From positions 186,001 through 250,000 of the forward strand of contig VGFQ01000002.1 in assembly GCA_016868815.1 (NCBI GenBank): a stretch of 64,000 nucleotides of DNA, in the 5' to 3' direction. Of the stretch, positions 1 through 64,000 are shown one piece after another; the stretch's first letter is position 1; each line of letters starts with the position of its first letter. The position numbers and the translations under genes are program-made. The stretch is from Bacteroidota bacterium. GTDB taxonomy: Bacteria > Bacteroidota > Bacteroidia > Chitinophagales > Chitinophagaceae. The notes beneath the pieces are model-generated. The model was not told the origin of the DNA, searched no databases, and saw nothing but the letters and a program-made list of their open reading frames with translations.

Positions 1-2055
1 CTCGTAGATGATAGAACAGGTAGGGCCCATAATGAGTTCCAGAAATATGATATGGACGGGAGTGAAGATGTTAGGGTATGCCCATCCCAGCACCAGCGGA
101 AGGAATACGGTCAGGATGATCGGGATGTGAATGGATATAATGTATTGAATGGCTTTCTTGAGGTTTCCATAGATGCGCCTACCCATGGCAACGGCCTCTG
201 TCATTTTTGAGAAATCATCGTCTGTGAGGATGAGGGATGCGCTGCTTCGGGCCAGTTCAGATCCTCTCTTCCCCATGGCAATTCCAATATGCGCTGCCTT
301 CAGTGCAGGGGCGTCATTGACGCCATCTCCGGTCATGGCTACTATCTGTCCTTTACGCTTTAGGGCTTCGATGATTCTCAGTTTCGCCTCCGGAAACATA
401 CGGGTGAATAGTTCATGCTGCGTGACCGCTTCATCTAGCTCCGGATCGGTCATTTGCATCAGCGCATCTCCATTGATACCATCGTTTTTTGCTGTGAGGC
501 CCGACTGCCGAGCAATGGCGGATGTGGTGACGGGGCCGTCTCCGGTGATGATCTTAATCCTGATCCCGGCTTCTTTGAAGATATGGAATACTTCCCGGAT
601 GCCGAACTTGGGAGGGTCGAGGAATGCCAGCAGTCCCAGGAATCTGAAGGGGATATCTTGTTGCATTGCTGGGTATCCTTTGACAGGTTGTACTGCGGGA
701 TCTCCTTCGGGTGTTTGCCCTACTGCCAGGACGCGATAGCCTTGATGTGACAATACCTCTATGGCTTTTCGAATGTGTCTGGTTGTCTCATCCTGTAGGC
801 TACAGCATGCCATAATGGCCTCAGGGGCTCCTTTGGTCGCGATGATGCGCGTCTTAGGGTCTTCCGACTCAAAGATATGGGTCATCATCGGCGGCTTTCC
901 TTCCAGCGGGTATTCGTGTACCATCCGGAATGCGCTGCGCTCATCTTGCACGCAATGTTCGGCATAGGCAGCATGGATGGCTTTTTCCATCGGATCGAAG
1001 GGGATCGACTCACTGGCAAACATGGCCGCACGGATCAACGTTCGGGCATCTGGGCTGAGGGTGCCTGTAAGGGATGATAGTTCGCAGTATGTGCCAACCG
1101 ACAGGCATGCCAGATCCATACGGTTCTCTGTAATGGTGCCTGTTTTATCTGTACAGATGACGGTGGCTGCCCCGAGTGTCTCCACAGTCCTAGTGTTTTT
1201 GGCGATGATGCCCAGCTTCATGAGGCGGTATGCACCCAGCGCCATAAAGGTGCTGAAGGCGACTGGGATTTCCTCCGGCAGGATCGACATCGCCAGAGTA
1301 AGCCCTTTCAGCAGGCTATCGAGCAGGTCTCCGGAACGTGTCCAGTGTATGGCCCAGACCAGCAGGAATATCAGAATGCCGATGGCGGCCATGCGGCGTA
1401 CGAACCTTTCAATCTGGCGCTGTAGAGGGGTTGCTTCCTCTTCAATGCTTAGCAAGGAGCCTCCGATGCGCCCCAATCGTGTTTGATTGCCTACTGCTGT
1501 CACTTCCAGGATGGCTTGACCGCTGACCACTTGTGTGCCCTGGTAGGCAAAGGGCTCTTCATCTTTTGCGTTTCGGATGATGCTGAAGGATTCGCCGGTG
1601 AGCATCGACTCATTCAGGGAGAAGTCTGCTGACTGCAAGATGCGTCCATCCGCTGGGACCATGTGGCCTTCCTCTGCTATGATCAGGTCTCCTATGACAA
1701 TGTCGCTAGATTCCACCTCTAGGATCTCTCCTGCCCGGATGACCTTTGCCTTTGGAGCCGTCAGGTGCTGAAGCGCTTGCAGGGCGGTGCGACTTCGTTT
1801 GTCCTGAAAGAAAGAGATGGCGGAGACCAGCAGGATGGCTGCGGTCATAAATATGCCTTCCGATGTCTCCTGTAAGACAAAATAAATGACTGCTGCGGCG
1901 AGCAACAGGAGGAACATAGGCTCTATGACAATCCCCCGGAGGCTTGCCAGCCATGCCTTCTCTTCGTGATGGTTGCGGATGTTGGGGCCATGTTGCTGCC
2001 GCGACTGCCGGACTTGCTGATCCGATAGGCCGGTCAGGCCGAAGGGGTATAACAT
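1..2055 (-). CDS. P-type cation-transporting ATPase, 3' end beyond the window
   Basis: The reverse strand reads continuously from ATG at 2055 to the left edge (685 codons, no stop). The protein starts with a short cation-ATPase N-terminal region and two membrane segments (about residues 45-95). It then has the actuator motif LTGES, the phosphorylation motif DKTGTIT with Asp303, a nucleotide-binding domain with KGAPE, and the hinge motif TGDGVNDAPALKAA. The M4 segment carries PEEIP where calcium pumps have PEGLP. The M6 region reads ELIMGPTCSIIYE, lacking the N/D ligands typical of SERCA-type pumps. The transported ion therefore cannot be assigned; a P2-like inner-membrane cation pump is the safe call. 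It is divergent from fmt across 81 bp. Only the last membrane helices are missing, cut by the window edge rather than by mutation. Confidence 0.93.
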   Translation of the reverse strand, partial: MLYPFGLTGLSDQQVRQSRQQHGPNIRNHHEEKAWLASLRGIVIEPMFLLLLAAAVIYFVLQETSEGIFMTAAILLVSAISFFQDKRSRTALQALQHLTAPKAKVIRAGEILEVESSDIVIGDLIIAEEGHMVPADGRILQSADFSLNESMLTGESFSIIRNAKDEEPFAYQGTQVVSGQAILEVTAVGNQTRLGRIGGSLLSIEEEATPLQRQIERFVRRMAAIGILIFLLVWAIHWTRSGDLLDSLLKGLTLAMSILPEEIPVAFSTFMALGAYRLMKLGIIAKNTRTVETLGAATVICTDKTGTITENRMDLACLSVGTYCELSSLTGTLSPDARTLIRAAMFASESIPFDPMEKAIHAAYAEHCVQDERSAFRMVHEYPLEGKPPMMTHIFESEDPKTRIIATKGAPEAIMACCSLQDETTRHIRKAIEVLSHQGYRVLAVGQTPEGDPAVQPVKGYPAMQQDIPFRFLGLLAFLDPPKFGIREVFHIFKEAGIRIKIITGDGPVTTSAIARQSGLTAKNDGINGDALMQMTDPELDEAVTQHELFTRMFPEAKLRIIEALKRKGQIVAMTGDGVNDAPALKAAHIGIAMGKRGSELARSSASLILTDDDFSKMTEAVAMGRRIYGNLKKAIQYIISIHIPIILTVFLPLVLGWAYPNIFTPVHIIFLELIMGPTCSIIYE

Positions 2056-2136
2056 GGTGGATTAAAATTATGAAAATCGTTATGGATGATCAGTTTGCCT
2101 GCCCTTCTACTGGCCGCCTTTCTTTAATTTGCATGC

Positions 2137-3060
2137 ATGGCAAACCCTCGCATTGTATTCATGGGTACGCCTGCCTTCGCCGTTGCCTCCCTTGATGCCA
2201 TGCTTCAGGCAGGCTGCCAGGTGGTGGCCGTTGTCACAGCGCCTGATAAGCCGGCGGGGCGTGGCATGCGGTTGATCGGCAGTGCGGTGAAGGAATATGC
2301 AGCGAAGCATGGCTTGAAGGTGTTGCAGCCTGAACAGCTCAAGTCGGTGGATTTTATAGAAACGCTTCGGTCTTTACGTGCCGACCTGCAAGTGGTTGTC
2401 GCTTTCCGAATGCTACCTGAAGTGGTATGGTCTATGCCGCCCATGGGGACGGTGAACCTCCATGGTTCACTGCTGCCCCGCTATCGAGGCGCTGCCCCCA
2501 TTCAGCATGCCGTGATGAGTGGTGAGACGGAGACGGGTGTCACCACCTTTCTGCTCCAGCACGAGATCGACACCGGAGACATCTTGTTGCAACAACGGAT
2601 CCCTATCGGAGAGCAAGAGACAGCCGGTGAACTGCATGACCGGATGATGGTGATCGGGGCGACACTCCTTGTCAAAACGATACAGGGGCTGGCAGAGAAC
2701 GCTTTACAATCGGTATCGCAAGCCATGATCTCTGCAGAAAACTTTCGAAAGGCCCCTAAGATTTTGCAGGAAAACTGCCGCATTAACTGGCAGCAGTCCG
2801 TGCAGATCGTCCATAATCTTATCAGGGGGCTTTCTCCTGCACCTGGCGCATTTACCGTATGGGAAGGGAAGACGTTGAAGATTTTTCGCTCTAGGATAGA
2901 ACCCTCAAGCATGTCTGTAGCCGCAGGCACGCACCGGTCTGATGGGAAGAGTTTGTTTTATTTTGCTTGTGCGGATGGGTGGCTTCAAGTTCTCGAATTG
3001 CAGCTGGAAGGCAGAAAGCGCATGAAGGTGGCTGATTTTCTAAGGGGGTACAGAGGCTGA
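2137..3060 (+). CDS. fmt: methionyl-tRNA formyltransferase
   Basis: This 307-residue protein has the usual length for Fmt, which formylates Met on initiator tRNA with 10-formyl-tetrahydrofolate in the cytoplasm. The N-terminal domain opens with RIVFMGTPAFAVASL. The catalytic block HGSLLPRYRGAAPIQ (near residue 108) contains the conserved formyltransferase Asn/His region, shifted here to VNLHGSLLP, followed by GVTTF and the D-T-G-D motif of formyltransferases. The C-terminal tRNA-binding OB-like domain (about residues 205-305) includes NLIRGLSPAPGAFT. The start at 2137 gives the canonical N-terminus. The gene is divergent from the P-type ATPase. The initiator tRNA that Fmt modifies lies elsewhere in this window, at 53124-53195. 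Confidence 0.96.
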   Translation: MANPRIVFMGTPAFAVASLDAMLQAGCQVVAVVTAPDKPAGRGMRLIGSAVKEYAAKHGLKVLQPEQLKSVDFIETLRSLRADLQVVVAFRMLPEVVWSMPPMGTVNLHGSLLPRYRGAAPIQHAVMSGETETGVTTFLLQHEIDTGDILLQQRIPIGEQETAGELHDRMMVIGATLLVKTIQGLAENALQSVSQAMISAENFRKAPKILQENCRINWQQSVQIVHNLIRGLSPAPGAFTVWEGKTLKIFRSRIEPSSMSVAAGTHRSDGKSLFYFACADGWLQVLELQLEGRKRMKVADFLRGYRG

Positions 3061-3369
3061 ATTAATATTGGAGATCTGCCTTTCTATTTATTTGATATAT
3101 AGGCAGATGCTTGGCAGGATCTTGATGATGCAGGACTAGCCAGATTCCTGAGGAGCTGAAACTTTTTTTCCAAAGGGAAATGTTTTTTTATATAGTAATG
3201 CTAATTTTATTTTGATTTATGATAAGGTATCGGCAATCTGTAGCGATGAAAGGAGTGTTCCTTCATCAGCAACGATTCCAGGTTTGTTCAAGGAAAACTG
3301 TTTTCCCGATGTAGGATAACAGACGTTTGTCGTGTCGGTATTTGTTGTTCATACATGATATCATGGCTT
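3061..3369. other. AT-rich intergenic region before the secreted metalloprotease gene
   Basis: No gene was recognised here. It holds a possible hairpin just after fmt (listed separately) and AT-rich sequence with runs of T around 3163-3215. I found no clean TAnnTTTG promoter element in it, so the promoter of the downstream gene is not assigned. Confidence 0.5.
3074..3108 (+). terminator. hairpin after fmt, possible terminator
   Basis: An 8-bp perfect stem, ATCTGCCT (3074-3081) with AGGCAGAT (3101-3108), closes a 19-nt AT-rich loop 13 bp after the fmt stop codon. No T-run follows, so an intrinsic terminator is only a possibility; it may be an mRNA-end stabiliser. Confidence 0.35.
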
Positions 3370-6300
3370 ATGAAAAGAATATCTATTGCGCTCATTTTTT
3401 TCTTTCTTGCCACTTCATTCTATGCATCTGCCCAGGGATCGATTCAATTCACAGGTACTTCGATGCGCCCGGGGGATTCCTGTACTGTCATTGTTCAGAA
3501 GAGTTCAGAGCTATATTTTAAACAAAAGCTGGTAGCAGGAAGTGATAGCCTCGTAAGGGCGACTTTTCTCAATCTGTCGAGCGGTCGGTGGGCTGTCAAA
3601 GTGGATGCGACGGGCTACTATTATCCTTCGACTAAAGTTGTAATAGTTTCTGCCGGACCTGTCAACGTGACGATTCGTTTCAATCGCATCACCCTGGCAA
3701 ATGCAACAGACTACTACTACGAATGGACTGACGACAGCAGCTTTGCTGGACATGCCCAGCAAAGTTATATCAATGATCCTCCTCAGTATCGGGTTCTCAC
3801 AGACACCATCCAGGTACCGGATGACTTTTCCTCCGTCAACCTCCTGAATCAGCATGGGATCTTACTGTCCAATAAAGAAATTTCCTGGTCACGGGAGGAT
3901 GCATATCGATTGTATCAGTCAGTCAGGATGATCCCTTCCCTTGCCATTGCGAACCTGGAATTGCTGACAACCGCCAATGGGCTGGTGAAGTCTATCTGGC
4001 AGTTGGCAGAAGGCGCATTGCCCAACGACATTCAGATAACAGTCGCCGCTGGTGTAAGGATCGTGCGGGTCTCCCGGGAGGCGTTTGTCTATGCTACTCC
4101 TCTGGTGGCTGAACTGGACGGCGTCAAAGGCCGTTTTTTCTCGCGTCGGCTCTATCATGCCATTGTAAACTACGCGACAGATTATGGGCTCGATGCATCG
4201 GCCGTTGCGACCCTAGCACAGCAAGGATTTGGGATCCGGTTCCTAAATCCCGGCCAGGAGTTGCAAACCATCATGAACGAAAACGCAGGTAATTTCCAGT
4301 CATTCTCACCCTTCGAGAAGATTACCATCCTGTCCATGTTCGCCGAGTTGCCTAATGGTATGCACGTGCAGGCAAATCTCAAATACATCGTCCGCCGCAT
4401 CGCAGGTCAAGTCAACCCCATTTATCCCAATGCTCCAGCCATCGCGTGGACGAGCAAGGGTGTCATAGAGTTTATGCACAGTGCCTTTCAGGGCGCAAAC
4501 TACGGTGCCGTACAACGACTCATCCTGCATGAGAAGGCACATTTCCTCTGGGCTGGGCTCTTCAGCGAGCAGTTGAAAGACGACTGGGCAACCATTGGCG
4601 GCTGGTACAAAGATCCAACGGTCTCCTCCGGCTGGTCCACCACCAATACCACTGAATTCGTCTCTGCCTATGGGCATGCACACAATCCGGATGAGGATAT
4701 GGCAGAGTCCATCGCCGCCTATGTCACCAACCCGGCGATCTTACTGTCCCGCTCCATCCGGAAGTTTGAGTTCATCCGGGACAGGGTCATGCACGGCACC
4801 CGTTACATCTCCGTGATCCGTCAGAATATGACCTTCCGGGTCTACAACCTATATCCAGACTACAATTACCCCGGCAAGATTCTGGGTGTCAAAGTCAACG
4901 TGACAGGATCCCCTGATGCCGACAAAGTTGTCACCATCGAGCTTCGGCTAAATGCCATCGATTCGACACGGGACGGTGCATCTTCCGCCTATACGCGGAT
5001 ATTCAGTCCAATCGGCACCTTTTACGACATGGGGTTGTCGCCTGTGGGTGGCAACCGATTTCTCCTGCGTGGGCAGATATCCATCTCCAAATTTGCCAAA
5101 GCCGGCTATTGGACTGTCAATCAGATCATGCTCACAGACGATGTGGGGAATCATCGATATGAGAACAACAACACATTTGGACTTAAGATCTTCATCAACA
5201 ACCCGGGGGAAGACCTCGTCGTACCCAGATATGTTGATAAGACATTGAAGCTTTCCACCGGCATGGGGAAATACAGCTATTTTACGACGAATGAAGACCC
5301 GAACGCCAATTCAGTGCCCTATGTGCAAGGGAAGTTTGATATTCGCGAGCGAAATGGGCTGAGTTATATCGGCCTGAACTTTGCATACCCGACTAACATC
5401 CCCAATGTCAATAAGGAACTCCAATTCGGAGTGCTTGGGAACGATCCCAAGTACCTGCTCAGAGACAGTGTTGACAAGGATATCACGCATGTCACGTACC
5501 GATATCCGATCCCAGGTTACTTCCCTACTGGCTGGTATAAAGTCACCCAGATTTTCAAGCGAGATGAAGCGCAGAACGATGCCAGGGCCACCTTTATGCT
5601 CGACACTACCGGCTATCAGGTGCGCGTGAATGAGACAAAGCATCTGAGGGACAGCATCTACATCGCCACTCAGTATCCTGATCATATCCCTCCGCAGTTG
5701 GATCTAAATGCCATTTCCATCCAGGCAACCCCAACCTATCCGACAGCACCTGACGGAGAGACCCTTTTTGAAATGGAATTCTTTGCAAAGGATAGCTCCG
5801 CTTTCGCAGGCAAAGAGGCAGGACTAATGAATGGAGGCTATGTACTGAGGGACCCTCAAGGCAAGCAGTTCCATTATTCCATGCAGGGTGATCTGGCCAA
5901 ACAGTTCAAGATGGACTTCTATTACCGGATAGAGGATCCGGAAGGGACTCCTGGCATCTGGCGTAAATATAAAGTATCGACGTTGCTGCCACGAGGCTCT
6001 GCCCCTGGGATCTGGGGTGTAGAGTCGATCAGTCTGGTTGACCGGGCCAACAATATGAAGCACTTCAGCTTCACGGAAATTGTTCGTTTTGACATCGAAG
6101 AGAAGGATTCACTCAACAAGCTTTTCCCTCGTGTAGAGATTTTGGATAAGAAGGTGAATGCTTCCAATGCAGATTCCATATCAATGTCCATCGCTTGCAA
6201 AGGCGCTGCGGGTAAACTGTTCAGGGCAAGATTTTATAGTTCGATGGGCGGCAACTCTGTTGTGGCAGAAGGCGTCATGTCTTCTGACTCGATTGTTCTT

Positions 6301-7497
6301 CGAAAGATCCGCCTGTCTGGCGTGAAGGATGGCATCCTCTATGCTACCGTCTTTATCCTCGACTCATCCCGGACGCTGCTCGGCATCGGCAAAGCCAGCT
6401 ATACCAAAGATGTGGTCATGCCCAAGTCGGCCATCCTTAAGACAAACCTGTCAGACTTTGGTAAGAGCAATATCGACTCCCTCATCCTCAGCATGCGATT
6501 TTCAGAGCAGCACGGTAGCTATGCCGTCGTCCTCCGCCAGCTGAGTGTCGCGCAGGGGGGGCTGTCAGACACGGACTCATTGGTCATCAAAGGGTCGGCC
6601 AGGGATTCATCCGTCAGCTTATCAGGCCTCAGCCTCCGAAACTTCCGTGATGGACTCATTCAGATACGCGTGACTTTTCTTGATTCCGTCGGGAATCCGA
6701 GCCTTGTCTCCACGATCCACGTGTACAAAGACACCCGCGATCCGATACTGCAGCTCTCGAGGCTTTCCACGTCGGGTCGTCGGTCCATCTTCTCACTGAC
6801 GGCGGACGAGTACATCCGCAATATGCCTACAGCCGCCTCTTTCCAGCTCACCAATGGAACGATCCATACGGTCCTCAGGCGGTCTGGTAGCAGGTTTGAG
6901 CTCGAGGTCGACAGGTCATGCAATGACACGCTGATGCTGCAGCTCAGGCCCGAGGCGGTCTTTGATACGGTAGGGAATCCGAATGCTGCGGTTTCTATGA
7001 CAGTGATTGACCAGATTGTTCCTGCCATGGCTACTATTCGAAGGGATCCGTCGGGCATGCTCGTCTCGACGGCTGCAACCGGCAATCAATGGTTTTTTGA
7101 GGGAGTAGCCCTCCAGGGGGCTGTTACAGTGGAACACCGTCCGCAGCAATTGGGCCGCTACATGGTGCGGGTCACGCAGGATGGCTGTGCTGGTCCGGAG
7201 TCAAAGCCTTTTTTGGTCAATGCCAAATCTTCAGCATACGATCTGGGTGGTGGCCAGTATGTCAATGCCTTCCCGAACCCTGTGGTCAGCCGGTTGAAAG
7301 TGTTCTTCCGTGTAGACCAACAACAGATGCTGACGGCCCGCCTGCACGATATGACAGGCCGGCTCATATGGAAGACCAAGGCCATCCCTTCTGGGGCTGA
7401 GATCGAGATGGGCCGTCTCTCCAAAGGTCTTTATCGGTTGATCCTGGCCGATCAGCAGGGCCGTCTGGTCAGAAGCCTCACGATCCAGCGGCAGTGA
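3370..7497 (+). CDS. secreted putative zinc metalloprotease with T9SS C-terminal sorting domain
   Basis: The protein is about 1,375 residues. I chose ATG 3370 over 3355 because it starts a clean signal peptide (MKRISIALIFFFLATSFYASAQG). A CnaB-like beta domain follows (about residues 25-105). Near residues 387-391 is HEKAH, an HExxH zinc motif, followed about 55 residues later by FVSAYGHAHNPDEDMAESIAAY; this matches the EFVSxYA...EDxAExxAxY pattern of gluzincin-like peptidases, where the Glu of DMAE is the third zinc ligand. The rest is a long series of beta-sandwich-like segments. The C-terminal 80 residues (AFPNPVVSRLKVFF... GLYRLIL... SLTIQRQ) are a type A T9SS sorting domain, so the protein is probably exported through the type IX system to the surface or medium. 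The substrate is unknown. It stands alone, convergent with namZ. Confidence 0.82.
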   Translation: MKRISIALIFFFLATSFYASAQGSIQFTGTSMRPGDSCTVIVQKSSELYFKQKLVAGSDSLVRATFLNLSSGRWAVKVDATGYYYPSTKVVIVSAGPVNVTIRFNRITLANATDYYYEWTDDSSFAGHAQQSYINDPPQYRVLTDTIQVPDDFSSVNLLNQHGILLSNKEISWSREDAYRLYQSVRMIPSLAIANLELLTTANGLVKSIWQLAEGALPNDIQITVAAGVRIVRVSREAFVYATPLVAELDGVKGRFFSRRLYHAIVNYATDYGLDASAVATLAQQGFGIRFLNPGQELQTIMNENAGNFQSFSPFEKITILSMFAELPNGMHVQANLKYIVRRIAGQVNPIYPNAPAIAWTSKGVIEFMHSAFQGANYGAVQRLILHEKAHFLWAGLFSEQLKDDWATIGGWYKDPTVSSGWSTTNTTEFVSAYGHAHNPDEDMAESIAAYVTNPAILLSRSIRKFEFIRDRVMHGTRYISVIRQNMTFRVYNLYPDYNYPGKILGVKVNVTGSPDADKVVTIELRLNAIDSTRDGASSAYTRIFSPIGTFYDMGLSPVGGNRFLLRGQISISKFAKAGYWTVNQIMLTDDVGNHRYENNNTFGLKIFINNPGEDLVVPRYVDKTLKLSTGMGKYSYFTTNEDPNANSVPYVQGKFDIRERNGLSYIGLNFAYPTNIPNVNKELQFGVLGNDPKYLLRDSVDKDITHVTYRYPIPGYFPTGWYKVTQIFKRDEAQNDARATFMLDTTGYQVRVNETKHLRDSIYIATQYPDHIPPQLDLNAISIQATPTYPTAPDGETLFEMEFFAKDSSAFAGKEAGLMNGGYVLRDPQGKQFHYSMQGDLAKQFKMDFYYRIEDPEGTPGIWRKYKVSTLLPRGSAPGIWGVESISLVDRANNMKHFSFTEIVRFDIEEKDSLNKLFPRVEILDKKVNASNADSISMSIACKGAAGKLFRARFYSSMGGNSVVAEGVMSSDSIVLRKIRLSGVKDGILYATVFILDSSRTLLGIGKASYTKDVVMPKSAILKTNLSDFGKSNIDSLILSMRFSEQHGSYAVVLRQLSVAQGGLSDTDSLVIKGSARDSSVSLSGLSLRNFRDGLIQIRVTFLDSVGNPSLVSTIHVYKDTRDPILQLSRLSTSGRRSIFSLTADEYIRNMPTAASFQLTNGTIHTVLRRSGSRFELEVDRSCNDTLMLQLRPEAVFDTVGNPNAAVSMTVIDQIVPAMATIRRDPSGMLVSTAATGNQWFFEGVALQGAVTVEHRPQQLGRYMVRVTQDGCAGPESKPFLVNAKSSAYDLGGGQYVNAFPNPVVSRLKVFFRVDQQQMLTARLHDMTGRLIWKTKAIPSGAEIEMGRLSKGLYRLILADQQGRLVRSLTIQRQ

Positions 7498-7512
7498 CCC
7501 TCGGTGGTCTTG

Positions 7513-8742
7513 TTAGGGATAGATCAGGTATTTTTTACGCAGGGCCCGGAAGGATTTGAGTCCTGGTTCCCAGCTTTTCCGGATCTGGCGTTCTGTATGC
7601 CCTGCCTTGAGGTGTGACATTAGCTCGGCATTGCCGGCAAGCTTGTTGAAGAAGGCGGCCGCCGTGTCGCCCGATTTGGGTATGATGAAAAATTTATCCT
7701 TCTCAGGGAAGAGCCGGTAGGCCTCCAGGAGATATTCTAGGCAGATCTGTTCCCCTGTGCGTCGTTTGACTGCCTCCGGCGTCCCCCGCAAGTCCCAGCC
7801 ATAGCAGGTCTGTCCTTTAAGCTTGGGTTCCTTAGCGCCAGGCATGGAGATGGGAGTAAAGGCGAAGAGGTTATTTGGAAGGGCTGGATGGCCAAACACC
7901 TGGAAGGGTGTGGAGGTGCCTCTCCCTTCACTCAGCACGGTCCCTTCAAAATAGCATGTCGAAGGGTACCAGTAGACGGAGGCCATGTCTGGCAGGTTTG
8001 GCGAAGGCTTTACCGGGAGCAGATAAGTGCTTGCATGCTGATAGTTGCCACAAGGGATGACCATCAAAGGCGATCCCTCCGATCTCGACAGCCTTTCATA
8101 GGCTGCCTGTGCGTCTGGCGCCAGCCATTTTTCTCCTACCAACATCCGAGCATATTCGCCGATGGTCATGCCATAGACAACCGGTACCGGCTGCATGCCT
8201 ACAAACGACCGGAACCGTCGGTCTAGCACAGGACCGTCGACATAGTGCCCATTGGGATTCGGCCGGTCCAGCAAGACCAGTTTCCGGCTATGTAGAAAGG
8301 CGGACTCCATGTATTCTTCCAGCGACGATATGTAGGTATAATAGCGCACTCCCACGTCCTGGATGTCGAAGACCATCACATCTACGTCTTTTAGATCATC
8401 GGCATCGGGTCTTCGCTTACTTCCATAGAGGGATACCACCGGAATGCGGGTCGCTTCGTCGAGGTAATTACCCACCTTGTCTCCAGCGTCTGCTGTTCCC
8501 CTGAATCCATGTTCCGGGCCGAAGATGACGCTGACATGCAATCCCAGCGCCCGGAGGGTATCCACCAGGTGACGGCCATTTGAGAGGATGGATGTATGGT
8601 TGGCAAAGACTCCGATACGCTTACCTTTCAACGTGCCGATATAGGCTTCGATCCGGTCTGCTGCCGGCACGGGGTTCTGAGCAGAGATTTCTGCCATGAT
8701 TAAAAAGCTGAGGGCGAGCAGACATTTGGCATTGGTAGTCAT
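7513..8742 (-). CDS. namZ: DUF1343 exo-beta-N-acetylmuramidase, NamZ-like
   Basis: This 409-residue protein starts with a signal peptide (LLALSFLIMAEISAQ). Recognisable family signatures include GKRIGVFANHTSI, the block VIFGPEHGFRG (near residue 93), DVDVMVFDIQDVGVRYYTY and VLLDRPNPNGHYVDGP. The family is DUF1343, now known as NamZ/GH171, which releases MurNAc from the non-reducing end of peptidoglycan fragments. A periplasmic or surface location is inferred from the signal peptide. This would fit recycling of muropeptides or feeding on other cells' walls. Genes for MurNAc uptake or etherase are not beside it. It is convergent with the T9SS protease gene and divergent from slyD. Confidence 0.88.
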   Translation of the reverse strand: MTTNAKCLLALSFLIMAEISAQNPVPAADRIEAYIGTLKGKRIGVFANHTSILSNGRHLVDTLRALGLHVSVIFGPEHGFRGTADAGDKVGNYLDEATRIPVVSLYGSKRRPDADDLKDVDVMVFDIQDVGVRYYTYISSLEEYMESAFLHSRKLVLLDRPNPNGHYVDGPVLDRRFRSFVGMQPVPVVYGMTIGEYARMLVGEKWLAPDAQAAYERLSRSEGSPLMVIPCGNYQHASTYLLPVKPSPNLPDMASVYWYPSTCYFEGTVLSEGRGTSTPFQVFGHPALPNNLFAFTPISMPGAKEPKLKGQTCYGWDLRGTPEAVKRRTGEQICLEYLLEAYRLFPEKDKFFIIPKSGDTAAAFFNKLAGNAELMSHLKAGHTERQIRKSWEPGLKSFRALRKKYLIYP

Positions 8743-8917
8743 GTTGCGAGGATTTCTTTGGGCAAGGTAAGGCTCATCGGACTATATTTACAGTCATATA
8801 GACAGCCATTCTTTTCGCTCCTGCAACCCGATCTCTACACTGCTTCTCTTAGGAGCTTTCGAGGTGTCCGTTCATGGCGCTGACGGAATAGCATCAGAAA
8901 AATTGAATGAAATCAAC

Positions 8918-9370
8918 ATGGAAGCAAAAACAGGCGACAAAGTCAGGGTGCATTACACCGGCCGGTTGTTGGACGGGACGCAGTTCGATTCTTCCTCAGG
9001 CCGCGAGCCTCTGGAGTTCACCCTCGGCGCTGGCCAGATGATCAAAGGTTTCGATGCAGGCGTCCTGGGTATGCGTGTGGGTGAGTCAAAGACATTGCAG
9101 ATCCCACCTGAGGAGGCTTATGGTGCTCGTGACGAGTCTGCCGTCATTGAATTCCCGAAAGAGAGTGTCCCGGCCGATATGAAGCTGGAGTCCGGCATGC
9201 AACTATCCCTTCGGAATCAGTACGGGCAGCCTGTGCCAGTCGTGGTGATGGAAGTAAGGTCAGATGTTATCCTCATGGATGCCAACCACATGCTCGCCGG
9301 AAAAGAACTGGTCTTCGAGGTGGAATTGGTGGAAATTGTCGGCGCGAAGCCTCTCATCATCATGCCCTGA
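8918..9370 (+). CDS. slyD: FKBP-type peptidyl-prolyl isomerase, SlyD-like
   Basis: The 150-residue protein beginning MEAKTGDKVRVHYTG has the split FKBP fold of SlyD. The first FKBP half contains LLDGTQFDSS and GAGQMIKGFDAGVLGMRVGE. An insert-in-flap chaperone domain follows (about residues 70-125), and the domain closes with DANHMLAGKELVFEVELVE. SlyD accelerates prolyl isomerisation and acts as a folding chaperone. The His-rich metal-binding tail of the enterobacterial protein is absent; the protein ends shortly after the FKBP fold. I prefer ATG 8918 over the upstream in-frame ATG 8864 because the FKBP domain starts immediately after it and the extra 18 residues look unrelated to the family. 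Confidence 0.92.
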   Translation: MEAKTGDKVRVHYTGRLLDGTQFDSSSGREPLEFTLGAGQMIKGFDAGVLGMRVGESKTLQIPPEEAYGARDESAVIEFPKESVPADMKLESGMQLSLRNQYGQPVPVVVMEVRSDVILMDANHMLAGKELVFEVELVEIVGAKPLIIMP

Positions 9371-9462
9371 CCATCTTCGTTATGAGAGTGATCTCACCTT
9401 GCGACGGGATTTAATGCGGCAATCCGCCCCAAAGTCTGGCTATATTTGGTGCTGCCTTTCGG

Positions 9463-10008
9463 TTATTTCTTTTTAAGCCACCAGCCCAGCCACAGTCCGC
9501 AGAGCCCCCACATCATAATGGCATCAATGAGGTCTTCCCATACGGCACCCACCTGATACCATGTATAGCCGGCGTATGGAAATGTCAAGAATCCGATCAG
9601 CCCGATGCCTATGCCTGTCAGTATGCAGGTAGACTGCGTAGCATCTGGTATGCGCCCAAGGATCCACATCAACGTGACTGCCATAAGGATGCTTGCCAGA
9701 TAGCCCCGCAGGATCTTGCCACCCATGCTCGCATCCCAACTGTTTCGAAATGTCAGCGTAGCCCAAAGCTTTCCATTCTGCTGTTGACTGAACGCCTCCA
9801 TCTGCCCCTGAGGGGTCCCCTTCGGCAGGCGGGGTAGGATATAATTGCCCTCCTCCAGCCTGATCGATTTCAGAAACGTAAGGATGGTATCTTGCTTCAC
9901 GGTATAACCCGCTGCCTTGTAGTGTAGGTCTAGGACGGTATGGGAGGCTGTCTGCCAGGCGAATGCGATCGTACCGCCGACCCAGGCGCCAATGATCCAT
10001 TTTTTCAT
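9463..10008 (-). CDS. small membrane protein of unknown function
   Basis: I do not recognise a named function in this 181-residue protein. It has one membrane segment at the N-terminus (about residues 4-22, starting KKWIIGAWVGG), then about 80 polar residues, then three C-terminal hydrophobic stretches (about 105-175) ending GLWLGWWLKKK. The arrangement of an N-terminal helix, a soluble loop with EEGNYILPRLPKGTP and a C-terminal helix bundle resembles uncharacterised small membrane proteins common in Bacteroidota. It is convergent with slyD and divergent from pepT, so no operon partner hints at a role. Codon use is like its neighbours. Confidence 0.75.
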   Translation of the reverse strand: MKKWIIGAWVGGTIAFAWQTASHTVLDLHYKAAGYTVKQDTILTFLKSIRLEEGNYILPRLPKGTPQGQMEAFSQQQNGKLWATLTFRNSWDASMGGKILRGYLASILMAVTLMWILGRIPDATQSTCILTGIGIGLIGFLTFPYAGYTWYQVGAVWEDLIDAIMMWGLCGLWLGWWLKKK

Positions 10009-10088
10009 TTGTATTTCTTTCTTGAAAGATACTTTTTTTTATTCCGTTCACCCTACGACGCCAGCCCTTTTGCCCGTATTTTGCAACC

Positions 10089-11333
10089 ATGCAAGCCCAT
10101 GCAGCCGGCATCTCAGAGCGATTTATGCGCTATGCCTGCATAGATACCCAGAGCAATCCGGACAGCCCAACCTTCCCCTCAACTCCTAAGCAGCATGACC
10201 TTTCCCTTCTCTTGGTCAAAGAGCTCCAGGTGATGGGAATTGTAGACGCCGAAATGGATGAATGGGGCTATGTCTATGCCACCATCCCTTCCACATCTGC
10301 CAAAAATGTGCCTGCCATCTGCTATTGTGCGCATGTAGATACGTCCCCGGACTGCTCTGGGACCGGTGTAAAGCCCCTCCTGCACCCTTCCTGGGACGGG
10401 TCACCCATCGTCCTGCCTGACGACCCCTCGCAAGTCATCACGGTGGAGGAGCACCCCTATCTGCTTGAGCGCATCGGAGATGATATCATCACAGCCTCGG
10501 GGACAACCCTCCTGGGGGCAGATGACAAGGCAGGGATTGCCGTCATCGTGGAGACAGCTGCCTTGCTTATGTCTCACCCCAAGATGTTACACGGGCCCAT
10601 CCGGATCTTGTTCACGCCGGACGAGGAGATAGGCCGGGGCGTTGACAAGGTAAACCTGCAAAAGCTGGGCGCCGTCGCCGCCTACACACTGGACGGGAGC
10701 GAACGAGGATCCTTAGAAGATGAAACGTTTTCTGCAGATGCCCTCGACGTGATCATTGAAGGGGTCAGTGCCCATCCCGGCTTCGCAAAAGGGAAAATGG
10801 TCAATGCCCTCAAAGTCGCCGCAGCCCTAGTGTCATCTCTTCCCAAAGATGGTCTTAGTCCAGAGACGACTGAGGGCAGAGAGGGCTTTATCCATCCGGT
10901 AACACTGAGCGGACATGCAGAGGCCGCCAAGGTCTCATTTATCCTGAGGGATTTTTCCACGGCTCAGCTTGACGTGCAGGCTGCGCTGATCGAGTCACAC
11001 CTTCAGGAGGCGGCTATCGCACACCCCAACCTGCGTTTCAAGGTGATCCGGCATGAGCAATACCGGAACATGAAGGAAGTGCTCTTGCAGCATCCTGCTG
11101 TGGTCGCGCGGGCCGAAGAGGCCATTCGGCTGGCGGGTATGGAAGTCAGAAGGCACCCTGTCCGTGGCGGTACCGACGGAGCTCGGCTCTCTTTTATGGG
11201 GCTGCCATGCCCAAATCTCTTCACCGGCGAGATGGCCTTCCATTCGAAGCTTGAATATGTGAGTGTACAAGACATGCTGAAGTCAGTACAGATGCTTGTC
11301 CGACTGTCGGAAATATGGGAACGGGATGCATGA
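10089..11333 (+). CDS. pepT: peptidase T (tripeptide aminopeptidase, M20B)
   Basis: At 414 residues it matches PepT in length. PepT is a cytoplasmic di-zinc aminopeptidase that cleaves tripeptides at the N-terminus. The metal-binding and catalytic pattern of M20 is visible in order: AHVDTSPD (His and Asp), GADDKAGIA (bridging Asp), TPDEEIG (general-base Glu and Glu ligand), TLDGSERG (Asp ligand) and a C-terminal AFHSKLEYVS (His ligand). The dimerisation domain lies between about residues 205 and 325. The N-terminus RFMRYACIDTQSNPDSPTFPST is typical of PepT. The gene stands alone between a divergent membrane-protein gene and the band-7 gene. Confidence 0.95.
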   Translation: MQAHAAGISERFMRYACIDTQSNPDSPTFPSTPKQHDLSLLLVKELQVMGIVDAEMDEWGYVYATIPSTSAKNVPAICYCAHVDTSPDCSGTGVKPLLHPSWDGSPIVLPDDPSQVITVEEHPYLLERIGDDIITASGTTLLGADDKAGIAVIVETAALLMSHPKMLHGPIRILFTPDEEIGRGVDKVNLQKLGAVAAYTLDGSERGSLEDETFSADALDVIIEGVSAHPGFAKGKMVNALKVAAALVSSLPKDGLSPETTEGREGFIHPVTLSGHAEAAKVSFILRDFSTAQLDVQAALIESHLQEAAIAHPNLRFKVIRHEQYRNMKEVLLQHPAVVARAEEAIRLAGMEVRRHPVRGGTDGARLSFMGLPCPNLFTGEMAFHSKLEYVSVQDMLKSVQMLVRLSEIWERDA

Positions 11334-11440
11334 GATAATGATGCGAGGGCACCCATACAGGAAAGGAAGGACTGACCCTGGCCATTTACCTTGCTAGCAC
11401 ATGACAGATAGGATATCGTAATTTCAATAAAAAGCCAGCT

Positions 11441-12370
11441 ATGGATTTAGTCCTCATCTTCTGGTTACTTGCCACCATATTGGTCTTGTATCTCAGTCTC
11501 GTCACGGTAAAGCAGGGGTACGTCGATGTCATCACTATGTTTGGGAAGTACCGACGGATGCTTCGCCCTGGACTGAATTTGAAGATCCCTTTCCTGGAGA
11601 GGGTTTACCGATCTGTCAGTATCCAGAACCGCTCTGTAGAACTCGAATTCCAGGCCGTTACGCAGGATCAGGCCAATGTTTATTTCAAGAATATGCTCTT
11701 GTATGCCGTTCAGAACGATGGCGAGGAGACCATCAAGAAGGTGGCATTTAAGTTCTTCAGTGACAGAGACCTGATGCAAGCGCTCACACGCACGATTGAA
11801 GGTACCATTCGTGCCTTCGTCGCCACCAAGCGTCAATCAGAGATCTTAAGCTTACGCCGTGAGATCGTAGCCTTCGTTAAAGAAGAGATCGACCAGTCGC
11901 TTGAAGAATGGGGCTACCACCTGATCGATCTACAGATCAACGACATCACTTTCGACCAGCAGATCCTCGAGAGCATGAGCCGCGTGGTAGCCTCTAACAA
12001 TCTCAAGGCTGCTGCAGAAAATGAAGGTCAGGCCCTCCTCATCACCAAGACCAAGGCTGCAGAAGCGGAGGGCAACGCCATCAAAATCTCCGCCCAGGCA
12101 GAACGGGAGGCAGCACGGCTCCGCGGACAGGGGGTGGCTTTGTTTCGGCAGGAAGTGGCCAAGGGCATGACGGAGGCTGCCGAACAGCTCAAGCAGGCCA
12201 ACCTGGATACCAATGTCATCCTGTTTAGCATGTGGACAGAAGCTATCAAAAACTTCGCTGAAGCCGGGAAAGGGAATGTCATCTTCTTGGATGGCAGCAG
12301 CGACAATATGCAGAAAACCATGAAACAGATCATGGCCCTGATGCAAATGGATAGCCAAAAACAGTCCTAA
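11441..12370 (+). CDS. SPFH/band-7 (prohibitin-like) membrane protein
   Basis: This 309-residue protein begins with a single membrane helix (about residues 4-22). It continues with a band-7 domain (VKQGYVDVITMFGKYRRMLRPGLNLKIPFLERVY, then FKNMLLYAVQNDGEETIKKVAFKF). A long alanine- and glutamate-rich coiled coil follows (AAAENEGQALLITKTKAAEAEGNAIKISAQAEREAARLRGQG, about residues 185-240). SPFH proteins oligomerise into membrane microdomain scaffolds. The coiled coil and the short hydrophobic-poor tail are normal for the family. No NfeD-type protease partner is adjacent. The specific role is unknown. Confidence 0.9.
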   Translation: MDLVLIFWLLATILVLYLSLVTVKQGYVDVITMFGKYRRMLRPGLNLKIPFLERVYRSVSIQNRSVELEFQAVTQDQANVYFKNMLLYAVQNDGEETIKKVAFKFFSDRDLMQALTRTIEGTIRAFVATKRQSEILSLRREIVAFVKEEIDQSLEEWGYHLIDLQINDITFDQQILESMSRVVASNNLKAAAENEGQALLITKTKAAEAEGNAIKISAQAEREAARLRGQGVALFRQEVAKGMTEAAEQLKQANLDTNVILFSMWTEAIKNFAEAGKGNVIFLDGSSDNMQKTMKQIMALMQMDSQKQS

Positions 12371-12445
12371 GGGCGATCGATATCCCATGGCTGCTTTGCT
12401 GTGAATCATTTTTCGTCCATCTTTGAAAAGGAAAAAATTTAATGT

Positions 12446-13135
12446 ATGATGATGACATGGCTGCTACAGGTCCAGGATACATTAGTCCGAACCACTCAGG
12501 CCCCTGCGGTTCCCGCTACCGTACACCTATGGGACATTCTGCGGTCAGGCGGCCCCATCATGGTGCCCCTAGCCTTACTCTTTGCCACCGCACTCTTCTT
12601 CTTTTTCGAACGCAACATTGCCATCCGAAGAGCAGCCCGGCTCGAAGACAATTTCATGCCCATCATCCGGGATCATATCATCTCCGGAAATATTGCAGCT
12701 GCCCGTGCCATGGCCCGCAATACGCCCAACCCCGTGGCTCGCGTCATTGACAAAGGCATACAGCGCGTCGGAAAGCCTATAGATGCCATCGAGCGCAGTA
12801 TGGAGAATGTGGCTAACATCGAGATGTATAACCTGGAAAGAAATCTCAGCGTCCTCAGCGTTATTTCCCGGGCAGCCCCCATCTTCGGGTTTATAGGAAC
12901 CCTGGCCGGCCTCATGCAGCTATTTTTTGACATCAACACAACCGGCGAGTTTGTTCTCAACACCATCGCGGGTGGGTTGTATGTCAAGTTGGTCACTTCC
13001 ATCACTGGCCTTTTGATAGGACTGCTCTCATTTCTGGGGCATAGCTACCTGCAAACCCAGATAGACCGAACGGCAAACAAGATGGAAGTGGCCGCTGCCG
13101 ACTTTTTGGATATCCTGCAAGAACCCACCAAGTGA
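12446..13135 (+). CDS. exbB: MotA/TolQ/ExbB proton channel family protein
   Basis: The 229-residue protein has three membrane segments (about residues 35-55, 140-165 and 180-205), with the conserved LSVLSVISRAAPIFGFIGTLAGLMQLF block before the second and a glycine-rich TIAGGLYVKLVTSITGLLIGLLSFLGH third. This is the channel subunit that couples the proton-motive force to TonB-type or Tol-type work. The ExbD partner follows after 7 bp, so the pair is an operon. Which of three consecutive near-start ATGs (12446, 12449, 12452) is used cannot be told. The likely clients are the outer-membrane receptors such as the one at 49717-52083, though that is inference. Confidence 0.92.
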   Translation: MMMTWLLQVQDTLVRTTQAPAVPATVHLWDILRSGGPIMVPLALLFATALFFFFERNIAIRRAARLEDNFMPIIRDHIISGNIAAARAMARNTPNPVARVIDKGIQRVGKPIDAIERSMENVANIEMYNLERNLSVLSVISRAAPIFGFIGTLAGLMQLFFDINTTGEFVLNTIAGGLYVKLVTSITGLLIGLLSFLGHSYLQTQIDRTANKMEVAAADFLDILQEPTK

Positions 13136-13142
13136 TACGGCG

Positions 13143-13541
13143 ATGAAAATCCGCAAAAGGTCTCGTGGTGAGACGGAAGTCTTTACAGATGCGCTCAACG
13201 ACATTCTGTTCATCCTCCTTATGTTCTTTCTCATCGTGTCTACCCTCGCTAATCCCAATGTCATCAAACTCTCGCAGCCTAAATCCAAAAGTGATACGAA
13301 GGCCAAGCAGAATGTGGTTGTTTCCATTGATGCGGAGAAGAGGTTCTACGTAGGGCAGACCCCCGTCACTGCCGAACAACTTAAAGAGGCATTGACGCCT
13401 GCCATACAGAAAGAGAAGACAGAGGTGCCTACCGTGGTGATCAATGCAGACCGATCAGTCCCCATCGATGAGGTGGTAGCCGTCATGCGTGTGGCTAGAT
13501 CGCTCGGTGCTCGTACCGTCTTGTCCGTCGATAAGAACTGA
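13143..13541 (+). CDS. exbD: ExbD/TolR biopolymer transport protein
   Basis: This 132-residue protein has a short cytoplasmic lead, one membrane helix (DALNDILFILLMFFLIVSTL, residues 15-34) with the essential Asp near its start, and a periplasmic domain ending with AVMRVARSLGARTVLSVDKN. It is the stator-like partner of the ExbB channel just upstream (7-bp gap) and is followed after 9 bp by prmC. The periplasmic domain contains the expected VVVSIDAEKRFYVG and a ...VPTVVINADRSVPIDEVV... pattern of ExbD/TolR. Length is typical. Confidence 0.94.
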   Translation: MKIRKRSRGETEVFTDALNDILFILLMFFLIVSTLANPNVIKLSQPKSKSDTKAKQNVVVSIDAEKRFYVGQTPVTAEQLKEALTPAIQKEKTEVPTVVINADRSVPIDEVVAVMRVARSLGARTVLSVDKN

Positions 13542-13550
13542 TCCACATAC

Positions 13551-14402
13551 ATGGACTTTCGAAAGGCCCAGGAAAACTTCACGCAGGCACTGCAGAAACG
13601 GTATGATGCCCGCGAGGCAGCCCAGATTTCAGAATGGATTTTCGAATATATCAGTGGCTTAAGTCGCTCTCAACGCCTGATGCAGTCGGAGGATCACATG
13701 ACGGATGAGATGCTGGCTGGATTGCAACGCTGCCAGGAAGAGCTTCTCCTATGGCGCCCTGTCCAATATGTATTAGGAGAGGCGTATTTCGCCGGGATGA
13801 CCCTGCAGGTGGATGAACGGGTGTTGATTCCCAGGCCAGAGACAGAGGAGCTGGTGGAATGGTGCCTCTCTAACCCTCCGTGCATAGATCCCCGGATACT
13901 CGACGCCGGTACAGGAAGTGGATGCATTGCCCTAGCTATCAAAAGATCCTGGCCTTTGGCTGAGGTATGGGGAGTCGATAAAAGCGTAGATGCCTTGGAA
14001 GTCGCCACTGCCAATGCAAGGGCCACCGGGACGGATCTTCGTCTGATGCCTTTGGATTTGCTCGACAGATCCACATGGCATTCTATTCCCTTGTTCGACA
14101 TTATGATCAGTAATCCCCCTTATGTACCTTCTTCCGATAAAGCCGAGATGCGCGACAACGTTCTTCGATATGAGCCCTATATGGCATTGTTTGTAGACGG
14201 TAATGATCCGCTTCTTTTCTACGATGCCTTGTCAAGACTAGCCCTCGAAAAGCTTTTACCTGGAGGGGCTCTCTATCTTGAAATCCATGCCTCTAAAGGG
14301 GTTGAAGTGCTGCAATTATTGCAATCTAAAGGCTTTGAGGGGCTATTATTGAAGAAAGACCTTTCTGGAAGAGATCGTATGGTGCGTGCCATCCGTGTCT
14401 GA
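13551..14402 (+). CDS. prmC: release factor glutamine methyltransferase
   Basis: The 283-residue protein methylates the GGQ glutamine of peptide-chain release factors using S-adenosylmethionine. An N-terminal helical domain contains PVQYVLGEAYFAGMTLQVDERVLIPRPETEELVEW. The Rossmann core has the SAM motif LDAGTGSGCIAL (near residue 118). The catalytic NPPY tetrapeptide sits in IMISNPPYVPSS. All expected motifs are intact and the length is normal. The gene follows exbD after 9 bp and precedes ribD by 40 bp, so it probably belongs to a plus-strand run from exbB to ribD. Confidence 0.96.
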   Translation: MDFRKAQENFTQALQKRYDAREAAQISEWIFEYISGLSRSQRLMQSEDHMTDEMLAGLQRCQEELLLWRPVQYVLGEAYFAGMTLQVDERVLIPRPETEELVEWCLSNPPCIDPRILDAGTGSGCIALAIKRSWPLAEVWGVDKSVDALEVATANARATGTDLRLMPLDLLDRSTWHSIPLFDIMISNPPYVPSSDKAEMRDNVLRYEPYMALFVDGNDPLLFYDALSRLALEKLLPGGALYLEIHASKGVEVLQLLQSKGFEGLLLKKDLSGRDRMVRAIRV

Positions 14403-14442
14403 CAATATGGGCGATTCCACAAACAGTTCGGACCTTTGATCT

Positions 14443-15498
14443 ATGAGTATACATGAGCTATATATGTCTCGTTGCCTGCAACTGGCACGCCTCGCCCAAG
14501 GGCACGCCGCTCCGAACCCCCAGGTGGGGGCTCTGCTCGTGCATGGGGGGCGGATCATTGGCGAAGGATGGCATCGTAGCTGTGGTGGTCCTCATGCGGA
14601 AGTCGAATGCCTTGAGTCTGTCGCATTACCTGACAGATCCCTCATCCCTTCGTCTACACTTTACGTCTCTTTGGAACCTTGTGCACATCAGGGTCGCACG
14701 CCGCCATGTGCAGACCGGATCATCGCGGAGGGCATCCGACAGGTGGTGATTGGCTGCAGAGATCCGTTTTCGCTTGTCGATGGCCGAGGCATCGAGAGGA
14801 TGGAGGCGGCGGGTGTCCAGGTGACCTGTGGTGTTCTTTCATCAGCTGCCGAAGATTTGATTCGTCGTTTCAGATGTTTTCACCTTCAAAAACGGCCCTA
14901 TGTCATTCTAAAATGGGCACAGACGGCAGATGGCCGGGTGGCAGCAACCGAGGGCCTACCTTGCCGAATATCGTCTAAAGCTACGGATCGTCTGGTGCAT
15001 CTGTGGCGCAGTCAGGAGTCAGCTATCTTCGTTGGCAGCGGTACTGCCCTGACTGATAATCCAATGCTTACATGTCGTATTCCAGGGGGGCGCCATCCTT
15101 TGCGGGTTGTAGTCGATCGTGCATGCGCCCTGCCCTCCCATCTTCATCTATTCGATGGGGAAGCCCCTACCTTGGTTTGTAACGTGAAAAAGGAAGGGGT
15201 AGAAGGGATGGTGTCGTACGCGCGCATTATGGATGAGCCAGACTTGTTGCCGGGACTTCTCCATACTTTATATCAGCGGCAGGTTCAAAGCCTCTTGGTA
15301 GAAGGAGGCGTCCGTTGGATGGAATCTTTCCTGCAGGCAGGTTGCTGGGATGAAGTTAGGCTCATTACGGCTATACATACCCGTTTGCCAGATGGACTAC
15401 CGGGACCGCAATTTCGAATGCAAGGAAATCCACAGCGTTCCCTGTTGTCCGGTCAAGACCGCATCGACATCTTTATGCAATCGGAATCACATGGGTAA
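14443..15498 (+). CDS. ribD: bifunctional riboflavin biosynthesis deaminase/reductase
   Basis: The 351-residue protein performs two consecutive steps of riboflavin synthesis, deamination of the pyrimidine ring and reduction of the ribosyl chain. The N-terminal deaminase half (about residues 1-145) has the zinc motifs HAEVECL and PCAHQGRTPPC. The C-terminal reductase half (about 150-351) begins RPYVILKWAQTADGRVA and includes SLLVEGGVRWMESF. Both halves look complete. The stop codon overlaps the presumed original start of the downstream YigZ-like pseudogene by 8 bp, suggesting that the two were once translationally coupled. Confidence 0.95.
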   Translation: MSIHELYMSRCLQLARLAQGHAAPNPQVGALLVHGGRIIGEGWHRSCGGPHAEVECLESVALPDRSLIPSSTLYVSLEPCAHQGRTPPCADRIIAEGIRQVVIGCRDPFSLVDGRGIERMEAAGVQVTCGVLSSAAEDLIRRFRCFHLQKRPYVILKWAQTADGRVAATEGLPCRISSKATDRLVHLWRSQESAIFVGSGTALTDNPMLTCRIPGGRHPLRVVVDRACALPSHLHLFDGEAPTLVCNVKKEGVEGMVSYARIMDEPDLLPGLLHTLYQRQVQSLLVEGGVRWMESFLQAGCWDEVRLITAIHTRLPDGLPGPQFRMQGNPQRSLLSGQDRIDIFMQSESHG

Positions 15499-16114
15499 TG
15501 AACTTTTTTCATATCTGACCATCGAACAAGACTCGTCTGCGGAATTCGTTAACAGGTAGTCGCTTCATTGCCTTTGTATTCCCCACGATGTCTGAAGTTA
15601 CTTTCCGGGATCGGTTGTGCAGTTTACGCATAGAACATCCCAAAGCAGTTCATCTTTATTATGCCTGGTCTTTCGGGGCGAATGGGCTACGTTGTAAGTC
15701 TTCCGATCGCGGGGAGCCAATCAGGTCTGCTGGAAAATCCATTCTTGGGCAACTCGAGAACCAGGGTATTACGATGCTGCCATCATCGTCGTTCGCTATT
15801 TCGGGAGCACCTTGCTGTCTGTGCCAGGCTTGATTCATGCTTAGCGCAGTGCTGCGGCTCTTTCGCTGCAGATCATCTCAAGGGTAGAAAAATCCGTAGA
15901 AGCCACCTGGCAGCTTGATTTTAATTATACCTTGCTGAATGAAGTTATGCTGCTACTCCAGAGGATCAATTGCAAGATCCTCCATCGAGCGGTGCAGATT
16001 TTCTGCAGACTTGTGATAGGGATTCCTTTACGGAATCTCGACATCTGTCTGCTACAACTGCAGGCGATCTATCGGCTGGAGATTTCTCCGGTCGGACAGC
16101 CTGTTTCGCCATAG
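15491..16114 (+). pseudogene. decayed YigZ/IMPACT (UPF0029) family gene
   Basis: Three reading frames must be joined to recover a YigZ-like protein. Frame 1 from ATG 15491 gives MGNELFSYLTIEQDSSAEFVNR and hits TAG at 15557. The next frame, from 15555, gives GSRFIAFVFPTMSE, then EHPKAVHLYYAWSFG and DRGEPIRSAGKSILGQ. A second shift near 15770 continues with YDAAIIVVRYFGSTLLSVPGL followed by IHA, then an in-frame TAG at 15842 where the family has Tyr, then RSAAALSLQI and a complete C-terminal domain ending at 16114. IMPACT-fold proteins normally read ...DDGEPSGTAG... and ...VVRYFGG..LG..GLI.AY..A..., so the identity is clear. With two frameshifts and a stop, it is a pseudogene. Its last 46 bp overlap the 3' end of the opposite-strand PPTase gene. 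Confidence 0.85.
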
Positions 16115-16719
16115 GCTAATGCCCATGTGATGATGTGATTGTTCCAAAATTTGTGGCCCAGGCGATGGCTGCCTATCGCCGGGAATACTTTCAACACCTT
16201 CATACTGCCAAGGTCTTGGCTGACTTCGACTTCCGTAAAATCAAGGAATAAACCGGTCAATGGGAATTGCATCTTGTAAAATGCCTCTTTGACAGAGAAA
16301 ACCAGGGTGGCCATCTCGGCATCCCCTTGTATCCATGACTGCTCCGACGGTGTCAGTATCCTGTCGTGGAGTTTCGTGCTTACGGCAAATCGTTGCTCAA
16401 TATCAAGTCCTACAGCGCTAAAGTCGTGTTGCCATGCCACCATGGCTCCGGTAAGTCCCTTCGTGTGGCTGATAGACCCCGATACACCTGATGGCCAACA
16501 GGGTTGTCGTTGATGTCCTATCGGAATGGGGGCGACGGGTACTCCAAGGCGTAGAAAGGCTTCTCTGGCGCAATATCTGCCTGTTGCAAATTCCTTGCGC
16601 CTTTTCTCTGCAAAGGATGCGCATTGCAAATACTCCCCACCCAAAAGTGCTGTTTCGTCCTTGGGTTCCTGAGTAAAGGCTGTTTGGATAAAGTCTATTT
16701 CCAGTGTCAACAAACTCAT
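16069..16719 (-). CDS. 4'-phosphopantetheinyl transferase (Sfp/EntD type)
   Basis: The 216-residue protein transfers phosphopantetheine from CoA to the serine of carrier domains. Key motifs are present: RRKEFATGRYCAREA (EntD-like N-terminal motif, near residue 40), SGSISHTKGLTGAMV, the Mg-binding AVGLDIEQR (near residue 105) and the catalytic VFSVKEAFYK (near residue 146). It is divergent from the NRPS gene across 267 bp. The obvious inference is that it activates the three thiolation domains of that synthetase, although it could also serve other carrier proteins. It is EntD-like in motif layout, slightly shorter than Sfp. The 3' end overlaps the YigZ pseudogene. Confidence 0.93.
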   Translation of the reverse strand: MSLLTLEIDFIQTAFTQEPKDETALLGGEYLQCASFAEKRRKEFATGRYCAREAFLRLGVPVAPIPIGHQRQPCWPSGVSGSISHTKGLTGAMVAWQHDFSAVGLDIEQRFAVSTKLHDRILTPSEQSWIQGDAEMATLVFSVKEAFYKMQFPLTGLFLDFTEVEVSQDLGSMKVLKVFPAIGSHRLGHKFWNNHIITWALAYGETGCPTGEISSR

Positions 16720-16986
16720 TGAGAGTGGGTTACAGGTATAAAGATCTATATAGTCGAATTAGTATGCAATCCCATTTTTTGCTATCATCCAATCTTTTAC
16801 TATTTTTAGAGCTACTAGATTGTGCCCAATTTTTGGGTGACCATTATCCGCCAGCTGCTTTTGCTTCAATCCGTATCCCAGAATATCCACTCACCCATCC
16901 AATCATCGTCTGAACAGTTTCGGATGTAGTTACTGATGTATCAGTTCTGCAGTCCTCTCCTTATCAGATGGTACTTATGAATTCCA
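16720..16986. other. divergent intergenic region between PPTase and NRPS genes
   Basis: The 267 bp must hold both promoters. It is AT-rich around 16740-16820. I found no clean TAnnTTTG element on either strand. No gene was recognised. Confidence 0.5.
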
Positions 16987-19900
16987 ATGTCAGCGCACAG
17001 GATGCGAGTGGCATCGCGCTGTACCAAAGATATTTCTCGTACCCTATTTGTATCGTTGATGAAAAAAGGATTTTTGGAATTAGATGGCTGGCAAAAGTCA
17101 GCATCCAGGCTTTTGCAGGATGGACTGATGGGTTCAGTAGGTGCTTCAAAGAAGAAATCATCAACTCAGCGCAACCGTAATGTCTCATATCGTCCTCTTG
17201 CCGCCAAAGGTCATCGAAAAGGGCAAGCTAAGGTTTTAGAACAAAAGCAGCGTTATCCCGCTACCCTCAGCCAACAAGCATATTGGTATGCATACCAATC
17301 TAATCCCAACGATGCGTCGAATCACACGCACATCTGTGCGCAGATCGAAGGAGATCTAGTATATAGCGTGTTGCATGCTGCCTTTCAAAGACTCGTCAAC
17401 CTCCAGGCAGCACTGCGTACACGGTTTGAAGAATCCGATGGCACCCTTTGGCAATATCTTGGCGCTGAAGATGATTTTCAATTGGAAGTCATCGATGGCT
17501 CACATATGGCATGTGCTCAGACAGCAACGAATGTCCATTGTATACTGGAGGAATATCTGTGTAGGCCATTTGAATTGGAGCGACAGCACCCCATCCGGGC
17601 ACTGTTGCTGCAGCTGACGGCTCAAAAGCACATTCTCCTCATCGTCATACATCATATACAGTCAGATGGCATGTCGAATCTTCAGGTGGCCAGACAATTG
17701 TCTCAGCACTATCGGGAATGCCTCCATCAAGGTCCTTTAAACCCACAGCCCTGCATCATGGATGCCATGCTGTGGGGGGAAGAAGAGCTTGAATATCTGC
17801 AATCAGCTGCTGCCCAACATTCCATTGTTGCTTGGAAAGAGATGCTTTCCGACTTCGCGCCAATGGTGGATTGGCCATTTGATCATGCAAACTCCATGGC
17901 TTCTACAGGCACTGTTCTGCCTCATGTATTATCGGTGCGCCCTGATCCATCGCTCATGGCAATGGTGGCGACAGCCTTTGGTCCTGGGGTTACTGTCTGG
18001 AACAGATTTCAGCTGGCTACCTACTGCATGCTACTTAGATATCTTACAGGCTGCGCACATATCACGATCGGAGTGCCTATCCACGGACGTCGCCACGATC
18101 GGGAAAAGCAAGTAGTTGGACTTCGGATGAAGGTGATGCCTCTCTGTATAAAAGTGGATGATACTACTTCCGTTCAAGAGGTCATGGCGATCATTGACCG
18201 TACCAGCAAGCAGGCTTATAGGCATCATCAATTCCCCCTCGGTAAGGTTTTTGAAATAACTGGAAAGGGTAAAAATAGTTTTTCTTCAAGGCCTTATCAT
18301 AGCCTGTTGAATCAGAAGGAAGAGGCAGCACATCATATTGACCTCCCTGATATTCGTTGCACACCCTACCGGATCTTTCGGCAGGGTGTAAAGGCAGATA
18401 TCGTCATCTCTCTGTCAACCAGACTACTTCCAGAAACGGAAATGGCCGCGCCACTGGAGCTGCAATATGACCCATCTGTTTTTTCTGATGTAGAAATCAG
18501 TCGAATGGTCGATCGCTGGCTGCATATACAGCAGCAAAGCGCGAGGCATACGACCCTTCCATTCCGTTCTTTCAATTGCTTGCTACCGGGTGAATGGCCA
18601 CAGCTTGAATTATTATCCGGTAGCTGTGTCAAGATCGAATATCCGATAGGCACCTTGCATGAGTTTTTCCTACAGCAAGCAATCCGCACTCCATCGGCAT
18701 CTGCACTCATCTCGAAAGATGGCTGTCTTTCGTATGGACAACTGGATGCATATGCATCTACGATCACAGATCTTCTATTCGAACAGGGGCATGTGGAGGG
18801 GATGGCTGTTGCCGTCATAGGAGGTCGTACTACACATCTGGTTGCTGCATTGCTTGGAGTACTTCAGTCGGGCTCGCCCTTTGTACCCATCGATGCAGCA
18901 CTCCCTGCAGAAAGAATCGCCCTCCTCCTCCGACAGGTAGATGTACACCTATGCCTCGTAGATCCAACGGCAGGTTTGAATTTGACGTGCCAAGGGGTGA
19001 AGATGATTCCCATCCCAGCTTTCCCTCCATCTACAGTTCCTGTCTCTAAAGACATCCGGCGTACAGTGCCGCTTGAATCACCGGCCTATATTCTTTTTAC
19101 CTCAGGATCTACCGGAACGCCCAAAGGCGCCATGGTTAGCCATCATGCCATCACCAACCGCCTTCATTCCATGATAGGGGTCCTTGGCTTCGGTCCAACA
19201 GATCGTAGCCTGTTCCGGTCGTCTCCTAGCTTTGATGTGTCGCTACCTGAAATCTTTCTGCCTTTATTCACAGGCGGTAGCGTCGTAATGCCTACGACTG
19301 CCGATGCGCCTTTTCCAGAAGAGCTCTCCCCCCTTATTGCTAAGTTTGGCATCACCTATCTGCATTTGGTGCCCTCTGCACTTCGCGCATTTCTCGACCA
19401 TCCGGTGTCTTCTGCTGCCAATAACTCACTTCGTGTCATCTGGTCAGGCGGAGAGGCTCTGACCAGAGAATTGGTTCGCCGTTGCCGCAGCTCATGGCGG
19501 GCACGTCTTATTCACGGCTATGGCCCAACTGAGGCGGCAGTTGGTGTTACCTACTACGATTGTACAGATGATTCGGAAGCCACTATGCCCAATCCCCCCA
19601 TTGGCCGCCCAGTTCCCAATGTGTCGGTTTGGGTGATGGATGACGCAGCAAGGCCATTGGCGCCAGGCATGCGTGGAGAAATATGGATCGGCGGGGTGCA
19701 GACCGGCTTGGGATATGTCAACGATGCGGTTTTAACCGCCTCCAAATTTCTGTGCCACCCTCTGGGGTCTGGTGCTGACGTTCGCTTATATCGTACTGGC
19801 GACCTCGGTCGTTTTCGTCCGGATGGTAATCTTGAATGTCTTGGCCGCATCGATGACCAGGTGAAAATACTAGGGCATCGCGTGGAACCTGCTGAAGTCG

Positions 19901-22900
19901 AGTCGGTGCTGTATGAATGTGTAGGAGTTCGTACGGCACAGGTTCTTTCCGAAATAGATGATGCCGGCATACAGCGCTTGCGGGCCTGGGTGCATGGGGA
20001 GCATTTGGAAGAACCAAAACTTTATGCAAGGCTTTCCCGATGCCTGCCTCCATATATGCTGCCGGTCCGTATCCATGTATTAGATCAATGGCCCCTGACG
20101 CTTCAGGGCAAGACCGACCGGAAGCAGCTCTGGGCGCAGTCTGCCGCTGATCAAGATAAGGTGGAACATGGGCTACCCCTTTCCACGGCAACTGAACACT
20201 GGCTCGCTGACCTTTGGTCCGAGTTGTTACGCATACCAATCCAGCGGCGCGATGTCGACTTCTTTCGCCTTGGAGGACACTCCCTGCTTGCCCTGCGCAT
20301 GATGGGCCGCATTCGGCAAGAACTCGAGATCAACCTTACCCTGATGGAGTGCTATGCAGCGCCAACCCTTGACGGCCTGGCGGCTCGCCTCGACGTCCTG
20401 AAATATGCAGCTCCATGTCCTGTTGCCATCGAATATGTATTACCCGAACAGTGCCACCAGCCAGCACCCATGAGTACTGGTCAGAAAAGGATGTGGATGC
20501 TGCAACAGCTCCTAGTACAACCTGCGGCATATCATGTAACCCGAATCTTTTCTATCCCCTCTACCCACACTTCAACAGATCTAAAATCTGTACTACAAAC
20601 CATGGGGCAGCGGCATGGTATTCTCCGAACCCGCCTCTGGCAGGATGGTGAACAGCTATGGCAGCAGGAGATCCCCTTCGAGGAATGGCAATTAGACTGG
20701 AAAGAAATATCCGCAGCTAGTGAAGACGATCTGTGTTCTTTCATGCTTCAAGAAAGGATCCTTCCTTTTGAACTCTCCACCCGTAGCGGATGGAGGGCTC
20801 GATGGATGCATGCCTCCGGACAAGACCCACAGCTACTTATTGTCTTTCACCATGCCCTCGTCGATGAATGGTCCATGAACCTGTTCCACAGTGAGTTTTC
20901 TCTGCTGGTCGCTGGCACCAACCCGACAGATCTGCCCAGACTTACCTTCCGGTACATAGACTTTGCCCGTTGGCAGCAACAAGCCCTTACTCCAGGCCGC
21001 AAAGAAACGCTAGAAGAGTACTGGCAGCAGCGCTTCGATCAAATGGGCGATACCGCACAACTATTGTCTGACGGACACTTAGGACTTTCCGGCCCCGGAT
21101 ACAGCGGCGTCGTCACCTGCAATCTCGACCACCTGCAGGAATGCATGAAGGACTGTTCCCGAAGATTGGGCGTGAGCGGCTTTTCTTCATGGATGGCCGT
21201 CTGGCAAATCCTCATCGCCCGCTTGAGTGCAGACAGAGAAGTGCTTGTCGCAATACCTGTATCCGAACGGACACAGCCTGAATGGCTCTCCATCCTCGGC
21301 CTATGCCTTAACACGCTCCCCATCCGTGCATCGGTTATGCCAGAGGATACATTCAGCACCTTTTGCAGAGACAGCCATGACCATCTCCAACGTGACCTCG
21401 CCCATGGTCAATTGCCTTATGAAGATATTATCCGACAGGGTAATATGACATATGGTATCGATCATCGCGGGCTGCCGCAGGCCATGTTCATCCTGCATGC
21501 TGAACACGAGTGGAGCGAGGAAAAAGCCTTGCCCAACGCGCCAGGCACCCGGCAGGCAACCTTCGCCAAAAATCCACTTGCCCTGCACCTCATCGAGCGC
21601 AACGGACATTGCGAGGCATCTCTCGTATATGATACCAGTCTCTTTTTGGAGACAACCGCAGCTGCGCTCCTCCATCGCTTCGAGGCCGTCGCCACCCAAG
21701 TCCTCGCACAGCCAGATATCCACATCGCCGACATTGACATTCTCTTGCCCGGGGAGTGGGAACGACTTCTAGAATACTCCGGTCGGCATCACGTTGTCCC
21801 CTATCCGAAGACCACCCTGCAGGAGATCTTCCGCCAGACGGCGGAGCGATTCTCCGGCCGGCCTGCCGTCATCTCCGCAGATGGCAGTGAGACGAGCTAT
21901 GCTGATCTGCAGCAGCAGGTGATGCACATAGCAGGCTACCTGCGTAGCCTCGGGATAGAGAAAGAAGACGTCGTAGCCATCCACCTTCAACGCTCCCCCG
22001 CCTTGCTCGCTTCCATGCTCGGTGTTCTCAAGGCTGGCGGCGCGTTCCTGCTCCTCGAGCCTAGCCTGCCAATGGACAGGCTCGGCAGCATGATCGAGCA
22101 GGCGCGGGTACGTTTGGTCCTATCTGAAGAAGGCATGCCGTCGATCCAAGGGTTCGAACAACATACTCATCTCTATGGCAAGGCCTTGGCAGAACAGCTT
22201 CCCTGGACATTTGATGAGTGCCTGCCGCCCGATCCTGAAGCCCTGGCCTATGTCATGTTCACCTCCGGCTCTACCGGAAAGCCGAAGGGGGCCATGGTCA
22301 CGCATCAGAATCTCATCAACCGATTATCGTATAGCCGCGAGGCGCTGGGCTTTGGCATCGAGGACCGTGCCCTGCAAAAATCGCCCTTGAGCTTTGACGT
22401 ATGCCTCACTGAGCTGCTGCTGCCGATGTTCTCCGGTGGGGTTGTGGCAATACCTGCGCCCGGCTGCGACTTCAACCTGGTGCTGCTGGCAGACCAGGTC
22501 GTATCGCTTAAAGCCTCCTATCTGCATTTTGTACCGGGCATGCTGAAAGCCTTTCTAGAGGTGCAGGGGATAGAAAAAGTCAATGGAATACTGAAAATCA
22601 TCCGCTGCGGTGGAGAGTCGCTTTCTGAAGACCTCATGCAGCAGTGCCTGGCCACCCTCGATGCGCGGCTCTACCAGAGCTATGGACCGGCCGAGACGGC
22701 TGTGGCCGTAACCCTCTGGCAATGCCTCAACGGCCATGGCCATCCGAAGCCTCCGATCGGTAGGCCTAACCCCAACGTGGACATCCTTCTCATGAATCCT
22801 CAAGGCAAGCCCGTCCCCCCCGGGATGCCCGGTGAGCTCTGGATCGGCGGCGCACAGACCGGATACGGCTACATCCACAACGAAGTGGAGACTCGAAAGC

Positions 22901-25900
22901 GGTTTGTAGAAGACCCCATCAAGCCCGACTCGGGCAGAAGGTATTACCGCAGTGGCGACCTCGCCCAGTTCCTTCCCGATGGTAACCTCCTGTTCCTCGG
23001 ACGAATCGATGATCAGGTCAAAGTCCGGGGTGTTCGTATCGAACTCGGAGATGTCTCCTCTGCCCTCCTCCGCTGTACTTTCGTCCAGGATGCCGTCGTG
23101 CTCTCAGAACCCGACGGACAAGGGTCCCAGCGACTCCGCGCCTGGGTGACTGTATCAGAACACGCCGACGGCAGCGAGATCACCCTCCGATCCGCACTCC
23201 TCCAGCTTCTGCCAACCTATATGGCGCCCTTCCGCATCCATGTGGTCGACAAGATCCCATTGACACCTCATGGAAAGACTAACCACCGCGCCCTCAAGGC
23301 ACTCGCCGCCGTAGACGCTGAAGAGGATATCGCCCGACTGCCACTCACTACCCCAACAGAAATCGCCTTAGCCGGCATCTGGTCTGATCTGCTCAACAAA
23401 GATGTGCGTCACCGCGATGCCGACTTCTTCCGGCTCGGCGGGCATTCCCTCCTCGCCCTGAAGATGTCCGGATCAGTGACGCTTATTTGGGGGGTAGAAC
23501 TGCAACTTTTGGACATCTATGCTCAAACGAAGTTATTCGCCTTAGCAGCTCATATAGATGCAGAAGCTTTATGTGGGAATGCTGAAAGCAGAACAATCAA
23601 AGTACGCAGCAAGTCAATCGCTCCCATGAGTTTTGTTCAGCGCAGGCTTTGGCTGTTGCATCACTTTATGACAAGCCCTTCTGCGCACCATGTGATTCGT
23701 CTCCTGCGTATTCCAAACGATCTGGATAGCTTCATCGTACGCAAGACGCTTCGGTTGCTGGGCTTACGTCATGGCATACTGAGGACTCGGCTGTTTGAGC
23801 AGGATGGTTCTTTTTGGCAGGAGGAATTACCTGTTGAAGGCTGGTCCTTGCCCTGGAAAGAATGGACTCCTGAAATGGGAATGCCATCTGACCTCCTGCA
23901 AGTAGAAAGGGAGGTTCCTTTTGATCTGTCTAAGGGAACCTTATGGAGGGCTTTGTGGCTGAAAGAAGGCGGTGATCAGAAATTATTCCTCGTTTTTCAT
24001 CATGCATTGACCGATGAATGGTCGATGGGTCTTTTCATTCGAGAGTTTTGGTTATTGGTCAAGGGCAGAGCCCACCCGGACGATTTACCCCCCATTTTGG
24101 CTGGCTATGCTGACTATGCCAATTGGCAGCATCAAGCACTCATGGGTGGTGCAAGGCAACGGATGGAGGAATTTTGGCGCAAACGGATGCAGGGCGTGGA
24201 AAATGCGGCACGTATTATCCCAGATTTTTTTGTGGGGGAGGCCAACCTGGCCTGGCAAGCCCGGGTACAACAAGTATTGACGCCTGAACTCAGCATGTCT
24301 GTGAGCAGCCTCGCAAGGGATTATAGTGTCAGCCCATTCTTGCTTTTGCTCGGTGTATGGAATTTGTTGTTGGCCCGTATGTCATCCAATCGTGATATCT
24401 TGATCGGAACTCCAGTATCGCAAAGGCATCGACCTGAATGGCAGAGGATGATGGGCTTATGTACGAGTATTATACCCATTCGACTTCAGGTGTGTACTCA
24501 GTTAAGTTTCAAGGAACATATAGGCCGCCTTAAAGAAGAGATGGAGCAATCATTAGCCCATGCCGCCCTGCCATTTTCAGATATCTCTGCCATGGCTTCA
24601 TCTGGCGGCAGTGAACCTTTGTATCCTATCCTTCAAATGCTTTTTCTATGTGTAGGCATCGATGGATGTAAAGAGGATCGCGAGGGCTTACTCGACACGT
24701 CTGAGATAGCGCGGTACGCATCGGGTGATTTTCAGATAGTGACAGACCTGGGTGCCGATTCTTGGAAGATCAGTTTGTTGTATGATAAAGCACGATTCGA
24801 AGCAGGGAGAATGTCTTCCTGGTTAGCGAGGTATGTCGAACTGATTTCAGTTGCCTGTCGTCAACCCCTTGTATCAATGGATGCACTCGATTGGCTTGGG
24901 GGAGAGGAGAAACTGCGATTGCTGAACATGGGTATGGGGGCATCCCATCCTCTGCCCCGACACGCCACCATTGATGTCCTGTTTGATGCGATGGCCCGCC
25001 AGCATCCATCATCGCTGGCTGTTGAGCATGCAGGTTATCGGTATAGTTACCGTGAGATCTATACCCTTTCGCAGGCATGGGCTGCGCACTTCGTCTTCAA
25101 GCTTGGACTGCAGCCAGGAGAAGTAGTTGCCCTTTTACTTCCTTCAGGTATTGAGCATATCGTTTTGCTATTGGCCGTTTGGAAGTCAGGTGGTGTAGTC
25201 GTACCTGTCGATCCAGCTTTGCCCGCAGAGCGGATACGTTACATGCTGACCGATAGCGGTTGTAGGTATGTATTGGCCGAAGTCCAACACCGGCAGCATT
25301 TGCTCGATGCGAATATTTGGGTGGATGCGAGCCTCCATCCGATTGGTACTGGAAGTTCATTGCCCACCCTGCAGATGCATGCGGAGGCACCCGCCTACCT
25401 CATGTATACCTCAGGTTCCACGGGTCATCCAAAAGGGATATTCAACACGCACCAGGGCTTTGTGAATACTTTGCTGTCCGTCTCCCGAATCCTGGAGATG
25501 AGATCCGCTGACAGGGTAGCCCAGTTCTCAACACCTTCTTTTGACGTGTCTCTCTTTGAAATATGCTTGGCATTCTTCAATGGTGCGGCGGTGGTGATTC
25601 CAAAGCGTAAAGAGCTTTCCATGCTGGCTTCATTCATTGAGGGCAGTCATATTTCTGTTGCTATGTTGACGCCCATGGTCATCAGTTCTTTATCGACAAA
25701 GACGATCGCTCGGCTTAGAGCCCTCATGACCGGAGGCGAAGAAGCGAGACCAAAAGATATAGAGCGGTTGGCTAGCCTCACATCTATATTTAATATCTAT
25801 GGCACGACGGAGGTCTGCGTATGGTCGTCCATCCATCCGGTAGGACCTTGTTGGGACACCTCTCGTCGTATTTCTATCGGCCGCCCTCTAGACAATGTAT

Positions 25901-27789
25901 TCGCGTGTATCTTGGACGATGAGCAGCAGTTGGTCCCCTGGGGTGGGATCGGTGAGCTCTGTGTCAGCAGCCCGGGTATTACAAACGGCTATCATCACAA
26001 CCCTTCGCTCAGCCAGGAGCGCTTCATCCCTAATCCCTTTCATACAGACTCCCTACTGTATCGAACAGGTGACCTTGCCTGTTGGGACAGGGATGGTAAT
26101 CTCTTTTATCACGGCAGGATGGACGGTCAGGTTAAGATCCATGGATTTCGGGTAGAGACGGCAGAGGTAGCCAGCGCCCTGGAAGCCATCCACGGCATTT
26201 TGCAGGCCACGGTCATGTATCGGGCTGGCACGGGGCCCGAAGCAGGCCTGATTGCTTTTTTGGTGACCGTCGATATTTTTTCCCTGGATGAGACCATGCT
26301 TCGATATCGGCTGGCCATGCATTTGCCGGGCCATATGCTTCCGGTCAGGTTTCACCGGATGTATAACATTCCTCTGAATCACAACGGGAAAGTCGATAAG
26401 TCGGTCCTGCAGGCCCTCGACGATCTCTATTTGCTCAAGAGGTCGGAACAAGCTGCTCTGGGGCCCGACAGCCATGGCGAGACAGCCACAGAAAAAAGGC
26501 TCTCTGAGATTTGGAGAGATGTCTTGGGGATAGATGCCTTTAGCCGGGAGGATAGCTTTTTCTCTATAGGTGGCAGTTCGCTGCAGATGATACGACTCAT
26601 CGATATGATAGAGGCAGCGTGGGGGGTAGCGATAGACCCTTCCAGCGTATACATCCATCCAACGTTGCGCTCCATGTCCCGCCTGCTGGATGAGCAGCTG
26701 CCCGATCAGCCGACCTCAGCGGTCACTGATCCCATCATGCCGGTCATTGCGTGGGATGCAGGGAAAGGCCGCCATGTCTTCGCACTGGTTGGTGGGGCTG
26801 GCAGCATGGAGGAGTTCACCAAGTACCATCGCATCGGGCAACTTTTAGGCGATGGCTGGCGGGTTCACATTTTGCCTGACCCTGATACCTCCAGGGGGTA
26901 TTTTCCGAGGGCCGATGTCGCTTCACTGGCTGCCATGTATGCAGATATTGTACGGCCATATGCCCACCGTGAGAAGATATGGCTTTTGGGGGATTGTATC
27001 GGTGGAATTGATGCGTTTGCAGTTGCCTGTGCATTGCAATCTCATGGCATCTCGAATCTCGGACTCATCATCATGGATGTATCAGCCCCTGCTGCCATCG
27101 ACCTACCAGCTCCCAAAGGCCAGGCTGCGAAGCTCATATTTACAGGATTGCCAGAGGATTCAGGCCCTTTGAAAGAATGGATATATCGCCTGTATTTTTC
27201 GATGGCGTCGAAAAGACTTCTTAGGGAATGGTTTTACATCGCTCCCCAAAGCAAGCTTCAGGTGTTCCGGATGGCAGTCGCCCTGGACCTATTCGACCCG
27301 CTGAACTACATCCAAAGGTTTCCCGAGGCCGGCCCTCAAGCGGAGGATGCTTTTGATCATTACCTTTCTCAGGGGTGGCGGGTCGGTGCATGGCCTTCCC
27401 TTACCTTCAACGCCTATCGGTATAAAAAGGTAATGCGGTCTTTCAGGCCTGGCGAGGAAGAGCCTATATTACATGCTTTGTTTACTGGGTTATGTTCTAG
27501 AAGGGTACGGCAGAAAATCCTATCTGTCAGTCGACAGAGTACATATCATGCAGACCTGATGGTGGCACGTACCTACCTAAGGCTTGAACAGTACAAGCCC
27601 AGCAAGTTAAATGGCGACCTGCATCTGGTGATGTCCAGCCAGATCTATCAACGTGGGTCAGACTTGGGATGGTCTCGGTATGTAAGCGGGCATGTTTACC
27701 GTCATCGTGTCGAAGGAGACCATCGTTCCTACCTTCGGGAATGGCTGGGGACGACCGCGGCAACCCTCAGAGCCATTCTACAGTCCTAG
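16987..27789 (+). CDS. trimodular non-ribosomal peptide synthetase, C-A-T-C-A-T-C-A-T-TE
   Basis: This single 3,600-residue synthetase has ten domains. C1 spans about 89-530 (HHIQSDG, His222). A1 is about 556-1045 (FTSGSTGTPKG near 704). T1 is about 1060-1135 (LGGHSL, Ser1099). C2 has HHALVDE (His1288). A2 has TSGSTGKPKG at 1759. T2 carries Ser2154. C3 has HHALTDE (His2338). A3 has TSGSTGHPKG at 2808. T3 has IGGSSLQ (Ser3198). The TE runs from about 3250 to 3600. Every A domain keeps its A10 lysine (QGKTD, HGKTN, NGKVD). Starting with a C domain suggests acylation of the first residue or an upstream partner elsewhere. No epimerase, methyltransferase or MbtH partner was seen. Residues 1-88 match nothing I know and the start is uncertain (Met25 and Met48 are alternatives). 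The product is probably a tripeptide-based lipopeptide, by inference only. Confidence 0.95.
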   Translation: MSAHRMRVASRCTKDISRTLFVSLMKKGFLELDGWQKSASRLLQDGLMGSVGASKKKSSTQRNRNVSYRPLAAKGHRKGQAKVLEQKQRYPATLSQQAYWYAYQSNPNDASNHTHICAQIEGDLVYSVLHAAFQRLVNLQAALRTRFEESDGTLWQYLGAEDDFQLEVIDGSHMACAQTATNVHCILEEYLCRPFELERQHPIRALLLQLTAQKHILLIVIHHIQSDGMSNLQVARQLSQHYRECLHQGPLNPQPCIMDAMLWGEEELEYLQSAAAQHSIVAWKEMLSDFAPMVDWPFDHANSMASTGTVLPHVLSVRPDPSLMAMVATAFGPGVTVWNRFQLATYCMLLRYLTGCAHITIGVPIHGRRHDREKQVVGLRMKVMPLCIKVDDTTSVQEVMAIIDRTSKQAYRHHQFPLGKVFEITGKGKNSFSSRPYHSLLNQKEEAAHHIDLPDIRCTPYRIFRQGVKADIVISLSTRLLPETEMAAPLELQYDPSVFSDVEISRMVDRWLHIQQQSARHTTLPFRSFNCLLPGEWPQLELLSGSCVKIEYPIGTLHEFFLQQAIRTPSASALISKDGCLSYGQLDAYASTITDLLFEQGHVEGMAVAVIGGRTTHLVAALLGVLQSGSPFVPIDAALPAERIALLLRQVDVHLCLVDPTAGLNLTCQGVKMIPIPAFPPSTVPVSKDIRRTVPLESPAYILFTSGSTGTPKGAMVSHHAITNRLHSMIGVLGFGPTDRSLFRSSPSFDVSLPEIFLPLFTGGSVVMPTTADAPFPEELSPLIAKFGITYLHLVPSALRAFLDHPVSSAANNSLRVIWSGGEALTRELVRRCRSSWRARLIHGYGPTEAAVGVTYYDCTDDSEATMPNPPIGRPVPNVSVWVMDDAARPLAPGMRGEIWIGGVQTGLGYVNDAVLTASKFLCHPLGSGADVRLYRTGDLGRFRPDGNLECLGRIDDQVKILGHRVEPAEVESVLYECVGVRTAQVLSEIDDAGIQRLRAWVHGEHLEEPKLYARLSRCLPPYMLPVRIHVLDQWPLTLQGKTDRKQLWAQSAADQDKVEHGLPLSTATEHWLADLWSELLRIPIQRRDVDFFRLGGHSLLALRMMGRIRQELEINLTLMECYAAPTLDGLAARLDVLKYAAPCPVAIEYVLPEQCHQPAPMSTGQKRMWMLQQLLVQPAAYHVTRIFSIPSTHTSTDLKSVLQTMGQRHGILRTRLWQDGEQLWQQEIPFEEWQLDWKEISAASEDDLCSFMLQERILPFELSTRSGWRARWMHASGQDPQLLIVFHHALVDEWSMNLFHSEFSLLVAGTNPTDLPRLTFRYIDFARWQQQALTPGRKETLEEYWQQRFDQMGDTAQLLSDGHLGLSGPGYSGVVTCNLDHLQECMKDCSRRLGVSGFSSWMAVWQILIARLSADREVLVAIPVSERTQPEWLSILGLCLNTLPIRASVMPEDTFSTFCRDSHDHLQRDLAHGQLPYEDIIRQGNMTYGIDHRGLPQAMFILHAEHEWSEEKALPNAPGTRQATFAKNPLALHLIERNGHCEASLVYDTSLFLETTAAALLHRFEAVATQVLAQPDIHIADIDILLPGEWERLLEYSGRHHVVPYPKTTLQEIFRQTAERFSGRPAVISADGSETSYADLQQQVMHIAGYLRSLGIEKEDVVAIHLQRSPALLASMLGVLKAGGAFLLLEPSLPMDRLGSMIEQARVRLVLSEEGMPSIQGFEQHTHLYGKALAEQLPWTFDECLPPDPEALAYVMFTSGSTGKPKGAMVTHQNLINRLSYSREALGFGIEDRALQKSPLSFDVCLTELLLPMFSGGVVAIPAPGCDFNLVLLADQVVSLKASYLHFVPGMLKAFLEVQGIEKVNGILKIIRCGGESLSEDLMQQCLATLDARLYQSYGPAETAVAVTLWQCLNGHGHPKPPIGRPNPNVDILLMNPQGKPVPPGMPGELWIGGAQTGYGYIHNEVETRKRFVEDPIKPDSGRRYYRSGDLAQFLPDGNLLFLGRIDDQVKVRGVRIELGDVSSALLRCTFVQDAVVLSEPDGQGSQRLRAWVTVSEHADGSEITLRSALLQLLPTYMAPFRIHVVDKIPLTPHGKTNHRALKALAAVDAEEDIARLPLTTPTEIALAGIWSDLLNKDVRHRDADFFRLGGHSLLALKMSGSVTLIWGVELQLLDIYAQTKLFALAAHIDAEALCGNAESRTIKVRSKSIAPMSFVQRRLWLLHHFMTSPSAHHVIRLLRIPNDLDSFIVRKTLRLLGLRHGILRTRLFEQDGSFWQEELPVEGWSLPWKEWTPEMGMPSDLLQVEREVPFDLSKGTLWRALWLKEGGDQKLFLVFHHALTDEWSMGLFIREFWLLVKGRAHPDDLPPILAGYADYANWQHQALMGGARQRMEEFWRKRMQGVENAARIIPDFFVGEANLAWQARVQQVLTPELSMSVSSLARDYSVSPFLLLLGVWNLLLARMSSNRDILIGTPVSQRHRPEWQRMMGLCTSIIPIRLQVCTQLSFKEHIGRLKEEMEQSLAHAALPFSDISAMASSGGSEPLYPILQMLFLCVGIDGCKEDREGLLDTSEIARYASGDFQIVTDLGADSWKISLLYDKARFEAGRMSSWLARYVELISVACRQPLVSMDALDWLGGEEKLRLLNMGMGASHPLPRHATIDVLFDAMARQHPSSLAVEHAGYRYSYREIYTLSQAWAAHFVFKLGLQPGEVVALLLPSGIEHIVLLLAVWKSGGVVVPVDPALPAERIRYMLTDSGCRYVLAEVQHRQHLLDANIWVDASLHPIGTGSSLPTLQMHAEAPAYLMYTSGSTGHPKGIFNTHQGFVNTLLSVSRILEMRSADRVAQFSTPSFDVSLFEICLAFFNGAAVVIPKRKELSMLASFIEGSHISVAMLTPMVISSLSTKTIARLRALMTGGEEARPKDIERLASLTSIFNIYGTTEVCVWSSIHPVGPCWDTSRRISIGRPLDNVFACILDDEQQLVPWGGIGELCVSSPGITNGYHHNPSLSQERFIPNPFHTDSLLYRTGDLACWDRDGNLFYHGRMDGQVKIHGFRVETAEVASALEAIHGILQATVMYRAGTGPEAGLIAFLVTVDIFSLDETMLRYRLAMHLPGHMLPVRFHRMYNIPLNHNGKVDKSVLQALDDLYLLKRSEQAALGPDSHGETATEKRLSEIWRDVLGIDAFSREDSFFSIGGSSLQMIRLIDMIEAAWGVAIDPSSVYIHPTLRSMSRLLDEQLPDQPTSAVTDPIMPVIAWDAGKGRHVFALVGGAGSMEEFTKYHRIGQLLGDGWRVHILPDPDTSRGYFPRADVASLAAMYADIVRPYAHREKIWLLGDCIGGIDAFAVACALQSHGISNLGLIIMDVSAPAAIDLPAPKGQAAKLIFTGLPEDSGPLKEWIYRLYFSMASKRLLREWFYIAPQSKLQVFRMAVALDLFDPLNYIQRFPEAGPQAEDAFDHYLSQGWRVGAWPSLTFNAYRYKKVMRSFRPGEEEPILHALFTGLCSRRVRQKILSVSRQSTYHADLMVARTYLRLEQYKPSKLNGDLHLVMSSQIYQRGSDLGWSRYVSGHVYRHRVEGDHRSYLREWLGTTAATLRAILQS
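26740..27786 (+). other. NRPS thioesterase domain with Cys nucleophile and C-terminal insertion
   Basis: The domain starts with RHVFALVGGAGSMEEF. The nucleophile elbow reads LLGDCIGG, with Cys3337 in place of the usual Ser of GxSxG. An acidic candidate follows in LIIMDVSAP and a terminal histidine in EGDHRSYL (His3579), so a complete Cys/Asp/His triad can be proposed. Between them lies about 200 residues, longer than in ordinary type I thioesterases. That stretch includes FDPLNYIQRFPEA and HYLSQGWRVGAWPS (about 3436-3480), a motif-like block discussed in the findings. The domain presumably releases or cyclises the peptide. Confidence 0.8.
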
Positions 27790-27821
27790 CGGAATAGAGG
27801 TGGCTTTTATTTCGCGGATTG

Positions 27822-29033
27822 TCAGGCAACTGCTTGCTTCACCAAGTCGGCCGCTTCGCTGAGGAGGATGGCACTCTGCACCTGAAGGCCGCTTTCATCG
27901 ATGAGCCGCTTGGCCTCTGCCGCATTGGTTCCTTGCAAGCGTACGATGATCGGGATATCTATATTCCCCATGTTCCGGTAGGCCTCTATGACGCCGGAGG
28001 CCACCCGGTCGCAGCGGACAATGCCCCCAAAGATGTTGATGAGGATGGCTTTGACATTGGGATCTTTGAGGATGATCTTGAAGCCTGCCTCAACAGTCTG
28101 TGCATTCGCAGTGCCGCCCACATCTAAAAAATTGGCTGGCTCACCACCACTCAGCTTGATCATATCCATGGTGGCCATGGCGAGTCCTGCGCCATTCACC
28201 ATGCAGCCCACGTTGCCATCGAGTTTGACAAAATTCAGGTTGTACTGGCCGGCTTCCACTTCTGTGGGATCTTCCTCGCTGAGGTCGCGCATGGAGGCCA
28301 GGTCTGGGTGCTTTGTCAAAGCATTCTCATCCAGTTTCATCTTGCAGTCGACAGCGACGATCTTGTCGTCTGACGCCTTGAAGAGTGGATTGATCTCGAC
28401 CATGGCGCAGTCAAGCCCAACGTAGGCTTTATAAACATTGGTTACAAAGCGAACCATATTTTTGAATGATTCTCCGCTGAGGCCCAGGTTGAAGGCGATC
28501 TTCCTGGCCTGGAAGGGTAGCAGTCCGCCAGCGGGGTGCACCCACTCGCGGTAGATCTTTTCAGGTGTGTTATGAGCGACGTCCTCTATATTCATGCCGC
28601 CTTCTGTACTGTACATGATGACATTGCGACCTATGCCGCGATCGAGTAGGATCGATAGGTAGAACTCCTTGCGCTCGGAAGGGCCGTCGTAATACATGTC
28701 TTGGGCGACGAGTACCTTATTCACCACTTTGCCCGATGGTCCTGTCTGCAAGGTCACCAGTGTGCCTCCCAAGATCTTCTGGGTAAAGACGGTGGCTTCC
28801 TCAAGATTTTTCGCCACTTTCACGCCATTGATGCCTGTCTCCCGTACGGTTCCTTTCCCTCTGCCGCCCGCATGAATTTGGGCTTTTACGACGGCAAAGC
28901 TGCTCCCGAACTGGGTCTTGATCTGCCGATAGGCCTCTTCCGCTTCATGCACATTGCTGCAAGCAAAACCCTCCTGTACAGGCACCTGATATTTTTTGAG
29001 GAGCTCTTTGGCTTGGTATTCATGGAGATTCAT
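27822..29033 (-). CDS. sucC: succinyl-CoA ligase (ADP-forming) beta subunit
   Basis: The 403-residue protein is the beta subunit of the TCA-cycle enzyme that interconverts succinyl-CoA and succinate with substrate-level phosphorylation. It begins [19 protein letters not shown], the textbook SucC N-terminus, so I take ATG 29033 rather than the upstream ATG at 29120. The ATP-grasp domain contains [12 protein letters not shown]. The C-terminal CoA-ligase domain has [30 protein letters not shown] and [11 protein letters not shown]. It is complete. The alpha subunit gene sucD is not adjacent. It is convergent with the NRPS gene and divergent from the nucleoside phosphorylase gene. Confidence 0.97.
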
Positions 29034-29126
29034 GGACGTGATTTGAGGCGAAATTAAGTATAGAAGGCGATACCTCCATACCTGCCAGATGTGCATCCAT
29101 CCCGAAAAGGCCTTGCACAAAGGGCA

Positions 29127-29134
29127 TATCTTTA
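29127..29134 (+). promoter_or_regulatory. candidate -7 promoter element of the PNP-porin pair
   Basis: TATCTTTA, one base from the Bacteroidota TAnnTTTG consensus, lies 21 bp before the PNP start codon. The same octamer occurs before the tRNA, ispH and the 46648 gene. Confidence 0.35.
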
Positions 29135-29155
29135 CACAAATTATACCAAACGATT

Positions 29156-29974
29156 ATGACGGCATTCGAGAAGGTCATGGCGGCAGCGGCCTACATTCGG
29201 GATCGTTCCCGCCTGCAGCCGCCCTCTGGTGTCGTGCTGGGGAGCGGCTTGGCGAATTTTCGACAGTCCATATTTATCGAAATAGAAGTACCCTACGTGG
29301 AGATTCCTCATTTTCCACATGCTACCGTACAGGGCCACGGGGGTTCTTTGATCCTTGGATATGTCGCTGGCCGTCCGATTGCTGCCCTCTCGGGCAGATT
29401 GCATTTCTATGAAGGGCACTCACCCGCTGACGTCATCTTTCCTATCCGGGTGTTGGGTGCCCTAGGCGTCCGTACATTGCTGGTTTCGAATGCGGCAGGC
29501 GGTGTCAATCCTTACTTTTCAGTGGGAGACATCATGCTTATCACAGACCATATCAGTCTGGCAACCATAAACCCCCTGATAGGTCCCAATGAGGAGGCAT
29601 TTGGTGCCCGCTTTCCAGACATGAGCGAGCCATACTCCCGAGAGTTGATCCAATTGGCGGAGGACCTAGCACCGACCCTGGGCCTGACGCTTCACAAAGG
29701 GGTCTATTTTGGGGTGACCGGCCCTACCTATGAAACGCGGGCCGAATATCGTATGATCCGGCTGCTGGGGGCAGACGCCGTGGGCATGAGCACCGTGCAG
29801 GAAACCATCGCCGCCGTCCAATTGGGGATGCGCGTTTTCGCCCTCAGCGTGATCACAGATATCGGCATTCGCGAAGAGGAAAATCTGATCACACATGAAG
29901 AAGTACTGCAGGCCGCACAGCTTGCTGAGCCACGGATGGCAGCACTCTTCACTGCGCTCATTGAACGAATTTGA
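29156..29974 (+). CDS. purine nucleoside phosphorylase (trimeric, PNP class)
   Basis: This 272-residue protein cleaves purine nucleosides with phosphate in the salvage pathway. Motifs of the trimeric PNP/MTAP family are clear: GVVLGSGLANF (phosphate loop), PHFPHATVQGHGG, GRLHFYEGH, SNAAGGVNPYFSVGDIMLITDHI and GPTYETRAEYRM with GADAVGMSTVQETIAA. The base-binding position reads VITD (Asp) where mammalian 6-oxopurine-specific PNPs have VISN/VITN (Asn243), and the preceding block has VQET where most have VPEV. Substrate preference is therefore open. The stop codon overlaps the TTG start of the porin gene (TTGA), implying coupled expression. Confidence 0.93.
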   Translation: MTAFEKVMAAAAYIRDRSRLQPPSGVVLGSGLANFRQSIFIEIEVPYVEIPHFPHATVQGHGGSLILGYVAGRPIAALSGRLHFYEGHSPADVIFPIRVLGALGVRTLLVSNAAGGVNPYFSVGDIMLITDHISLATINPLIGPNEEAFGARFPDMSEPYSRELIQLAEDLAPTLGLTLHKGVYFGVTGPTYETRAEYRMIRLLGADAVGMSTVQETIAAVQLGMRVFALSVITDIGIREEENLITHEEVLQAAQLAEPRMAALFTALIERI

Positions 29975-31989
29975 ACCGGCATTCTTTTTTCATATCAGCC
30001 ATCCTCCTCGCCTGCTGCCTGCCAGCCTTGGCGCAGGTGCCTATGCGGGGGATGCCTCGCTTTGGTGGCGGGGCCGGCGGCCGTGCCGGAGGCATGAGCG
30101 GCGATTCACTCAGTTTTGAGAAACGGGACTTCCGGCAGGATTCTGTCACCCTCATCTTCCGCTATCTGGACACTGCTCGCTTCAGTACGCCAGACACCAG
30201 TATTGACGATTTCTTCGAACGGGTGCCCGTAAAGCCCCACCTCTTACACCTCGGTAATACTGGGAATGCGACCCGGTCCATCTTGTTTTCCCCCCACTGG
30301 AAGGCAGGGTGGGACCCAGGCTTTCATGCGTTTGACCCCTTCGCATTCACGCTGGCAGAAACCCGTTTCTTTAACACGACGAAGCCCTTCACCGAGATGA
30401 CATACCTCATCGGGTCGAAGCTGGAACAGCAAGTGGGCATCTTGCACACCCAGAATATCCAGCCCGACTGGAACGCTTCGGTGCAATTTCGGCTGGTGAA
30501 TTCGCCCGGACTATACAATTCTCAGAATACCAACCATTCCAATATACGATTCAATACCTTCTACACAAGCCGCGACAAGCGGTATGGGGTCTTCCTCATC
30601 ACCATCAAGAATGGCCTGCAGTCGGCTGAGAACGGAGGCATTGAGAGCGATACCTTCATCGTCAATCAGAACCAGGCCTTCACCCGTGACCGTTTCAATA
30701 TCCCCACCCGAATGGCAGATAGTGTCTTCACGACCCGCAATTTCTTCACTGTCAAACTCAATACTGGAAACCGCTACGAGCAAAGCCGCTGGCTTTTACG
30801 GCAGCAATATGACTTTGGGAAAAAAGATTCCGTGGTCACGGATAGTTCTGTCACGCGATTCTTCCTTCCCAGGCTTCGGGCTGAGCATACCCTTCGATTC
30901 GACCGACATAGCTACCGATTCTTCGACATACAGGCAGGTAATGACAGCAGCTACTACCAGGAAAGGTATCAATTGCGGCGTGTGCCTGACACTTTGGAGT
31001 ATCAGGATACCTGGCAAGTGCTTTCAAACGATGTCTCGCTGATACAATTCCCCGACCCGCGCAACCCACTACAGTTCCTAAAGGCAGGGGCTGCCTGGGA
31101 GTCGTATCAGGCTGACTTACTCGGAAGGGACAACCGATTTCAGGCACTATCTCTTCACGGGGAGTACAGAAACCGGACCCGCAACCGGAAATGGGATATG
31201 TTGTTGTCCGGCACGTTCCACATTGCCGGCAGGTTTGCTGGCGACTATTGGGCGGATGCCCGCATCCGAACCCAACTCAGCCGCCGGATAGGATTTCTGG
31301 AGCTCGGATTTCGCAACGCCAACCGAAGCCCCTCCATGCTCTTCCAGGGGATAACATCTTTCCCGCTGCCAAAACCTCCCGGCGTCGCACGCGAGAATAA
31401 CACTGAGTTCTCTGCCACGTTCGACCTGCCATACATTCGGACCCGTCTGGCCGGCGAGTACATGCTACTATCGAACTACACTTATTTCAGCAATTTCAAC
31501 CAAGCTCGGCAGCATGCACCCCTTTTCAACATCCTCCGATTGGGGATCAACCGGGAGACACGCCTCTCCAGGCACTGGCTTTGGCGATTGGATGCCTATG
31601 TGCAGCTCGTCGCCGCAGATGCCCCGGTCAACCTACCGCTGCTGTATACCCGAAACCGGATCGCCTATGAGGGGCGTTTCTACCGAAACCTGCAGCTGGC
31701 CACCGGACTGGATATCCGGTATTGCACACCTTTTCGTTCCGACGATTATTCGCCCGTGCTGGGGCAGTTCTTTCTACAGGAGGGCCGCATCTTTTCCAAC
31801 CTGCCCGATGTGGCAGCCTACCTCAACTTCCGGATCCGAAACTTCACGGCGTTCACTCGTGTCGAAAACCTAAATAGCGCCACCTTCCGATACGGATTCG
31901 GCTTCAAGAACCCCAACTTTGCAGCACCTTCCTATCCAATGCAGGATATGATCATGAGACTCGGCATCTTCTGGATCTTCGTCAACTGA
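29971..31989 (+). CDS. putative outer-membrane porin (Porin_10-like)
   Basis: The 672-residue protein has a signal peptide (SFFISAILLACCLPALAQ), a Gly/Arg-rich linker (GGGAGGRAGG), then a long beta-barrel-like sequence of alternating aromatic and polar strands, ending in FGFKNPNFAAPSYPMQDM and the aromatic end IFWIFVN, as expected of outer-membrane barrels. It matches the Bacteroidota putative porin family I know as Porin_10, which often sits next to a PNP gene. The start appears to be TTG at 29971, overlapping the PNP stop by 4 bp; no closer ATG precedes the signal peptide. Substrate is unknown; a nucleoside-related role is suggested only by the neighbour. Confidence 0.85.
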   Translation: MNRHSFFISAILLACCLPALAQVPMRGMPRFGGGAGGRAGGMSGDSLSFEKRDFRQDSVTLIFRYLDTARFSTPDTSIDDFFERVPVKPHLLHLGNTGNATRSILFSPHWKAGWDPGFHAFDPFAFTLAETRFFNTTKPFTEMTYLIGSKLEQQVGILHTQNIQPDWNASVQFRLVNSPGLYNSQNTNHSNIRFNTFYTSRDKRYGVFLITIKNGLQSAENGGIESDTFIVNQNQAFTRDRFNIPTRMADSVFTTRNFFTVKLNTGNRYEQSRWLLRQQYDFGKKDSVVTDSSVTRFFLPRLRAEHTLRFDRHSYRFFDIQAGNDSSYYQERYQLRRVPDTLEYQDTWQVLSNDVSLIQFPDPRNPLQFLKAGAAWESYQADLLGRDNRFQALSLHGEYRNRTRNRKWDMLLSGTFHIAGRFAGDYWADARIRTQLSRRIGFLELGFRNANRSPSMLFQGITSFPLPKPPGVARENNTEFSATFDLPYIRTRLAGEYMLLSNYTYFSNFNQARQHAPLFNILRLGINRETRLSRHWLWRLDAYVQLVAADAPVNLPLLYTRNRIAYEGRFYRNLQLATGLDIRYCTPFRSDDYSPVLGQFFLQEGRIFSNLPDVAAYLNFRIRNFTAFTRVENLNSATFRYGFGFKNPNFAAPSYPMQDMIMRLGIFWIFVN

Positions 31990-32058
31990 CTATATCCGAT
32001 ACGGGGTCTTTCGCCTGTAGCGCACAAGACTGTCTTGCCTTCCAGGGCTTTGCAGCTA

Positions 32059-32754
32059 TCAATTGCCGATCCTACGTCGTTCGATCCTGTCTTTCAGCCA
32101 ATAGACCGAGCGGGTAGAGAGTACCCCCAGTCCAGCACCTGCGAGCACCTCACTGAGCTGGTGCTCCCCGTGCCGCATCCTCAGGTATGATACACAGCCA
32201 GCGATCACGTATCCAGACCAACCGACCCAAGGCGATCGGAGTTTCCACTCCTGCCGGAACATCTCGGCAGCCCGAAAAGCATTGGTGGCATGCCCGGATG
32301 GAAACTGCGTGCCTGGCTTGAGGCCAAACGTGGGGATGCCCTCGCTGATTCGCCGCATCACCCACCCAGCCCCTCCAGCCAGCGCCAGGGAACCGATATC
32401 CAATGCAAGATGCTGCCGGAACCGATGCCGTAGCGGTAGACCCGCGGCATCCATCAGGTACACAGAGGCGATAGGCGTCCATTGCAGCAGCGTCTCCGGA
32501 GAGTACCCGTTGCCCGGGGCCGTGGCGGAGAGGCGATCCCATACCCGGTTGTCGAGACGCCCGATGACGGGCGTGAGTGGTTTGAGGCAGCCATAGGCCA
32601 GCGCCGTCAGTGGGATGGCTATGTGTTCTGGCCTCAAACCTTTGCCCTCCAATGTTGATGGGACAGAATCCCCCATTCCTGCCTTCATGGCTGCTGGCAG
32701 CGGCGCTGCGCAAGTGGATGCGATCCAGGATAGATATATTGTCAGCAGATACAT
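32059..32754 (-). CDS. PAP2-superfamily phosphatase
   Basis: This 231-residue exported or membrane-bound protein begins with a signal-like helix (YLLTIYLSWIASTCA). It carries the second PAP2 motif as PSGHATNAF (near residue 154), with the catalytic His. The third motif is YLRMRHGEHQLSEVLAG, where Glu replaces the usual Asp after the second His (HxxxE rather than HxxxD). The first motif, normally KxxxxxxRP, is only loosely recognisable in RRISEGIPTFGLKP. It may hydrolyse lipid phosphates such as undecaprenyl diphosphate in the periplasm; the weak first motif makes activity uncertain. It stands alone, convergent with the porin gene. Confidence 0.85.
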   Translation of the reverse strand: MYLLTIYLSWIASTCAAPLPAAMKAGMGDSVPSTLEGKGLRPEHIAIPLTALAYGCLKPLTPVIGRLDNRVWDRLSATAPGNGYSPETLLQWTPIASVYLMDAAGLPLRHRFRQHLALDIGSLALAGGAGWVMRRISEGIPTFGLKPGTQFPSGHATNAFRAAEMFRQEWKLRSPWVGWSGYVIAGCVSYLRMRHGEHQLSEVLAGAGLGVLSTRSVYWLKDRIERRRIGN

Positions 32755-32849
32755 GCAAGGTTCAAGGTAGGTTTAAAAACCGCTGAGCACCCATGGGACT
32801 GATATTTGTTAAAAAAAGATCTAGACTGGGCATTTTTCAGAATCTGTAG

Positions 32850-32857
32850 TAGTTTTG
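32850..32857 (+). promoter_or_regulatory. candidate -7 promoter element of the metal-handling cluster
   Basis: TAGTTTTG fits TAnnTTTG exactly and lies 8 bp before the ATG at 32866, so a transcript starting about 7 bp downstream would be almost leaderless. Confidence 0.4.
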
Positions 32858-32865
32858 TTCCGTCT

Positions 32866-33249
32866 ATGAAAAAGGCGTTCGTCCTCTTCCTTGCGCTCAC
32901 ATATCTGGCCATGGTCAGTGGCTTGATCCTCAACGTGCATTACTGCATGGGTAAATTGGCGTCCGTAAAGATCGGGCATCCTGAAGACGTTCGATGCCCA
33001 GATTGTGGCATGGAGAATACAGGGTGCTGTAAAGATCAGGTGGTTGTTATGAAAGTCGATGACAGCCATTCGAAACCCACCCTTTCAATTCATTTCGCCA
33101 AGATTATTCCAGCCCCTCTCTTCCGCCCGGCGCATGACGTCGTCCGCCACACCTTGATTTTGAATAATGTCGACTCCTACGACCCAAGTCCACCGGAACG
33201 ATTTACGGGCCGTTCCATCTGTATCCGGCACAGCCAGTTTCGCATTTGA
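32866..33249 (+). CDS. HYC_CC_PP family exported protein
   Basis: This 127-residue protein has an N-terminal hydrophobic segment (KKAFVLFLALTYLAMVSGLIL), followed by the family hallmark VHYCMGKL and then CPDCGMENTGCCKD, and a Pro-containing C-terminal part. In Bacteroidota this family (HYC_CC_PP, the name I know from NCBI-style annotation) usually sits beside heavy-metal proteins, as it does here: two HMA proteins follow. The Cys/His-rich segment suggests metal or redox interaction, but no function has been established to my knowledge. I chose ATG 32866 because it starts the signal segment directly. Confidence 0.8.
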   Translation: MKKAFVLFLALTYLAMVSGLILNVHYCMGKLASVKIGHPEDVRCPDCGMENTGCCKDQVVVMKVDDSHSKPTLSIHFAKIIPAPLFRPAHDVVRHTLILNNVDSYDPSPPERFTGRSICIRHSQFRI

Positions 33250-33328
33250 TTCCTTTTCCAACACTGCAGGCGTATGCCATCTGAACTGATCGCCGGTCAG
33301 TATTTCTTTCATATTCAATCTAATTTAT

Positions 33329-33871
33329 ATGAAATCAATATATCGTGTTTTGGTGCTTTCATACATGGTCGCATTGTCTACGACCGTCGCTGCACAGCAA
33401 CTTTATAATGCGCAAATAAAAGTCTGGGGCAACTGCGGCATGTGTAAAAAAACAATTGAGACCGCCGCGAAAAATGCAGGCGCAAGCACTGCCAATTGGA
33501 GTGAAGATGCCAAAATACTAGCAGTCTCCTACGACTCTTCCAAGACAGACGGCAAGAAGATCCAAAAGGCGGTGGCTGAGTCCGGATATGATACCCAGGA
33601 CTTCACCGCCCCCAAGGCAGCATACGATAAGTTGCCCGGCTGCTGCCAATACGACCGGAAGCCTGGTGCTGTCAAAGCACAGCTGGCTGCCAAGGCGGAG
33701 GATGTCCCGAAATGCCACAATATGGTCAACTCAGGCAAGTCGTCCGACTGCTGCACACCCAGTAATGCTTGCTGCAAAGAGGGTAAGTGTGAGCAACGCT
33801 TGACTGCCGGCGCTGTGGCCAGTACACAGTCCTGCTGCAAAGAAGCCAGCTCATCCTGCTGTAAGTCATAG
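33329..33871 (+). CDS. exported HMA-domain protein with Cys-rich tail
   Basis: The 180-residue protein has a signal peptide (RVLVLSYMVALSTTVAAQ), then an HMA fold (about residues 25-95) with the metal motif GNCGMCKKTIE. The C-terminal part has several Cys pairs: LPGCCQYD, SSDCCTPSNACC, KEGKCEQ, SQSCCKE-type and SSSCCKS at the very end. In total about eleven cysteines lie outside the HMA motif. Periplasmic metal binding, most likely of copper or a similar soft metal, is inferred. It lies in a cluster with another HMA protein and a thioredoxin-like protein. The Cys-rich tail is unusual for a simple HMA chaperone and resembles a metallothionein-like sink. Confidence 0.87.
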   Translation: MKSIYRVLVLSYMVALSTTVAAQQLYNAQIKVWGNCGMCKKTIETAAKNAGASTANWSEDAKILAVSYDSSKTDGKKIQKAVAESGYDTQDFTAPKAAYDKLPGCCQYDRKPGAVKAQLAAKAEDVPKCHNMVNSGKSSDCCTPSNACCKEGKCEQRLTAGAVASTQSCCKEASSSCCKS

Positions 33872-33899
33872 TAACTTGCCACGACCATTTGAATCAATC

Positions 33900-33927
33900 A
33901 GCGACAGGCGGACAAATGCCTGTCGCT
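33900..33927 (+). terminator. hairpin between the two HMA genes
   Basis: A perfect 10-bp stem, AGCGACAGGC (33900-33909) with GCCTGTCGCT (33918-33927), has an 8-nt loop. Only a weak T content follows (GTTAATCT), so it may be a terminator, an attenuator or an RNA-processing site separating expression of the two genes. Confidence 0.5.
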
Positions 33928-33943
33928 GTTAATCTATCTTGTT

Positions 33944-34492
33944 ATGAGATACATCGTCTTGTATATCTCCCTGTTTTTATGCGGCCTCCATTCCCAGGCT
34001 CAGATCCATAAAGCAACCCTGCAGGCCAGCGGCCTGACCTGCGCCATGTGTGCCCGTTCCGTCTTCAAGAGTCTGGAGACGTTGCCCTTTGTGGACAGCA
34101 TCGACACCGACCTGGTGCAATCAGCTTTCGTGCTGTTATTCAAAAAAGATGCTTCCATCGATGCTGACCAGATCCGTAAACGAGTGGAGGATGCAGGCTT
34201 CAGTGTGGCATCGCTTCACATGACGGCTTCCTTCCACCATCTGCAGTTCCCTGCAGGCGGTCATATCATGATGAACGGTCGCATTTACCACATTCTGGGA
34301 AAGGCTGGACAGATGTTGGACGGGGACCTCTCCATGTTGGTGGTCGACAAGTTGTTCCTATCTGCTAAAGACCAAAAAAAGTATGCGTCTCTCAGCCATA
34401 CTCGTTGCTATATGTCAGGCCGTACGGAGAGCCCTTGCTGCACGGCGTTTGGGATGCCTGTCAATCAACGCATCTATCACCTTAGTCTCTAA
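33944..34492 (+). CDS. exported HMA-domain protein
   Basis: The 182-residue protein starts with a signal peptide (YIVLYISLFLCGLHSQAQ). An HMA domain (about residues 22-88) has the metal motif GLTCAMCARSV and the typical VDSIDTDLVQSAFVLLFKKD strand pattern. The remaining 95 residues contain FPAGGHIMMNGRIYHILGKAGQMLDG and end with a Cys-pair region (RTESPCCTAFG), which I do not assign to a known domain. A periplasmic metal-binding role is inferred. The following barrel-like gene starts 4 bp after this stop codon, so the two are co-transcribed. It is a different paralogue from the Cys-rich HMA protein upstream. Confidence 0.85.
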   Translation: MRYIVLYISLFLCGLHSQAQIHKATLQASGLTCAMCARSVFKSLETLPFVDSIDTDLVQSAFVLLFKKDASIDADQIRKRVEDAGFSVASLHMTASFHHLQFPAGGHIMMNGRIYHILGKAGQMLDGDLSMLVVDKLFLSAKDQKKYASLSHTRCYMSGRTESPCCTAFGMPVNQRIYHLSL

Positions 34493-34496
34493 GCGG

Positions 34497-35378
34497 ATGC
34501 GTCTCCCCACTGTAACGGTACGCCAAACGCACGCCTGCACATCATGGCGCATTGTATTGGCCGGCATGCTTACAGTCTGCTGGCTTCCCGGCTTTGCGCA
34601 AGAGTTATATGTATTCTCAGAGCCGGCCTCTAACATGCCGGCGAGGGCAGTAGCAGCCAAGGCTGCCGGCAAGTTTGTCAGCAGTATTATGTCTGGTCGG
34701 ACGGACCACCGACAGAAACTATATGCAAGCTTCGGCCTTAGCCGAAAATGGATGATGCGGACGGGCACCACCTTTTCAAATATGTACGTTTCTCCCGACA
34801 CGCGCTGGGAATCGCTCAGCCTCTACACGAAATACAGATTCCTCTCTAAAGATGGCATTCATCGTCATTTTCGGGCTGCCGCCTTTCTGGCAGCCTCCTA
34901 CAGTAGGAATGAGCCTTTGTTCGATGAAATCAGCCTTGAGGGTGACCAGAGCGGAGTGCAGGCTGGGTTGGTATTCACCCAGCTGATACATAAGTTGGCG
35001 CTTTCCTCAACGCTGGGCTACACCGAAGTGCTGCAGTCTAAGCGCTGGGATAAGCAGCACGCCTCCATGCATCCCTACCGGAGCTTTGGCTACTCACTCT
35101 CTGCTGGGTATCTGCTGCTGCCTGTCCGATACCGCAGCTATCGGCAGACCAACCTCAACCTATACGTGGAGATGCTGGGCGTACAGAATCTCGACAAGTC
35201 CCAAGCCTATCTGGACTTAGCCCCCGCCTTTCAGTTGATCTTTAACAGCAATACTAAGGTTAATGCCGGCTATCGCTTCGCTTTGAGTGGGAACATGTAT
35301 CGGATGGCAGACAGGAGTGTGTTGGTCAGCGTAGAGACGACTTTTCTAAACGTATTACGGGAAAAAAATCGTGACTGA
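34497..35378 (+). CDS. predicted outer-membrane beta-barrel protein in the metal cluster
   Basis: I take ATG 34497, which gives 293 residues with an N-terminal signal region (SWRIVLAGMLTVCWLPGFAQ); a longer upstream reading frame overlaps the preceding gene and adds nothing domain-like. The mature part has alternating aromatic and polar residues typical of barrel strands (KLYASFGLSRKWMMRTGTTFSNMY, RYRSYRQTNLNLYVEML, VNAGYRFALSGNMYRMADRS). The end VSVETTFLNVLREKNRD lacks a strong terminal aromatic. I recognise no named family. Context between two HMA proteins and a TlpA-like protein suggests a role in outer-membrane metal traffic, by inference. Confidence 0.72.
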   Translation: MRLPTVTVRQTHACTSWRIVLAGMLTVCWLPGFAQELYVFSEPASNMPARAVAAKAAGKFVSSIMSGRTDHRQKLYASFGLSRKWMMRTGTTFSNMYVSPDTRWESLSLYTKYRFLSKDGIHRHFRAAAFLAASYSRNEPLFDEISLEGDQSGVQAGLVFTQLIHKLALSSTLGYTEVLQSKRWDKQHASMHPYRSFGYSLSAGYLLLPVRYRSYRQTNLNLYVEMLGVQNLDKSQAYLDLAPAFQLIFNSNTKVNAGYRFALSGNMYRMADRSVLVSVETTFLNVLREKNRD

Positions 35379-35403
35379 TGGCTGGCTTGAAACAAATACT
35401 TCT

Positions 35404-35919
35404 ATGGATTGCGCGACTATTTGTAAAAAAAGATTGCTGCCGCTGATGCTTCTTTCTGCCTGGTCCTTGCATACGGTGCAAGGCTATGGGCAGGAGCCGA
35501 TCCTAGTCGGGGAGAAAGCCCCGGAGATCCGTCTGGCCGACATACAGGACCAGCCATTTCTGCTCTCTACCCTTAAAGGTAAAGTGGTGTTGGTAGATTT
35601 CTGGGCCAGCTGGTGTATGCCCTGCCGCATGAGTCATCCATCTCTTGTGAAGTTGCAGAAATCATATGCTCCACGCGGGCTAGAGGTCGTGAGCGTCTCT
35701 GTGGATGAAGACCGGCGAGCCTGGATGCGGGCTGTGAAGACCGACAACCTTAGCTGGACGCAACTTCTCGATGTACGCAGCCGTCAGGCCGCTTCGTTTG
35801 CCTTTGGCGTCAAGTATCTGCCCAACTCTTTTCTCATCGATAAAAAGGGCGTCGTGCGGGGCGTAGATGCCACCGGCAGAAAGCTCATGCGATTGGTGGA
35901 GGCACTCCTGTCTGAGTGA
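35404..35919 (+). CDS. TlpA-like thiol-disulfide oxidoreductase
   Basis: The 171-residue protein has a signal segment (RLLPLMLLSAWSLHTVQG) and a thioredoxin fold of the TlpA/ResA type (about residues 35-165). Its active site is WASWCMPCRMSHP, and the cis-proline is in FGVKYLPNSFLIDKKG. It probably reduces periplasmic disulfides or metal-binding thiols, such as those of the neighbouring Cys-rich proteins. A GTG at 35371, overlapping the previous stop codon by 8 bp, is an alternative start; ATG 35404 places the signal peptide better. It is the last gene of the metal/thiol cluster. Confidence 0.9.
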   Translation: MDCATICKKRLLPLMLLSAWSLHTVQGYGQEPILVGEKAPEIRLADIQDQPFLLSTLKGKVVLVDFWASWCMPCRMSHPSLVKLQKSYAPRGLEVVSVSVDEDRRAWMRAVKTDNLSWTQLLDVRSRQAASFAFGVKYLPNSFLIDKKGVVRGVDATGRKLMRLVEALLSE

Positions 35920-35958
35920 GGAGCTTACCTCCTAAGGTATGTTATCATCTAAACGTTC

Positions 35959-36864
35959 CTACTTAGAGGCCCATGTGCTTACCAGACATGGTAAGCGCCA
36001 TCGTCTAAAAAATCGATAGGTTTCGTGTTGGGCACCAAAGCCATCGAAAAAGAATGCTACTCCCGGGAGATCCGATCCTTCGAAATCGAGTACGCATTCC
36101 TGGCTGGCGTATTCCTGAACGACGCGATCCAACATTCTGGCAGCAGCCTGGCATTTTCTGCCCCTCGCATCGCTCCAGGCGGCCATGTAATATATTCTGC
36201 CAGGGGATCGGAAGAAAAGGGCGCCGGCTACCAGTCTTCCATCTTTCATCCAGCCTATGGTGAAGGCTTGCTCCATCTTTCGAAGTTCTTCGTAGAGCTG
36301 TGTCAGTCTTCTCCAGTCACGCGGCTTGGTTCCTTTCAGTGTACCCAGCCGACCGGCTTTTGCTAGTAAGGGCCTGATCGGAATGCCTGCACAAGCATAT
36401 GCTCCCGGCTCAGGCTCCTTTCTCAGTGCGCTGCGAAGGCTTGCTCGGTAGTTTGAGAAGATGTCCGGATAGGGGCTTCGAAGGGAAAGGGTGTGGTTGC
36501 ATCGATCTTTGCCTGGCCAGGGAATGCTCCGGCCTTTCACTTCCAAGTTCATATCCCATAGCCAGAAGTGGGGAGGGATTGCCTCTAGAAAGGATAGGGT
36601 GTCGTAGCCAGTGGGGGGGCTCCCATAGACGGCGAGCGGGCCGGCGAAAGGCATTGGATATACATAGCTGACCCCTAGTTTTTGGCGATGAGGCAAGGGA
36701 AGTACAGCCTGATAGTCCCCCCAAACAATGGCATCCCAGCAATCTGACATATGGTCTAAAAACACGGAATGACCATAGAGCCGGCCATTGGATGCATTGG
36801 TGACACAATCATCCCAGCGGTGGGTGTCGATCTCCGACCTGCGCATAAATTGCCATCCTTTCAT
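35959..36864 (-). CDS. GNAT/FemAB-like acyltransferase family protein
   Basis: The 301-residue protein lacks a signal peptide. The first half contains RWDDCVTNASNGRLYGHSVFLD and YVYPMPFAGPLAVYGSP. The second half, with RRLTQLYEELRKMEQAFTIGWMKDGRLVAGALFFRSPGRIYYMAAWSD and a final DFEGSDLPGVAFFFDGFGAQHETY, looks like a GNAT/FemAB acyltransferase core. Bacteroidota proteins of this type are usually annotated only as GNAT-fold. The substrate is unknown. It lies 45 bp downstream of the sugar transferase on the same strand, so it might modify an envelope glycan or peptidoglycan precursor, which is inference from position. Confidence 0.7.
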   Translation of the reverse strand: MKGWQFMRRSEIDTHRWDDCVTNASNGRLYGHSVFLDHMSDCWDAIVWGDYQAVLPLPHRQKLGVSYVYPMPFAGPLAVYGSPPTGYDTLSFLEAIPPHFWLWDMNLEVKGRSIPWPGKDRCNHTLSLRSPYPDIFSNYRASLRSALRKEPEPGAYACAGIPIRPLLAKAGRLGTLKGTKPRDWRRLTQLYEELRKMEQAFTIGWMKDGRLVAGALFFRSPGRIYYMAAWSDARGRKCQAAARMLDRVVQEYASQECVLDFEGSDLPGVAFFFDGFGAQHETYRFFRRWRLPCLVSTWASK

Positions 36865-36909
36865 GTCTTTAGCCTGTTGAGCAGCTGGTAGCGCCAGCCT
36901 TGTTGAAAA

Positions 36910-38310
36910 TTATTTGCCTTTTCCTGTCAGGATGATGCGTATCGTGTGCAGCATGATTTTCAGGTCCAATGCCAGGGAGATGTTCTCTATGTATACAAGG
37001 TCATATTTCATCCGTTCTATCATCTCCGCTACGTTTTCCGCATACCCATACTTCACCATGCCCCAGCTGGTGAGGCCTGGCTTTACCCTGAGGAGATAAG
37101 GGTAATATGGTTCTAGGGCTAAGACCTGGTCGATGTAATATCGCCTTTCCGGGCGCGGGCCCACCAGGCTCATCTCCCCATTCAGGACATTCCAAAGTTG
37201 CGGCAGCTCATCGATCCGCCATTTGCGCATGGTCCGCCCCCAGGGTGTGATGCGCGGGTCGAGGTCGAACGAGAGCCTGGGTCCATCCTTTTCAGCATCC
37301 AGATACATCGAACGGAATTTCCATATCTGGAAGGCCTTTCCTTTGTAGCCTATCCGTTCCTGAGAATATAAAATAGGACCCATGGAAGAGTTGCGGACGC
37401 GAATGGCTGCATAAAGGAAGAGAGGGGAGAGGGTGATAAGGCCCAGTAAAGATATTGTTTTATCGATCATCCTTTTGGCATGCAACTGCCAAGGGGGCAG
37501 CAGATCGGTATCAATGTGGATGAGGGCTGCACCGAGGACATTGCTCGTCTTCACGGATCCGGACAGGATGTCCAGCATGTCCGGCACCAGCCGGATTCGG
37601 ACATCCTGGTCCGATAGTTCACGGATGATGCGGTGGGCTTCCTCTCCGTGTTTTCCTGCCAGGCAGAGGATGACGACGGCTACACGCATTTCCTCTACCA
37701 CGGCTCCGATGCAGCTGAAGTCTCCTAGTCTTTCCAAAGGGGCCAGCTGCTGGCTGCCATGATCCGTCGGGGAGAGGTATCCGATCATGCGATAACCTGT
37801 CCACCGGCTGTCGGCCGCGATGTCTGTCCAGCATTTGGCCAGGCTGTCCGTGTCCCCAACCAATAAGGTATTAAAGCGCACGTTGCCATTGGCCAGCTGC
37901 TGCTTCACCTGCCACAGGATGCCCATCCGACAAGCGGCCGGGCATAGGAACAGTGGTATCCAGGTGTAGAGAAAGTGAATGCCGTCTACGGCCGACTTGC
38001 CGGCATCAGGCATCGCGCTCCATGCCAGCCAAAGAAATACATTGAGCAGAAAGGCTGCCACCGCCATCTGGATAAATTCATTCCATCTGGACTTCTCGTA
38101 CAGCGAATCATAAGTACCCATCAACGCAAGAGATATCACGGTGATTGCAGCAATTCCGATTGGCAGGACCATACTCCAGCCGGCTGGCAAGCTGCCCAGC
38201 AGATGACCATCCATAGGGCTTGCCATGCAGGCCAGCCATACGCCGGCCGTCAGGGCAAGCGCGTCTCCTGCGAGATACCAACCGCTGTTGATGGGCTGAT
38301 GTCGGCTCAT
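36910..38310 (-). CDS. polyprenyl-phosphate sugar phosphotransferase (exopolysaccharide initiating)
   Basis: The 466-residue protein starts exopolysaccharide or O-antigen repeat assembly by moving a sugar-1-phosphate onto undecaprenyl phosphate. It has several N-terminal membrane helices (about residues 10-150), a central Rossmann-like CoA-binding region ([16 protein letters not shown]), and the C-terminal bacterial sugar transferase domain. That domain begins [20 protein letters not shown], with [45 protein letters not shown] and [12 protein letters not shown]. These are the hallmarks of the WbaP/PglC-like catalytic core. The start overlaps the stop of the Gfo/Idh gene (ATGA, 38307-38310). 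Confidence 0.94.
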
Positions 38311-39287
38311 CCCTTGTCCGGCTTGGTGTTCATCTCTAGTTTTCGGAGGATCTGGTGGGCTACGTCCATCGCTATAAATCCGTCCAGCTCACTGACGGTG
38401 GGGGTGGTTCCATTTCGTATGGCATCGCAAAAGGCAGTCAGCTCGTGTAGGATGGCATTGCCTTCTACTACTGATGGATTCTCCACTGCTAGGGTTCGGA
38501 TACCCTGGGGGGTCTGCACATCAAAGCTGAGGAGTCCCTCATCCCCTTCGGCTTTCATGCGGATGACTTCTGATCGCTTCTCCAGAAAGTCGATGCCGAT
38601 GTAGGCATCTTTCTGAAAGAGGCGCATCTTTCGCATTCGCTTCAGCGAAATCCTAGATGCCGTAAGGTTGGCGACGCACCCATTGTTAAACTCGATGCGT
38701 ACGTTGGCAATATCGGGCGTATTTGTTAGCACGGCCACGCCACTAGCATGGATGGCCTTGATGCTGCTCTTTACCAGATGCAGGACGATGTCGATGTCGT
38801 GGATCATCAGGTCTAGGATCACGCTTGTCTCTGTTCCCCTGGGCTTGAACTCCGCTAGTCGGTGGACCTCGATGAACATGGGGTCCATCTGTTGATGCTT
38901 TAGTGCCAGCAATGCCGGGTTAAAGCGTTCCACATGGCCGACTTGAAACCGTACGCCTGACTCGCGCACCAGTTTCACCATCGTTTCTGCTTGCTCCATG
39001 GTCTCCATCATGGGCTTTTCTACAAAGACATGGCGTCCTTTACGAATGGCCAGCTCGCAAAGTGCATAGTGGGTCTGGGTAGGCACGACGATGTCTACCG
39101 CATCCACTTCGTCTATGAGTGTCTCCGCAGATTCATATCTTTTCAAGCCAAAACGTGCCGACGCTTCGTTGGCAGCCTGCTCATCTGGGTCATAGAAACC
39201 TACGATCACCGTGCCCGGAATCTCCTTCCAATTCTGTAGGTGGAACTTCCCCAGATGGCCCGCCCCAAATACGCCTATGTTCAGCAT
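38307..39287 (-). CDS. Gfo/Idh/MocA family sugar oxidoreductase
   Basis: The 326-residue protein has an N-terminal NAD(P)-binding Rossmann fold ([20 protein letters not shown]) and the family core [33 protein letters not shown], including the catalytic EKP lysine. The C-terminal Gfo/Idh domain contains [12 protein letters not shown] and [16 protein letters not shown] (HDxD). The family oxidises or epimerises nucleotide or free sugars. Translation is probably coupled to the sugar transferase through the ATGA overlap, so a role in sugar supply for envelope glycan is likely. The start at 39287 gives the clean Rossmann N-terminus; the longer ATG 39308 adds seven residues. Confidence 0.92.
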
Positions 39288-39305
39288 GTTATGGTGGAAT
39301 GTGGG

Positions 39306-39313
39306 CAAAAATA
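39306..39313 (-). promoter_or_regulatory. candidate -7 promoter element of the Gfo/Idh-sugar transferase operon
   Basis: On the minus strand TATTTTTG matches TAnnTTTG and lies 18 bp before the ATG at 39287. It would drive the minus-strand genes down to 35959. Confidence 0.4.
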
Positions 39314-39397
39314 CACCAAAGCCTCACAAGAACAGAAGGCCGCAGCCCTTTTGGAGAGATGCTTGATAATGGGGACATTTGCGCTGTGACAGTGCAC

Positions 39398-40093
39398 ATG
39401 CATCTGCGAAGCCCTATCGTTGTGACCATTGATGGGTGGTCTTCTTGCGGGAAAAGTACCCTGGCCCGCCAGCTGGCGCAACGTCTTGACTACCTGTACA
39501 TCGACAGCGGCGCGATGTACCGAGCCATTACCCTCTATTTTCTCCGGCATCAGGTGGATTTTTCCGACCCCCTGGCAGTCGCTGAAGCGCTACGGCACAT
39601 CCATCTCTCTTTTGTCTGGAACAACCTTTTGGGGCAGTCAGAGATGCACTTGAACGACGAGAATGTGGAACAGGAGATCCGGGGCCTGGCCGTCGCGCAA
39701 CAGGTCAGCGAGGTGGCGGCCATTGCCGATGTCAGGACCTTCGCCATCGATCAGCAACGCCTCATGGGCCAGCATAAAGGCATCGTGATGGACGGCCGAG
39801 ATATCGGCACGGTCGTATTTCCCCAGGCTGAACTGAAAATCTTCATGACAGCGGATATGGACGTCCGGGTACAACGCCGCTACCAGGAGATGGCACAGAA
39901 AAATCCTTCAGTCGACTTGCAAGAGGTGAGGAAAAATCTGGAGCAAAGGGACTATCTCGACTCGCATCGGATTGTCTCTCCCTTACGACAGGCAGCTGAC
40001 GCCGTCTTGATAGACAATACCTTCATCTCTCGGGAAGAACAGCTGCAATTGGCCTGGCAATGGGTCAAAGACAGAGAAGGACATTCGTCATAG
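39398..40093 (+). CDS. cmk: cytidylate kinase
   Basis: The 231-residue protein phosphorylates CMP and dCMP with ATP. It has the P-loop VTIDGWSSCGKSTLA at the start, DYLYIDSGAMYRAIT (nucleotide-binding), a central EVAAIADVR region, the DGRDIGTVVFPQAELKIFMTA block, and RRYQEM followed by REDYLDS-like (KNLEQRDYLDSHR) and the C-terminal DAVLIDNT. All family motifs are present. The start is set at 39398 (MHLRSPIVVTIDG); a slightly longer frame upstream is not conserved-looking. Downstream on the other strand are the remains of a deaminase, then ispH. Confidence 0.95.
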   Translation: MHLRSPIVVTIDGWSSCGKSTLARQLAQRLDYLYIDSGAMYRAITLYFLRHQVDFSDPLAVAEALRHIHLSFVWNNLLGQSEMHLNDENVEQEIRGLAVAQQVSEVAAIADVRTFAIDQQRLMGQHKGIVMDGRDIGTVVFPQAELKIFMTADMDVRVQRRYQEMAQKNPSVDLQEVRKNLEQRDYLDSHRIVSPLRQAADAVLIDNTFISREEQLQLAWQWVKDREGHSS

Positions 40094-40112
40094 GGGGAGT
40101 CTTCGGATACCT

Positions 40113-40702
40113 TCATCGCTGTCTGTTCAGAAATAACTGGTCTGCCTCCTCCGCTAGGATGTCGCCGAGCAGCAGAAACTTTTCAAAAAGGGGAGGCCTC
40201 TACCACCTGACGGGCGGGCAGCCCTATTTGTTCAATACCTGCTTTGCGGATCCCATCAATGGGAGATGTATAGCCCGCACCCCCAACTCCTGCCCAGATG
40301 AGTGTACTTATGCACATGGAACAGAGTTTGCCTGTCGTGTAAAGGATCATGTCTTTCCAGGCACGGTTGCCATATTTCTGGACATATTTGTTGATACCGT
40401 CCTTCTCCCCGTGCAGGATGGGGTTTTCTGCAGGATGGTTTACGCCGGTTGCCATGACTTTCCCCTGGAAGCCCAATGATGGCGGCGCCGAAGGGATACC
40501 TAGGGCTGGCACGGGCTGCACCAAGGGCATGAAGCATATGCTGCCGATGGATATTGACCGTCATGGTCGGGATGGTTACCTGACCTTGAGAATAGCGATG
40601 GCTGCTGTCTTTGACTTTTTTCTTGGCGGGGCATGCCAATGTCATATAGAGGCCGACGCATTGGAACACTGACTTCAGCTCGTTTCTAGCTGAGGTCTTC
40701 AT
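40113..40702 (-). pseudogene. frameshifted nucleoside deaminase (cytidine/guanine deaminase family)
   Basis: Three frames on the minus strand must be joined. The first (about 40702 to 40490) runs from an apparent lipoprotein-type start with a Cys, through VNIHRQHMLHALGAARAS, to PRYPFGAAII. The second has KVMATGVNHPAENPILHGEK (His/Glu of the HxE motif), then LYTTGKLCSMCISTLIWAG, and ends VVEASPF with TGA. A +1 shift then gives FEKFLLLGDILAEEADQLF and a stop at 40113, matching the family C-terminus. The zinc motif PCxxC reads LCSMC, so its Pro is also changed. Two frameshifts are decisive. It lies between cmk and ispH. Confidence 0.82.
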
Positions 40703-40762
40703 CGGCTCGTGCGTTACAACCAAGGGGCAGATCTGGTGGTACCGGCTGCTGGCTTATAAGGT

Positions 40763-41992
40763 TCAGACTACCCATTCTTCCAGCACCGACTCGTAAGGCC
40801 GGGCCTTCGGGAAGAGAGCTGTGAGGCGGCGGATGACACCTTCGACCATCGAGTCAGGGCAGGAGGCCCCGCTGGTCAGTAGGGCGGTGACGACGGGTTT
40901 CTCGGGCAGCCAGGCCGACGCCTCGGAGCCATCTTGGGTTTGCCAGTGGCTTTGTAAGATGCGCTCTTTGGAGAGGATGTCGTCTGCGGATCGGATGAAC
41001 CAGGTCGGCAGCAACTGTTCGCATAGTTCTACCAGGTGGGAGGTATTGCTGCTGTTCCGTCCGCCGACCACGATAGCCAGGTCTGCCGATTGTTGCAGCA
41101 TGCCCTGTACGGCCGACTGGTTATCCATTGTCGCATAGCAAAGGGTATCGCGTGTGTCTGCAAAGCGTTCGTGGATGGTCGCCTCGTCCAGTTCATAATG
41201 CTCCATCATGACCTGACGCAGATGGTCTGCGATGGCCTGCGTGTCACTGGCGAGCATGGTGGTCTGGTTGACCACTCCGATGCGGGCTAGGTCACGGCAT
41301 GGGTCAAAGCCTTCACTGTAGCGCCCCTGAAAATCTTCTGCGAAGGCTTCCACCGGCAAGGCCCCTGTCAGATGAAGACCCAACAGCTGGGCTTCCTGCA
41401 TGTCTTTTACAACAATAGTCGGCGCATGGGTTTCGCTATGGGAGAAGGTGGCTCTTGTCTCCTCATGGGTCGGCTTACCGTGTACGACCACACTATAGCC
41501 TTTCTGGGCGATCTGCTCCGACCGGTTCCAGACCTTCTCAACAAATGGGCAAGTGGTGTCATGATGCTCCACACGGAGGCCTTTTTCTCTCAGGCGTCGT
41601 TCTATCTCCAGCGTCGTGCCAAAGGCAGGGATCAGCACGATATCCTCTGTCTGCAAGCCGTCGATATCGACCAGCTCGCGCCCATGGGTATCCATCAAAA
41701 AGCCTACGCCCTTTGCCTGGAGGTCGGCATTCACAAACGGGTTGTGGATCATCTCGCTCAGTAGGTAGATGCGTTTGCCGGGGTTCTCGTCTACCGTACG
41801 AAAGGCGATCTCGATGGCATTCTCCACACCGTAACAGAAGCCAAAATGCCGGGCTAGATAGATGCAGAGTGGGCCGAAGTCTAGTCTGGTCGGAGTGAAG
41901 TCCTGTTTCATCCGATCGTTAAGCTTTCGTTTCTGCTTGATTGCCGTAATCAACGGGCTTCTGTAGGTGGCTGGTACCTGGAAGGTCTTCAT
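40763..41992 (-). CDS. ispH: 4-hydroxy-3-methylbut-2-enyl diphosphate reductase
   Basis: The 409-residue protein (from ATG 41992) is the last enzyme of the MEP isoprenoid pathway, an iron-sulfur reductase making IPP and DMAPP. The three cluster cysteines are visible in HFGFCYGVENAIEIAF (near residue 54), HHDTTCPFVEKVW and LTSGASCPDSMVEG. It also has the VHGKPTHEETRATFSHS and GGRNSSNTSHLVE motifs. The length of about 400 residues is that of the long IspH class rather than the 310-residue enterobacterial form. It includes an extra N-terminal 35 residues and a longer middle. An in-frame ATG at 42028 adds 12 less likely residues. Confidence 0.96.
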   Translation of the reverse strand: MKTFQVPATYRSPLITAIKQKRKLNDRMKQDFTPTRLDFGPLCIYLARHFGFCYGVENAIEIAFRTVDENPGKRIYLLSEMIHNPFVNADLQAKGVGFLMDTHGRELVDIDGLQTEDIVLIPAFGTTLEIERRLREKGLRVEHHDTTCPFVEKVWNRSEQIAQKGYSVVVHGKPTHEETRATFSHSETHAPTIVVKDMQEAQLLGLHLTGALPVEAFAEDFQGRYSEGFDPCRDLARIGVVNQTTMLASDTQAIADHLRQVMMEHYELDEATIHERFADTRDTLCYATMDNQSAVQGMLQQSADLAIVVGGRNSSNTSHLVELCEQLLPTWFIRSADDILSKERILQSHWQTQDGSEASAWLPEKPVVTALLTSGASCPDSMVEGVIRRLTALFPKARPYESVLEEWVV

Positions 41993-42004
41993 GATCTGTT
42001 GTGG

Positions 42005-42012
42005 TAAAGATA
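42005..42012 (-). promoter_or_regulatory. candidate -7 promoter element of ispH
   Basis: On the minus strand TATCTTTA lies 12 bp before the ATG at 41992. It differs from the TAnnTTTG consensus only at the last base. Confidence 0.35.
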
Positions 42013-42145
42013 CGATGCGGCAGCGCATTGGCAGGGCAAGGAGGGCATCTTGCAGTGTTGGGGTTTGCAGGCAGTGTCTGACAAATGGGATGTCCTTCGG
42101 GGGCAGAGGGTTTATGTCGATTTATGGATTTCCTTTGCAAGCCAT

Positions 42146-43411
42146 ATGGCATCTGTCTATCAACGCCTGGGCGGCAGTTCCGTCTACGAGGTAAATCTGC
42201 GTCAGTATACGGAGGGGGGAGACATCCTGTCATTCCGAAGCCATCTTCCCCGGCTAGCAGACATGGGTGTCGGCATCCTCTGGTTCATGCCGATGACCCC
42301 CATCTCCAACGTGGGCAGGAAAGGCGCGCTAGGGAGCTATTACGCCTGTTCCGACTATGAGGCTGTCAATCCTGCCTTTGGCACGCTCGACGACTTCCGG
42401 CAACTGGTAGCAGCGGCACAGTCCCTGGGGATGCAGGTCATCCTCGACTGGGTCGCCAACCATACGGGTCTCGACCACCGATGGACGAAGGAACATCCCA
42501 GTTTTTACAAGCGAAACGACGGAGGGGAGTTTTATGATTCCAATGGCTGGGACGATGTCATTGATCTGGACTACAGCCATCCCGGGCTTCGGCAGCAAAT
42601 GATTCAATCGATGCGCTTCTGGATCGAAGCGACAGGTATTGACGGGTTTCGCTGCGATATGGCTATGCTTACCCCACTAGACTTCTGGCAGGAAGCTCGT
42701 CGGGCTCTTGACCCAGAACGCAGGCTCATCTGGCTGGCAGAGCTGGATCCCCTTGACCACCCATCGTACATGCAAGTATTCGATGCTGCCTACACCTGGC
42801 GATGGATGAAGGCTGCCACGGAATGCAGGCATACCGGACCTGTTCTTACAGATCGATTGTATGCCCTGCTGGAGCATTACCGGGCCCATGCCCTTTGGAA
42901 GTATCGACCTGCCTGGTTCACCAGTAACCACGATGAGAACAGTTGGAACGGAACAGAATACGAGAAATTCGGTCCCATGGCAGAGGCGCTGGCGGTCTTG
43001 TCCTGCCTCTGGCCGGGTATCCCTCTGTTGTACAGCGGGCAGGAGATTCCCAACCGCCAGCGACTCGCTTTCTTCGATAAAGATACCCTGGACTGGACGG
43101 CCTCACCGGCCTTACATACCTTTTACCAACGGTTGCTTCTCCTCCGCCGGCACCACCCTGCCTTTGACAACGAGATGGTGGAACGGGTGGCGGCAGGGGC
43201 CGCGGATCTCGTCTTCTGCTTCCAGCGGCGGCAGGCCGATAGCCGCATCCTGGTGATATTGAACTTTTCCGCAGAAGATCTCCCGGGGTTACACCTTCCC
43301 GACACCCGGCTGCACGGCTCGTGGAAAGATCTTTTTTCCGACCGCCTGGAAGACCCCAGCGCCGGCATCTGCTTGCCAGCATGGGGCTATTCCGTATTAG
43401 TCAGGCCCTAG
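42146..43411 (+). CDS. alpha-amylase family glycoside hydrolase (GH13)
   Basis: The protein is about 421 residues from ATG 42146 (MASVYQRLGGSSVYEVNLRQYT). It has a TIM-barrel GH13 sequence with the four conserved regions. They are VILDWVANHTG (region I), GFRCDMA with the nucleophile Asp (region II), LIWLAELDP with the acid/base Glu (region III) and FTSNHDENSW with the third Asp (region IV). No signal peptide is seen, so it probably acts in the cytoplasm on alpha-glucans or maltodextrin. A C-terminal beta domain (about 335-420) is present. The longer frame starting at 42050 adds 32 residues lacking domain similarity. No other glycogen gene is next to it. Confidence 0.92.
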   Translation: MASVYQRLGGSSVYEVNLRQYTEGGDILSFRSHLPRLADMGVGILWFMPMTPISNVGRKGALGSYYACSDYEAVNPAFGTLDDFRQLVAAAQSLGMQVILDWVANHTGLDHRWTKEHPSFYKRNDGGEFYDSNGWDDVIDLDYSHPGLRQQMIQSMRFWIEATGIDGFRCDMAMLTPLDFWQEARRALDPERRLIWLAELDPLDHPSYMQVFDAAYTWRWMKAATECRHTGPVLTDRLYALLEHYRAHALWKYRPAWFTSNHDENSWNGTEYEKFGPMAEALAVLSCLWPGIPLLYSGQEIPNRQRLAFFDKDTLDWTASPALHTFYQRLLLLRRHHPAFDNEMVERVAAGAADLVFCFQRRQADSRILVILNFSAEDLPGLHLPDTRLHGSWKDLFSDRLEDPSAGICLPAWGYSVLVRP

Positions 43412-43420
43412 GGGTGGTTC

Positions 43421-43469
43421 AAAAAAGCCAGGGAGGCGTCGCTTCGTTTTGGATGCGATGCCTCCCTGG
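43421..43469 (-). terminator. terminator between the GH13 gene and degP
   Basis: A strong stem of 10 bp, CCAGGGAGGC (43428-43437) with GCCTCCCTGG (43460-43469), is extended by GTCGC/GCGAT with one mismatch. On the minus strand it ends in GG CTTTTTTG, so it is a good terminator for degP; it may also stop the convergent GH13 transcript. Confidence 0.75.
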
Positions 43470-43497
43470 ATGGTTATTTGGATGGCAGGACGGCGAC

Positions 43498-44997
43498 TTA
43501 TTCCATCTCAATAGGATACTGATATGCACCGTCGTATCCCGGATAAAAGCCCTCCAGCATAACTCGCTTCTGCCCTTTTACAAGGGCTGCATTGAAGTCT
43601 TCGATGCTTTTCACCTCTTTACCGTCCACCTTGTAGATGACAAAGCCATCGCGCATACGCGTTTGTTCATCAATCAGTCCTTTGCCGATGCGTTTGACTA
43701 CGACACCGCCGCGCACGCCATAGTCACGGGCCCTCTTGGCGTCCAGGGTCTCGAACTCGGCGCCGAAATTCTCGAGGGCACTGTTACGAACAACATCGTA
43801 GCTGCCCGACTTGTTCTTCAGGGTCACTTGGGTGCTGAACTCCTTGCCGTTGCGGGAGTAGTTGACGGTGATCTTGTCGCCAGGCTTATACCCGGCCACC
43901 TGTTCGACCATCTCGCTGCCAGTTGTGACCTTGGAGCCGTTGATTTTGGAGATGTAGTCGCCTTTTTGAATGCCGGAGTTGGCCATGGCACCATCTTTGG
44001 CCACATCCAAGACCATGATACCCTGCCCTTCTTTGAAGCCCAGCTTTTCCCGCTCCGTATCTGGAGCCGTCTCCGGCAGGTAGGAGATACCCAGGTAGGC
44101 CCGCTGGACAGTCCCGTACTCGAGCAGATCGTTGATGATCTTCTTGGTGATGTTGACCGGTATGGCGTAGGAGTAGCCGGCATAGGCGCCGGTGGGTGAT
44201 GCGATGGCCGATACAATGCCAACCAGCTCGCCATTGGCATTCACCAAGGCCCCTCCGGAATTGCCCTGGTTTACGGCGGCATCGGTCTGTATGAAGGACT
44301 CGATCGGCGTATTACTCTTTTTCGCATTCAGCCCGAGGGTACGTGCTTTAGCACTGACAATGCCAGCAGTGACTGTCGTCTCGAGGTTCAGGGGATATCC
44401 GACGGCCAACACCCATTGTCCAATCTTTACGTTGTCGGAATTGCCGTAGAGAAGGAAGGGTAAGCCTTTGGAATCGATTTTCAGCAATGCTAGGTCGCTG
44501 CTTGGGTCCCGTCCGATAAGTTTCGCGTCATATGACTTCTTGTTATTCAAAGTCACTTTGATTTCATTTGCCTCGTCGATGACGTGGTTGTTGGTGATGA
44601 TGTACCCGTCTTCACTGATGATGACGCCTGAACCGCTGGCGCGTTGCGGAGCTTGCCGTAAGGGGCTTTCGAACTCCCGGAAGAAGTCATCGCCGAATAT
44701 ATCGGCAAAAGGATTGGACCTCCGGAGCAGATTGTTATTCGCCTGTCCCTTCCCCATAACGGTCGTGATGTGCACCACTGCTGGGGTTGATGTCTGGGCA
44801 GCTAGCTGGAAGTCGACATACTGCCCCGGCGTACCTGAGTTGCTGTCGAAGAGTCCTACATAATTAGATGGCATTTGCTGAATCCCTGATTGCTGGATGG
44901 TGGTTTGCGGGCGGAAATATTTCCCAAAGCCATACATCACGGCCCCTGTGGTCAATCCACTGACAAGCACCACCAAAAGAAATTGTTTGAGTTTCAT
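43498..44997 (-). CDS. periplasmic serine protease, DegP/HtrA family
   Basis: The 499-residue protein is anchored or exported by an N-terminal hydrophobic segment (FLLVVLVSGLTTGAVMYGFG). The trypsin-like domain has the catalytic triad at His138 (TNNHVID), Asp168 (SSDLALL) and Ser247 (GNSGGALV). Two PDZ domains follow (about 285-380 and 410-495), the first containing QGIMVLDVAKDGAMANSGIQKGDYI. HtrA proteases handle misfolded envelope proteins. The layout is normal for Bacteroidota Do-like proteases. The gene is monocistronic, ending at a strong hairpin. Confidence 0.95.
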   Translation of the reverse strand: MKLKQFLLVVLVSGLTTGAVMYGFGKYFRPQTTIQQSGIQQMPSNYVGLFDSNSGTPGQYVDFQLAAQTSTPAVVHITTVMGKGQANNNLLRRSNPFADIFGDDFFREFESPLRQAPQRASGSGVIISEDGYIITNNHVIDEANEIKVTLNNKKSYDAKLIGRDPSSDLALLKIDSKGLPFLLYGNSDNVKIGQWVLAVGYPLNLETTVTAGIVSAKARTLGLNAKKSNTPIESFIQTDAAVNQGNSGGALVNANGELVGIVSAIASPTGAYAGYSYAIPVNITKKIINDLLEYGTVQRAYLGISYLPETAPDTEREKLGFKEGQGIMVLDVAKDGAMANSGIQKGDYISKINGSKVTTGSEMVEQVAGYKPGDKITVNYSRNGKEFSTQVTLKNKSGSYDVVRNSALENFGAEFETLDAKRARDYGVRGGVVVKRIGKGLIDEQTRMRDGFVIYKVDGKEVKSIEDFNAALVKGQKRVMLEGFYPGYDGAYQYPIEME

Positions 44998-45004
44998 ATA
45001 TTAC

Positions 45005-45012
45005 CAAATTTA
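45005..45012 (-). promoter_or_regulatory. candidate -7 promoter element of degP
   Basis: On the minus strand TAAATTTG fits TAnnTTTG exactly and lies 7 bp before the ATG at 44997. A start site about 7 bp downstream would leave practically no leader. Confidence 0.4.
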
Positions 45013-45140
45013 CGACTGTATTCTTTCAAAAAGCATGCCTTGGACATAACAAAGCAACGGAACCTGACATATTTTCCCATACACATGCTCCAGTTTTTAA
45101 CAATTGCTTTGGTTTCCGGTTCATTGGCGTAGCCCTCTAT

Positions 45141-46139
45141 TCAGCCTAGAGACCGCAGAAAGGCCATCGTATCCACGCCGTCCGCAAAGCTGTCTAGGGT
45201 GGGCGACTGCGCCTGCCCAAACGGGGTGTATCTCTTGCCAACGATGCATTGCAGGGTTTGGCTAGATAGCAGTTCTGAAATATTGTCATTCGGATCAACA
45301 AAGCGATAGTGCAGTTGCCCGATCGGAGAGAAGGGGGCATCGTCTTCCGTCAGCAGTAAGGCGCCGCTACTCATGTAATATCGGCGGTTTAGGATGAGCA
45401 GGGTCATTTGATAGTCTAGGTTGTTTTTATAGCGATGCGCTTCTGCCAGCCACTCATAGGCTTTGAGCGCTTCCAGCAGGGGTGAAAAATCGTATCCCGC
45501 CGGTACCAGGATCTGCGTGACGTTGCGGCATCCCAGCCCATAATACTGACAGATATCATCTGCCAGGCCTTGCAGTTCTTCTGCCCTTTCTGTCCCGTCT
45601 AGGATGGCCACCGATGTGCGATTGCGCCGGATGATGTTCGGTCTGGAGCTGAAATATCGTTCAAAATGCCGGGCGGTATTGTCTGAGCCTGTGGCGATAT
45701 AGGCATCGCAGCCGTTCAGCCGGTCGCAGACCGCTATCTGCTCGGCCGCTTCCGGGTGTAGGGAACGGATCCGGTCTACAACATAGGTGATGAGTGTGTG
45801 GTCTCGCTCTGAAGGTTTAATGTGTAGGCGGTGGCCGGACAGAAAGGTACAGACCAGGTCGTGCATACCCACCAGGGGGATATTCCCCGCCATGACGATG
45901 CCGACGGTCCGTGGATCAGTGGTGTTGGGTGGGATGGCATAACGCCTGGCTAGGCTGTTAAGCAGTGAATCCTGCAGATAGTGCTGGCGGATCTGTGCGG
46001 CAGCCCCTTCAACGAAACGGGGATGGAACCATGCATTGGCTGCAGAGGCCTTGGCCGCCGCCTCCGACCATCCATCTGCTCCGGGAGCCAAAAAGGCAGC
46101 CAGCTCAGAGAGGACACGGATCCGTTCTTCTAATTTCAT
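45141..46139 (-). CDS. acyl-CoA reductase (LuxC-like)
   Basis: The 332-residue protein resembles the LuxC-type acyl-CoA reductase family that is common in Bacteroidota. Landmarks are TVGIVMAGNIPLVGMHDLVCTFLSGHRLHIKPS (the NADP-binding region), CDAYIATGSDNTARHFERYFSSRPNIIRRNRTSVAILDGTE, and YYGLGCRNVTQILVP, whose Cys is the candidate catalytic residue. Such enzymes reduce acyl-CoA or acyl-phosphate to aldehyde. No luxD, luxE or luciferase genes are near, so bioluminescence is not implied. The gene is divergent from the ferredoxin gene across 80 bp, a pairing I have seen often in this phylum; electron supply is plausible but unproven. Confidence 0.88.
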   Translation of the reverse strand: MKLEERIRVLSELAAFLAPGADGWSEAAAKASAANAWFHPRFVEGAAAQIRQHYLQDSLLNSLARRYAIPPNTTDPRTVGIVMAGNIPLVGMHDLVCTFLSGHRLHIKPSERDHTLITYVVDRIRSLHPEAAEQIAVCDRLNGCDAYIATGSDNTARHFERYFSSRPNIIRRNRTSVAILDGTERAEELQGLADDICQYYGLGCRNVTQILVPAGYDFSPLLEALKAYEWLAEAHRYKNNLDYQMTLLILNRRYYMSSGALLLTEDDAPFSPIGQLHYRFVDPNDNISELLSSQTLQCIVGKRYTPFGQAQSPTLDSFADGVDTMAFLRSLG

Positions 46140-46219
46140 TTTTACTTTTGTGCGGCTTGCTATAACTTTATCGCGGGGCTTGCAAAATTACCCTCCTTTT
46201 CAACCAAATCCCAGAAACC

Positions 46220-46567
46220 ATGGCCATTAAGATCACAGACGAATGCATCAACTGCGGCGCTTGCGAGCCCGAATGCCCGAATAATGCCATCTATGAGGGG
46301 GGGGTTGAATGGGCCATCTCAGACGGAACGACCGTTAAAGGCCTCATTACCCTGATGGATGGATCTTCCATGGACGCCGATCAGAAGAACGTGCCTGTCA
46401 GCAACGACACATACTATATTGTACCCAACAAGTGCACGGAATGCCAAGGTTTCCATGAGGAGCCTCAATGTGCCGCCGTGTGCCCGGTAGATTGCTGCGT
46501 CCCCGACGAGATGTACCGGGAGACGGTCGATGAACTCATGGCTAAAAAAGAGCGGTTGCATATCTAA
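46220..46567 (+). CDS. 4Fe-4S dicluster ferredoxin
   Basis: The 115-residue protein carries two cluster motifs. [12 protein letters not shown] (residues 9-20) is the first, and [22 protein letters not shown] (about 74-95) is the second, with a widened spacing between its first two and last cysteines typical of the Allochromatium-type 2[4Fe-4S] ferredoxins. A 50-residue insertion separates the motifs ([23 protein letters not shown]), which is longer than the minimal clostridial type. It is an electron carrier in the cytoplasm. It is divergent from the acyl-CoA reductase gene. Confidence 0.93.
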
Positions 46568-46617
46568 GCTAGCTAGGAATCGCAGATGCCTATATGCTAC
46601 GAAGGGGTGGAAGTCGG

Positions 46618-46625
46618 TATCTTTA
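46618..46625 (+). promoter_or_regulatory. candidate -7 promoter element
   Basis: TATCTTTA lies 22 bp before the ATG at 46648 and matches the same octamer found before PNP, ispH and the tRNA. Confidence 0.35.
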
Positions 46626-46647
46626 TGAATCGGTTCACGCCTTCTGC

Positions 46648-47151
46648 ATGAAAATCCTACAGTCTATGTTGCCTTGGACGCTCTCTCGGGCACTTTCCTT
46701 GCTTCTGCTGTCCGCCTCCTGCCAGTTGGTATCTCCTCCCAAAGATAAGAGCCAGGAGGCGCTTCATAGCCTGCTGCAGGCCGATGCAGACTTCTCTAAG
46801 ATGGTACAGGAGAAAGGCTACCGCCAGGCTTTTTTAGAATATATGGAGAACGATGCCGTCCTGCTCCGCAACCAGCATCGACCTATGGTAGGCGCAGATG
46901 CTGTCAAATATGTCACAGGCTTTAACGACACGACCTTCACGGTCTCCTGGGACCCGCAAGGCGGCGACGTGGCTGCCTCCGAAGACCTTGGCTACACCTG
47001 GGGTATTTATACCATACAGACCCAGGCCAATTCTCAGAAAGGGAGCTACCTATGCGTTTGGCGCAAACAGACGGATGGACGATGGAAGTTTACGCATGAT
47101 GCGACCACACAAGGCATAGCGCTCAGTAAAGCTATCGAAACCACCGAGTGA
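46648..47151 (+). CDS. NTF2-like (DUF4440) exported lipoprotein
   Basis: The protein is 167 residues from ATG 46648. It has a lipoprotein-type signal (ALSLLLLSASC, with Cys as the lipidation site). The mature domain has the NTF2-like pattern seen in SnoaL/DUF4440 proteins: ALHSLLQADADFSKMVQEKGYRQAFLEYMENDAVLLRNQHRPMVGADAVKYV, then TVSWDPQGGDVAASEDLGYTWGIYTI and GSYLCVWRKQTDGRWKFTHD. Proteins of this fold are often small binding modules. No catalytic residue is evident. It is probably anchored to the inner or outer membrane. The ddl gene follows after 63 bp. Confidence 0.82.
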   Translation: MKILQSMLPWTLSRALSLLLLSASCQLVSPPKDKSQEALHSLLQADADFSKMVQEKGYRQAFLEYMENDAVLLRNQHRPMVGADAVKYVTGFNDTTFTVSWDPQGGDVAASEDLGYTWGIYTIQTQANSQKGSYLCVWRKQTDGRWKFTHDATTQGIALSKAIETTE

Positions 47152-47214
47152 TGATGGCATTTGGCCGAGTGTAGCAGCTGGCTGATTTTCTTTTCCTTTG
47201 CCTAAACCCCATTC

Positions 47215-48210
47215 ATGACCAAACCTCGGATCGCCCTTGTCACAGGCGGGTATTCTTCGGAGGCTGTGATATCCTACAAGAGTGCCGAAACCGTCAACCG
47301 GCATCTCGACAGAGCCCGGTATGAGGTCTGGCAGATCAATGTGGCCCGGGCGGGCTGGACATATACCAGTCCTGACGGTGCCCGCTATGCAGTAGACAGG
47401 TCTGATTTTTCCCTACACCTTCCGGAGGGGCATGTCTGCTTTGATGCGGCCTTTATCATCATCCATGGCACACCAGGAGAAGACGGGAGACTGCAGGGAT
47501 ATTTTGACATGGTTGGACTGCCCTACACCTCCTGTGATGCGGCCACCTCGTCCATTACGTTCAACAAGCGATATACGGTTGCCGTGGCGGCTTTTTCTGG
47601 CATTCGCACAGCCCGATCCCTACACTTGTTCCGCGATCGCCCGCTCTCGCAGGCGGTCATCTTGGCTGCGCTAAAGCTGCCCGTCTTTGTAAAACCCAAC
47701 AATGGCGGGTCAAGCATCGGTATGAGTAAAGTGTCCAGGTCCGAAGACCTGCCAGCTGCCCTCTCCAAAGCTTTTCAGGAAGACGATCAGGTATTGGTGG
47801 AAGAATGCATTCTTGGTAGGGAATTCACCATCGGCGCCTTCTGCAGCGACGGGAAGGTTTGTACCCTGCCGTTTACAGAAATACTCACCCACAACGAATT
47901 CTTCGATTTCGAAGCTAAATACCAGGGAAAGTCGAGCGAGGTGACCCCTGCCGAATGCCCAGAAGATGTTGCCAACAAAGTGCGCAGCACGGCGGCTCGC
48001 GTGTATGATACCTTCAACTGCCGGGGAGTTGTGCGGATGGACTTCATATATGAGGAACAATCACAAGAGCCGTATCTGCTGGAAATCAACTCCATCCCTG
48101 GCCAAAGCAGCCTTAGCCTCATACCTCAACAGGTCAAAGCTATGGGCTGGGACCTGACGGAGTTCTACACCAAACTCGTCGAAGAGGCCCTCGCCCGCCG
48201 CAATGCCTGA
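47215..48210 (+). CDS. ddl: D-alanine--D-alanine ligase
   Basis: The 331-residue ATP-grasp enzyme makes the D-Ala-D-Ala dipeptide for peptidoglycan. It begins KPRIALVTGGYSSEAVISYKSA (substrate-binding N-domain) and has HGTPGEDGRLQGYFDMVGLPYTS. The ATP-binding region has PVFVKPNNGGSSIGMSKV. The C-terminal part has EECILGREFTIG and YLLEINSIPGQSSLSLIPQQ, with the metal-binding Glu/Asn. Length and motifs are normal. It is followed 3 bp later by a PASTA-domain gene, so both concern cell-wall assembly. Confidence 0.96.
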   Translation: MTKPRIALVTGGYSSEAVISYKSAETVNRHLDRARYEVWQINVARAGWTYTSPDGARYAVDRSDFSLHLPEGHVCFDAAFIIIHGTPGEDGRLQGYFDMVGLPYTSCDAATSSITFNKRYTVAVAAFSGIRTARSLHLFRDRPLSQAVILAALKLPVFVKPNNGGSSIGMSKVSRSEDLPAALSKAFQEDDQVLVEECILGREFTIGAFCSDGKVCTLPFTEILTHNEFFDFEAKYQGKSSEVTPAECPEDVANKVRSTAARVYDTFNCRGVVRMDFIYEEQSQEPYLLEINSIPGQSSLSLIPQQVKAMGWDLTEFYTKLVEEALARRNA

Positions 48211-48213
48211 CCT

Positions 48214-49035
48214 ATGAAACGTCCTGGCATCATAAAAACTATTACAGCCAAGCCCTTGTGGGTGAATGTCCTCGTTGCCATCAGCCTCTCTTTCATCATC
48301 TTCCTGCTCTTCTTCCAGACGCTCGACTTCTTCACCAGCCATGGCGAATACCTGCGTGTTCCAGATGTAAAGGGCAAGGCATTGTCGTCCGCTACAGCAG
48401 AACTGGAGGCGGCCGGTTTCGAAGTACTTGTCCAGGACTCCGTATACAACGACACCCTCCCGCCGCTGACCATTATGAAACAATTCCCGGACCCTGACGC
48501 GACGGTGAAGGTGAACAGAAATGTCTATCTCACAGTCAATCAGTTGAATCCACCGATAATTCAGATGCCCAACCTGCTGGGCATGACCTTTCGGAATGCT
48601 GAGCTGGAGCTACTCTCCAAAGGATTGAAACTCGGGGATACCAGCTTTGTGGCTGACATAGCCAGAAACGCCGTCAAAGACCAACTCCTTGGACGGCTTA
48701 GCATCAAGGGTGGAAGCCCTGTGGCCATGGGCTCGCGGATCTCTCTGGTGCTGGGAGCCGGTATAGGATCACAGGAATTTCCAGTGCCTGACCTCTACCG
48801 CCTACCCTTCTATGAAGCCAAAGCTTTGCTCGATGCCCTGGGTATTAGCCTCGGGGTTATCTTGCCAGATGCCAACCTGGCGGATACCAGTACGGGATTC
48901 ATCTACTGGCAGCATCCAGAGCCTTTATCACTTGCGGGTATAGCCAATAGCATCCGGGCAGGGCAGCTGATGGATGTCCGCCTGAGTGCCTCTCTGCCTC
49001 CTCCGAAAGAGCAAACTCCGGAACAGCGGCCCTGA
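48214..49035 (+). CDS. membrane-anchored PASTA-domain protein
   Basis: The 273-residue protein has one membrane helix (LWVNVLVAISLSFIIFLLFF, about residues 16-35). Three PASTA domains follow (about 45-115, 115-185 and 190-262), each with a VPDVKG-type, MPNLLG-type or VPDLYRLPF-type start. PASTA modules usually sense peptidoglycan precursors on kinases or penicillin-binding proteins, but here no kinase or transpeptidase domain is attached. It starts 3 bp after ddl, so translation is coupled. A cell-wall sensing or scaffolding role is inferred. Confidence 0.92.
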   Translation: MKRPGIIKTITAKPLWVNVLVAISLSFIIFLLFFQTLDFFTSHGEYLRVPDVKGKALSSATAELEAAGFEVLVQDSVYNDTLPPLTIMKQFPDPDATVKVNRNVYLTVNQLNPPIIQMPNLLGMTFRNAELELLSKGLKLGDTSFVADIARNAVKDQLLGRLSIKGGSPVAMGSRISLVLGAGIGSQEFPVPDLYRLPFYEAKALLDALGISLGVILPDANLADTSTGFIYWQHPEPLSLAGIANSIRAGQLMDVRLSASLPPPKEQTPEQRP

Positions 49036-49101
49036 ACCTACTTCTCTGCATAAGGTAGTTGCTGCAAGCATTTCAAGCGTTAAATTTTACATTCAATCTA
49101 T

Positions 49102-49410
49102 ATGCAAACCATCAGCATTGAAGAACTGTATGACAGGATGCAATCGGGAGAGTCAGTATGCCTGGTAGATGTTCGGGAGCCACACGAGCATGCCGACTTC
49201 AACATCGGGGGTCTCTTGCATCCGCTGGGCCGCATTATGCAGGCAGAAGTCGACGAGCTGGAGCAGCTGAAAGACAAAGAGGTGATCCTCTACTGCCGCA
49301 GTGGCAACCGAAGTGGCCAGGCCTGTATGATGTTGGAGACCATGGGATTTAATCAGGTCAAAAACCTGGTAGGCGGGATGTTGGCCTGGCGCGACAAATA
49401 TCACTCCTAG
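49102..49410 (+). CDS. single-domain rhodanese-like sulfurtransferase
   Basis: This 102-residue protein is one rhodanese domain, with CLVDVREPHEHADFNIGG (N-terminal signature) and the active-site loop VILYCRSGNRSGQA, whose Cys is near residue 72. It ends with VKNLVGGMLAWRDKYHS, the standard C-terminal helix. It could carry persulfide in sulfur transfer, though the partner is unknown. It follows the PASTA gene by 66 bp and is closed by a strong terminator. Confidence 0.93.
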   Translation: MQTISIEELYDRMQSGESVCLVDVREPHEHADFNIGGLLHPLGRIMQAEVDELEQLKDKEVILYCRSGNRSGQACMMLETMGFNQVKNLVGGMLAWRDKYHS

Positions 49411-49411
49411 C

Positions 49412-49431
49412 GCCGCAAATTTTTTTGCGGC
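49412..49431 (+). terminator. terminator after the rhodanese gene
   Basis: GCCGCAAA (49412-49419) pairs perfectly with TTTGCGGC (49424-49431) across a 4-nt T-rich loop directly after the stop codon. The same palindrome also lies at the truncated end of the minus-strand lipoprotein remnant. Confidence 0.6.
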
Positions 49432-49617
49432 CATGGCATTCTCGAGCTGTACCCGCATACCGTGATTACTTACAAAGGAGGTGATGAAGACTCTCTCAAA
49501 GCGTTGGCCCGGCTGGTAGCCAGGGCTCGTCCATGCAGAGGTCACCTGTTGAGAGGGGCCGCAGGCATTCATCAGGGTGACTGCCTGCAAGAAGATTGCC
49601 ATCCGGTAAGATGCCAT
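49432..49617 (-). pseudogene. truncated lipoprotein gene (DUF4136-like remnant)
   Basis: On the minus strand from ATG 49617 the sequence reads MASYRMAIFLQAVTLMNACG, a lipoprotein signal with a lipobox-like Cys, then QVTSAWTSPGYQPGQRFERV and FITSFVSNHGMRVQLENAMA. This resembles the start of a Bacteroidota lipoprotein family (CG.sQvTsSW.dp...f.kVfV......R..lEn.la) that normally continues for about 100 more residues. Here the frame runs straight into antisense sequence of the rhodanese gene, so the 3' two-thirds are missing. Family identity is my inference from the pattern. Beyond 49617, up to the next gene, no other coding sequence was seen. Confidence 0.5.
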
Positions 49618-49645
49618 ACGCTGCCTTTTAGGGGCGAAAAGGAAG

Positions 49646-49675
49646 CAAAGCAAGGCAGCCCCGCCTCCTGCTTTG
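49646..49675 (-). terminator. possible terminator after the TonB receptor gene
   Basis: On the minus strand CAAAGCA (49675-49669) pairs with TGCTTTG (49652-49646) about 40 bp beyond the receptor stop codon, followed by TTCCTTTTC. The T-run is interrupted, so this is a weak call. Confidence 0.35.
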
Positions 49676-49716
49676 TTGCAGGATTCAGGTGCTGGGATGT
49701 GACTTAGTCAGCAAGG

Positions 49717-52083
49717 CTACCAGCGCAGCGTGATCCCCGCCATCCACTGGCGGCCGGCCATGGGAAAATATCCATTCTCGGTGACCAAGGCATTGCCGGC
49801 GTAATAGCTAAAGCTATATCCATTGGGCTCATAGGCAGCATCGAATACATTATTCAGCATCAGCGTGAGCAAGGTTTCTTTGGCTAGCTTGCAAGCGGGC
49901 CTCCAGGAGAGCAGCAGGTCTTGGGTAAAGAATGGGTCCAAACTTCTCTCTCGACGGCCTGTATTGTCCAGATACTGTCTGGAGACAAACTTCGCAGGCA
50001 GGGCGACGGACAGGTTTTTCAGGGGCTGCCAGGTTGCACTGGCGGCAGCCGTGAGGGCAGGGGAGAAGGCGATGGGGCTTCGTTCGAAGGCTTCGTTTTT
50101 TTGCCCGCCCTGGTCGTAGTCATCATAGTACACCGTGAGCCCAAGGATCTGGTTCTTACTCCACGTCGCATTTCCCTTGAGCTCCAGCTTTTGCGTTGCT
50201 TTCCATTTCCCGGTCAGCTCTATTCCTGCCCGAAAGCTCTCCGGGATATTGGTACGTGTGTAAGCACCTACGTCGTTGATGCGGCCGGTGAGTACCAGCT
50301 GGTCGCGGTAGCGCATGTAGTAGGCCGTGAAGCCCCACGAGGCCTTCGCACTGCTGCGTTCGTAGCCGGCTTCCAAGTCGTGCAAGTGCTCGGCGCTGGG
50401 CCTTTGCTGGGCGCCCGCCTCAAAGTCGTCCCGGTTGGGTTCTTTTGAGCCTTTGGCATAAGAGGCATAGGCTTTGTAGCCGTTCCCCAGCCACGAGATG
50501 CCGAGCTTGGGATTTAGGAATCCCCAGCGGTCATCGACCTTTAGTTGGGGGTTGTCGCGGAAGCCTTCGATGCGATAACCTACGCTACGGTATTGCAAGT
50601 CAGCGAATAGGAAGAAACGACGCCCCAGCTGTTCCTGCCATTTGACAAAAAGGTTAAGGTCGTCTTTGGTGGCATCATGTTCATACCAGCGGTATCCGAT
50701 GGGTACGGGGTATTGTGCCCAGACGATCTTTCCGTAGTGGTCGCCGAGGTAGCGGGTGCCACCTCCTCCTCCGATGACTTCTCGCCGGTCTCGTTTGTAT
50801 TGCAGCGAAAAGGTCTGGCCAAGGTAGTGGTTGTCCAGCCAGAGTTGCCGGACCAGGTCGGTGCGTTGGATGGCCAAACCGTTGACGATGGGGTTAGGAA
50901 GCCCGACGGAGCTAAACTTCCTACGTGCCTTGTACTGTTCGTAATAACCGAGTCCCCGGGTATAGAAGAGGGCTGTTTGCAGGTTGAGCGTCTGGCTGAA
51001 GCGTCGGTTATAGAAGAGTTGGGCATGCGTCTGGCGGTAGTTGTCGGTCTCATTGTCGTACGGTTCGCCGGCTTTCTCTGTCCCTGCAGGGTTATAGGTC
51101 CGATGGTCCTGCAGTTTGCTTTCCGGGATGCCATACCACGCCTGATAGGTCTTTTCCTTGCCGGAGAAGATGTTGAGCCGCAGGGATGCGTCGGGCTTCA
51201 GCCAGGCGGTGGAGAGGAAGAACGACTGGAGGTCGCTGCTGGCCCGGTCAATGAATCCGTTGCTTTGGATGCGTGAGAGGCGGGCATCCATCGTGAAGCG
51301 GCCATCGAGAAGCCCGGTACCCGCTTTTGCCGTATGCTTCCAGGTGTCGAAGGAGCCATAGCTGTTCGAGACTTCTGCATAGGGCTTCTCCTGTACCTCG
51401 TTGGTACTAATATTGAGGGTGGCGCCAAAGGCTCCGGTGCCATTAGAGCTCGTGCCGACGCCCCTCTGCACCTGGATGCTGCCGGCAGAAGAGAGGAAGT
51501 CGGGTAGGTTGACAAAGAAGATGCCTTGTGACTCCGCGTCATTATAGGGGATTCCGTTCAGCGTCATGTTGATGCGGGTGGCATCGGTGCCTCGAATGCG
51601 GATGCCTGTATACCCCACCCCGTTGCCTGCGTCTGCATGAACGACTACCGAGGGCGTCTGGTCCAGCGCAAAGGGAATATCCCTGCCCAGGTTGGTCTTG
51701 GCAATCTCTTCGGCACCGATGGTCGACTGGGTGAAAGGGGAGGCTGTCCCTGCCCGGACGGCTCGGAGCTCAATAGGCTGCATCAGCCGATTCATTTTTT
51801 GGAGCCGCACTGCCAGAAAAGAACCAGAGGACCAGAAAGTGTCCAGCGCTGCATAACCGACCGCGGATACCGTCACCTGGATGCCATTGACTGCCGGAAC
51901 GCGGAACAAGAAGCGGCCTTCTTCGTCAGCAACAGTTTGTCGGCCATCAGCAAGCCGGATAGTGGCATTTGCCACGTCCTCTCCGTTCCCGGCATCCGTC
52001 ACCCGGCCACGGATCTGTGCTTTGGCGCAGAGGGGCTGGCTGAGGGAAGCGCACAACAGAAAGGCATAGAATGCGAATCTCAT
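49717..52083 (-). CDS. TonB-dependent outer-membrane receptor under TPP riboswitch, probable thiamin importer
   Basis: The 788-residue receptor starts with a signal peptide (FAFYAFLLCASLSQPLCAKAQ). A carboxypeptidase-like regulatory beta domain follows (about 24-105). The plug contains IRIRGTDATRINMTLNGIPYNDAESQGIFFVNLPDFLSSAGSIQVQRGVGTSSNGTGAFGATLNI. The 22-strand barrel ends WMAGITLRW with the expected terminal aromatic. Uptake is energised by TonB/ExbBD. The untranslated leader carries a TPP riboswitch, so the receptor very probably imports thiamin or a related compound. This inference follows the known TPP-regulated outer-membrane receptors of Bacteroidota. It appears monocistronic, without adjacent thiamin genes. 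Confidence 0.93.
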   Translation of the reverse strand: MRFAFYAFLLCASLSQPLCAKAQIRGRVTDAGNGEDVANATIRLADGRQTVADEEGRFLFRVPAVNGIQVTVSAVGYAALDTFWSSGSFLAVRLQKMNRLMQPIELRAVRAGTASPFTQSTIGAEEIAKTNLGRDIPFALDQTPSVVVHADAGNGVGYTGIRIRGTDATRINMTLNGIPYNDAESQGIFFVNLPDFLSSAGSIQVQRGVGTSSNGTGAFGATLNISTNEVQEKPYAEVSNSYGSFDTWKHTAKAGTGLLDGRFTMDARLSRIQSNGFIDRASSDLQSFFLSTAWLKPDASLRLNIFSGKEKTYQAWYGIPESKLQDHRTYNPAGTEKAGEPYDNETDNYRQTHAQLFYNRRFSQTLNLQTALFYTRGLGYYEQYKARRKFSSVGLPNPIVNGLAIQRTDLVRQLWLDNHYLGQTFSLQYKRDRREVIGGGGGTRYLGDHYGKIVWAQYPVPIGYRWYEHDATKDDLNLFVKWQEQLGRRFFLFADLQYRSVGYRIEGFRDNPQLKVDDRWGFLNPKLGISWLGNGYKAYASYAKGSKEPNRDDFEAGAQQRPSAEHLHDLEAGYERSSAKASWGFTAYYMRYRDQLVLTGRINDVGAYTRTNIPESFRAGIELTGKWKATQKLELKGNATWSKNQILGLTVYYDDYDQGGQKNEAFERSPIAFSPALTAAASATWQPLKNLSVALPAKFVSRQYLDNTGRRERSLDPFFTQDLLLSWRPACKLAKETLLTLMLNNVFDAAYEPNGYSFSYYAGNALVTENGYFPMAGRQWMAGITLRW

Positions 52084-52133
52084 ACACGGTCAAATAGCCG
52101 GATGAGCCCCACACCGGCCCAGCGGAATTTGAC

Positions 52134-52174
52134 AAAAAATCAGGAAAGGAAGTGGGAGTGGCGCTATCCTTCCC
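52134..52174 (-). terminator. possible attenuator hairpin below the TPP aptamer
   Basis: On the minus strand GGGAAGG (52174-52168) can pair with CCTTTCC (52149-52143), all seven pairs forming with one G-U, followed by TGATTTTTTG (T6 at 52139-52134). GGGAAGG is also the 3' strand of the aptamer P1 stem, so the two structures are mutually exclusive. Confidence 0.5.
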
Positions 52175-52260
52175 TGCGCAGGCATTACCCTGTTCAGGTT
52201 CAACGGGTTTGTTCTCAGCCCCTGCCAAGCCGTCGGCTCTAGCGGAAGCACCCCGGGAAA
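52168..52260 (-). promoter_or_regulatory. TPP (THI-box) riboswitch
   Basis: Read on the minus strand the aptamer contains the conserved blocks CGGGGTGC, GGGGCTGAGA, ACCCGTTGAACCTGA, CAGGGTAATGCC and TGCGCAGGGAA in the right order and spacing. P1 forms between TTTCCC (52260-52255) and GGGAAG (52174-52169). These are the invariant segments of the thiamin pyrophosphate aptamer. It begins about 30 bp downstream of a TAATTTTG promoter element and precedes the TonB receptor start by 84 bp. It senses cellular TPP and adjusts receptor expression. Confidence 0.95.
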
Positions 52261-52292
52261 CTGGTTGGTCACATGTCAGCGACATGTTAAGG

Positions 52293-52300
52293 CAAAATTA
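52293..52300 (-). promoter_or_regulatory. candidate promoter element of the TPP-riboswitch transcript
   Basis: TAATTTTG on the minus strand matches TAnnTTTG exactly. A start about 7 bp downstream puts the aptamer near the 5' end of the mRNA, as expected. Confidence 0.5.
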
Positions 52301-52325
52301 ACGTTATGTTGTGTTTCGAGCATAT

Positions 52326-52333
52326 TAAATTTG
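52326..52333 (+). promoter_or_regulatory. candidate -7 promoter element of the DUF2807 gene
   Basis: TAAATTTG matches TAnnTTTG exactly and lies 25 bp before the ATG at 52359, back to back with the riboswitch promoter on the other strand. Confidence 0.4.
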
Positions 52334-52358
52334 GATGCTTACAGTGAAATTCTATCCC

Positions 52359-53072
52359 ATGCGTATACCCTTTACGACTGTAATGCTCTTGCTGGGGACG
52401 TTCACCCTCCCCGCGCAGGACCGAGAGAAAGATCCCATGGCTAGAGATCGAGACCTTTCCGGCTTCGATCGCATTGAAGTCAAAAATGGAATTGACTTGT
52501 TTTTAGTGGAGGACGACCGGGAGACAGTTGCCGTCAGTGCCCGGGAAACAGAAGCTAGGGACCGCATAGTCACCCGGGTCAGCAATGGCACGTTGTTCAT
52601 CTATTATGATTTGAAAGGTGGGTTTCGCTGGCCCTTGAATATGAAGCTTAAAGCATATGTCTCTTTCCGGGATCTAAAGGGGCTGTCTGCCTCCGGCGCC
52701 TGCAATGTCTTCGTCGAAGGCAGGATCCGGGCAGAGAACTTCCGGCTGCAATTGTCTGGCGCCAGTGATTTCACCGGAGCGATAGAGGCGGGTGGGCTGG
52801 ATATTGAACAATCCGGCAGCTCCGACTGTGCACTCAGGGGGAAGGCGCGCATATTGAAGCTGGATATCAGCGGCGCTAGTGAGACAAAAGCTTTTGACCT
52901 GCAGGCGCAAGAAGCAGCCGTCAAAGTCGGGGGCGCCTCAGATGTGTTCCTGACGGTGAGTGGCACCCTCGATGCCTCTGCAAGTGGCGCCAGCGATATC
53001 AGGTATAAAGGCAAAGGTGTCATCAAATCGATCCAGTCGGGCACAGCCAGTTCCGTCAAAAAGGTCGACTAA
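52359..53072 (+). CDS. exported DUF2807 (head GIN) beta-helix protein
   Basis: The 237-residue protein has a signal peptide (RIPFTTVMLLLGTFTLPAQ). The mature domain is the DUF2807/GIN fold: FDRIEVKNGIDLFLVEDD, then repeated G-A-S turns (LSASGACNVFVEG, LQLSGASDFTGAI, LDISGASETKAFD, VKVGGASDVFLTV, ASGASDIRYKG). The regularly spaced Ser-Gly-Ala-Ser turns indicate a parallel beta-helix-like stack. The family is called putative auto-transporter adhesin, but its function is not established. I prefer ATG 52359 over 52335, which would put eight residues ahead of the signal peptide. It ends at a bidirectional terminator shared with the tRNA. Confidence 0.9.
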   Translation: MRIPFTTVMLLLGTFTLPAQDREKDPMARDRDLSGFDRIEVKNGIDLFLVEDDRETVAVSARETEARDRIVTRVSNGTLFIYYDLKGGFRWPLNMKLKAYVSFRDLKGLSASGACNVFVEGRIRAENFRLQLSGASDFTGAIEAGGLDIEQSGSSDCALRGKARILKLDISGASETKAFDLQAQEAAVKVGGASDVFLTVSGTLDASASGASDIRYKGKGVIKSIQSGTASSVKKVD

Positions 53073-53093
53073 ACTCCACATGATCCCATAAAA

Positions 53094-53118
53094 AAAGACC
53101 CTGCAATACAGGGTCTTT
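53094..53118. terminator. bidirectional terminator between DUF2807 gene and tRNA-fMet
   Basis: The 10-bp stem AAAGACCCTG/CAGGGTCTTT has a 5-nt loop. Plus-strand transcripts continue into TTCTTG; minus-strand transcripts from the tRNA end in TTTTTTT. Both neighbours point into it. Confidence 0.8.
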
Positions 53119-53123
53119 TCTTG

Positions 53124-53195
<72 letters not shown>

Positions 53196-53205
53196 ATGTG
53201 GAGCG

Positions 53206-53213
53206 TAAAGATA
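53206..53213 (-). promoter_or_regulatory. candidate -7 promoter element of tRNA-fMet
   Basis: TATCTTTA on the minus strand ends 10 bp before the tRNA 5' end, in the right place for a short-leader stable-RNA promoter. Confidence 0.4.
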
Positions 53214-53252
53214 TCATCTGCATTGTTTCCCGCCAAGAGTTTTTTTCCGGGT

Positions 53253-53260
53253 TACCTTTG
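53253..53260 (+). promoter_or_regulatory. candidate -7 promoter element of era
   Basis: TACCTTTG matches TAnnTTTG and is only 7 bp from the ATG at 53268, so the mRNA would be leaderless or nearly so. Confidence 0.45.
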
Positions 53261-53267
53261 ACGGTAA

Positions 53268-54137
53268 ATGATGAAATCCGGCTTCGTCAGCATCTTCGGT
53301 TGCCCCAATGCCGGCAAGAGCACCTTGCTGAATGCCCTGATGGGAGAGAAGATGGCCATCGTGTCGCATAAGTCGCAGACGACCCGCCACCGGATCCGCA
53401 GCTTTTTGAACGGACCTGGTTTTCAGGCGGTGTTGTCCGATACGCCTGGCATCTTGGACCCCGAATACCGGCTGCATGAGCGGATGATGCAGGCCGTCAA
53501 GGCAGGTCTGGAGGATGCAGACCTGGCGCTGCTGATTGTTGACGTCCGAAAGCCCTTCGAAGAAGCAGAGCAGGTCTTTGCCTCCCTTCGGCTCAAGGTG
53601 CCTGCCATCGTGGTGCTTAACAAGACGGATGCTGTAGATGCAGAGCGGCAGGCAGCTACAGAGCAATTCTTTAAGGAACGACCCTATGCCCGTCAGGTGG
53701 TGTCCATCTCGGCGCTGCACAAGTCGAACCTGGATGCTCTGAAAAAGGTCCTTGTCTCGATGCTCCCCGAAGGAGCGCCTTTTTTCCCCGAGGAAGACCT
53801 CACAGATATGCCTACCCGTTTTTTTGTCGGGGAGATCGTCAGAGAAAAAATCTTCGAACTTTTCGAAGAAGAGATACCCTACCAGTCCACCGTCTCGGTC
53901 GTCTCCTTCCGGGAGGGATCGACTGTGGGGATCACCGCAGAGATTATTGTCCAACGGGAATCACAAAAGGCCATCGTCATTGGAGAAGGGGGGCGCACAA
54001 TCCGCGAGCTGGGTATCCGTGCCCGGCGGGACATAGAGGCTTTCCTAGGTAACAAGGTCTTTCTGGAACTCTTTGTCAAAGTAAGGCCAGGCTGGCGAGA
54101 CAACGAACGTCATCTGCGTGAGTACGGGTACCGATGA
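53268..54137 (+). CDS. era: GTPase Era
   Basis: The 289-residue GTPase helps assemble the 30S ribosomal subunit. The G domain carries GCPNAGKSTLLNAL (P-loop), DTPGIL, NKTD and a SAL switch region. The C-terminal KH domain contains ITAEIIVQRESQKAIVIGEGGRTIRELGIRARRDIE, used to bind 16S rRNA. Length is normal. The start is MMKSGFVSIFGCPNAGKS at 53268; the second ATG at 53271 is also possible. The gene for the other ribosome-assembly GTPase, der, follows 69 bp later. Confidence 0.97.
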   Translation: MMKSGFVSIFGCPNAGKSTLLNALMGEKMAIVSHKSQTTRHRIRSFLNGPGFQAVLSDTPGILDPEYRLHERMMQAVKAGLEDADLALLIVDVRKPFEEAEQVFASLRLKVPAIVVLNKTDAVDAERQAATEQFFKERPYARQVVSISALHKSNLDALKKVLVSMLPEGAPFFPEEDLTDMPTRFFVGEIVREKIFELFEEEIPYQSTVSVVSFREGSTVGITAEIIVQRESQKAIVIGEGGRTIRELGIRARRDIEAFLGNKVFLELFVKVRPGWRDNERHLREYGYR

Positions 54138-54206
54138 CTGTCTCTGTTCTTATTTTGCCCCCTGCCTATTTTCCGTGACCTTTGCGCCCTTATCTAACAT
54201 GACCTC

Positions 54207-55520
54207 ATGTCCGGATTCACCGTAGCCATCGTAGGCAGACCCAACGTCGGCAAGAGTACCCTCTTCAACCGCCTGATAGAGGAACGCAAGGCCATCGTCG
54301 AGGATATCCCCGGCGTCACGCGCGACCGTCAGTATGGCATCTGCGACTGGGCTGGCCGCACATTTAATGTCATAGATACGGGGGGCTTCGTACCGGATGG
54401 GACAGAAGCCTTCGAAAAGGAGATCCGTCAGCAAGTCATGGTAGCTGTCCGCGAGGCAGATGCTGTACTCTTTATGACCGACGCTGCCACCGGCATCACA
54501 GACTTCGACAGCGCGGTGGCCGACATGCTACGCCGCTCTACCAAGCCAGTGTTCGTAGCAGTCAATAAAGTCGACAACCACCAGCGACTCCTAGAGGCTT
54601 CTGAATTCCACAGCCTCGGCTTTGAACACATCTATTTTCTTTCCTCCATCTCCGGCAGCGGTACCGGCGACCTCATGGATGCCATCGCAGCCCAGATACC
54701 TACCGGTAAAGAAGATGCTGCCCCACCGGAAGGACTTCCCCGATTCGCGATCATCGGGCAGCCCAACGTAGGGAAGTCGTCCCTCCTCAACGCACTGCTG
54801 GGGTCGGAGCGGACGATCGTTAGTGAGGCGGCCGGTACCACCCGCGACACCATCCACACCCACTACCAGTTATTCCAGAAAGAGTTCATCCTCATCGACA
54901 CGGCCGGTATCCGCCGGAAAGCCCGTGTGGAAGAAGACCTCGAATTCTACTCCGTCATAAGGGCCGTCAAAGCCGTCGACGAGTCGGATGTCTGTCTGCT
55001 GCTGATCGATGCACAGAAAGGCATCTCCCAGCAAGACCTGAACATCTTCTCCCTGGCTTCGAAGAAAGGCAAAGGCATCGTTCTGCTGGTCAATAAGTGG
55101 GATCTGCTGGAGCGCTCCACCAATACGGCCCGTGACATGGAGAAAGGGCTGCGAGAAAGGCTGGCTCCCTTTCAGGACGTGCCCATCGTCTTCATCTCCG
55201 CCAAGGAGAAGACACGCATCCTCAAGGCGGTGGAGACGGCCCTGGAAGTCGCCGAAAACCGAATGCGGAAAGTGCCCACCTCTCGCCTCAACGAAGTCAT
55301 GTTACAGGCCATTGAAAGCTACCACCCGCCAGTGGTGCGCGGCAACACAGTGAAGGTTAAATATGTCACGCAGCTGCCCACCGCTGTTCCCAGCTTTGCA
55401 TTCTTCTGCAACTACCCGGATGATATTAAAACACCGTACCGCAACTATCTCGAAAACAAGCTGCGGGAGCATTTTAGCTTCCGGGGAGTCCCCGTCCGCA
55501 TCTTTTTCCGGAAGAAATAA
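54207..55520 (+). CDS. der: GTPase Der (EngA)
   Basis: The 437-residue protein has two tandem G domains, characteristic of Der, which takes part in 50S assembly. The first has VGRPNVGKSTLFN, DTGGF and NKVD. The second has GQPNVGKSSLLNAL, DTAGIRRKARVEEDLEFYS and NKWDL. The C-terminal KH-like domain runs from about residue 350 and ends PVRIFFRKK. Both P-loops are intact. Its stop is 5 bp from the convergent mgtE stop. Confidence 0.97.
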   Translation: MSGFTVAIVGRPNVGKSTLFNRLIEERKAIVEDIPGVTRDRQYGICDWAGRTFNVIDTGGFVPDGTEAFEKEIRQQVMVAVREADAVLFMTDAATGITDFDSAVADMLRRSTKPVFVAVNKVDNHQRLLEASEFHSLGFEHIYFLSSISGSGTGDLMDAIAAQIPTGKEDAAPPEGLPRFAIIGQPNVGKSSLLNALLGSERTIVSEAAGTTRDTIHTHYQLFQKEFILIDTAGIRRKARVEEDLEFYSVIRAVKAVDESDVCLLLIDAQKGISQQDLNIFSLASKKGKGIVLLVNKWDLLERSTNTARDMEKGLRERLAPFQDVPIVFISAKEKTRILKAVETALEVAENRMRKVPTSRLNEVMLQAIESYHPPVVRGNTVKVKYVTQLPTAVPSFAFFCNYPDDIKTPYRNYLENKLREHFSFRGVPVRIFFRKK

Positions 55521-55525
55521 TCCCC

Positions 55526-56917
55526 TCAGAACAGAAGTCCTTCCAGAAAGAGGAAGGCAAAGGTGAAGTAAATGACCAGCCCTGTCACGTCTACGATGGT
55601 CGCGACAAAAGGGGCCGAGGAGACGGCCGGGTCAGCGCCCATCTTCTTCAGCAGCAGCGGCAGCATCGAGCCTGTCAGGGTGCCTTGTATGACAACGCCC
55701 AGGAGCGAGCACCCTACGGCAAGCCCTACAAAGACATAATGTTCACCATAGGTCTCCGGAAAGAACTGCGACCATACGACCACGCGTACAAAGCCGATCA
55801 GTCCGAGAACACTCCCCAACAGCAGCCCGGAAATGATTTCCCGGCGCATCACGTGCCACCAGTCGCGCATGGTAATCTCTCCCACGGCCATAGCCTGAAT
55901 GATCAGCGTGGAGGCCTGTGAGCCGCTGTTGCCACCGCTGGAGATGATGAGCGGGATGAAGAGTGCCAGCACAACGGCCCGCTGGATCTCGTTCTCGTAG
56001 TAGCTTAGGGCAGTCGCCGTGAGCATCTCACCGAGGAAGAGTACGATCAGCCAGACGACGCGCTTTTGAAAAAGCTTTATGATGGGGATCTCTAGGTAGG
56101 GCTCGTCGAGGGCTTCGGTGCCCCCCATCTTCTGCATGTCTTCGCTGAACTCTTCGTTGGCCACCCAGAGGACGTCGTCGATGGTGACGATGCCCAGCAT
56201 CACGCGGTTGTGATCCAATACAGGCAGGGCCACTCGGTTTTCCATCTTGAAGACCCGGTTGGCAGACTCCTGGTCGTCGTGCACGTTCAAGGCAATGTAG
56301 CGGCCGTCGAGCATGTCATGCACGGGCCTGTCAGGGGCAGAGACCAGGAACTCCCGGATGCGTACGTCATCCACCAGCTGCCCTTGGCGGTTGACCACAT
56401 AGATGACGTCGAGGTTTTCAATGTCTTTCCCATGCTGGCGGATGTGCTGCAGCACCTCCCTGACTGTCCAGTCGTCTTCCACCGCGAGATAGTCGTTGGT
56501 CATCAACCGACCCACACTTTCTTCTGGGTATCCCAGCTGTGCCAGGGTGATCTTACGTTCTTCCGGGTGGAGCAGTTTGATCAACTCCCGGACCGCCTCA
56601 TTGGGCAATTCTTCTAGGAAGGCCGTACGGTCGTCTGAGGGCAGCTCATTAAGCAGTTCGGCCGTCTTCTGCGGAGGAAGATGCTGGATGATGTGCTTCT
56701 GTGCGGAGAGGTCTAGGATCTTAAACACGCCGGCAGCGCGTTGGACCTCGAGTTGGGACATGATGAGGACGGCCAAATCCTTCTCCCCGTCTGCCAGCTC
56801 AGCCACATCGCTGATGTTCTGGTCGTTGAGGAAGTCGGCCAGCCGCGAAAGGTCGCTCTCCCTTGAGAGCGCTTCGAAGGTCTCCCTGAGTCCCATCGGG
56901 CGGACCTCATTGCCCAT
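55526..56917 (-). CDS. mgtE: magnesium transporter MgtE
   Basis: The 463-residue protein has the MgtE N-terminal superhelical domain (about 1-130, with LLNELPSDDRTAFLEELPNEAV), two CBS domains that sense cytoplasmic Mg (about 135-260), and five C-terminal membrane helices. The selectivity-forming part reads ALFIPLIISSGGNSGSQASTLIIQAMAVGE. The helices from about residue 285 to the end look complete. It is an inner-membrane Mg2+ channel. A SET-domain gene starts divergently 34 bp upstream. Confidence 0.95.
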   Translation of the reverse strand: MGNEVRPMGLRETFEALSRESDLSRLADFLNDQNISDVAELADGEKDLAVLIMSQLEVQRAAGVFKILDLSAQKHIIQHLPPQKTAELLNELPSDDRTAFLEELPNEAVRELIKLLHPEERKITLAQLGYPEESVGRLMTNDYLAVEDDWTVREVLQHIRQHGKDIENLDVIYVVNRQGQLVDDVRIREFLVSAPDRPVHDMLDGRYIALNVHDDQESANRVFKMENRVALPVLDHNRVMLGIVTIDDVLWVANEEFSEDMQKMGGTEALDEPYLEIPIIKLFQKRVVWLIVLFLGEMLTATALSYYENEIQRAVVLALFIPLIISSGGNSGSQASTLIIQAMAVGEITMRDWWHVMRREIISGLLLGSVLGLIGFVRVVVWSQFFPETYGEHYVFVGLAVGCSLLGVVIQGTLTGSMLPLLLKKMGADPAVSSAPFVATIVDVTGLVIYFTFAFLFLEGLLF

Positions 56918-56939
56918 ATGCCGGATTTTTACGCTAAAT

Positions 56940-56947
56940 TAACTTTG
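56940..56947 (+). promoter_or_regulatory. candidate -7 promoter element of the SET-domain gene
   Basis: TAACTTTG matches TAnnTTTG exactly and lies 4 bp before the ATG at 56952, so a leaderless transcript, or a start at a later Met, is implied. Confidence 0.4.
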
Positions 56948-56951
56948 TTTC

Positions 56952-57374
56952 ATGAAAGCAAATCTCCTAATGCACCTCCTCGCCGGCCTCTACGTTGCTG
57001 ACACCTCCCGGATGGGTCGGGGCGTATTTACTTCCACGCCCATCGCTGCAGGAACCTTTGTGGAGGTGGCCCCCGTATTGGTCATGGAGGCTGCCGAGCG
57101 GATCTTACTCGACCGGACGCTGTTGCACGACTACCTCTTCGAATGGGGCGACGGTCGGGACAAGGTGATCGTCGCACTGGGATATGTGTCCATCTACAAT
57201 CATGCCTGCCCTTCCAACTGCGAGTATGAAATGGATTATGCAGGTAAGTCCATCGCCATCAAATCCGTGCGAAACATCGCCGCGGGGGAAGAGCTATTCA
57301 TCAACTACAACGGAGACTACGATGATTTAAGGGCTGTCTGGTTCGAGGACCTGGGAGGGCAGTACTTTTCATGA
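56952..57374 (+). CDS. small SET-domain protein
   Basis: The 140-residue protein is essentially one SET domain. It has the opening MGRGVFTSTPIAAGTFVEVAPVLVM, the central GYVSIYNHACPSNCEYEMDY (the NHxxxxNC substrate and SAM motif) and the closing GEELFINYNGDYDD. SET domains are lysine methyltransferases using S-adenosylmethionine. The usual pre-SET and post-SET cysteine clusters are absent, as in other short bacterial SET proteins. The target is unknown. It stands alone between mgtE (divergent) and the acyl-CoA dehydrogenase gene. Confidence 0.93.
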   Translation: MKANLLMHLLAGLYVADTSRMGRGVFTSTPIAAGTFVEVAPVLVMEAAERILLDRTLLHDYLFEWGDGRDKVIVALGYVSIYNHACPSNCEYEMDYAGKSIAIKSVRNIAAGEELFINYNGDYDDLRAVWFEDLGGQYFS

Positions 57375-57414
57375 GATCTCCCACGCCCCCACTTTCAGGT
57401 ACGTTCAGGGGTAC

Positions 57415-57422
57415 TATCTTTG
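57415..57422 (+). promoter_or_regulatory. candidate -7 promoter element of the acyl-CoA dehydrogenase gene
   Basis: TATCTTTG fits TAnnTTTG, 19 bp before the ATG at 57442. TTTC, a possible -33 box, lies about 18 bp further upstream. Confidence 0.45.
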
Positions 57423-57441
57423 CACTAACTCAATCTTTTGC

Positions 57442-58623
57442 ATGCCTGCCAGCGATCTTTTCCGAAGCCCCGACTACTTCCAGCTCGACGAGCTGCTCAC
57501 TGAGGAGCATCGCCTCATACGTGAGACCGTCCGCGACTACGTAAAACGGGAAATTTCCCCCATCATTGAAGACCATGCTCAGCGTGTCGAATTTCCAGTT
57601 CATATTGTCCGCCAGCTTGGGGAGCTCGGATGTTTTGGACCGACCATACCGGCCGAATACGGCGGGGGCGGGCTCGACTATCTCAGCTATGGCCTGATGA
57701 TGCAGGAACTGGAGCGTGGCGACAGCGGTGTGCGCTCCACTGCTTCTGTTCAGGGCTCCCTAGTCATGTATCCTATCCATGCATTCGGTAGTGAAATGCA
57801 GCGGCAAAAGTTTCTACCCCGCCTGGCCAGCGGAGAATGGCTCGGATGCTTCGGCCTGACCGAACCGGACCATGGCAGTAATCCTTCGGGTATGACGACG
57901 AGTTTCCGGGACGCAGGTGACCACGTCGTGCTCAGTGGAGCTAAGATGTGGATCAGTAATGCACCCTACGCACAGGTGGCCGTTGTATGGGCAAAGGACG
58001 AACAGGGTGTCGTGCACGGACTCCTCGTCGAAAGGGGCATGGAGGGCTTCTCGACGCCCACCACCCACAGCAAATGGAGCCTCCGCGCCTCTGCTACTGG
58101 CGAGCTGGTTTTCGATCAGGTCAAAGTGCCCAAAGAAAATATCCTGCCCAATGTGAAGGGCATGAAAGGGCCCCTCAGCTGCCTTAACAAAGCCCGCTTT
58201 GGCATTGCTTGGGGGACCGTCGGGGCTGCGATGGACTGCTACGACACAGCTTTGCGGTATGCCCTGCAGCGGGAGCAGTTCGATCGTCCCATCGCCGGCT
58301 TCCAGCTGCAGCAGAAGAAGCTTGCCGAGATGCTCACGGAGATTACCAAGGCACAGCTCCTGAACTGGCGGCTCGCCGTGCTCATGGATGCTGGCAAGGC
58401 TACCGCCGCCCAGATCAGCATGGCCAAACGGAATGGTTGCCAGACAGCCCAGCAGGTGGCCAGAGAAGCCCGGCAAATACTGGGCGGCATGGGCATCACA
58501 GGCGAGTACTCGGTGATGCGGCACATGATGAATCTGGAGAGCGTAGTAACCTATGAAGGCACTCACGATATACACTTGCTGATCACAGGCCTGGACATAA
58601 CAGGACTGAATGCTTTTAAATGA
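57442..58623 (+). CDS. acyl-CoA dehydrogenase, glutaryl-CoA dehydrogenase-like
   Basis: The 393-residue flavoprotein belongs to the acyl-CoA dehydrogenase superfamily and resembles glutaryl-CoA dehydrogenase most. The pattern ELERGDSGVRSTASVQGSLVM with GSEMQRQKFLPRLASGEWLGCFGLTEPDHGSNPSGM matches that group closely, including the Arg that binds the distal carboxylate. The catalytic Glu is in VVTYEGTHDIHLL near the C-terminus. FAD-binding and CoA-binding segments are intact. It would oxidise glutaryl-CoA to crotonyl-CoA in lysine or tryptophan breakdown. The end overlaps the start of aroK by 14 bp. Confidence 0.9.
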   Translation: MPASDLFRSPDYFQLDELLTEEHRLIRETVRDYVKREISPIIEDHAQRVEFPVHIVRQLGELGCFGPTIPAEYGGGGLDYLSYGLMMQELERGDSGVRSTASVQGSLVMYPIHAFGSEMQRQKFLPRLASGEWLGCFGLTEPDHGSNPSGMTTSFRDAGDHVVLSGAKMWISNAPYAQVAVVWAKDEQGVVHGLLVERGMEGFSTPTTHSKWSLRASATGELVFDQVKVPKENILPNVKGMKGPLSCLNKARFGIAWGTVGAAMDCYDTALRYALQREQFDRPIAGFQLQQKKLAEMLTEITKAQLLNWRLAVLMDAGKATAAQISMAKRNGCQTAQQVAREARQILGGMGITGEYSVMRHMMNLESVVTYEGTHDIHLLITGLDITGLNAFK

Positions 58624-59170
58624 CAGGATGCAGATCGCTGCTCCGCTACAAGGTGCCATCGTCTTCCTCACGGGCTTCATGGCCTCCGGCAAAAGCCATT
58701 TCGGGCGACAACTGGCCGAACTGATGCAAGTGCCTTTTTACGACCTGGATGCCTTCATCGAGCGGCGACAGGGGAAATCCATATCTTCCCTTTTCCAGTC
58801 GCAAGGCGAGCAATCCTTTCGTACCATCGAGCGGGAGGCCCTGGAACACATCGTGGGTGAGATTCGTTCCAGGGGTCCTGAGGCCATGGCGGTGGTGGCT
58901 ACCGGCGGTGGGGCGGCCTGCCATGCCGATAATATGAATTGGATGAATGCACAGGGAATCACTGTTTGGATGAATCCTCCGTATGAGGTGCTGATGCACC
59001 GGCTGTCGAGGGAGACCAGCCAGCGGCCGCTGGTGCAGGGACTGGAGGGAGAAGCGCTGGAAGCCTTTGTGCGAAGCAGGCTGTCCGTCCGCGAACCTTT
59101 CTACCGCCTGTCAAATTACGAGATACGGGAACCGAACCCAGTCCCATCCCTTTGGCTCAAGAAAATCTGA
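58610..59170 (+). CDS. aroK: shikimate kinase
   Basis: The 186-residue kinase phosphorylates shikimate on the way to chorismate. The P-loop is FLTGFMASGKSHFG, the shikimate-binding block is DLDAFIERRQGKSISSLF with FRTIEREAL, and ATGGGAA lies near residue 97. The lid region is SQRPLVQG and the tail contains REPFYRLSNYEI. Start may be ATG 58610, which overlaps the previous gene by 14 bp, or ATG 58628. An Arg usually found in the lid is present. It is unlinked to other aro genes. Confidence 0.93.
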   Translation: MLLNDRMQIAAPLQGAIVFLTGFMASGKSHFGRQLAELMQVPFYDLDAFIERRQGKSISSLFQSQGEQSFRTIEREALEHIVGEIRSRGPEAMAVVATGGGAACHADNMNWMNAQGITVWMNPPYEVLMHRLSRETSQRPLVQGLEGEALEAFVRSRLSVREPFYRLSNYEIREPNPVPSLWLKKI

Positions 59171-59181
59171 ATACAATCCAT

Positions 59182-59604
59182 ATGCACAAGAACAGACTCT
59201 ACATCAAGATGGCGGCCATACTGGGCGCTATGGCCGTTGTCTTTGGCGCTTTTGGATCACACCTGTTGCGGGAGAAGATGACGCCTGACACGCAATCCAC
59301 CTGGGAGACGGCCGTCAGCTTTCAGTTCTACCATGCTCTGGGGCTGCTGGCCGTCGGCATCCTCTACAAGCGTTATCATTCGCATATGCTGGTGAATGCC
59401 GGCCGTTTCATATTTGGCGGCACGATTTTTTTCAGTGGATCCCTGTACATGTCGACCATACTCACCATGATCGGATTGCCGGGCCTCGGTATGTTTTCCA
59501 TGATCACTCCCATCGGCGGGGTTGCCTTATTCCTGGGCTGGGTATGTCTCTTTCTGGGTATGCCGGGCAACTGGATGAAAAAAGACGCTGAAGAGAAGGA
59601 CTAG
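59182..59604 (+). CDS. DUF423 small membrane protein
   Basis: The 140-residue protein has four hydrophobic segments (starting AAILGAMAVVFGAFGSHLL). The DUF423 signature WETAVSFQFYHALGLLAVGIL is followed by FIFGGTIFFSGSLYMSTILTMIG and a last helix ending LFLGMPGNWMKKD. The function is unknown; the family is widespread in bacteria. ATG 59182 is the start, giving MHKNRLYIKMAAILGA. It is 11 bp after aroK, so probably in the same transcript. Confidence 0.9.
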   Translation: MHKNRLYIKMAAILGAMAVVFGAFGSHLLREKMTPDTQSTWETAVSFQFYHALGLLAVGILYKRYHSHMLVNAGRFIFGGTIFFSGSLYMSTILTMIGLPGLGMFSMITPIGGVALFLGWVCLFLGMPGNWMKKDAEEKD

Positions 59605-59654
59605 CAGTTCTCCTTCACGCCAGGCATTGCCGTCTTCCCGAAGGGCAAAGCGGT

Positions 59655-59662
59655 TATCTTTG
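59655..59662 (+). promoter_or_regulatory. candidate -7 promoter element of ftsK
   Basis: TATCTTTG matches TAnnTTTG, 24 bp before the ATG at 59687. Confidence 0.4.
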
Positions 59663-59686
59663 TCATTGCAGACAGAAGGATAAGTC

Positions 59687-62188
59687 ATGTCCGAACAAAA
59701 AGGAAGAAAAAAGTCTTCTGACGACGCCCGGCTCACTCCAGAGCAGGAGCCAGAAGCAGATCTCGCACAACTCGTGCAAGACCATCGTTCCCAAAAAATC
59801 ATGGGTGCGCTGCTGCTCTTTCTGTCCTTCTTCATCCTGGTGGCCATCCTCTCACATACCTTATATTGGCAAAAGGATCAGGATGTCGTACGCCAGTGGG
59901 GTATGCGCATACTTCTGCCAAATCAGTTGGAGATTGGAAATGTCCTTGGGACCTTCGGCGCTTTCGTCTCCCACTTTCTGGTATATGAGTCATTTGGGAT
60001 TGCTTCGGTATTATTCGCTGCCTGGTTTGGCAGCATAGGTGCCAACCTCTTATTGGGGCGCACGTTGTTTCCGGTCCGTAAAATCTTGTTGCAGACTTCT
60101 TTATCCATTCTCTGGATCAGCATTGTCCTTTCCATTTTGATGCCTGGCACAGGCTTTCACTGGGGAGGGGAGTTGGGCGAGGCAATGGCATCGTGGCTGA
60201 CTGGTATCCTGGGATTACTCGGCACCGGCATGTTTCTGCTGCTGATCGGCCTCAGTGTTGTCATCTGGCATTTCGACCCTGAGTTTGCCCGGCTGAATTT
60301 TTGGCAGCGGTCTCCCAAGCTGTCGTCAGATGGGTCGGATGATGCGACGCTGGTGGTTGTAGAAGAAGCAGCTGCCCAGCCAGCGATACCTGCTACTGAT
60401 AGTGGTAATTCCCTCCGGTCCATTCCACTATCACCGCTGGTACGCACCGTGGATAGTGAGGCTATTGAAGAGGATGGGATGTCGCTAGTGGAAATATCAG
60501 AACAAGCTGTTCCGCCTGCAGAACCCCTATCACCGCCCCCTGCGCCTCCAGTGAAAGTATCGCCACCCCAGCCAGCCAAATCCCCAGCCGCTGCCACTAT
60601 TCCGGATGAGTTGACCCTACGCATAAACAACCAACCTTCTGCGGAGCCAGCGCCAACCCCTGCTACAGAAACTGACAAGCTGCCTCTCTACGACCCTATC
60701 CTGGACTTGAGGAATTACAAGTATCCGACGCTCGACCTCCTGGAGCAATACTCCGGTGAGCAGATCACGATGGATGCGGCCGAGCTAAATGCCAACAAAG
60801 AACAGATCGAAAAAACGTTGGAGAACTACTCTATCTCGATCAAAGATATATCTGCGACGGTTGGACCGACAGTGACTTTATACGAAGTTATCCCAGCTGA
60901 TGGCGTCCGCATCGCCCGCATCCGTAATCTTGAAGACGATATTGCCCTCAGCCTCTCAGCCTTGGGAATTCGTATCATCGCCCCGATCCCCGGGAAAGGA
61001 GCCATCGGTATCGAAGTGCCGAATGTGCGAAAGAGCATTGTTGGCCTACGGAGTCTGCTGGCATCTGATAAGTTTAAAAACAGCCGGCATGCACTGCCCG
61101 TAGCGCTGGGGAAGAAAATCGACAATCAACTTTTCATCGTTGATCTGGCCACTATGCCTCACCTGCTGATGGCAGGTGCCACTGGCCAAGGGAAGTCGGT
61201 GGGCATCAACGCCGTCCTGGCATCACTGCTCTACAAGAAGCATCCCTCACAGCTCAAGTTTGTACTTGTAGATCCCAAGAAGGTGGAACTCAGCCTCTAT
61301 ACCACCATCGAAAAGCATTTCCTTGCCAAACTCCCCGGGGAAGAAGATGCCATCATCACCGACACCCGAAAGGTGGTTAATACCCTTAATGCCCTTTGCA
61401 TTGAGATGGATACCCGCTATGACTTGCTGAAAGAGGCTGCCTGCCGGAATATCCGTGAATACAACGAGAAATTCGTACACCGGAAGCTAAGCCCGCAGAA
61501 GGGGCATCAGTTCCTCCCCTTCATCGTGCTGGTGATTGATGAATTCGCAGACTTGATCATGACGGCCGGTAAAGAGATCGAGATGCCCATTGCCCGACTG
61601 GCCCAGTTGGCCCGGGCTGTAGGTATCCACCTTGTCATTGCCACTCAACGTCCTTCTGTCAATATCATTACCGGCACCATCAAGGCAAATTTCCCCGCCC
61701 GCATCGCCTTCAAAGTCTCATCCCGCGTCGACAGTCGTACCATCCTCGATACCGGCGGGGCAGAACAGCTCATAGGCCGGGGCGACATGCTGGTTTCCCT
61801 CAACGGAGAGGTCACCCGCGTGCAATGTGTCTTTGTCGACACGCCAGAAGTAGAGCGTATCGTTGAGCACATCGGTGCTCAGCAAGGCTATCCTCAAGCA
61901 TTCCAGCTGCCAGAATATCTCGATGAAAAAGACCTCGACGCGCGGGAAGTAGATCTGGGCGACCGCGACACCTATTTTGAAGAAGCCGCACGCCTGATCG
62001 TGCAAAATAACATGGGCTCGACATCGCTGCTCCAACGACGCCTAAAGCTCGGATACAATCGGGCGGGCCGCCTTATGGATCAGCTCGAGGCGGCAGGCAT
62101 CGTGGGGCCCAACCTGGGTAGTAAGGCAAGAGAAGTCCTCTTCCGGTCAGAAGCTGAACTCGACGCATACCTTCAAACCCTTCGCTGA
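59687..62188 (+). CDS. ftsK: DNA translocase FtsK
   Basis: The 833-residue protein pumps chromosomal DNA at the division septum. Four to five N-terminal membrane helices (about 40-200) anchor it. A Pro-rich linker (AEPLSPPPAPPVKVSPPQPAK, about 275-315) leads to the motor. In the motor the Walker A motif is MAGATGQGKSVGINAV (about 495-510) and Walker B is LVIDEFADLI, with RLAQLARAVGIHLVIATQRPSVNIITG. The C-terminal gamma domain (TSLLQRRLKLGYNRAGRLMDQLE) reads KOPS. The layout is that of full-length Bacteroidota FtsK. lolA follows 62 bp later. Confidence 0.96.
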   Translation: MSEQKGRKKSSDDARLTPEQEPEADLAQLVQDHRSQKIMGALLLFLSFFILVAILSHTLYWQKDQDVVRQWGMRILLPNQLEIGNVLGTFGAFVSHFLVYESFGIASVLFAAWFGSIGANLLLGRTLFPVRKILLQTSLSILWISIVLSILMPGTGFHWGGELGEAMASWLTGILGLLGTGMFLLLIGLSVVIWHFDPEFARLNFWQRSPKLSSDGSDDATLVVVEEAAAQPAIPATDSGNSLRSIPLSPLVRTVDSEAIEEDGMSLVEISEQAVPPAEPLSPPPAPPVKVSPPQPAKSPAAATIPDELTLRINNQPSAEPAPTPATETDKLPLYDPILDLRNYKYPTLDLLEQYSGEQITMDAAELNANKEQIEKTLENYSISIKDISATVGPTVTLYEVIPADGVRIARIRNLEDDIALSLSALGIRIIAPIPGKGAIGIEVPNVRKSIVGLRSLLASDKFKNSRHALPVALGKKIDNQLFIVDLATMPHLLMAGATGQGKSVGINAVLASLLYKKHPSQLKFVLVDPKKVELSLYTTIEKHFLAKLPGEEDAIITDTRKVVNTLNALCIEMDTRYDLLKEAACRNIREYNEKFVHRKLSPQKGHQFLPFIVLVIDEFADLIMTAGKEIEMPIARLAQLARAVGIHLVIATQRPSVNIITGTIKANFPARIAFKVSSRVDSRTILDTGGAEQLIGRGDMLVSLNGEVTRVQCVFVDTPEVERIVEHIGAQQGYPQAFQLPEYLDEKDLDAREVDLGDRDTYFEEAARLIVQNNMGSTSLLQRRLKLGYNRAGRLMDQLEAAGIVGPNLGSKAREVLFRSEAELDAYLQTLR

Positions 62189-62250
62189 ATCTGCACCTGG
62201 CTGCAGCGAAATAGATATCTTCGATATTCAAATCACAGAAAGTAGAATCC

Positions 62251-62919
62251 ATGCTACGCCACGTTTTAAGTCTCTTCTTGCTCGCATCCTGCTTTTCAGA
62301 AGTCGCAGCCCAGGCAGGGAAAGGCCTTGGACAAAACGACCCGGATGCCAAGAAGGTCCTCGACGCCGTCAGCGCTAGGTTCAAGACCTACAAGTCAGTC
62401 AAAGCCTCTTTCACGCTGACGGTGGAAAATACAGCAGGCAAAGAACAGGGAAGCAAGTCCGGTACCCTTCAAATGAAAGGAATCAAGTACCGGGTTAGCC
62501 TCGACGGCCAGGATATCTATTGTGATGGCAAGACCATCTGGACCTACGACAAAGGTGCCAACGAAGTACAGATCTCACTGCTGGATAAGAGCAGTGGAAG
62601 CATCACCCCACAGAAGCTCTTCACCGACTTCTATGACAAAGACTTTCTTTACAAGCTCAATGAAGAAAAAAAGATAGCAGCCAAAACTATGCAGTCAATT
62701 GAGCTCACACCCACTGACAAGACCAAGCCTTTTTTTAAGGTCATTTTGTGGATCGATAAGGCCGCCAAGAATATAATGAGCACGCGGGTCTATGAGAAAA
62801 GCGGGAACCGCTATGTCTATGCCGTTGGGACGCTGAAGACGGGCGCCGAGATCCCCGATGCGACCTTTGTCTTCGACCCCAAGAAATTCCCAGGTGTAGA
62901 GGTCATCGACCTTCGTTAG
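62251..62919 (+). CDS. lolA: LolA-like periplasmic lipoprotein carrier
   Basis: The 222-residue protein begins with a signal peptide (LSLFLLASCFSEVAAQ). The mature part has the LolA pattern: VLDAVSARFKTYKSVKASFTLTVEN, GTLQMKGIKYRVSLDGQDIYCDGKTIWTYDKGANEVQI and a PATFVFDPKKFPGVEVIDL-like end (here PDATFVFDPKKF). LolA ferries lipoproteins to the outer membrane, or lipids in some relatives. Its position directly after ftsK is common in this phylum. The stop overlaps the convergent ubiX stop by 4 bp. Confidence 0.9.
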   Translation: MLRHVLSLFLLASCFSEVAAQAGKGLGQNDPDAKKVLDAVSARFKTYKSVKASFTLTVENTAGKEQGSKSGTLQMKGIKYRVSLDGQDIYCDGKTIWTYDKGANEVQISLLDKSSGSITPQKLFTDFYDKDFLYKLNEEKKIAAKTMQSIELTPTDKTKPFFKVILWIDKAAKNIMSTRVYEKSGNRYVYAVGTLKTGAEIPDATFVFDPKKFPGVEVIDLR

Positions 62920-63485
62920 TCGCCTTCTCCCCAGCGATAGGTTTTTACCGCTACGCCGGCCAGGTCTAGCACCCTATCCGCCACCGTGGCTACTGCCTCT
63001 TCCAAGCTTTTGGGTCGGCTATAAAAGGATGGCGTCGCTGGGCATATTATGCCTCCCGCCAAGGTGACGGCCTCCATGTTGCGGATATGCAGCAAGTTGT
63101 ACGGAGCCTCCCTCACCAAGAGAATCAGCCTGCGCCGTTCTTTGAGCATGACGTCTGCAGCCCGGGTGATCAAGTCGTTCGATATCCCGCCTGCAATCCG
63201 CCCCAGCGTTCCCATAGAGCAGGGAGCAATGATCATCGTGTCGAAACGTCCAGAGCCAGAGGCGAAAGGTGCGTTGAAGTCGTTCTTTTCATATATCCGG
63301 AAGGGAAGGCTGGCATATCCCTCCTCTTCCAATTCAGTGCGCCAAACGTCCCGGGCATTGTCTGACAAGACACCTGCCAGCACATCAGCAGCCGGGAGGG
63401 AGGAGGCCAGCTTTTGGGCAAGCATCTTAAAATAGATGGCACCACTCGCACCAGTGGCAGCCAAGACAATCCTGCGGGTGTTCAT
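62916..63485 (-). CDS. ubiX: flavin prenyltransferase UbiX
   Basis: The protein is 189 residues from ATG 63485. It makes prenylated FMN, the cofactor of UbiD-type decarboxylases. The N-terminus RRIVLAATGASGAIYFKMLAQ has the flavin phosphate-binding GASGA. The family core FDTMIIAPCSMGTLGRIAGGISNDLITRAADVMLKERRRLILLVREAPYNLLHIRNM is complete and ends with YSRPKSLEEAVATVADRVLDLAG. No ubiD gene is within the window, so the partner is unknown. The upstream in-frame ATG 63515 would add ten hydrophobic residues; I prefer 63485. Confidence 0.95.
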   Translation of the reverse strand: MNTRRIVLAATGASGAIYFKMLAQKLASSLPAADVLAGVLSDNARDVWRTELEEEGYASLPFRIYEKNDFNAPFASGSGRFDTMIIAPCSMGTLGRIAGGISNDLITRAADVMLKERRRLILLVREAPYNLLHIRNMEAVTLAGGIICPATPSFYSRPKSLEEAVATVADRVLDLAGVAVKTYRWGEGD

Positions 63486-63781
63486 AACGTATCTTATAAA
63501 AAGTATTACAATCAACCGGCCGCAAGGTTAAGAACTCATCCCACCGCATTAAAAAATCCTTTATTGGATATCAGGCGGTTAGACCTACAGCAACCAATTA
63601 CTTTTAGCATGCTGCAATAAAAAAATGCCTATGCCCGTTATAGACACGGTTTTTCATAGGATATTGGATTACAAACAGGGCTGGATGTCTATCCGGCCCT
63701 CGATTTTTTTAGCCCCCTCGGGTGCCTGCAAAAAAAACCGCCCGATACAGGGCGGCATGTCTAATTCCGTAGACAACCGCG
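63486..63781. other. intergenic region, no gene recognised
   Basis: These 296 bp hold the ubiX promoter region on one side and the terminator of the right-edge gene on the other. The centre (63600-63730) is AT-rich with runs of A and T. I found no coding sequence or RNA gene. Confidence 0.5.
63738..63755 (-). terminator. terminator of the right-edge gene
   Basis: CCGCCC (63738-63743) pairs with GGGCGG (63750-63755), a 6-bp GC stem with a 6-nt loop. On the minus strand the stem is followed by TTTTTTTT, a classical intrinsic terminator, 26 bp after the stop codon at 63782. Confidence 0.8.
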
Positions 63782-64000
63782 TCAGTGTCCTGCCATTTCC
63801 GGGATGGCTTCTACCTGATAGGCACCGGCGTCCAGCTTTCGCTTGGTGTCGTCGAAGGCTTCCAGGGTGAGGCGGATCTCTTCGTCGGTATGCACAGCGG
63901 TGGGGATGAGTCGATAAATGATATGTCCTTTCGGGATGACAGGATACACAACGATAGAGCAGAAAATATGGTAGTGTTCCCGGAGGTCCATCACCATGGC
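63782..64000 (-). CDS. alpha-oxoamine synthase family aminotransferase, 5' part beyond the window
   Basis: Only the last 72 codons are visible. They read HYHIFCSIVVYPVIPKG, then IIYRLIPTAVHTDEEIRLTL and EAFDDTKRKLD, the C-terminal pattern of PLP enzymes of the glycine C-acetyltransferase, 8-amino-7-oxononanoate synthase and serine palmitoyltransferase group. In Bacteroidota the last type feeds sphingolipid synthesis, which is a plausible but unproven assignment. The stop is TGA at 63784-63782 and a strong terminator follows. Confidence 0.8.
   Translation of the reverse strand, partial: AMVMDLREHYHIFCSIVVYPVIPKGHIIYRLIPTAVHTDEEIRLTLEAFDDTKRKLDAGAYQVEAIPEMAGH

Follow-up and report, generated by a model that had tools for sequence, protein, structure and literature searches.

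A three-module nonribosomal peptide synthetase locus in Chitinophagaceae with a cysteine thioesterase whose lid carries a glycosyltransferase-associated repeat

Introduction

The release of products from nonribosomal peptide synthetases (NRPSs) is partly decided by the lids of their thioesterase (TE) domains. Solved NRPS TE lids span 54–101 residues according to the available part of PMC11298585, which also describes AB3403 of Acinetobacter baumannii (PDB 4zxh), a four-domain, one-module NRPS whose TE has a Cys nucleophile and a triad Asp at position I. The TEs of ObiF1 and SulM, associated with a beta-lactone and a beta-lactam, respectively, have a Cys nucleophile and an unusual lid, with the Asp at position II (available parts of PMC6668435 and PMC11298585). 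Bovienimides, as presented in the available part of PMC8868522, are lipotripeptide NRPS products. In the enterobactin system, EntF combines a C-A-T module with a terminal TE and is paired with a dedicated Sfp/EntD-type transferase, EntD.

Here we describe a locus in a 64,000-nucleotide stretch of DNA, called the window below, from a Chitinophagaceae genome (assembly GCA_016868815.1, contig VGFQ01000002.1, positions 186,001–250,000), whose bacterium, to judge by record labels, probably lived in lake water. Its predicted product, an N-acyl tripeptide, would fall in the same class as the bovienimides, but the host belongs to the Bacteroidota and the TE is of unusual make. As in EntF and EntD, C-A-T organization with a terminal TE is accompanied by a dedicated Sfp/EntD-type transferase, whereas the synthetase has three modules and the locus contains no aryl-acid genes. 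The TE shares both its nucleophile and its Asp position with AB3403, in a protein of three modules rather than one. The distinguishing feature of the locus is a Cys TE enlarged by a repeat; the remainder is in outline an ordinary compact NRPS. We consider it probable, with considerable reservation, that the locus encodes a lipopeptide assembly line made of a single protein, which some members of a genus retain at a fixed position in the chromosome. With only two genes, it is a compact candidate for a lipopeptide pathway in uncultured, small-genome Bacteroidota, from which few such products are known to our knowledge.

Results and Discussion

Organization of the locus

The synthetase gene (16987–27789, + strand) is an open frame of 3600 codons, 10.8 kb in length, in which the annotated start, itself uncertain, lies about 84 residues ahead of the first condensation domain. 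Pfam detects three Condensation, three AMP-binding, and three PP-binding domains and a C-terminal Thioesterase, and profile mapping gives the order C-A-T three times followed by TE, the repeated domains and terminal TE characteristic of a type I NRPS. A divergent intergenic region of 267 bases (16720–16986), shared by both genes and a putative promoter region, separates it from an Sfp/EntD-type 4'-phosphopantetheinyl transferase of 216 residues (16069–16719, − strand) having both the 4PPT_N (PF17837, 5.7e-22) and ACPS (PF01648, 1.9e-15) domains of that type; the NCBIfam models PptT, Npt, and EntD also match, each below its own cut-off. This transferase would load phosphopantetheine onto the three carrier domains of the synthetase.

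To the left lie a broken yigZ gene (UPF0029; about 15485–16093, + strand), found as pieces in two frames by tblastn with ORFs of relatives, and ribD (14443–15498, + strand; Pfam RibD_C and deaminase, TIGR00326), which is the left flank of the conserved locus also in genomes G028, G005, G018, and G003. To the right lie sucC (27822–29120, − strand; Pfam) and, as in G005 and G018, purine-nucleoside phosphorylase and Porin_10 genes (29156–31989, + strand). Between yigZ and sucC there is no ORF of at least 90 residues other than the transferase, the synthetase, and ORFs inside the synthetase, and MbtH is matched in none of 41 genomes of the genus (control genomes: 2 of 14). An earlier note on this DNA had read from it a 10.8 kb gene with the same domain order, a divergent Sfp/EntD-type transferase, a YigZ pseudogene and sucC as flanks, no tailoring enzyme or MbtH protein, and a synthetase self-contained with its own activator, all of which agrees with the annotation given here; the Cys nucleophile, the enlarged lid, and the recurrence in relatives go beyond it.

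A foreign island was considered and set aside, as the GC content of the synthetase in 2 kb bins (47.8–55.7%) resembles that of the rest of the window (48.9–57.7%); a megablast search against plasmids, run as a check on the same point, gave no match. Decay of the synthetase gene was set aside on account of its open frame and kept motifs, in contrast to the neighboring yigZ. The yigZ position, broken in the window genome, is occupied by an open frame of 205–223 residues in four relatives, and the two such ORFs tested (L083 and L081) match UPF0029/PF01205. Elsewhere in the window, a 1380-residue protein (3355–7497, + strand) has as its sole match a weak one, below cut-off, to a C-terminal secretion sorting domain.

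Recurrence in related genomes

The synthetase had been described in the earlier note as lone, and within its genome (2,847,907 bases in 33 contigs, 92% complete) this stands, since all three Condensation matches lie within this protein and it is the only NRPS found. It is not, however, a lone oddity, because relatives, where the earlier note had recommended looking, carry the locus at the corresponding chromosomal position; it was found in a few of the 41 genus genomes. An alignment of T3-TE matches six of these 41 at 1e-10, and five (G000, G028, G029, G005, and G018) hold the TE, G009 matching through its carrier domain only. The order of ribD, transferase, and synthetase start seen in the window is kept in G028, G005, and G018, and the TE end adjoins sucC in G028 (L002), G005 (L011), G018 (L082), and G029 (L015). 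Transferase matches above 40% identity occur in G000, G028, G018, and G005 and, in part, in G003, where ribD and a yigZ ORF are followed at the contig end by a partial match with one stop; at a threshold of 0.001 the transferase is matched in 10 of the 41 genomes in all, and no transferase was found in G029, which is 88% complete. In 11 stretches from genomes without a TE match, other ORFs adjoin sucC; because of these ORFs, and because ribD falls outside the fetched stretches, no clean empty site was seen.

Beyond the genus, 57 of 396 genomes of the order match T3-TE at 1e-10, but among the order matches listed none outside the window genome passes model position 297 of 434, and among 395 genomes of the phylum the window's own is the sole match past 1e-22. 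These two samples overlap, and at most four candidates were scored per genome, so that a further such TE in an NRPS-rich genome could be missed; same-family genomes include some of 8 Mb with many first-look candidates.

Specificity codes and conservation of the product

The adenylation domains A1 (18631–20151), A2 (21787–23316), and A3 (24949–26430), all on the + strand and placed by profile mapping, carry the ten-residue codes DVPHISGVGK, DVTHICSVAK, and DVFMLTIVWK, respectively, in a motif-based reading against the GrsA positions. All three codes start with D and finish with K, the amino-acid anchors Asp235 and Lys517 in GrsA numbering. Profile mapping likewise places the carrier domains T1 (20185–20400), T2 (23350–23571), and T3 (26482–26700) and, in agreement with the tree described below, the condensation domains C2 (20449–21771, HHALVDE) and C3 (23605–24924, HHALTDE), which would append the amino acids selected by A2 and A3 (all + strand). 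The codes were not found in the literature searched, and no amino acids are assigned. A reading of A3 as Cys-type, from its likeness to a Cys code, was too weak to use, and the literature search for it found no paper.

In G028 three pieces (L079, L013, and L002), left unjoined here, account for the same three modules, with codes DVPHLCGVG?, DVTHICSVAK, and DVFMLTIVWK; two are identical to those of the window and the third agrees at 6 of 8 variable positions. G005 has DVPHICGVGK adjoining the transferase and DVFMLTIVWK adjoining sucC. Over five domain comparisons, with the first D and last K omitted, the codes agree at 37 of 40 positions in domains of 47–63% identity. Against the identity of its own surrounding region the code signal of each domain is modest (binomial p = 0.064, 0.026, 0.020, 0.41, and 0.037), but the agreement of 37 of 40 specificity residues makes it likely that the product, too, is conserved across the loci of these relatives.

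Relatives also bear on whether the pathway is split, with this gene as one component and further NRPS genes in the unassembled portion of the genome. The assembly, at 92% completeness, could lack such genes, and additional NRPS contigs, some of them differing in code, do occur in G005, G028, and G029 (in G028, L022, with the code DLYFISAGAK, and L014). Nevertheless, the gene starts with an initiating C domain and ends with a TE, only three C domains occur across all 33 contigs, and in G028 the flank-linked ends together with L013 make up the three modules, although the contig joins are uncertain. We therefore regard a split pathway as improbable and favor the single-protein assembly line.

Both C2 and C3 read HHxxxDE rather than HHxxxDG. 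The same change is present throughout their eight-domain clade in the tree and in one C domain of G009 (L020), and the five initiating C domains found in the genus retain DG. The available part of PMC1894796 lists the Gly of this motif as important for catalysis in VibH, though it is not invariant.

The first condensation domain and acyl supply

C1 (17239–18609, + strand; HHIQSDG) is a putative starter condensation domain by profile mapping and its position in a tree built from 50 C and C-like domains, a set that included EntF and held no proven fatty-acyl starter domain. In this tree C1 and its counterparts in G028, G018, and G005 share a clade with the leading C domain of L021 (support 100/98). 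The clade, whose five members are all initiating C domains from this genus, stands apart from C2 and C3, as expected of a starter, and apart from the C domain of EntF, which groups elsewhere. L021 is flagged as a long branch. Its C domain sits behind a separate 614-residue A-T protein of FadD-like ligase-carrier type, matched by a FadD7-family model at 392.7 bits and by an amino-acid adenylation model at 174.5, both below cut-off. This loading protein, 90% identical between G005 and G029, belongs to a second NRPS system (L021, G005:C544; G029:C527; L016, G029:C241), which in L016 has a TE with three lid repeats. Used as a query at 1e-20, the loading protein matches 24 of the 41 genus genomes, some of them through NRPS A domains.

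The grouping of C1 with an initiating C domain behind a protein resembling a fatty-acyl ligase fused to a carrier is the main ground for proposing an acyl start, and it makes an N-acyl tripeptide the best reading of the product. A weaker line of evidence is that C1, and not C2, also hits PDB entries for CDA synthetase I, PvdL, and EntF at 1e-6, whose C domains are starter types. C1 would couple an acyl group, probably fatty acyl, to the A1-activated amino acid, with the donor, a CoA or carrier thioester, probably supplied by the general acyl ligases of the cell. The earlier note had expected an acyl or peptidyl donor from elsewhere; our reading retains the acyl alternative, and no upstream peptide donor was seen, this being the only NRPS found in the genome. 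The phylogenetic check that it recommended for C1 placed the domain apart from C2 and C3 and beside that of L021 but away from EntF. Two residues of C1 do not follow the starter pattern.

Those residues are among the reasons for considering that C1 may be vestigial, or may use a donor other than an acyl group, so that a free amino acid starts at A1 and a tripeptide without an acyl group, plain or cyclic, is made. The locus has no loading protein, and in the window genome the search for a ligase-carrier protein returned a general FadD-like match of 33% identity and the synthetase's own three A domains, none of them a clear candidate. The best solved-structure matches of C1 are Txo1 and Txo2, which are ordinary elongation modules. 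The HHxxxDG Asp is present in C1 and so, as read by eye, is a Trp close to motif C4, two positions that starter C domains do not conserve (available part of PMC1894796). Against this, HHIQ[ST]DG is intact in all four C1 copies at the locus (window, L079, L080, and L081), and this, together with the grouping with the L021 domain, suggests that C1 is in use. We accordingly judge a start with a free amino acid to be unlikely, while giving it more weight than any other alternative discussed here, and continue with the N-acyl tripeptide.

The thioesterase core

The TE domain (26704–27786, + strand) has, by motif, a Cys nucleophile in GDCIGG (Cys 3337), an Asp 27 residues later (Asp 3364), and, at +242, a His in the motif GDH (His 3579). 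The Cys, the Asp at +27, and GDH are present in all seven TEs of the family whose sequence spans the site, a count that omits a dead sister, L014, and L018, which ends before the site. In the proposed pathway the acyl-tripeptide would be accepted on Cys 3337, activated by His 3579 and Asp 3364, and released under the enlarged lid by hydrolysis or cyclization.

In sequence searches against solved structures, the TE matches NocB best, at a weak 0.00044. Together with codes absent from the literature searched, this makes the undescribed metabolite of the earlier note plausible but does not establish it. A model of T3-TE is of low confidence (mean pLDDT 61.5, five alignment rows); the 50 fold matches listed for it are all thioesterases or TE-containing proteins with TM-scores on the query of 0.31–0.36, and AB3403, at 0.36, is the best by E-value.

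A Cys nucleophile together with an unusual lid, as in ObiF1 and SulM (available parts of PMC6668435 and PMC11298585), could mean that the TE forms a strained ring, either a beta-lactone or a beta-lactam. By sequence, however, the triad Asp in all seven TEs occupies position I and not position II, the site after beta7 that marks the ObiF/SulM type, and the family alignment has no conserved Asp about 30 residues ahead of the His. The nucleophile itself is weak evidence for ring formation, since the 19 control TE loci of the order comprise 4 with Cys, 14 with Ser, and 1 unclear; for the same reason Cys as such was set aside as the new point of this locus. Strained-ring formation is thus very unlikely, and hydrolysis or cyclization under the enlarged lid remains our proposal for release. 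Three order NRPS thioesterases (L057, L061, and L063) have GMCFSN or GTCFSN in place of GxSxGG.

A glycosyltransferase-associated repeat in the lid

Between the Asp and the last strand, the window TE contains a repeat unit of 42 residues (27292–27417, + strand), FDPLNYIQRFPEAGPQAEDAFDHYLSQGWRVGAWPSLTFNAY, located by profile search and conforming to the consensus FDxxWYxxxxPDxxxxxxDPxxHYxxxGWxEGRxPSPxF. A profile seeded with the units of L016 and L017 only, the window being excluded (Z = 1000), finds the window TE at 1.4e-5, six units in the Azospirillum glycosyltransferase WP_051658831.1 at 7.3e-70, and a Bradyrhizobium GH99-like protein at 1e-34. The same search over the ORFs of the 19 control loci and 180 shuffles gave no domain E-value below 1. 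The window TE has one unit, and strong units number three in L016 (G029:C241) and five in L017, the scores of the latter two not being independent because most of their units belong to the seed; weak units were found in L011 (0.00022, with a wider seed only) and L018 (0.014, with the first seed).

The distance from nucleophile to His grows with these units, from 241–243 residues in five TEs to 471 in L016 and 634 in L017, compared with 136–180 residues in the 13 of 19 control loci where it could be measured (in 3 of the 13 a second His candidate was present, and the His of the GxH motif was taken). In the low-confidence model, the beta6–beta7 stretch of the window TE comprises about 180 residues, compared with 54–101 for the lids of solved NRPS TEs, and holds the repeat. 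These enzymes form a natural series of TEs in which the Cys-Asp-His core stays constant and the lid is enlarged by whole repeats, which offers a direct test of the role of the lid.

Across the 41 genus genomes the repeat gives 13 matches at 0.001, in four genomes, all of them in these NRPS TE frames, including L014; of 395 phylum genomes, with at most 18 candidates scored in each, four, the window genome among them, are positive at 1e-5. Among the genomes searched here, the repeat-enlarged TE was seen in one genus only. Sequence searches with the repeat against Pfam, NCBIfam, and PDB gave no match. Plasmids hold 75 records matching the L017 repeats; among the 20 matches listed, the annotation reads glycosyltransferase or GH99-like in 13, and the remainder have other annotation or none. 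The FDxxWY...HYxxxGWxEGRxP repeat, shared by profile with the Azospirillum protein, is hosted elsewhere by glycosyltransferases, GH99-like, and other proteins, whereas in the window family its host is the lid of an NRPS TE. A literature search of narrow scope found no published report of enlarged NRPS TE lids, and the available part of PMC10681181, on NRPSs of activated sludge, contains nothing on this TE family.

An unusual release step is hinted at by the enlargement of the lid with a repeat otherwise seen chiefly in proteins of glycosyltransferase and GH99-like type. Because whole repeats are added to the lid, and their family is common among sugar-handling enzymes, glycan docking or transfer is thinkable: the repeats might bind glycan, and the TE might hand the acyl-tripeptide from the Cys to a sugar or surface polysaccharide, with a reach that grows with repeat number. 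We hold this to be a long shot; if true, the assembly line would act as an acyltransferase that decorates glycans, in which acceptor reach tracks one, three, or five repeats.

The dead sister L014 (G028:C277, 1896–3599, − strand) is a C-TE protein that has lost both the nucleophile (GEGLGA) and GDH and retains the lid repeat.
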